Positions 1-25,000 of a stretch of DNA of 25,000 nucleotides are shown piece after piece. Position numbers and translations under genes: made by a program. Positions within the stretch are counted from its first letter, which is position 1. The number at the start of each line of letters is the position of its first letter. The stretch comes from Utricularia gibba (lineage: Eukaryota > Streptophyta > Magnoliopsida > Lamiales > Lentibulariaceae): positions 1 through 25,000 of the forward strand of contig NEEC01000383.1 of the NCBI GenBank assembly GCA_002189035.1, written 5' to 3'. Below the pieces are notes generated by a model. The model was not told the origin of the DNA. It saw only the letters and a program-made list of their open reading frames with translations, and did no database searches.

Positions 1-50
1 GTCTCTCTGGAGGCACTGGGCCCACCCTCGGGGCGCCTTGTGGCCCACCG

Positions 51-154
51 AAAAAAGCCACGCTTTTTTCAACATTTGGATGTCCAGTGCCGCCACCTGG
101 GTTTTGGCATGTTCTCCCTTCTTGAGGGGGGAGGTGTCTCGAGAGGCACCCGCC
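51..154 (+). repeat. Divergent A2 element of unit 0
   Basis: A2-type start AAAAAAGCCACGCTTTTTT, then GGATGTCCAGTGCC and TTTTGGCATGTTCTCCCTTC. It carries GCCGCCACCTGGGTTTTGG, whereas interior A2 copies read GCCGTCACCTAGGTTTTGG. The only other copy with the CCGCCACCTGGG form is the last one in the window, at 24796. Confidence 0.85.
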
Positions 155-238
155 CACCCTCGGGGGCGGTGTGCCCCAGGCGTGCGGCGCCGGCTCCGTG
201 GGCATGGCGTGGAGGCAGCACCTCCATCGGGGCGAGTA
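155..238. other. Unit-0-specific spacer, no gene seen
   Basis: This stretch partly matches the end of A2 (CACCCTCGGGGGCGG) and then holds about 60 bases found nowhere else in the window, including a small hairpin GGAGG-CAGCA-CCTCC at 211-225. No coding or RNA signal is visible. It marks where unit 0 departs from the array consensus. Confidence 0.6.
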
Positions 239-258
239 GGGGTGGGTTCCCCCTCAAG

Positions 259-748
259 ATGCTCGAGCAAGCACGTTCGATGTCTCGCGCGGGACGGGCG
301 TCCGCACGCCATGCGTGGGCGGTGACTCGCCATGGACGCCCGCCGCACGCCTTGCTCGAGCATGCGCGGGGAATGTCTCGCGCGGGACGGCCGCCGCGCG
401 CCATGCTCGAGCATGCGCGGGGAATGACTCCCACGGGACGCCCGCCCCACGCCATGCTCGGACATGGGCGGGGAATGTCTCGCGCGGGACGCCCGCCCGC
501 GCGCCATGCTCGGACATGGGCGGCATGGCCTCGCGCGGACGCCCCCCCGCACGCCATGATCGAACATGCGCGGGGATGGCCTCGCGCGGGACGCCCGCCC
601 GCACGCCGTGCTCGAGCATGCGCGGGAATGACTCGCGCGGGACGCCTGGCCGCTCGCCATGCGCGCGCTTGCGCGGGATGACCCGCGGGCATGGCGAGCG
701 AGATGGGCTGGCGGTACCGCGCGCAAGGGACGCTCGCGCGCTCGTGCG
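259..748 (+). repeat. Expanded ~51-bp subrepeat block L1
   Basis: About nine degenerate monomers. The typical monomer reads GCTCGAGCATGCGCGGGGAA, then a GTCTCGCGCGGGACG stretch, then CCCGCCCGCACGCCAT. Clear monomers start at about 353, 404, 455, 507, 557, 609 and 660, spaced 50-52 bp. Individual monomers carry private changes (GCTCGGACATGGGCGG, GATCGAACATGCGCGG), so they have an order that can be recognised in L2. The block runs directly into A1 at 749. It resembles the B subrepeats of the standard unit and probably derives from the same ancestor. The short, repeated, upstream layout suggests enhancer-type repeats, by analogy only. Confidence 0.9.
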
Positions 749-879
749 AAAAGTCACGCTTTTTTCGACATTTGGATGTGCAGTGCCGCCACCTCCATTT
801 TGGCATGATCTCCCTTCTTGAGGGGGGAGGTGTCTCTGGAGGCACTGGGCCCACCCTCAGGGTGCCATGTGGCCCACCG
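749..879 (+). repeat. A1 element (131 bp), reference copy in unit 1
   Basis: Order of motifs: AAAAGTCACGCTTTTTT, CGACATTTGGATGTGCAG, TTTTGGCATG, the inverted pair CTCCC...GGGAG around TTCTTGAGG, then GTCTCTGGAGGCACTGGGCC and a CCACCG end. It is followed at once by a related copy of the same length (A2). The T-rich start and the TTTTGGCATG box are the least GC-rich parts of the unit. A promoter-like role is possible (see A2), but nothing here proves transcription. Confidence 0.9.
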
Positions 880-1010
880 AAAAAAGTCACGCTTTTTTCG
901 ACATTTGGATGTCCAGTGCCGTCACCTAGGTTTTGGCATGTTCTCCCTTCTTGAGGGGGGAGGTGTCCTGGAGGCACCGGGCCCACCCTCTGGGGCCCTT
1001 GTGGCCCCGG
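880..1010 (+). repeat. A2 element (131 bp), reference copy in unit 1
   Basis: Tandem paralogue of A1. Across the array the two keep position-specific differences: A2 has AAAAAAGTC, TTTGGATGTCCAG, CACCTAGGTTTTGG and GTGTCCTGG, while A1 has CAAAAGTC, TTTCGATGTCCAC, CACCCAAGTTTTGG and GTGTCTCTGG. A2 starts with a perfect inverted repeat, AAAAAAG-TCACG-CTTTTTT (880-898). The boxes ACGCTTTTTT and TTTTGGCATGT recall, from memory, the core of the Xenopus RNA polymerase I promoter, where they lie together rather than about 36 bp apart. That likeness is suggestive only. Confidence 0.88.
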
Positions 1011-1048
1011 CGTGCGGACGTGGAGGGGTGGGTTCCCCCTCAAGTTGG
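1011..1048 (+). other. A-B spacer with short inverted repeat
   Basis: Begins CGTGCGGACGTGG and contains GAGGGG and CCCCTC arms around TGGGTTC. The C run varies between four and five among units and the G run between two and four, so the stem is not strictly kept. Unit 12 carries a 7-base gain here. Confidence 0.6.
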
Positions 1049-1262
1049 TCGAGCATGCGCGGGGAATGACTCGCGCAGGACGCCCGCACGCACGCCCCGC
1101 TCGAGCATGCGCGGAACGGTCACTCGATCGGGACGCTCGCCCTAGTAACGGCTCGCTCGAGCATGCGCGGGGCGGTGACTCGCGCGGGAGTGTCCGCGAC
1201 GCGCCATGCTCGCCATGCGCGGGGCGCGGCGATACGGTGATCGGGGGTGGCGCATCGAGAAA
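1049..1262 (+). repeat. B subrepeats: four degenerate ~51-56 bp monomers, reference copy
   Basis: Monomers start at TCGAGCATGCGCGG 1049, 1101 and 1157 and at the weaker TCGCCATGCGCGG 1210, giving spacings of 52, 56 and 53 bp. The shared core is CTCGAGCATGCGCGG followed by a GACTCGCGC stretch. The second monomer contains GGTCACTCGATCGGGACG and CCCTAGTAACGG, a unit-specific change. The same family forms the longer L blocks. All standard units carry these four. Confidence 0.88.
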
Positions 1263-1316
1263 CCGTGGGAATCAGGCACGCCGCGGCATGGTGGAGCGGG
1301 TGATGCGCAAGAGCGA

Positions 1317-1336
1317 GGGGGTGCGGAAGCACCCCC
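1317..1336 (+). repeat. Perfect 8-bp hairpin with GGAA tetraloop, reference copy
   Basis: Stem GGGGGTGC with GCACCCCC, loop GGAA, a member of the GNRA class. It is present in all 27 complete units. Units 3, 7, 13, 17, 23 and 24 have one G fewer, shortening the stem to 7 bp. It sits just upstream of an alternating CG tract. The hairpin would be very stable as RNA, so it is the strongest sign that this region could be transcribed, but no transcript is shown. Confidence 0.85.
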
Positions 1337-1337
1337 A

Positions 1338-1397
1338 CGCGCGCGCGCGCCTTAGCCTTAGCCTTTGCCGACGGCCGACGGACGACGCGCGCGCGCG
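1338..1397. repeat. Pair of alternating CG tracts flanking a TTAGCC motif, reference copy
   Basis: Alternating CG runs at 1338-1350 and 1386-1397 flank a 35-bp segment with CCTTAGCCTTAGCCTTTGCC and CGACGGCCGACGGA. Tracts of this length are classic Z-DNA-prone sequence and also complement one another. Their lengths vary between units, and units 2, 6, 12 and 19 carry phase breaks such as GCCGCG. Confidence 0.8.
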
Positions 1398-1408
1398 GTA
1401 TGGCGTCC

Positions 1409-1431
1409 GGGGAGGGCGGGTTCCCCCTCCC
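1409..1431. repeat. G-rich/C-rich inverted repeat, reference copy
   Basis: GGGAGGG faces CCCTCCC around CGGGTTCC. Among units the G arm has three or four Gs after the A and the C run has four or five Cs; units 14 and 26 have lost the T in the C arm. There are three G runs, so it is one short of a canonical intrastrand quadruplex. Confidence 0.6.
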
Positions 1432-1508
1432 ACCAATGCCCGGGCGGAGCGGGCCAACGAACGAGATGGCGATGCTGCGTGCGCACGACGCTCATCGCCC
1501 GTGCTCGC

Positions 1509-1533
1509 GGAATCGATTATAGCATGCTGAGGA
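1509..1533 (+). other. AT island ATCGATTATAGCATGC, reference copy
   Basis: GGAATCGATTATAGCATGCTGAGG is, apart from the A elements, the only AT-rich stretch in the unit and shows no change in any of the 27 units up to GCATGCTG. It contains the palindromes ATCGAT and GCATGC. The TATAG followed by GAGG loosely recalls a polymerase I start region, but it does not fit the plant TATA-G-run consensus. Confidence 0.55.
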
Positions 1534-1568
1534 CCGCGCGGGCATGGCGCGCGGGACGGCGTAGCGGT

Positions 1569-1591
1569 GCCGAGCGCACGGGACGCTCGGC
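1569..1591 (+). repeat. 8-bp hairpin immediately upstream of A1, reference copy
   Basis: Stem GCCGAGCG with CGCTCGGC around the 7-base loop CACGGGA. It ends 11 bases before A1. Standard units keep it, though unit 11 has lost the TG just before it and so one outer pair. It is absent where L1-L4 precede A1, so A1 occurs with two different upstream contexts. Confidence 0.75.
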
Positions 1592-1602
1592 GCGCCCGCG
1601 AC

Positions 1603-2928
1603 AAAAGTCACGCTTTTTTCGACATTTCGATGTCCACTGCCGTCACCCAAGTTTTGGCATGTTCTCCCTTCTTGAGGGGGAGGTGTCTCTGGAGGCACTG
1701 GGCCCACCCTCAGGGTGCCATGTGGCCCACCGAAAAAAGTCACGCTTTTTTCGACATTTGGATGTCCAGTGCCGTCACCTAGGTTTTGGCATGTTCTCCC
1801 TTCTTGAGGGGGGAGGTGTCCTGGAGGCACCGGGCCCACCCTCTGGGGCCCTTGTGGCCCCGGCGTGCGGACGTGGAGGGGTGGGTTCCCCCTCAAGTTG
1901 GTCGAGCATGCGCGGGGAATGACTCGCGCAGGACGCCCGCACGCACGCCCCGCTCGAGCATGCGCGGAACGGTCACTCGATCGGGACGCTCGCCCTAGTA
2001 ACGGCTCGCTCGAGCATGCGCGGGCGGTGACTCGCGCGGGAGTGTCCGCGACGCGCCATGCTCGCCATGCGCGGGGCGCGGCGATACGGTGATCGGGGTG
2101 GCGCATCGAGAAACCGTGGGAATCAGGCACGCCGCGGCATGGTGGAGCGGGTGATGCGCAAGAGCGAGGGGGTGCGGAAGCACCCCCACGCGCGCGCGCG
2201 CGCCTTAGCCTTAGCCTTTGCCGACGGCCGACGGACGACGCCGCGCGCGGTATGGCGTCCGGGGAGGGGCGGGTTCCCCCTCCCACCAATGCCCGGGCGG
2301 AGCGGGCCAACGAACGAGATGGCGATGCTGCGTGCGCACGACGCTCATCGCCCGTGCTCGCGGAATCGATTATAGCATGCTGAGGACCGCGCGGGCATGG
2401 CGCGCGGGACGGCGTAGCGGTGCAGTGCCCGCACGCCTTGCTCGAGCATGCGCGGGGAATGTCTCGCGCGGACGGGCGTCCGCACGCCATGCGTGGGGCG
2501 GTGACTCGCCATGGACGCCCGCCCGCACGCCTTGCTCGAGCATGCGCGGGAATGTCTCGCGGGACGGCCGCCCGCGCGCCATGCTCGAGCATGCGCGGGG
2601 AATGACTCCCACGGGACGCCCGCCCGCACGCCATGCTCGGACATGGGCGGGAATGTCTCGCGCGGGACGCCCGCCCGCGCGCCATGCTCGGACATGGGCG
2701 CATGGCCTCGCGCGGGACGCCCCCCCGCACGCCATGATCGAACATGCGCGGGATGGCCTCGCGCGGGACGCCCGCCCGCACGCCGTGCTCGAGCATGCGC
2801 GGGAATGACTCGCGCGGGACGCCTGGCCGCTCGCCATGCGCGCGCTTGCGCGGGATGACCCGCGCGGGCATGGCGAGCGAGATGGCGCTGCGGTACCGCG
2901 CGCAAGGGACGCTCGGCGCGCTCGTGCG
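1603..2928 (+). repeat. Repeat unit 2 (1326 bp), extended by block L2
   Basis: Standard A1, A2, B and C parts, then block L2 in place of the usual pre-A1 hairpin. The join lies after GTAGCGGTGC (to about 2423). Private changes: GACGACGCCGCGCGCGG in the second CG tract and GCGGGCGGTG in the third B monomer. Confidence 0.97.
2424..2928 (+). repeat. Expanded ~51-bp subrepeat block L2
   Basis: It matches L1 monomer for monomer, including the order of the variant cores CTCGGACATGGGCGG (twice), GATCGAACATGCGCGG and GTGCTCGAGCATGCGCGG, and the same CCTGGCCGCTCGCCATGCGC end. L1 and L2 therefore descend from one block by duplication, not from independent expansion. It contains the 14-bp palindrome CATGCTCGAGCATG at 2581-2594. 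The following A1 (2929) is the b form, as after L1. Confidence 0.9.
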
Positions 2929-3776
2929 AAAAGTCACGCTTTTTTCGACATTTGGATGTGCAGTGCCGCCACTCCATTTTGGCATGATCTCCTTCTTGAG
3001 GGGGAGGTGTCTCTGGAGGCACTGGGCCCACCCTCAGGGTGCCATGTGGCCCACCGAAAAAAGTCACGCTTTTTTCGACATTTGGATGTCCAGTGCCGTC
3101 ACCTAGGTTTTGGCATGTTCTCCCTTCTTGAGGGGGAGGTGTCCTGGAGGCACCGGGCCCACCCTCTGGGGCCCTTGTGGCCCCGGCGTGCGGACGTGGA
3201 GGGGTGGGTTCCCCTCAAGTTGGTCGAGCATGCGCGGGGAATGACTCGCGCAGGACGCCCGCACGCACGCCCCGCTCGAGCATGCGCGGAACGGTCACTC
3301 GATCGGGACGCTCGCCCTAGTAACGGCTCGCTCGAGCATGCGCGGGGCGGTGACTCGCGCGGGAGTGTCCGCGACGCGCCATGCTCGCCATGCGCGGGGC
3401 GCGGCGATACGGTGATCGGGGTGGCGCATCGAGAAACCGTGGGAATCAGGCACGCCGCGGCATGGTGGAGCGGGTGATGCGCAAGAGCGAGGGGTGCGGA
3501 AGCACCCCCACGCGCGCGCGCGCGCCTTAGCCTTAGCCTTTGCCGACGGCCGACGGACGACGCGCGCGCGCGGTATGGCGTCCGGGGAGGGCGGGTTCCC
3601 CCTCCCACCAATGCCCGGGCGGAGCGGGCCAACGAACGAGATGGCGATGCTGCGTGCGCACGACGCTCATCGCCCGTGCTCGCGGAATCGATTATAGCAT
3701 GCTGAGGACCGCGCGGGCATGCGCGCGGGACGGCGTAGCGGTGCCGAGCGCACGGGACGCTCGGCGCGCCCGCGAC
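2929..3776 (+). repeat. Repeat unit 3 (848 bp), A1b variant
   Basis: A1b with single-base losses (GCCGCCACTCCATTTTGG, ATGATCTCCTTC). The GGAA hairpin has one G fewer. The distal part reads GGGCATGCGCGCGGG, having lost a G of CATGGCGCG. Confidence 0.97.
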
Positions 3777-4955
3777 AAAAGTCACGCTTTTTTCGACATT
3801 TCGATGTCCACTGCCGTCACCCAAGTTTTGGCATGTTCTCCCTTCTTGAGGGGGGAGGTGTCTCTGGAGGCACTGGGCCCACCCTCAGGGTGCCATGTGG
3901 CCCACCGAAAAAAGTCACGCTTTTTTCGACATTTGGATGTCCAGTGCCGTCACCTAGGTTTTGGCATGTTCTCCCTTCTTGAGGGGGGAGGTGTCCTGGA
4001 GGCACCGGGCCCACCCTCTGGGGCCCTTGTGGCCCCGGCGTGCGGACGTGGAGGGGTGGGTTCCCCCTCAAGTTGGTCGAGCATGCGCGGGGAATGACTC
4101 GCGCAGGACGCCCGCACGCACGCCCCGCTCGAGCATGCGCGAACGGTCACTCGATCGGGACGCTCGCCCTAGTAACGGCTCGCTCGAGCATGCGCGGGGC
4201 GGTGACTCGCGCGGGAGTGTCCGCGACGCGCCATGCTCGCCATGCGCGGGGCGCGGCGATACGGTGATCGGGGGTGGCGCATCGAGAAACCGTGGGAATC
4301 AGCACGCCGCGGCATGGTGGAGCGGGTGATGCGCAAGAGCGAGGGGGTGCGGAAGCACCCCCACGCGCGCGCGCGCGCCTTAGCCTTAGCCTTTGCCGAC
4401 GGCCGACGGACGACGCGCGCGCGCGGTATGGCGTCCGGGGAGGGGCGGGTTCCCCCTCCCACCAATGCCCGGGCGGAGCGGGCCAACGAACGAGATGCGA
4501 TGCTGCGTGCGCACGACGCTCATCGCCCGTGCTCGCGGAATCGATTATAGCATGCTGAGGACCGCGCGGGCATGGCGCGCGGGACGGCGTAGCGGTGCGT
4601 GCCCGCACGCCTTGCTCGAGCATGCGCGGGGAATGTCTCGCGCGGACGGGCGTCCGCACGCCATGCGTGGGCGGTGACTCGCCATGGACGCCCGCCCGCA
4701 CGCCTTGCTCGAGCATGCGCGGGGAATGTCTCTCGCCATGCTCGAGCATGCGCGGGGAATGACTGCTCGGACATGGGAATCTTGCTTGGCGGGCAGGACG
4801 CCCCCCCGCACGCCATGATCGAACATGCGCGGGGATGGCCTACGCCGTGCTCGAGCATTGACTCGCGCGGGACGCCTCGATGCGCGCGCTTGCGCGGATG
4901 ACCCGCGCGGGCATGATGGCGCTGCGGTCGCAAGGGACGCTCGGCGCGCTCGTGC
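3777..4955 (+). repeat. Repeat unit 4 (1179 bp), extended by block L3
   Basis: Standard A1, A2, B and C with private losses GCATGCGCGAACGG and GAGATGCGATGC. It shares GAATCAGCACGCC with unit 5 only. Block L3 follows GTAGCGGTGC. Confidence 0.97.
4599..4955 (+). repeat. Eroded subrepeat block L3
   Basis: It starts like L2 (GTGCCCGCACGCCTTGCTCG) and ends like it (GCGCGCTCGTGC), but is about 150 bp shorter. Several internal segments are missing from the middle of monomers, for example GAATGTCTCTCGCCATGCTC and GAATGACTGCTCGGACATGG. A short run with no counterpart in L1 or L2, GGAATCTTGCTTGGCGGGC, lies at 4777-4795. The remaining pieces keep the L2 order, so L3 looks like L2 with many internal deletions. 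Confidence 0.8.
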
Positions 4956-5805
4956 AAAAGTCACGCTTTTTTCGACATTTGGATGTGCAGTGCCGCCACC
5001 TCCATTTTGGCATGATCTCCCTTCTTGAGGGGGAGGTGTCTCTGGAGGCACTGGGCCCACCCTCAGGGTGCCATGTGGCCCACCGAAAAAAGTCACGCTT
5101 TTTTCGACATTTGGATGTCCAGTGCCGTCACCTAGGTTTTGGCATGTTCTCCCTTCTTGAGGGGGAGGTGTCCTGGAGGCACCGGGCCCACCCTCTGGGG
5201 CCCTTGTGGCCCCGGCGTGCGGACGTGGAGGGTGGGTTCCCCCTCAAGTTGGTCGAGCATGCGCGGGGAATGACTCGCGCAGGACGCCCGCACGCACGCC
5301 CCGCTCGAGCATGCGCGGAACGGTCACTCGATCGGGACGCTCGCCCTAGTAACGGCTCGCTCGAGCATGCGCGGGCGGTGACTCGCGCGGGAGTGTCCGC
5401 GACGCGCCATGCTCGCCATGCGCGGGCGCGGCGATACGGTGATCGGGGGTGGCGCATCGAGAAACCGTGGGAATCAGCACGCCGCGGCATGGTGGGAGCG
5501 GGTGATGCGCAAGAGCGAGGGGGTGCGGAAGCACCCCCACGCGCGCGCGCGCGCCTTAGCCTTAGCCTTTGCCGACGGCCGACGGACGACGCGCGCGCGC
5601 GGTATGGCGTCCGGGGAGGGCGGGTTCCCCCTCCCACCAATGCCCGGGCGGAGCGGGCCAACGAACGAGATGGCGATGCTGCGTGCGCACGACGCTCATC
5701 GCCCGTGCTCGCGGAATCGATTATAGCATGCTGAGGACCCGCGGGCATGGCGCGCGGGACGGCGTAGCGGTGCCGAGCGCACGGGACGCTCGGCGCGCCC
5801 GCGAC
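4956..5805 (+). repeat. Repeat unit 5 (850 bp), A1b variant
   Basis: A1b form. Carries GTGGAGGGTGGG (shared with units 9 and 10), GCGGGCGCGGCG (shared with 10, 11 and 22) and GGTGGGAGCGG (shared with 10). The distal part reads GAGGACCCGCGGGC. Confidence 0.97.
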
Positions 5806-6660
5806 AAAAGTCACGCTTTTTTCGACATTTCGATGTCCACTGCCGTCACCCAAGTTTTGGCATGTTCTCCCTTCTTGAGGGGGGAGGTGTCTCTGGAGGC
5901 ACTGGGCCCACCCTCAGGGTGCCATGTGGCCCACCGAAAAAAGTCACGCTTTTTTCGACATTTGGATGTCCAGTGCCGTCACCTAGGTTTTGGCATGTTC
6001 TCCCTTCTTGAGGGGGGAGGTGTCCTGGAGGCACCGGGCCCACCCTCTGGGGCCCTTGTGGCCCCGGCGTGCGGACGTGGAGGGGTGGGTTCCCCCTCAA
6101 GTTGGTCGAGCATGCGCGGGGAATGACTCGCGCAGGACGCCCGCACGCACGCCCCGCTCGAGCATGCGCGGAACGGTCACTCGATCGGGACGCTCGCCCT
6201 AGTAACGGCTCGCTCGAGCATGCGCGGGGCGGTGACTCGCGCGGGAGTGTCCGCGACGCGCCATGCTCGCCATGCGCGGGGCGCGGCGATACGGTGATCG
6301 GGGTGGCGCATCGAGAAACCGTGGGAATCAGGCACGCCGCGGCATGGTGGAGCGGGTGATGCGCAAGAGCGAGGGGGTGCGGAAGCACCCCCACGCGCGC
6401 GCGCGCGCCTTAGCCTTAGCCTTTGCCGACGGCCGACGGACGACGCGCCGCGCGCGTATGGCGTCCGGGGAGGGGCGGGTTCCCCCTCCCACCAATGCCC
6501 GGCGGAGCGGGCCAACGAACGAGATGGCGATGCTGCGTGCGCACGACGCTCATCGCCCGTGCTCGCGGAATCGATTATAGCATGCTGAGGACCGCGCGGG
6601 CATGGCGCGCGGGACGGCGTAGCGGTGCCGAGCGCACGGGACGCTCGGCGCGCCCGCGAC
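5806..6660 (+). repeat. Repeat unit 6 (855 bp)
   Basis: Standard form with six-G runs in both A elements. Private second CG tract GACGCGCCGCGCGCGTATGG. TGCCCGGCGGAGCG is shared with unit 22. Confidence 0.97.
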
Positions 6661-7621
6661 AAAAGTCACGCTTTTTTCGACATTTCGATGTCCACTGCCG
6701 TCACCCAAGTTTTGGCATGTTCTCCCTTCTTGAGGGGGGAGGTGTCTCTGGAGGCACTGGGCCCACCCTCAGGGTGCCATGTGGCCCACCGAAAAAAGTC
6801 ACGCTTTTTTCGACATTTGGATGTCCAGTGCCGTCACCTAGGTTTTGGCATGTTCTCCCTTCTTGAGGGGGGAGGTGTCCTGGAGGCACCGGGCCCACCC
6901 TCTGGGGCCCTTGTGGCCCCGGCGTGTGGACGTGGAGGTGGTTCCCCCTCAAGTTGGTCGAGCATGCGCGGGGAATGACTCGCGCAGGACGCCCGCACGC
7001 ACGCCCCGCTCGAGCATGCGCGGAACGGTCACTCGATCGGGACGCTCGCCCTAGTAACGGCTCGCTCGAGCATGCGCGGGGCGGTGACTCGCGCGGGAGT
7101 GTCGCGACGCGCCATGCTCGCCATGCGCGGGGCGCGGCGATACGGTGATCGGGGTGGCGCATCGAGAAACCGTGGGAATCAGGCACGCCGCGGCATGGTG
7201 GAGCGGGTGATGCGCAAGAGCGAGGGGTGCGGAAGCACCCCCACGCGCGCGCGCGCGCCTTAGCCTTAGCCTTTGCCGACGGCCGACGGACGACGCGCGC
7301 GCGCGGTATGGCGTCCGGGGAGGGGCGGGTTCCCCCTCCCACCAATGCCCGGGCGGAGCGGGCCAACGAACGAGATGGCGATGCTGCGTGCGCACGACGC
7401 TCATCGCCCGTGCTCGCGGAATCGATTATAGCATGCTGGCATCGTAGCGGTGCAAAGCATAGACGCACGCCAGACTCGCCATAATTGTCATGCTCGAGCA
7501 TGCGCCTCAATATGTCTCATGCTCATATGATCGAACATGCGCGGTCGCGCGGACGCACGCCGTGCTCGAGCATTCGCGCGGGACAGCGACCCGCGCGGGC
7601 ATGGCGAACGCGCGCAAGGGA
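6661..7621 (+). repeat. Repeat unit 7 (961 bp), extended by block L4
   Basis: The A-B spacer is altered (GCGTGTGGACGTGGAGGTGG), with a C-to-T change and a loss. One B monomer reads GAGTGTCGCGACGCG. The hairpin has one G fewer. After CATGCTG (7438) the unit departs abruptly into L4. Confidence 0.97.
7439..7621 (+). repeat. Strongly eroded subrepeat block L4
   Basis: It retains recognisable fragments in L2 order: GTAGCGGTGC, CATGCTCGAGCATGCGC, ATGATCGAACATGCGCGG, GCCGTGCTCGAGCAT, GACCCGCGCGGGCATGGCG and CGCGCAAGGG. Between them are AT-richer scraps such as GCCATAATTGTCATGC and CTCAATATGTCTCATGC. About two thirds of the L2 length is absent. The following A1 is a mixture of the two A1 forms. Confidence 0.75.
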
Positions 7622-8474
7622 AAAAGTCACGCTTTTTTCGACATTTCGATGTGCTGCCGTCACCCCATTTTGGCATGTTCTCCCTTCTTGAGGGGGGAGG
7701 TGTCTCTGGAGGCACTGGGCCCACCCTCAGGGTGCCATGTGGCCCACCGAAAAAAGTCACGCTTTTTTCGACATTTGGATGTCCAGTGCCGTCACCTAGG
7801 TTTTGGCATGTTCTCCCTTCTTGAGGGGGGAGGTGTCCTGGAGGCACCGGGCCCACCCTCTGGGGCCCTTGTGGCCCCGGCGTGCGGACGTGGAGGGGTG
7901 GGTTCCCCCTCAAGTTGGTCGAGCATGCGCGGGAATGACTCGCGCAGGACGCCCGCACGCACGCCCCGCTCGAGCATGCGCGGAACGGTCACTCGATCGG
8001 GACGCTCGCCCTAGTAACGGCTCGCTCGAGCATGCGCGGGGCGGTGACTCGCGCGGGAGTGTCCGCGACGCGCCATGCTCGCCATGCGCGGGGCGCGGCG
8101 ATACGGTGATCGGGGGTGGCGCATCGAGAAACCGTGGGAATCAGGCACGCCGCGGCATGGTGGAGCGGGTGATGCGCAAGAGCGAGGGGGTGCGGAAGCA
8201 CCCCCACGCGCGCGCGCGCGCGCCTTAGCCTTAGCCTTTGCCGACGGCCGACGGACGACGCGCGCGCGCGGTATGGCGTCCGGGGAGGGCGGGTTCCCCT
8301 CCCACCAATGCCCGGGCGGAGCGGGCCAACGAACGAGATGGCGATGCTGCGTGCGCACGACGCTCATCGCCCGTGCTCGCGGAATCGATTATAGCATGCT
8401 GAGGACCGCGCGGGCATGGCGCGCGGGACGGCGTAGCGGTGCCGAGCGCACGGGACGCTCGGCGCCGCCGCGAC
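7622..8474 (+). repeat. Repeat unit 8 (853 bp), mixed A1
   Basis: A1 reads TTTCGATGTGCTGCCGTC then CACCCCATTTTGGCATGTTC: part standard form (TTTCGATGT, GTTC), part b form (CCATTTTGG). GCGCGGGAATGAC is shared with unit 22. The CG tract is the longest seen in the array, and the end reads GGCGCCGCCGCGAC. Confidence 0.97.
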
Positions 8475-9325
8475 AAAAGTCACGCTTTTTTCGACATTTC
8501 GATGTCCACTGCCGTCACCCAAGTTTTGGCATGTTCTCCCTTCTTGAGGGGGAGGTGTCTCTGGAGGCACTGGCCCACCCTCAGGGTGCCATGTGGCCCA
8601 CCGAAAAAAGTCACGCTTTTTTCGACATTTGGATGTCCAGTGCCGTCACCTAGGTTTTGGCATGTTCTCCCTTCTTGAGGGGGAGGTGTCCTGGAGGCAC
8701 CGGGCCCACCCTCTGGGGCCCTTGTGGCCCCGGCGTGCGGACGTGGAGGGTGGGTTCCCCCTCAAGTTGGTCGAGCATGCGCGGGGAATGACTCGCGCAG
8801 GACGCCCGCACGCACGCCCCGCTCGAGCATGCGCGGAACGGTCACTCGATCGGACGCTCGCCCTAGTAACGGCTCGCTCGAGCATGCGCGGGGCGGTGAC
8901 TCGCGCGGGAGTGTCCGCGACGCGCCATGCTCGCCATGCGCGGGGCGCGGCGATACGGTGATCGGGGTGGCGCATCGAGAAACCGTGGGAATCAGGCACG
9001 CCGCGGCATGGTGGAGCGGGTGATGCGCAAGAGCGAGGGGGTGCGGAAGCACCCCCACGCGCGCGCGCGCGCCTTAGCCTTAGCCTTTGCCGACGGCCGA
9101 CGGACGACGCGCGCGCGCGGTATGGCGTCCGGGGAGGGGCGGGTTCCCCCTCCCACCAATGCCCGGGCGGAGCGGGCCAACGAACGAGATGGCGATGCTG
9201 CGTGCGCACGACGCTCATCGCCCGTGCTCGCGGAATCGATTATAGCATGCTGAGGACCGCGCGGGCATGGCGCGCGGGACGGCGTAGCGGTGCCGAGCGC
9301 ACGGGACGCTCGGCGCGCCCGCGAC
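8475..9325 (+). repeat. Repeat unit 9 (851 bp)
   Basis: A1 with GCACTGGCCCACC. The loss in GATCGGACGCTCG is shared only with unit 23. GTGGAGGGTGGG is shared with units 5 and 10. Confidence 0.97.
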
Positions 9326-10171
9326 AAAAGTCACGCTTTTTTCGACATTTCGATGTCCACTGCCGTCACCCAAGTTTTGGCATGTTCTCCCTTCTTGAGG
9401 GGGAGGTGTCTCTGGAGGCACTGGGCCCACCCTCAGGGTGCCATGTGGCCCACCGAAAAAAGTCACGCTTTTTTCGACATTTGGATGTCCAGTGCCGTCA
9501 CCTAGGTTTTGGCATGTTCTCCCTTCTTGAGGGGGAGGTGTCCTGGAGGCACCGGGCCCACCCTCTGGGCCCTTGTGGCCCCGGCGTGCGGACGTGGAGG
9601 GTGGGTTCCCCCTCAAGTTGGTCGAGCATGCGCGGGGAATGACTCGCGCAGGACGCCCGCACGCACGCCCCGCTCGAGCATGCGCGGAACGGTCACTCGA
9701 TCGGGACGCTCGCCCTAGTAACGGCTCGCTCGAGCATGCGCGGGGCGGTGACTCGCGCGGGAGTGTCCGCGACGCGCCATGCTCGCCATGCGCGGGCGCG
9801 GCGATACGGTGATCGGGGGTGGCGCATCGAGAAACCGTGGGAATCAGGCACGCCGCGGCATGGTGGGAGCGGTGATGCGCAAGAGCGAGGGGGTGCGGAA
9901 GCACCCCCACGCGCGCGCGCGCGCCTTAGCCTTAGCCTTTGCCGACGGCCGACGGACGACGCGCGCGCGCGGTATGGCGTCCGGGGAGGGCGGGTTCCCC
10001 CTCCCACCAATGCCCGGGCGGAGCGGGCCAACGAACGAGATGGCGATGCTGCGTGCGCACGACGCTCATCGCCCGTGCTCGCGGAATCGATTATAGCATG
10101 CTGAGGACCGCGCGGGCGCGCGGGACGGCGTAGCGGTGCCGAGCGCACGGGACGCTCGGCGCGCCCGCGAC
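9326..10171 (+). repeat. Repeat unit 10 (846 bp)
   Basis: The shortest complete unit. CTCTGGGCCCTTG is shared with units 13 and 20, GGTGGGAGCGG with unit 5, and GGAGCGGTGATG-type loss with unit 11. The distal part lost CATGG (GCGCGGGCGCGCGGGACGG). Confidence 0.97.
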
Positions 10172-11023
10172 AAAAGTCACGCTTTTTTCGACATTTCGAT
10201 GTCCACTGCCGTCACCCAAGTTTTGGCATGTTCTCCCTTCTTGAGGGGGAGGTGTCTCTGGAGGCACTGGGCCCACCCTCAGGGTGCCATGTGGCCCACC
10301 GAAAAAAGTCACGCTTTTTTCGACATTTGGATGTCCAGTGCCGTCACCTAGGTTTTGGCATGTTCTCCCTTCTTGAGGGGGGAGGTGTCCTGGAGGCACC
10401 GGGCCCACCCTCTGGGGCCCTTGTGGCCCCGGCGTGCGGACGTGGAGGGGTGGGTTCCCCCTCAAGTTGGTCGAGCATGCGCGGGGAATGACTCGCGCAG
10501 GACGCCCGCACGCACGCCCCGCTCGAGCATGCGCGGAACGGTCACTCGATCGGGACGCTCGCCCTAGTAACGGCTCGCTCGAGCATGCGCGGGGCGGTGA
10601 CTCGCGCGGGAGTGTCCGCGACGCGCCATGCTCGCCATGCGCGGGCGCGGCGATACGGTGATCGGGGGTGGCGCATCGAGAAACCGTGGGAATCAGGCAC
10701 GCCGCGGCATGGTGGAGCGGTGATGCGCAAGAGCGAGGGGGTGCGGAAGCACCCCCACGCGCGCGCGCGCGCCTTAGCCTTAGCCTTTGCCGACGGCCGA
10801 CGGACGACGCGCGCGCGCGGTATGGCGTCCGGGGAGGGGCGGGTTCCCCCTCCCACCAATGCCCGGGCGGAGCGGGCCAACGAACGAGATGGCGATGCTG
10901 CGTGCGCACGACGCTCATCGCCCGTGCTCGCGGAATCGATTATAGCATGCTGAGGACCGCGCGGGCATGGCGCGCGGGACGGCGTAGCGGCCGAGCGCAC
11001 GGGACGCTCGGCGCGCCCGCGAC
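10172..11023 (+). repeat. Repeat unit 11 (852 bp)
   Basis: Shares GCGGGCGCGGCG and GAGCGGTGATG with neighbouring unit 10. The pre-A1 region reads GTAGCGGCCGAGCGC, having lost TG. Confidence 0.97.
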
Positions 11024-11876
11024 AAAAGTCACGCTTTTTCGACATTTCGATGTCCACTGCCGTCACCCAAGTTTTGGCATGTTCTCCCTTCTTGAGGGGG
11101 GAGGTGTCTCTGGAGGCACGGGCCCACCCTCAGGGTGCCATGTGGCCCACCGAAAAAAGTCACGCTTTTTTCGACATTTGGATGTCCAGTGCCGTCACCT
11201 AGGTTTTGGCATGTTCTCCCTTCTTGAGGGGGGTGTCCTGGAGGCACCGGGCCCACCCTCTGGGGCCCTTGTGGCCCCGGCCGGCGGCGTGCGGACGTGG
11301 GGTGGGTTCCCCCTCAAGTTGGTCGAGCATGCGGGGAATGACTCGCGCAGGACGCCCGCACGCACGCCCCGCTCGAGCATGCGCGGAACGGTCACTCGAT
11401 CGGGACGCTCGCCCTAGTAACGGCTCGCTCGAGCATGCGCGGGGCGGTGACTCGCGCGGGAGTGTCCGCGACGCGCCATGCTCGCCATGCGCGGGGCGCG
11501 GCGATACGGTGATCGGGGGTGGCGCATCGAGAAACCGTGGGAATCAGGCACGCCGCGGCATGGTGGAGCGGGTGATGCGCAAGAGCGAGGGGGTGCGGAA
11601 GCACCCCCACGCGCGCCGCGCGCGCCTTAGCCTTAGCCTTTGCCGACGGCCGACGGACGACGCGCGCGCGCGGTATGGCGTCCGGGGAGGGGCGGGTTCC
11701 CCCTCCCACCAATGCCCGGGCGGAGCGGGCCAACGAACGAGATGGCGATGCTGCGTGCGCACGACGCTCATCGCCCGTGCTCGCGGAATCGATTATAGCA
11801 TGCTGAGGACCGCGCGGGCATGGCGCGGGACGGCGTAGCGGTGCCGAGCGCACGGGACGCTCGGCGCGCCCGCGAC
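11024..11876 (+). repeat. Repeat unit 12 (853 bp), the most altered standard unit
   Basis: It combines several private changes: A1 T run reduced to five, GAGGCACGGGCCC, A2 lacking GAGG in TTGAGGGGGGTGTCC, a gain in the A-B spacer (GGCCCCGGCCGGCGGCG at 11273-11289) followed by GTGGGGTGGG, a first B core reduced to GAGCATGCGGGGAATG, and CG tract break GCGCGCCGCGCGC. Losses and gains nearly cancel, leaving normal length. Confidence 0.97.
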
Positions 11877-12730
11877 AAAAGTCACGCTTTTTTCGACATT
11901 TCGATGTCCACTGCCGTCACCCAAGTTTTGGCATGTTCTCCCTTCTTGAGGGGGGGAGGTGTCTCTGGAGGCACTGGGCCCACCCTCGGGTGCCATGTGG
12001 CCCACCGAAAAAAGTCACGCTTTTTTCGACATTTGGATGTCCAGTGCCGTCACCTAGGTTTTGGCATGTTCTCCCTTCTTGAGGGGGGAGGTGTCCTGGA
12101 GGCACCGGGCCCACCCTCTGGGCCCTTGTGGCCCCGGCGTGCGGACGTGGAGGGGTGGGTTCCCCCTCAAGTTGGTCGAGCATGCGCGGGGAATGACTCG
12201 CGCAGGACGCCCCGCACGCACGCCCCGCTCGAGCATGCGCGGAACGGTCACTCGATCGGGACGCTCGCCCTAGTAACGGCTCGCTCGAGCATGCGCGGGG
12301 CGGTGACTCGCGCGGGAGTGTCCGCGACGCGCCATGCTCGCCATGCGCGGGGCGCGGCGATACGGTGATCGGGGGTGGCGCATCGAGAAACCGTGGGAAT
12401 CAGGCACGCCGCGGCATGGTGGAGCGGGTGATGCGCAAGAGCGAGGGGTGCGGAAGCACCCCCACGCGCGCGCGCGCGCCTTAGCCTTAGCCTTTGCCGA
12501 CGGCCGACGGACGACGCGCGCGCGCGGTATGGCGTCCGGGAGGGGCGGGTTCCCCCTCCCACCAATGCCCGGGCGGAGCGGGCCAACGAACGAGATGGCG
12601 ATGCTGCGTGCGCACGACGCTCATCGCCCGTGCTCGCGGAATCGATTATAGCATGCTGAGGACCGCGCGGGCATGGCGCGCGGGACGGCGTAGCGGTGCC
12701 GAGCGCACGGGACGCTCGGCGCGCCGCGAC
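11877..12730 (+). repeat. Repeat unit 13 (854 bp)
   Basis: A1 has a seven-G run and CCCTCGGGTGCC, the latter shared with unit 24. CGTCCGGGAGGGGCGG is shared with units 22 and 27. One B spacer has four Cs (GACGCCCCGCACG). Confidence 0.97.
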
Positions 12731-13581
12731 AAAAGTCACGCTTTTTTCGACATTTCGATGTCCACTGCCGTCACCCAAGTTTTGGCATGTTCTCCCTTCT
12801 TGAGGGGGAGGTGTCTCTGGAGGCACTGGGCCCACCCTCAGGGTGCCATGTGGCCCACCGAAAAAAGTCACGCTTTTTTTCGACATTTGGATGTCCAGTG
12901 CCGTCACCTAGGTTTTGGCATGTTCTCCCTTCTTGAGGGGGAGGTGTCCTGGAGGCACCGGGCCCACCCTCTGGGGCCCTTGTGGCCCCGGCGTGCGGAC
13001 GTGGAGGGGTGGGTTCCCCTCAAGTTGGTCGAGCATGCGCGGGGAATGACTCGCGCAGGACGCCCGCACGCACGCCCCGCTCGAGCATGCGCGGAACGGT
13101 CACTCGATCGGGACGCTCGCCCTAGTAACGGCTCGCTCGAGCATGCGCGGGGCGGTGACTCGCGCGGGAGTGTCCGCGACGCGCCATGCTCGCCATGCGC
13201 GGGGCGCGGCGATACGGTGATCGGGGGTGGCGCATCGAGAAACCGTGGGAATCAGGCACGCGCGGCATGGTGGAGCGGGTGATGCGCAAGAGCGAGGGGG
13301 TGCGGAAGCACCCCCACGCGCGCGCGCGCGCCTTAGCCTTAGCCTTTGCCGACGGCCGACGGACGACGCGCGCGCGCGGTATGGCGTCCGGGGAGGGGCG
13401 GGTTCCCCCCCCACCAATGCCCGGGCGGAGCGGGCCAACGAACGAGATGGCGATGCTGCGTGCGCACGACGCTCATCGCCCGTGCTCGCGGAATCGATTA
13501 TAGCATGCTGAGGACCGCGCGGGCATGGCGCGCGGGACGGCGTAGCGGTGCCGAGCGCACGGGACGCTCGGCGCCCGCGAC
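12731..13581 (+). repeat. Repeat unit 14 (851 bp)
   Basis: The A2 T run is seven rather than six. GGCACGCGCGGCATGG and CTCGGCGCCCGCG are private. The run TTCCCCCCCACC, lacking the usual T, is shared with unit 26. Confidence 0.97.
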
Positions 13582-14435
13582 AAAAGTCACGCTTTTTTCG
13601 ACATTTCGATGTCACTGCCGTCACCCAAGTTTTGGCATGTTCTCCCTTCTTGAGGGGGGAGGTGTCTCTGGAGGCACTGGGCCCACCCTCAGGGTGCCAT
13701 GTGGCCCACCGAAAAAAGTCACGCTTTTTTCGACATTTGGATGTCCAGTGCCGTCACCTAGGTTTTGGCATGTTCTCCTTCTTGAGGGGGAGGTGTCCTG
13801 GAGGCACCGGGCCCACCCTCTGGGGCCCTTGTGGCCCCGGCGTGCGGACGTGGAGGGGTGGGTTCCCCTCAAGTTGGTCGAGCATGCGCGGGGAATGACT
13901 CGCGCAGGACGCCCGCACGCACGCCCCGCTCGAGCATGCGCGGAACGGTCACTCGATCGGGACGCTCGCCCTAGTAACGGCTCGCTCGAGCATGCGCGGG
14001 GCGGTGACTCGCGCGGGAGTGTCCGCGACGCGCCATGCTCGCCATGCGCGGGGCGCGGCGATACGGTGATCGGGGGTGGCGCATCGAGAAACCGTGGGAA
14101 TCAGGCACCGCCGCGCATGGTGGAGCGGGTGATGCGCAAGAGCGAGGGGGTGCGGAAGCACCCCCACGCGCGCGCGCGCGCCTTAGCCTTAGCCTTTGCC
14201 GACGGCCGACGGACGACGCGCGCGCGCGGGTATGGCGTCCGGGGAGGGGCGGGTTCCCCCTCCCACCAATGCCCGGGCGGAGCGGGCCAACGAACGAGAT
14301 GGCGATGCTGCGTGCGCACGACGCTCATCGCCCGTGCTCGCGGAATCGATTATAGCATGCTGAGGACCGCGCGGGCATGGCGCGCGGGACGGCGTAGCGG
14401 TGCCGAGCGCACGGGACGCTCGGCGCGCCCGCGAC
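13582..14435 (+). repeat. Repeat unit 15 (854 bp)
   Basis: A1 reads GATGTCACTGCC. A2 has GTTCTCCTTC (one C lost). GGCACCGCCGCGCATGG is private, with the CCGCGCATGG part shared with unit 18. Confidence 0.97.
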
Positions 14436-15287
14436 AAAAGTCACGCTTTTTTCGACATTTCGATGTCCACTGCCGTCACCCAAGTTTTGGCATGTTCTCC
14501 TTCTTGAGGGGGGAGTGTCTCTGGAGGCACTGGGCCCACCCTCAGGGTGCCATGTGGCCCACCGAAAAAAGTCACGCTTTTTTCGACATTTGGATGTCCA
14601 GTGCCGTCACCTAGGTTTTGGCATGTTCTCCCTTCTTGAGGGGGGAGGTGTCCTGGAGGCACCGGGCCCACCCTCTGGGGCCCTTGTGGCCCCGGCGTGC
14701 GGACGTGGAGGGGTGGGTTCCCCTCAAGTTGGTCGAGCATGCGCGGGGAATGACTCGCGCAGGACGCCCGCACGCACGCCCCGCTCGAGCATGCGCGGAA
14801 CGGTCACTCGATCGGGACGCTCGCCCTAGTAACGGCTCGCTCGAGCATGCGCGGGGCGGTGACTCGCGCGGGAGTGTCCGCGACGCGCCATGCTCGCCAT
14901 GCGCGGGGCGCGGCGATACGGTGATCGGGGTGGCGCATCGAGAAACCGTGGGAATCAGGCACGCCGCGGCATGGTGGAGCGGGTGATGCGCAAGAGCGAG
15001 GGGGTGCGGAAGCACCCCCACGCGCGCGCGCGCGCCTTAGCCTTAGCCTTTGCCGACGGCCGACGGACGACGCGCGCGCGCGGTATGGCGTCCGGGGAGG
15101 GGCGGGTTCCCCCTCCCACCAATGCCCGGGCGGAGCGGGCCAACGAACGAGATGGCGATGCTGCGTGCGCACGACGCTCATCGCCCGTGCTCGCGGAATC
15201 GATTATAGCATGCTGAGGACCGCGCGGGCATGGCGCGCGGACGGCGTAGCGGTGCCGAGCGCACGGGACGCTCGGCGCGCCCGCGAC
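14436..15287 (+). repeat. Repeat unit 16 (852 bp)
   Basis: A1 reads GTTCTCCTTC and GGGGGGAGTGTC, losing one C and one G. GATCGGGGTGG form; GCGCGCGGACGGCG before the distal hairpin. Confidence 0.97.
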
Positions 15288-16141
15288 AAAAGTCACGCTT
15301 TTTTCGACATTTCGATGTCCACTGCCGTCACCCAAGTTTTGGCATGTTCTCCCTTCTTGAGGGGGGAGGTGTCTCTGGAGGCACTGGGCCCACCCTCAGG
15401 GTGCCATGTGGCCCACCGAAAAAAGTCACGCTTTTTTCGACATTTGGATGTCCAGTGCCGTCACCTAGGTTTTGGCATGTTCTCCCTTCTTGAGGGGGGA
15501 GGTGTCCTGGAGGCACCGGGCCCACCCTCTGGGGCCCTTGTGGCCCGGCGTGCGGACGTGGAGGGGTGGGTTCCCCTCAAGTTGGTCGAGCATGCGCGGG
15601 GAATGACTCGCGCAGGACGCCCGCACGCACGCCCCGCTCGAGCATGCGCGGAACGGTCACTCGATCGGGACGCTCGCCCTAGTAACGGCTCGCTCGAGCA
15701 TGCGCGGGGCGGTGACTCGCGCGGGAGTGTCCGCGACGCGCCATGCTCGCCATGCGCGGGGCGCGGCGATACGGTGATCGGGGGTGGCGCATCGAGAAAC
15801 CGTGGGAATCAGGCACGCCGCGGCATGGTGGAGCGGGTGATGCGCAAGAGCGAGGGGTGCGGAAGCACCCCCACGCGCGCGCGCGCGCCTTAGCCTTAGC
15901 CTTTGCCGACGGCCGACGGACGACGCGCGCGCGCGGTATGGCGTCCGGGGAGGGGCGGGTTCCCCCTCCCACCAATGCCCGGGCGGAGCGGGCCAACGAA
16001 CGAGATGGCGATGCTGCGTGCGCACGACGCTCATCGCCCGTGCTCGCGGAATCGATTATAGCATGCTGAGGACCGCGCGGGCATGGCGCGCGGGACGGCG
16101 TAGCGGTGCCGAGCGCACGGGACGCTCGGCGCGCCCGCGAC
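15288..16141 (+). repeat. Repeat unit 17 (854 bp)
   Basis: TTGTGGCCCGGCG (three Cs) is shared only with unit 19. GGTTCCCCTCAAG has four Cs, and the hairpin has one G fewer. Confidence 0.97.
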
Positions 16142-16995
16142 AAAAGTCACGCTTTTTTCGACATTTCGATGTCCACTGCCGTCACCCAAGTTTTGGCATG
16201 TTCTCCCTTCTTGAGGGGGGAGGTGTCTCTGGAGGCACTGGGCCCACCCTCAGGGTGCCATGTGGCCCACCGAAAAAAGTCACGCTTTTTTCGACATTTG
16301 GATGTCCAGTGCCGTCACCTAGGTTTTGGCATGTTCTCCCTTCTTGAGGGGGGAGGTGTCCTGGAGGCACCGGGCCCACCCTCTGGGGCCCTTGTGGCCC
16401 CGGCGTGCGGACGTGGAGGGGTGGGTTCCCCCTCAAGTTGGTCGAGCATGCGCGGGGAATGACTCGCGCAGGACGCCCGCACGCACGCCCCGCTCGAGCA
16501 TGCGCGGAACGGTCACTCGATCGGGACGCTCGCCCTAGTAACGGCTCGCTCGAGCATGCGCGGGGCGGTGACTCGCGCGGGAGTGTCCGCGACGCGCCAT
16601 GCTCGCCATGCGCGGGGCGCGGCGATACGGTGATCGGGGGTGGCGCATCGAGAAACCGTGGGAATCAGGCACGCCGCGCATGGTGGAGCGGGTGATGCGC
16701 AAGAGCGAGGGGGTGCGGAAGCACCCCCACGCGCGCGCGCGCGCCTTAGCCTTAGCCTTTGCCGACGGCCGACGGACGACGCGCGCGCGCGGTATGGCGT
16801 CCGGGGAGGGCGGGTTCCCCTCCCACCAATGCCCGGGCGGAGCGGGCCAACGAACGAGATGGCGATGCTGCGTGCGCACGACGCTCATCGCCCGTGCTCG
16901 CGGAATCGATTATAGCATGCTGAGGACCGCGCGGGCATGGCGCGCGGGACGGCGTAGCGGTGCCGAGCGCACGGGACGCTCGGCGCGCCCGCGAC
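16142..16995 (+). repeat. Repeat unit 18 (854 bp)
   Basis: Near consensus. CGCCGCGCATGG is partly shared with unit 15. The G/C inverted repeat is shortened on both arms (GGGCGGGTTCCCCTCCC), as in unit 8. Confidence 0.97.
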
Positions 16996-17847
16996 AAAAG
17001 TCACGCTTTTTTCGACATTTCGATGTCCACTGCCGTCACCCAAGTTTTGGCATGTTCTCCCTTCTTGAGGGGGAGGTGTCTCTGGAGGCACTGGGCCCAC
17101 CCTCAGGGTGCCATGTGGCCCACCGAAAAAAGTCACGCTTTTTTCGACATTTGGATGTCCAGTGCCGTCACCTAGGTTTTGGCATGTTCTCCCTTCTTGA
17201 GGGGGGAGGTGTCCTGGAGGCACCGGGCCCACCCTCTGGGGCCCTTGTGGCCCGGCGTGCGGACGTGGAGGGGTGGGTTCCCCCTCAAGTTGGTCGAGCA
17301 TGCGCGGGGAATGACTCGCGCAGGACGCCCGCACGCACGCCCGCTCGAGCATGCGCGGAACGGTCACTCGATCGGGACGCTCGCCCTAGTAACGGCTCGC
17401 TCGAGCATGCGCGGGGCGGTGACTCGCGCGGGAGTGTCCGCGACGCGCCATGCTCGCCATGCGCGGGGCGCGGCGATACGGTGATCGGGGGTGGCGCATC
17501 GAGAAACCGTGGGAATCAGGCACGCCGCGGCATGGTGGAGCGGGTGATGCGCAAGAGCGAGGGGGTGCGGAAGCACCCCCACGCGCGCGCGCGCGCCTTA
17601 GCCTTAGCCTTTGCCGACGGCCGACGGACGACGCGCGCGCCGCGTATGGCGTCCGGGGAGGGGCGGGTTCCCCCTCCCACCAATGCCCGGGCGGAGCGGG
17701 CCAACGAACGAGATGGCGATGCTGCGTGCGCACGACGCTCATCGCCCGTGCTCGCGGAATCGATTATAGCATGCTGAGGACGCGCGGGCATGGCGCGCGG
17801 ACGGCGTAGCGGTGCCGAGCGCACGGGACGCTCGGCGCGCCCGCGAC
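16996..17847 (+). repeat. Repeat unit 19 (852 bp)
   Basis: CACGCACGCCCGCTCG (one C lost) is shared only with unit 21. TTGTGGCCCGGCG is shared with unit 17. The second CG tract is altered (GCGCGCGCCGCGTATGG), and the distal part reads GAGGACGCGCGGGC. Confidence 0.97.
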
Positions 17848-18701
17848 AAAAGTCACGCTTTTTTCGACATTTCGATGTCCACTGCCGTCACCCAAGTTTT
17901 GGCATGTTCTCCCTTCTTGAGGGGGGAGGTGTCTCTGGAGGCACTGGGCCCACCCTCAGGGTGCCATGTGGCCACCGAAAAAAGTCACGCTTTTTTCGAC
18001 ATTTGGATGTCCAGTGCCGTCACCTAGGTTTTGGCATGTTCTCCCTTCTTGAGGGGGGGAGGTGTCCTGGAGGCACCGGGCCCACCCTCTGGGCCCTTGT
18101 GGCCCCGGCGTGCGGACGTGGAGGGGTGGGTTCCCCCTCAAGTTGGTCGAGCATGCGCGGGGAATGACTCGCGCAGGACGCCCGCACGCACGCCCCGCTC
18201 GAGCATGCGCGGAACGGTCACTCGATCGGGACGCTCGCCCTAGTAACGGCTCGCTCGAGCATGCGCGGGCGGTGACTCGCGCGGAGTGTCCGCGACGCGC
18301 CATGCTCGCCATGCGCGGGCGCGCGGCGATACGGTGATCGGGGGTGGCGCATCGAGAAACCGTGGGAATCAGGCACGCCGCGGCATGGTGGAGCGGGTGA
18401 TGCGCAAGAGCGAGGGGGTGCGGAAGCACCCCCACGCGCGCGCGCGCGCCTTAGCCTTAGCCTTTGCCGACGGCCGACGGACGACGCGCGCGCGCGGTAT
18501 GGCGTCCGGGGAGGGGCGGGTTCCCCTCCCACCAATGCCCGGGCGGAGCGGGCCAACGAACGAGATGGCGATGCTGCGTGCGCACGACGCTCATCGCCCG
18601 TGCTCGCGGAATCGATTATAGCATGCTGAGGACCGCGCGGGCATGGCGCGCGGGACGGCGTAGCGGTGCCGAGCGCACGGGACGCTCGGCGCGCCCGCGA
18701 C
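17848..18701 (+). repeat. Repeat unit 20 (854 bp)
   Basis: Carries two adjacent losses, GCGGGCGGTGACTCG and GCGCGGAGTGTCC, that recur together only in unit 22. A2 has a seven-G run. A1 ends GTGGCCACCG with one C lost, and the fourth B core reads GCGGGCGCGCGGCG. Confidence 0.97.
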
Positions 18702-19556
18702 AAAAGTCACGCTTTTTTCGACATTTCGATGTCCACTGCCGTCACCCAAGTTTTGGCATGTTCTCCCTTCTTGAGGGGGGAGGTGTCTCTGGAGGCACTG
18801 GGCCCACCCTCAGGGTGCCATGTGGCCCACCGAAAAAAGTCACGCTTTTTTCGACATTTGGATGTCCAGTGCCGTCACCTAGGTTTTGGCATGTTCTCCC
18901 TTCTTGAGGGGGAGGTGTCCTGGAGGCACCGGGCCCACCCTCTGGGGCCCTTGTGGCCCCGGCGTGCGGACGTGGAGGGGTGGGTTCCCCCTCAAGTTGG
19001 TCGAGCATGCGCGGGGAATGACTCGCGCAGGACGCCCGCACGCACGCCCGCTCGAGCATGCGCGGAACGGTCACTCGATCGGGACGCTCGCCCTAGTAAC
19101 GGCTCGCTCGAGCATGCGCGGGGCGGTGACTCGCGCGGGAGTGTCCGCGACGCGCCATGCTCGCCATGCGCGGGGCGCGGCGATACGGTGATCGGGGGTG
19201 GCGCATCGAGAAACCGTGGGAATCAGGCACGCCGCGGCATGGTGGAGCGGGTGATGCGCAAGAGCGAGGGGGTGCGGAAGCACCCCCACGCGCGCGCGCG
19301 CGCCTTAGCCTTAGCCTTTGCCGACGGCCGACGGACGACGCGCGCGCGCGGTATGGCGTCCGGGGAGGGGCGGGTTCCCCCTCCCACCAATGCCCGGGCG
19401 GAGCGGGCCAACGAACGAGATGGCGATGCTGCGTGCGCACGACGCTCATCGCCCGTGCTCGCGGAATCGATTATAGCATGCTGAGGACCGCGCGGGCATG
19501 GCGCGCGGGACGGCGTAGCGGTGCCGAGCGCACGGGACGCTCGGCGCGCCCGCGAC
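18702..19556 (+). repeat. Repeat unit 21 (855 bp)
   Basis: Near consensus apart from CACGCACGCCCGCTCG, shared with unit 19 two units upstream. Confidence 0.97.
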
Positions 19557-20405
19557 AAAAGTCACGCTTTTTTCGACATTTCGATGTCCACTGCCGTCAC
19601 CCAAGTTTTGGCATGTTCTCCCTTCTTGAGGGGGGAGGTGTCTCTGGAGGCACTGGGCCCACCCTCAGGGTGCCATGTGGCCCACCGAAAAAAGTCACGC
19701 TTTTTTCGACATTTGGATGTCCAGTGCCGTCACCTAGGTTTTGGCATGTTCTCCCTTCTTGAGGGGGGAGGTGTCCTGGAGGCACCGGGCCCACCCTCTG
19801 GGGCCCTTGTGGCCCCGGCGTGCGGACGTGGAGGGGTGGGTTCCCCCTCAAGTTGGTCGAGCATGCGCGGGAATGACTCGCGCAGGACGCCCGCACGCAC
19901 GCCCCGCTCGAGCATGCGCGGAACGGTCACTCGATCGGGACGCTCGCCCTAGTAACGGCTCGCTCGAGCATGCGCGGGCGGTGACTCGCGCGGAGTGTCC
20001 GCGACGCGCCATGCTCGCCATGCGCGGGCGCGGCGATACGGTGATCGGGGGTGGCGCATCGAGAAACCGTGGGAATCAGGCACGCCGCGGCATGGTGGAG
20101 CGGGTGATGCGCAAGAGCGAGGGGGTGCGGAAGCACCCCCACGCGCGCGCGCGCGCCTTAGCCTTAGCCTTTGCCGACGGCCGACGGACGACGCGCGCGC
20201 GGTATGGCGTCCGGGAGGGGCGGGTTCCCCCTCCCACCAATGCCCGGCGGAGCGGGCCAACGAACGAGATGGCGATGCTGCGTGCGCACGACGCTCATCG
20301 CCCGTGCTCGCGGAATCGATTATAGCATGCTGAGGACCGCGCGGGCATGGCGCGCGGGACGGCGTAGCGGTGCCGAGCGCACGGGACGCTCGGCGCGCCC
20401 GCGAC
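19557..20405 (+). repeat. Repeat unit 22 (849 bp)
   Basis: Shares the paired losses GCGGGCGGTG and GCGCGGAGTGTCC with unit 20. It also has GCGCGGGAATGAC (as unit 8), CGTCCGGGAGGGGCGG (as 13 and 27) and TGCCCGGCGGAGC (as 6), so it looks mosaic. Confidence 0.97.
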
Positions 20406-21257
20406 AAAAGTCACGCTTTTTTCGACATTTCGATGTCCACTGCCGTCACCCAAGTTTTGGCATGTTCTCCCTTCTTGAGGGGGGAGGTGTCTCTGGAGGC
20501 ACTGGGCCCACCCTCAGGGTGCCATGTGGCCCACCGAAAAAAGTCACGCTTTTTTCGACATTTGGATGTCCAGTGCCGTCACCTAGGTTTTGGCATGTTC
20601 TCCCTTCTTGAGGGGGAGGTGTCCTGGAGGCACCGGGCCCACCCTCTGGGGCCCTTGTGGCCCCGGCGTGCGGACGTGGAGGGGTGGGTTCCCCCTCAAG
20701 TTGGTCGAGCATGCGCGGGGAATGACTCGCGCAGGACGCCCGCACGCACGCCCCGCTCGAGCATGCGCGGAACGGTCACTCGATCGGACGCTCGCCCTAG
20801 TAACGGCTCGCTCGAGCATGCGCGGGGCGGTGACTCGCGCGGGAGTGTCCGCGACGCGCCATGCTCGCCATGCGCGGGGCGCGGCGATACGGTGATCGGG
20901 GTGGCGCATCGAGAAACCGTGGGAATCAGGCACGCCGCGGCATGGTGGAGCGGGTGATGCGCAAGAGCGAGGGGTGCGGAAGCACCCCCACGCGCGCGCG
21001 CGCGCCTTAGCCTTAGCCTTTGCCGACGGCCGACGGACGACGCGCGCGCGCGGTATGGCGTCCGGGGAGGGCGGGTTCCCCCTCCCACCAATGCCCGGGC
21101 GGAGCGGGCCAACGAACGAGATGGCGATGCTGCGTGCGCACGACGCTCATCGCCCGTGCTCGCGGAATCGATTATAGCATGCTGAGGACCGCGCGGGCAT
21201 GGCGCGCGGGACGGCGTAGCGGTGCCGAGCGCACGGGACGCTCGGCGCGCCCGCGAC
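20406..21257 (+). repeat. Repeat unit 23 (852 bp)
   Basis: GATCGGACGCTCG is shared with unit 9, fourteen units away. The hairpin has one G fewer. Confidence 0.97.
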
Positions 21258-22110
21258 AAAAGTCACGCTTTTTTCGACATTTCGATGTCCACTGCCGTCA
21301 CCCAAGTTTTGGCATGTTCTCCCTTCTTGAGGGGGGAGGTGTCTCTGGAGGCACTGGGCCCACCCTCGGGTGCCATGTGGCCCACCGAAAAAAGTCACGC
21401 TTTTTTCGACATTTGGATGTCCAGTGCCGTCACCTAGGTTTTGGCATGTTCTCCCTTCTTGAGGGGGGAGGTGTCCTGGAGGCACCGGGCCCACCCTCTG
21501 GGGCCCTTGTGGCCCCGGCGTGCGGACGTGGAGGGGTGGGTTCCCCCTCAAGTTGGTCGAGCATGCGCGGGGAATGACTCGCGCAGGACGCCCGCACGCA
21601 CGCCCCGCTCGAGCATGCGCGGAACGGTCACTCGATCGGGACGCTCGCCCTAGTAACGGCTCGCTCGAGCATGCGCGGGGCGGTGACTCGCGCGGGAGTG
21701 TCCGCGACGCGCCATGCTCGCCATGCGCGGGGCGCGGCGATACGGTGATCGGGGTGGCGCATCGAGAAACCGTGGGAATCAGGCACGCCGCGGCATGGTG
21801 GAGCGGGTGATGCGCAAGAGCGAGGGGTGCGGAAGCACCCCCACGCGCGCGCGCGCGCCTTAGCCTTAGCCTTTGCCGACGGCCGACGGACGACGCGCGC
21901 GCGCGGTATGGCGTCCGGGGAGGGGCGGGTTCCCCTCCCACCAATGCCCGGGCGGAGCGGGCCAACGAACGAGATGGCGATGCTGCGTGCGCACGACGCT
22001 CATCGCCCGTGCTCGCGGAATCGATTATAGCATGCTGAGGACCGCGCGGGCATGGCGCGCGGGACGGCGTAGCGGTGCCGAGCGCACGGGACGCTCGGCG
22101 CGCCCGCGAC
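21258..22110 (+). repeat. Repeat unit 24 (853 bp)
   Basis: A1 has CCCTCGGGTGCC, as in unit 13. The hairpin has one G fewer, and the C run in the G/C inverted repeat is four. Confidence 0.97.
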
Positions 22111-22962
22111 AAAAGTCACGCTTTTTTCGACATTTCGATGTCCACTGCCGTCACCCAAGTTTTGGCATGTTCTCCCTTCTTGAGGGGGAGGTGTCTCTGG
22201 AGGCACTGGGCCCACCCTCAGGGTGCCATGTGGCCCACCGAAAAAAGTCACGCTTTTTTCGACATTTGGATGTCCAGTGCCGTCACCTAGGTTTTGGCAT
22301 GTTCTCCCTTCTTGAGGGGGAGGTGTCCTGGAGGCACCGGGCCCACCCTCTGGGGCCCTTGTGGCCCCGGCGTGCGGACGTGGAGGGGTGGGTTCCCCTC
22401 AAGTTGGTCGAGCATGCGCGGGGAATGACTCGCGCAGGACGCCCGCACGCACGCCCCGCTCGAGCATGCGCGGAACGGTCACTCGATCGGGACGCTCGCC
22501 CTAGTAACGGCTCGCTCGAGCATGCGCGGGCGGTGACTCGCGCGGGAGTGTCCGCGACGCGCCATGCTCGCCATGCGCGGGGCGCGGCGATACGGTGATC
22601 GGGGTGGCGCATCGAGAAACCGTGGGAATCAGGCACGCCGCGGCATGGTGGAGCGGGTGATGCGCAAGAGCGAGGGGGTGCGGAAGCACCCCCACGCGCG
22701 CGCGCGCGCCTTAGCCTTAGCCTTTGCCGACGGCCGACGGACGACGCGCGCGCGCGGTATGGCGTCCGGGGAGGGGCGGGTTCCCCCTCCCACCAATGCC
22801 CGGGCGGAGCGGGCCAACGAACGAGATGGCGATGCTGCGTGCGCACGACGCTCATCGCCCGTGCTCGCGGAATCGATTATAGCATGCTGAGGACCGCGCG
22901 GGCATGGCGCGCGGGACGGCGTAGCGGTGCCGAGCGCACGGGACGCTCGGCGCGCCCGCGAC
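22111..22962 (+). repeat. Repeat unit 25 (852 bp)
   Basis: Last unit with a consensus A1 (CCCTCAGGGTGCCATGTGG). Five-G runs in both A elements; GCGGGCGGTG in the third B core. Confidence 0.97.
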
Positions 22963-23814
22963 AAAAGTCACGCTTTTTTCGACATTTCGATGTCCACTGC
23001 CGTCACCCAAGTTTTGGCATGTTCTCCCTTCTTGAGGGGGAGGTGTCTCTGGAGGCACCGGGCCCACCCTCGGTCGCCATGTGGCCCACCGAAAAAAGTC
23101 ACGCTTTTTTCGACATTTGGATGTCCAGTGCCGTCACCTAGGTTTTGGCATGTTCTCCCTTCTTGAGGGGGGAGGTGTCCTGGAGGCACCGGGCCCACCC
23201 TCTGGGGCCCTTGTGGCCCCGGCGTGCGGACGTGGAGGGGTGGGTTCCCCTCAAGTTGGTCGAGCATGCGCGGGGAATGACTCGCGCAGGACGCCCGCAC
23301 GCACGCCCCGCTCGAGCATGCGCGGAACGGTCACTCGATCGGGACGCTCGCCCTAGTAACGGCTCGCTCGAGCATGCGCGGGGCGGTGACTCGCGCGGGA
23401 GTGTCCGCGACGCGCCATGCTCGCCATGCGCGGGGCGCGGCGATACGGTGATCGGGGGTGGCGCATCGAGAAACCGTGGGAATCAGGCACGCCGCGGCAT
23501 GGTGGAGCGGGTGATGCGCAAGAGCGAGGGGGTGCGGAAGCACCCCCACGCGCGCGCGCGCGCCTTAGCCTTAGCCTTTGCCGACGGCCGACGGACGACG
23601 CGCGCGCGCGGTATGGCGTCCGGGGAGGGCGGGTTCCCCCCCCACCAATGCCCGGGCGGAGCGGGCCAACGAACGAGATGGCGATGCTGCGTGCGCACGA
23701 CGCTCATCGCCCGTGCTCGCGGAATCGATTATAGCATGCTGAGGACCGCGCGGGCATGGCGCGCGGGACGGCGTAGCGGTGCCGAGCGCACGGGACGCTC
23801 GGCGCGCCCGCGAC
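22963..23814 (+). repeat. Repeat unit 26 (852 bp), first with edge-type A1
   Basis: A1 changes to GGCACCGGGCCCACC and CCTCGGTCGCCATGTGG. The TCGCCATG form is absent from units 1-25 and persists in every later A1. The rest of the unit is near consensus, with TTCCCCCCCACC as in unit 14. Confidence 0.97.
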
Positions 23815-24667
23815 AAAAGTCACGCTTTTTTCGACATTTCGATGTCCACTGCCGTCACCCAAGTTTTGGCATGTTCTCCCTTCTTGAGGGGGAGGTGTCT
23901 CTGGAGGCACTGGGCCACCCTCGGGTCGCCATGTGGCCCACCGAAAAAAGTCACGCTTTTTTCGACATTTGGATGTCCAGTGCCGTCACCTAGGTTTTGG
24001 CATGTTCTCCCTTCTTGAGGGGGAGGTGTCCTGGAGGCACCGGGCCCACCCTCTGGGGCCCTTGTGGCCCCGGCGTGCGGACGTGGAGGGGTGGGTTCCC
24101 CCTCAAGTTGGTCGAGCATGCGCGGGGAATGACTCGCGCAGGACGCCCGCACGCACGCCCCGCTCGAGCATGCGCGGAACGGTCACTCGATCGGGACGCT
24201 CGCCCTAGTAACGGCTCGCTCGAGCATGCGCGGGGCGGTGACTCGCGCGGGAGTGTCCGCGACGCGCCATGCTCGCCATGCGCGGGGCGCGGCGATACGG
24301 TGATCGGGGGTGGCGCATCGAGAAACCGTGGGAATCAGGCACGCCGCGGCATGGTGGAGCGGGTGATGCGCAAGAGCGAGGGGGTGCGGAAGCACCCCCA
24401 CGCGCGCGCGCGCGCCTTAGCCTTAGCCTTTGCCGACGGCCGACGGACGACGCGCGCGCGCGGTATGGCGTCCGGGAGGGGCGGGTTCCCCCTCCCACCA
24501 ATGCCCGGGCGGAGCGGGCCAACGAACGAGATGGCGATGCTGCGTGCGCACGACGCTCATCGCCCGTGCTCGCGGAATCGATTATAGCATGCTGAGGACC
24601 GCGCGGGCATGGCGCGCGGGACGGCGTAGCGGTGCCGAGCGCACGGGACGCTCGGCGCGCCCGCGAC
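23815..24667 (+). repeat. Repeat unit 27 (853 bp), edge-type A1
   Basis: A1 reads CACTGGGCCACCCTCGG then GTCGCCATGTGG. The A2, B and C regions are near consensus, with CGTCCGGGAGGGGCGG. Last complete unit. Confidence 0.97.
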
Positions 24668-24795
24668 AAAAGTCACGCTTTTTTCGACATTTCGATGTCC
24701 ACTGCCGTCACCCAAGTTTTGGCATGTTCTCCCTTCTTGAGGGGGAGGTGTCTCTGGAGGCCCGGCCCCCCCTCGGGTCGCCATGTGGCCCACCG
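24668..24795 (+). repeat. Terminal A1 element, divergent
   Basis: The front half is standard. The end has diverged furthest of any A1: GGAGGCCCGGCCCCCCC followed by TCGGGTCGCCATGTGG. It continues the drift begun in unit 26. Confidence 0.9.
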
Positions 24796-24880
24796 AAAAA
24801 AGTCACGCTTTTTTCGACATTTTGATGTCCGGTGCCGCCACCTGGGTTTTGGCATGTTCTCCCTTCTTGAGGGGGAGGTG
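24796..24880 (+). promoter_or_regulatory. Terminal A2 element, candidate RNA polymerase I gene promoter
   Basis: It retains the inverted repeat AAAAAAG-TCACG-CTTTTTT, the TTTTGGCATGTTCTCCC box and the TTCTTGAGGGGGAGGTG end. It then leaves the repeat at about 24881, some 45 bp earlier than a full A2. It carries TTTTGATGTCCGG and GCCGCCACCTGGG; the latter matches only unit 0. In amphibian rDNA, spacer promoters repeat the gene promoter and the last copy precedes the transcribed region. This copy has that position and is therefore the best promoter candidate, with any start site probably near the TTGAGGGGGAGG stretch. No rRNA gene is visible to confirm it. Confidence 0.35.
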
Positions 24881-25000
24881 TTCCGAGGGGTGTACGGACG
24901 GGTCTGGTCGGGTCGCCCGCCCGCCACACCCGCAAGCTGGCGAGACGCGTATCCTATCGCGCACGGGGTTACTCCCCGATCCCGTGCGCGATCCGAGCCA
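24881..25000. other. Unique flank beyond the array, possibly start of the external transcribed spacer
   Basis: From TTCCGAGGGGTGTACGG onward nothing matches the repeat. The region is GC-rich, with pyrimidine/purine-skewed stretches (GGTCTGGTCGGGTCG, CCCGCCCGCC), and ends at the window edge. No start codon context, splice signal or rRNA sequence is recognisable in 120 bases. If the array is an rDNA spacer in left-to-right orientation this would be early transcribed spacer; otherwise it is ordinary flanking DNA. Confidence 0.5.
24956..24992 (+). repeat. 12-bp perfect inverted repeat in the unique flank
   Basis: ATCGCGCACGGG (24956-24967) pairs perfectly with CCCGTGCGCGAT (24981-24992) around a 13-base loop. 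A competing 5-bp hairpin, CGGGG-TTACT-CCCCG (24964-24978), uses part of the left arm, so the two folds exclude each other. It is the longest perfect stem I found outside simple CG tracts. Confidence 0.8.

Follow-up and report, generated by a model that had tools for sequence, protein, structure and literature searches.

We asked what the paired repeats of this locus represent, and whether they could be promoters of RNA polymerase I standing ahead of a ribosomal RNA gene, as the original prediction proposed. A blastn search of the window, the whole 25,000-base stretch of DNA analyzed, with the consensus of the repeated A element revealed 58 A elements, all of them on the + strand. They form an array (1-24881, + strand) of 28 A1-A2 pairs (749 to 24881), with one incomplete pair at its left end, made up of a cut A1 (1-50) and the leftmost A2 (53-167). 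The start-to-start distance from A1 to A2 was 130-133 bases (mean 132.0) in all 28 pairs, whether the unit was of standard or greater length. From A2 to the next A1 the distance was 714-723 bases in 24 of 27 cases and 828, 1046 and 1194 bases in the remaining three; unit length was 846-855 bases in 24 of the 27 complete units, the other three measuring 961, 1179 and 1326 bases. All three longer units, together with blocks of a 51-base repeat, were confined to the left third (1-7621), and from 7622 to 24667 every one of the 20 units measured 846-855 bases. GC content was 66-72% per kilobase across the array and the observed/expected ratio of CpG was 1.19, in keeping with rDNA spacers, which are often GC-rich. 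Counted over both strands, the GC-rich repeat contains 56 open reading frames of 150 amino acids or longer.

The A elements carry two boxes. One, TTTTGGCATGT, occurs 54 times in exact form on the + strand of the window, and the other, ACGCTTTTTT, 56 times; neither occurs on the - strand. Counted per element, with the cut A1 at 1-50 left out, TTTTGGCATGT is present in 25 of 28 A1 and 29 of 29 A2, and ACGCTTTTTT in 27 of 28 A1 and 29 of 29 A2. The three A1 without TTTTGGCATGT (at 749, 2929 and 4956), in which A replaces its last T, belong to one subtype, which reads GGCATGA instead of GGCATGT. The expectation that each unit holds two A elements with both boxes was thus borne out by the 28 pairs and the near-universal presence of the boxes. 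The figure of 54 promoter-like copies held for the exact box, but not for the A elements, which number 58. The A copies are amplification products, and counting them adds no independent evidence for a promoter.

At the right edge of the array, the last A1 (24668-24797, + strand) is 94.6% identical to the A consensus over 24668-24795, and the last A2 (24798-24881, + strand), whose right end is cut, is 91.7% identical to it over 84 bases. This edge copy is homologous to the other copies through GGGGGAGGTGT and then diverges from them, entering unique sequence at 24881/24882, 24 bases beyond the TTTTGGCATGT box. Compared with the common A2, it has four substitutions, all between the boxes (alignment columns 26-47); after column 47 the two are identical through GAGGTGT and unlike beyond it. 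The 119 bases that follow (24882-25000, + strand), a candidate start of the external transcribed spacer, matched nothing else in the window (1-24881) by blastn at E 0.01. Both blastn and alignment therefore agree with the earlier claim that the final A2 breaks off into unique DNA. The unique tail also contains a perfect inverted repeat with 12-base arms and a 13-base loop (24956-24992, + strand), an arm length that was reached in 0 of 1000 dinucleotide shuffles (shuffle maximum 11). A stem of 15 pairs is predicted at this position, but taken as a whole the fold of 24867-25000 was unremarkable (z of -0.42).

The repeated module extends to the left of A1. A block of ~70 bases upstream of the last A1, placed at 24598-24667 (+ strand) from the unit consensus, also precedes the A1 at 749 (677-744, 81.4% to the unit consensus by blastn) and the A1 at 2929 (2860-2924, 86.2%). 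Both of these A1 follow 51-base blocks, and the sequence before their upstream block differs from that of the standard unit. The block is found there despite the different flank, so the module of block, A1 and A2 occurs in two settings. For the A1 at 4956 and 7622, the blastn matches listed for the upstream sequence included none of at least 60 bases to the unit consensus. Across 23815-25000, every 20-base window with an AT content of 55% or more lay within or in contact with an A element, or fell at 24567-24600. The latter, roughly 70-100 bases upstream of A1, is the one AT-rich island in the last unit that is clear of the A elements. The sequence AATCGATTATAGCATG, which has 27 exact copies in the window, lies there and at the same place in other units.

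We consider the best explanation of this layout, probable by a modest measure, to be a set of polymerase I spacer promoters ahead of an rRNA gene. The window would then correspond to the 3' portion of an intergenic spacer, a very long one, of the nuclear ribosomal RNA genes, and each module of ~70 upstream bases, A1 and A2 would be a copy of the RNA polymerase I promoter. The gene promoter would be the copy at the array edge, which ends at 24881; the rRNA precursor would start from it at about 24867-24885, and 24882-25000 would be mostly transcribed leader. Within this reading the last A2 is the candidate gene core promoter and the last A1 a candidate for its upstream partner; a start near 24867 may be proposed for the last A2 from Xenopus spacing alone. 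By gathering UBF and SL1, the spacer copies, together with the 51-base repeats that separate some of them, would raise the loading of polymerase I on the gene promoter. The DNA itself shows the modules, all in one orientation and with a constant A1-A2 spacing, and it shows homology ending at 24881/24882; the rDNA identity, initiation by polymerase I, the start position and the enhancing role are inferred. The points counted in favor of polymerase I were the one-strand array, the spacing, the break in the last copy, the AT-rich windows, the GC and CpG content, an 11-base identity with Xenopus, the pattern of subtypes, the inverted repeat of the tail and the precedent of spacer promoters in other organisms. 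Counted against it were the lack of an Rfam family at gathering score, a Xenopus match of 11 bases that some shuffles also reach, weak clustering of invariant columns (permutation values of 0.15-0.32 over 57 copies), a start at 24867 that departs from the non-discriminating G(-16)/G(-7) rule, the absence of exact terminator words, and 51-base repeats unrelated to the last A1 and A2.

The comparison with Xenopus bears directly on this proposal. Aligned with the last 1186 bases, the 38-base Xenopus core gave as its best local match the 11-base TTTTGGCATGT, without extension; its score was at least equaled by 80 of 2000 dinucleotide shuffles when one strand was searched and by 69 of 1000 when both were. 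The caution in the original prediction that the box match was short and could be chance was well placed. The sequence link of the A elements to the Xenopus core is weak, and this match, the sole sequence argument for spacer promoters, is close to what chance yields. Polymerase I starts carry G at -16 and -7 as a rule. A start at 24867, as anchored by Xenopus, departs from this rule, and among 24860-24891 the positions that agree with it are 24885 and 24887; since agreement was found somewhere in 4930 of 5000 random stretches, the rule does not discriminate. In its layout, the array resembles the Xenopus laevis spacer in having promoter-like modules repeated on one strand with short repeats between some of them, in the entry of the last module into unique sequence, and in the shared 11-base TTTTGGCATGT. 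It differs in that the modules here are paired, with 28 complete A1-A2 pairs in about 24 kb, in that the match ends after 11 bases, and in that no rRNA gene was detected in the window. The 60/81-base enhancers of Xenopus are homologous to the upstream promoter region, whereas the 51-base repeats here have no homology to the last A1 or A2. The proposed Xenopus plan thus survives for the one-strand modules and the loss of homology in the last one, but not for the short repeats.

This lack of homology emerged when the 51-base consensus was scored against seven stretches with shuffles as control: its score was reached by 365 of 1000 shuffles for the last A1 and by 923 of 1000 for the last A2. For the block upstream of the last A1, one of the seven stretches, 22 of 1000 shuffles reached the score, compared with 116 of 1000 for the block upstream of the A1 at 749, 913 of 1000 for 24300-24560 and 51 of 1000 for the unique tail. 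None of 1000 did so for 24100-24290, where degenerate copies lie within the standard unit. Tandem Repeats Finder placed the 51-base blocks at 323-677 (6.9 copies) and at 2427-2868 (8.9 copies, inside the 1326-base unit), both on the + strand, and blastn to the unit consensus identified sequence of this type at 4574-4724 (+ strand, 72.9%) inside the 1179-base unit. The repeats at 323-677 and 2427-2868 carry the palindrome CATGCTCGAGCATG, with 4 exact copies in the window, and also CTCGAGCATGCGCGG, with 63 copies.

Repeated promoters within rDNA spacers have been described for Xenopus, Drosophila, rodents and plants in PMC5765358, which cites Moss and Birnstiel 1979 for the spacer promoters of Xenopus laevis. 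The array here would therefore join a known kind. In the Drosophila spacer, core promoters are duplicated, and activity is said to track the number of subrepeats with the promoter duplication (PMC1215480). The likeness to Drosophila, drawn from descriptions of the layout, lies in the many promoter-like copies in one spacer; the array here differs in being GC-rich with a unit of ~850 bases. The chicken spacer is reported to have just one promoter (PMC6815422), so that arrays of spacer promoters are not universal. The 47S and spacer promoters of mouse and human have two parts, with upstream and core elements precisely spaced (PMC5765358, PMC8863233). The contact length of a UBF dimer is given as 130-140 bases (PMC8863233) or 110-160 bases (PMC5765358), and UBF may join the upstream and core elements for SL1 (PMC8863233). 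The array has in common with mouse and human the two-part layout, its A1-A2 distance of 130-133 bases being near the UBF-dimer contact length, but in the accounts consulted those species have a spacer promoter and no array of dozens. On the strength of this spacing and of the known spacer promoters, we take A1-A2 to be a promoter module, possibly with upstream and core parts of similar sequence, and the last such module to be a candidate gene promoter; the reported UBF range is wide, so the fit of the spacing is weak evidence. The human and mouse cores matched the window no better than shuffles, 419 of 500 and 310 of 500 shuffles, respectively, reaching their scores. Across organisms, according to PMC5765358, polymerase I promoters have element spacing in common and sequence little or not at all. 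The accessible part of PMC5852592 contains nothing on promoters. A literature text search with pieces of the boxes and of the Xenopus core returned no title related to rDNA, and no listing in further literature searches was recognized as this spacer.

A rather unlikely alternative is a GC-rich satellite of the ordinary kind, built of nested subrepeats and with no relation to rRNA genes, whose end falls inside an A2 copy by chance. It is consistent with the Rfam search over all 25,000 bases, which detected no RNA family at gathering score, rRNA included, with the ARAGORN search, which detected no tRNA in the window, and with the box match near chance level. The 24 standard units, when aligned, had 109 of 874 variable columns, many of them through single-base indels in G/C runs, as in any homogenized array. 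Sequence relatives of the array were absent from exact-pattern scans of viral and prokaryotic contig collections, and blastn of 24100-25000 against plasmid and phage sequences gave no match; the collections being viral, plasmid, phage and prokaryotic, this absence says little about a eukaryote.

A satellite would also fit the distribution of invariant columns, whose clustering over the boxes is borderline at best. Over 57 copies of the A element (the cut A1 left out and the last A2 counted only up to the break), 28 of 125 columns varied by substitution. The longest invariant run was 19 columns, matched in 14.7% of permutations, and the fewest variable columns were 3 per 36 (17.8%) and 9 per 60 (32.5%). 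When each of the five subtypes was represented by a single sequence, the variable columns numbered 22 of 125, the longest invariant run was 28 (4.9% of permutations) and the fewest variable columns per 36 was 1 (5.7%); restricted to columns 0-86 (85 used, 12 variable), the same two values became 13.5% and 8.4%. Subtype differences fell in the alignment mainly between and after the boxes, a pattern borderline or non-significant by permutation, and gene conversion could yield the same invariant columns. Three features speak against a satellite: the last A2 breaks where a block with few changes ends, the A1-A2 spacing stays at 130-133 bases in standard and longer units, and the module of upstream block, A1 and A2 is present at 749 and 2929 behind different sequence.

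Alternatively, and quite improbably, the array could be an rDNA spacer whose A elements are terminators or replication-fork barriers rather than promoters, with the T6 tract and GACAT-N4-ATGTC bound by a TTF-I-like protein that halts polymerases or forks before the gene. The T6 tract is found in 5 of 5 A subtypes, and CGAAAAAAG-TCACG-CTTTTTTCG is the standard unit's best inverted repeat. The GACAT-N4-ATGTC palindrome is intact in 3 of 5 subtypes (common A1, common A2 and last A2), but broken in the other two, and the right edge breaks ~50 bases beyond it, not at it. Xenopus has GACTTGC as its T3 terminator word, and GGTCGAC and TCGACCAG are mammalian Sal-box words; none of these three exact words occurs on either strand of the window. 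By eye, TCGACATTTGGATGTCC resembles the mammalian Sal box, a likeness checked through these exact words and not relied on. RNA folds of three A elements were also little better than those of shuffles (z of -0.31, -0.45 and -1.61). Because these folds and that of the tail (z of -0.42, above) beat shuffles at most slightly, we set aside a structured-RNA reading; the exception is the perfect inverted repeat with 12-base arms in the tail. It is very improbable that the A elements are promoters of an array of repeated small-RNA genes, or of other genes read by polymerase II/III, although units of ~850 bases with one promoter-like pair each would fit this: the window has neither an Rfam family at gathering score nor a tRNA, and a loose threshold over 22900-25000 gave just seven weak miRNA/psaA matches (E 2 to 4.5), far below gathering scores.

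Returning to polymerase I spacer promoters as the preferred explanation, A1 and A2 might not be two promoters but together make up a single bipartite one, with A1 as its upstream element and A2 as its core; the two would derive from a tandem duplication and be held about one UBF-dimer footprint apart. We regard this further step as unlikely. If it is right, 27 complete bipartite spacer promoters precede the candidate gene promoter, the two halves of a polymerase I promoter are visibly the same sequence, and their likeness could explain the contact of SL1 with both. More generally, if the spacer-promoter explanation is true, the locus offers a natural series of dozens of near-identical spacer promoters plus a gene-proximal copy, which could test whether rRNA output is set by the number of spacer promoters, and whether the upstream and core parts of the polymerase I promoter have a common origin.

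Finally, the copies at the edges of the array have variants of their own. The leftmost A2 (53-167) and the rightmost A2 (24798-24881) have two variants in common (columns 41 and 47) that are absent from the other 27 A2, as though the array edges had escaped homogenization. The last three A1 (at 22963, 23815 and 24668; 22963-24797) have a TCG variant near their right end that is absent from the other 25 A1, a change towards the array edge.
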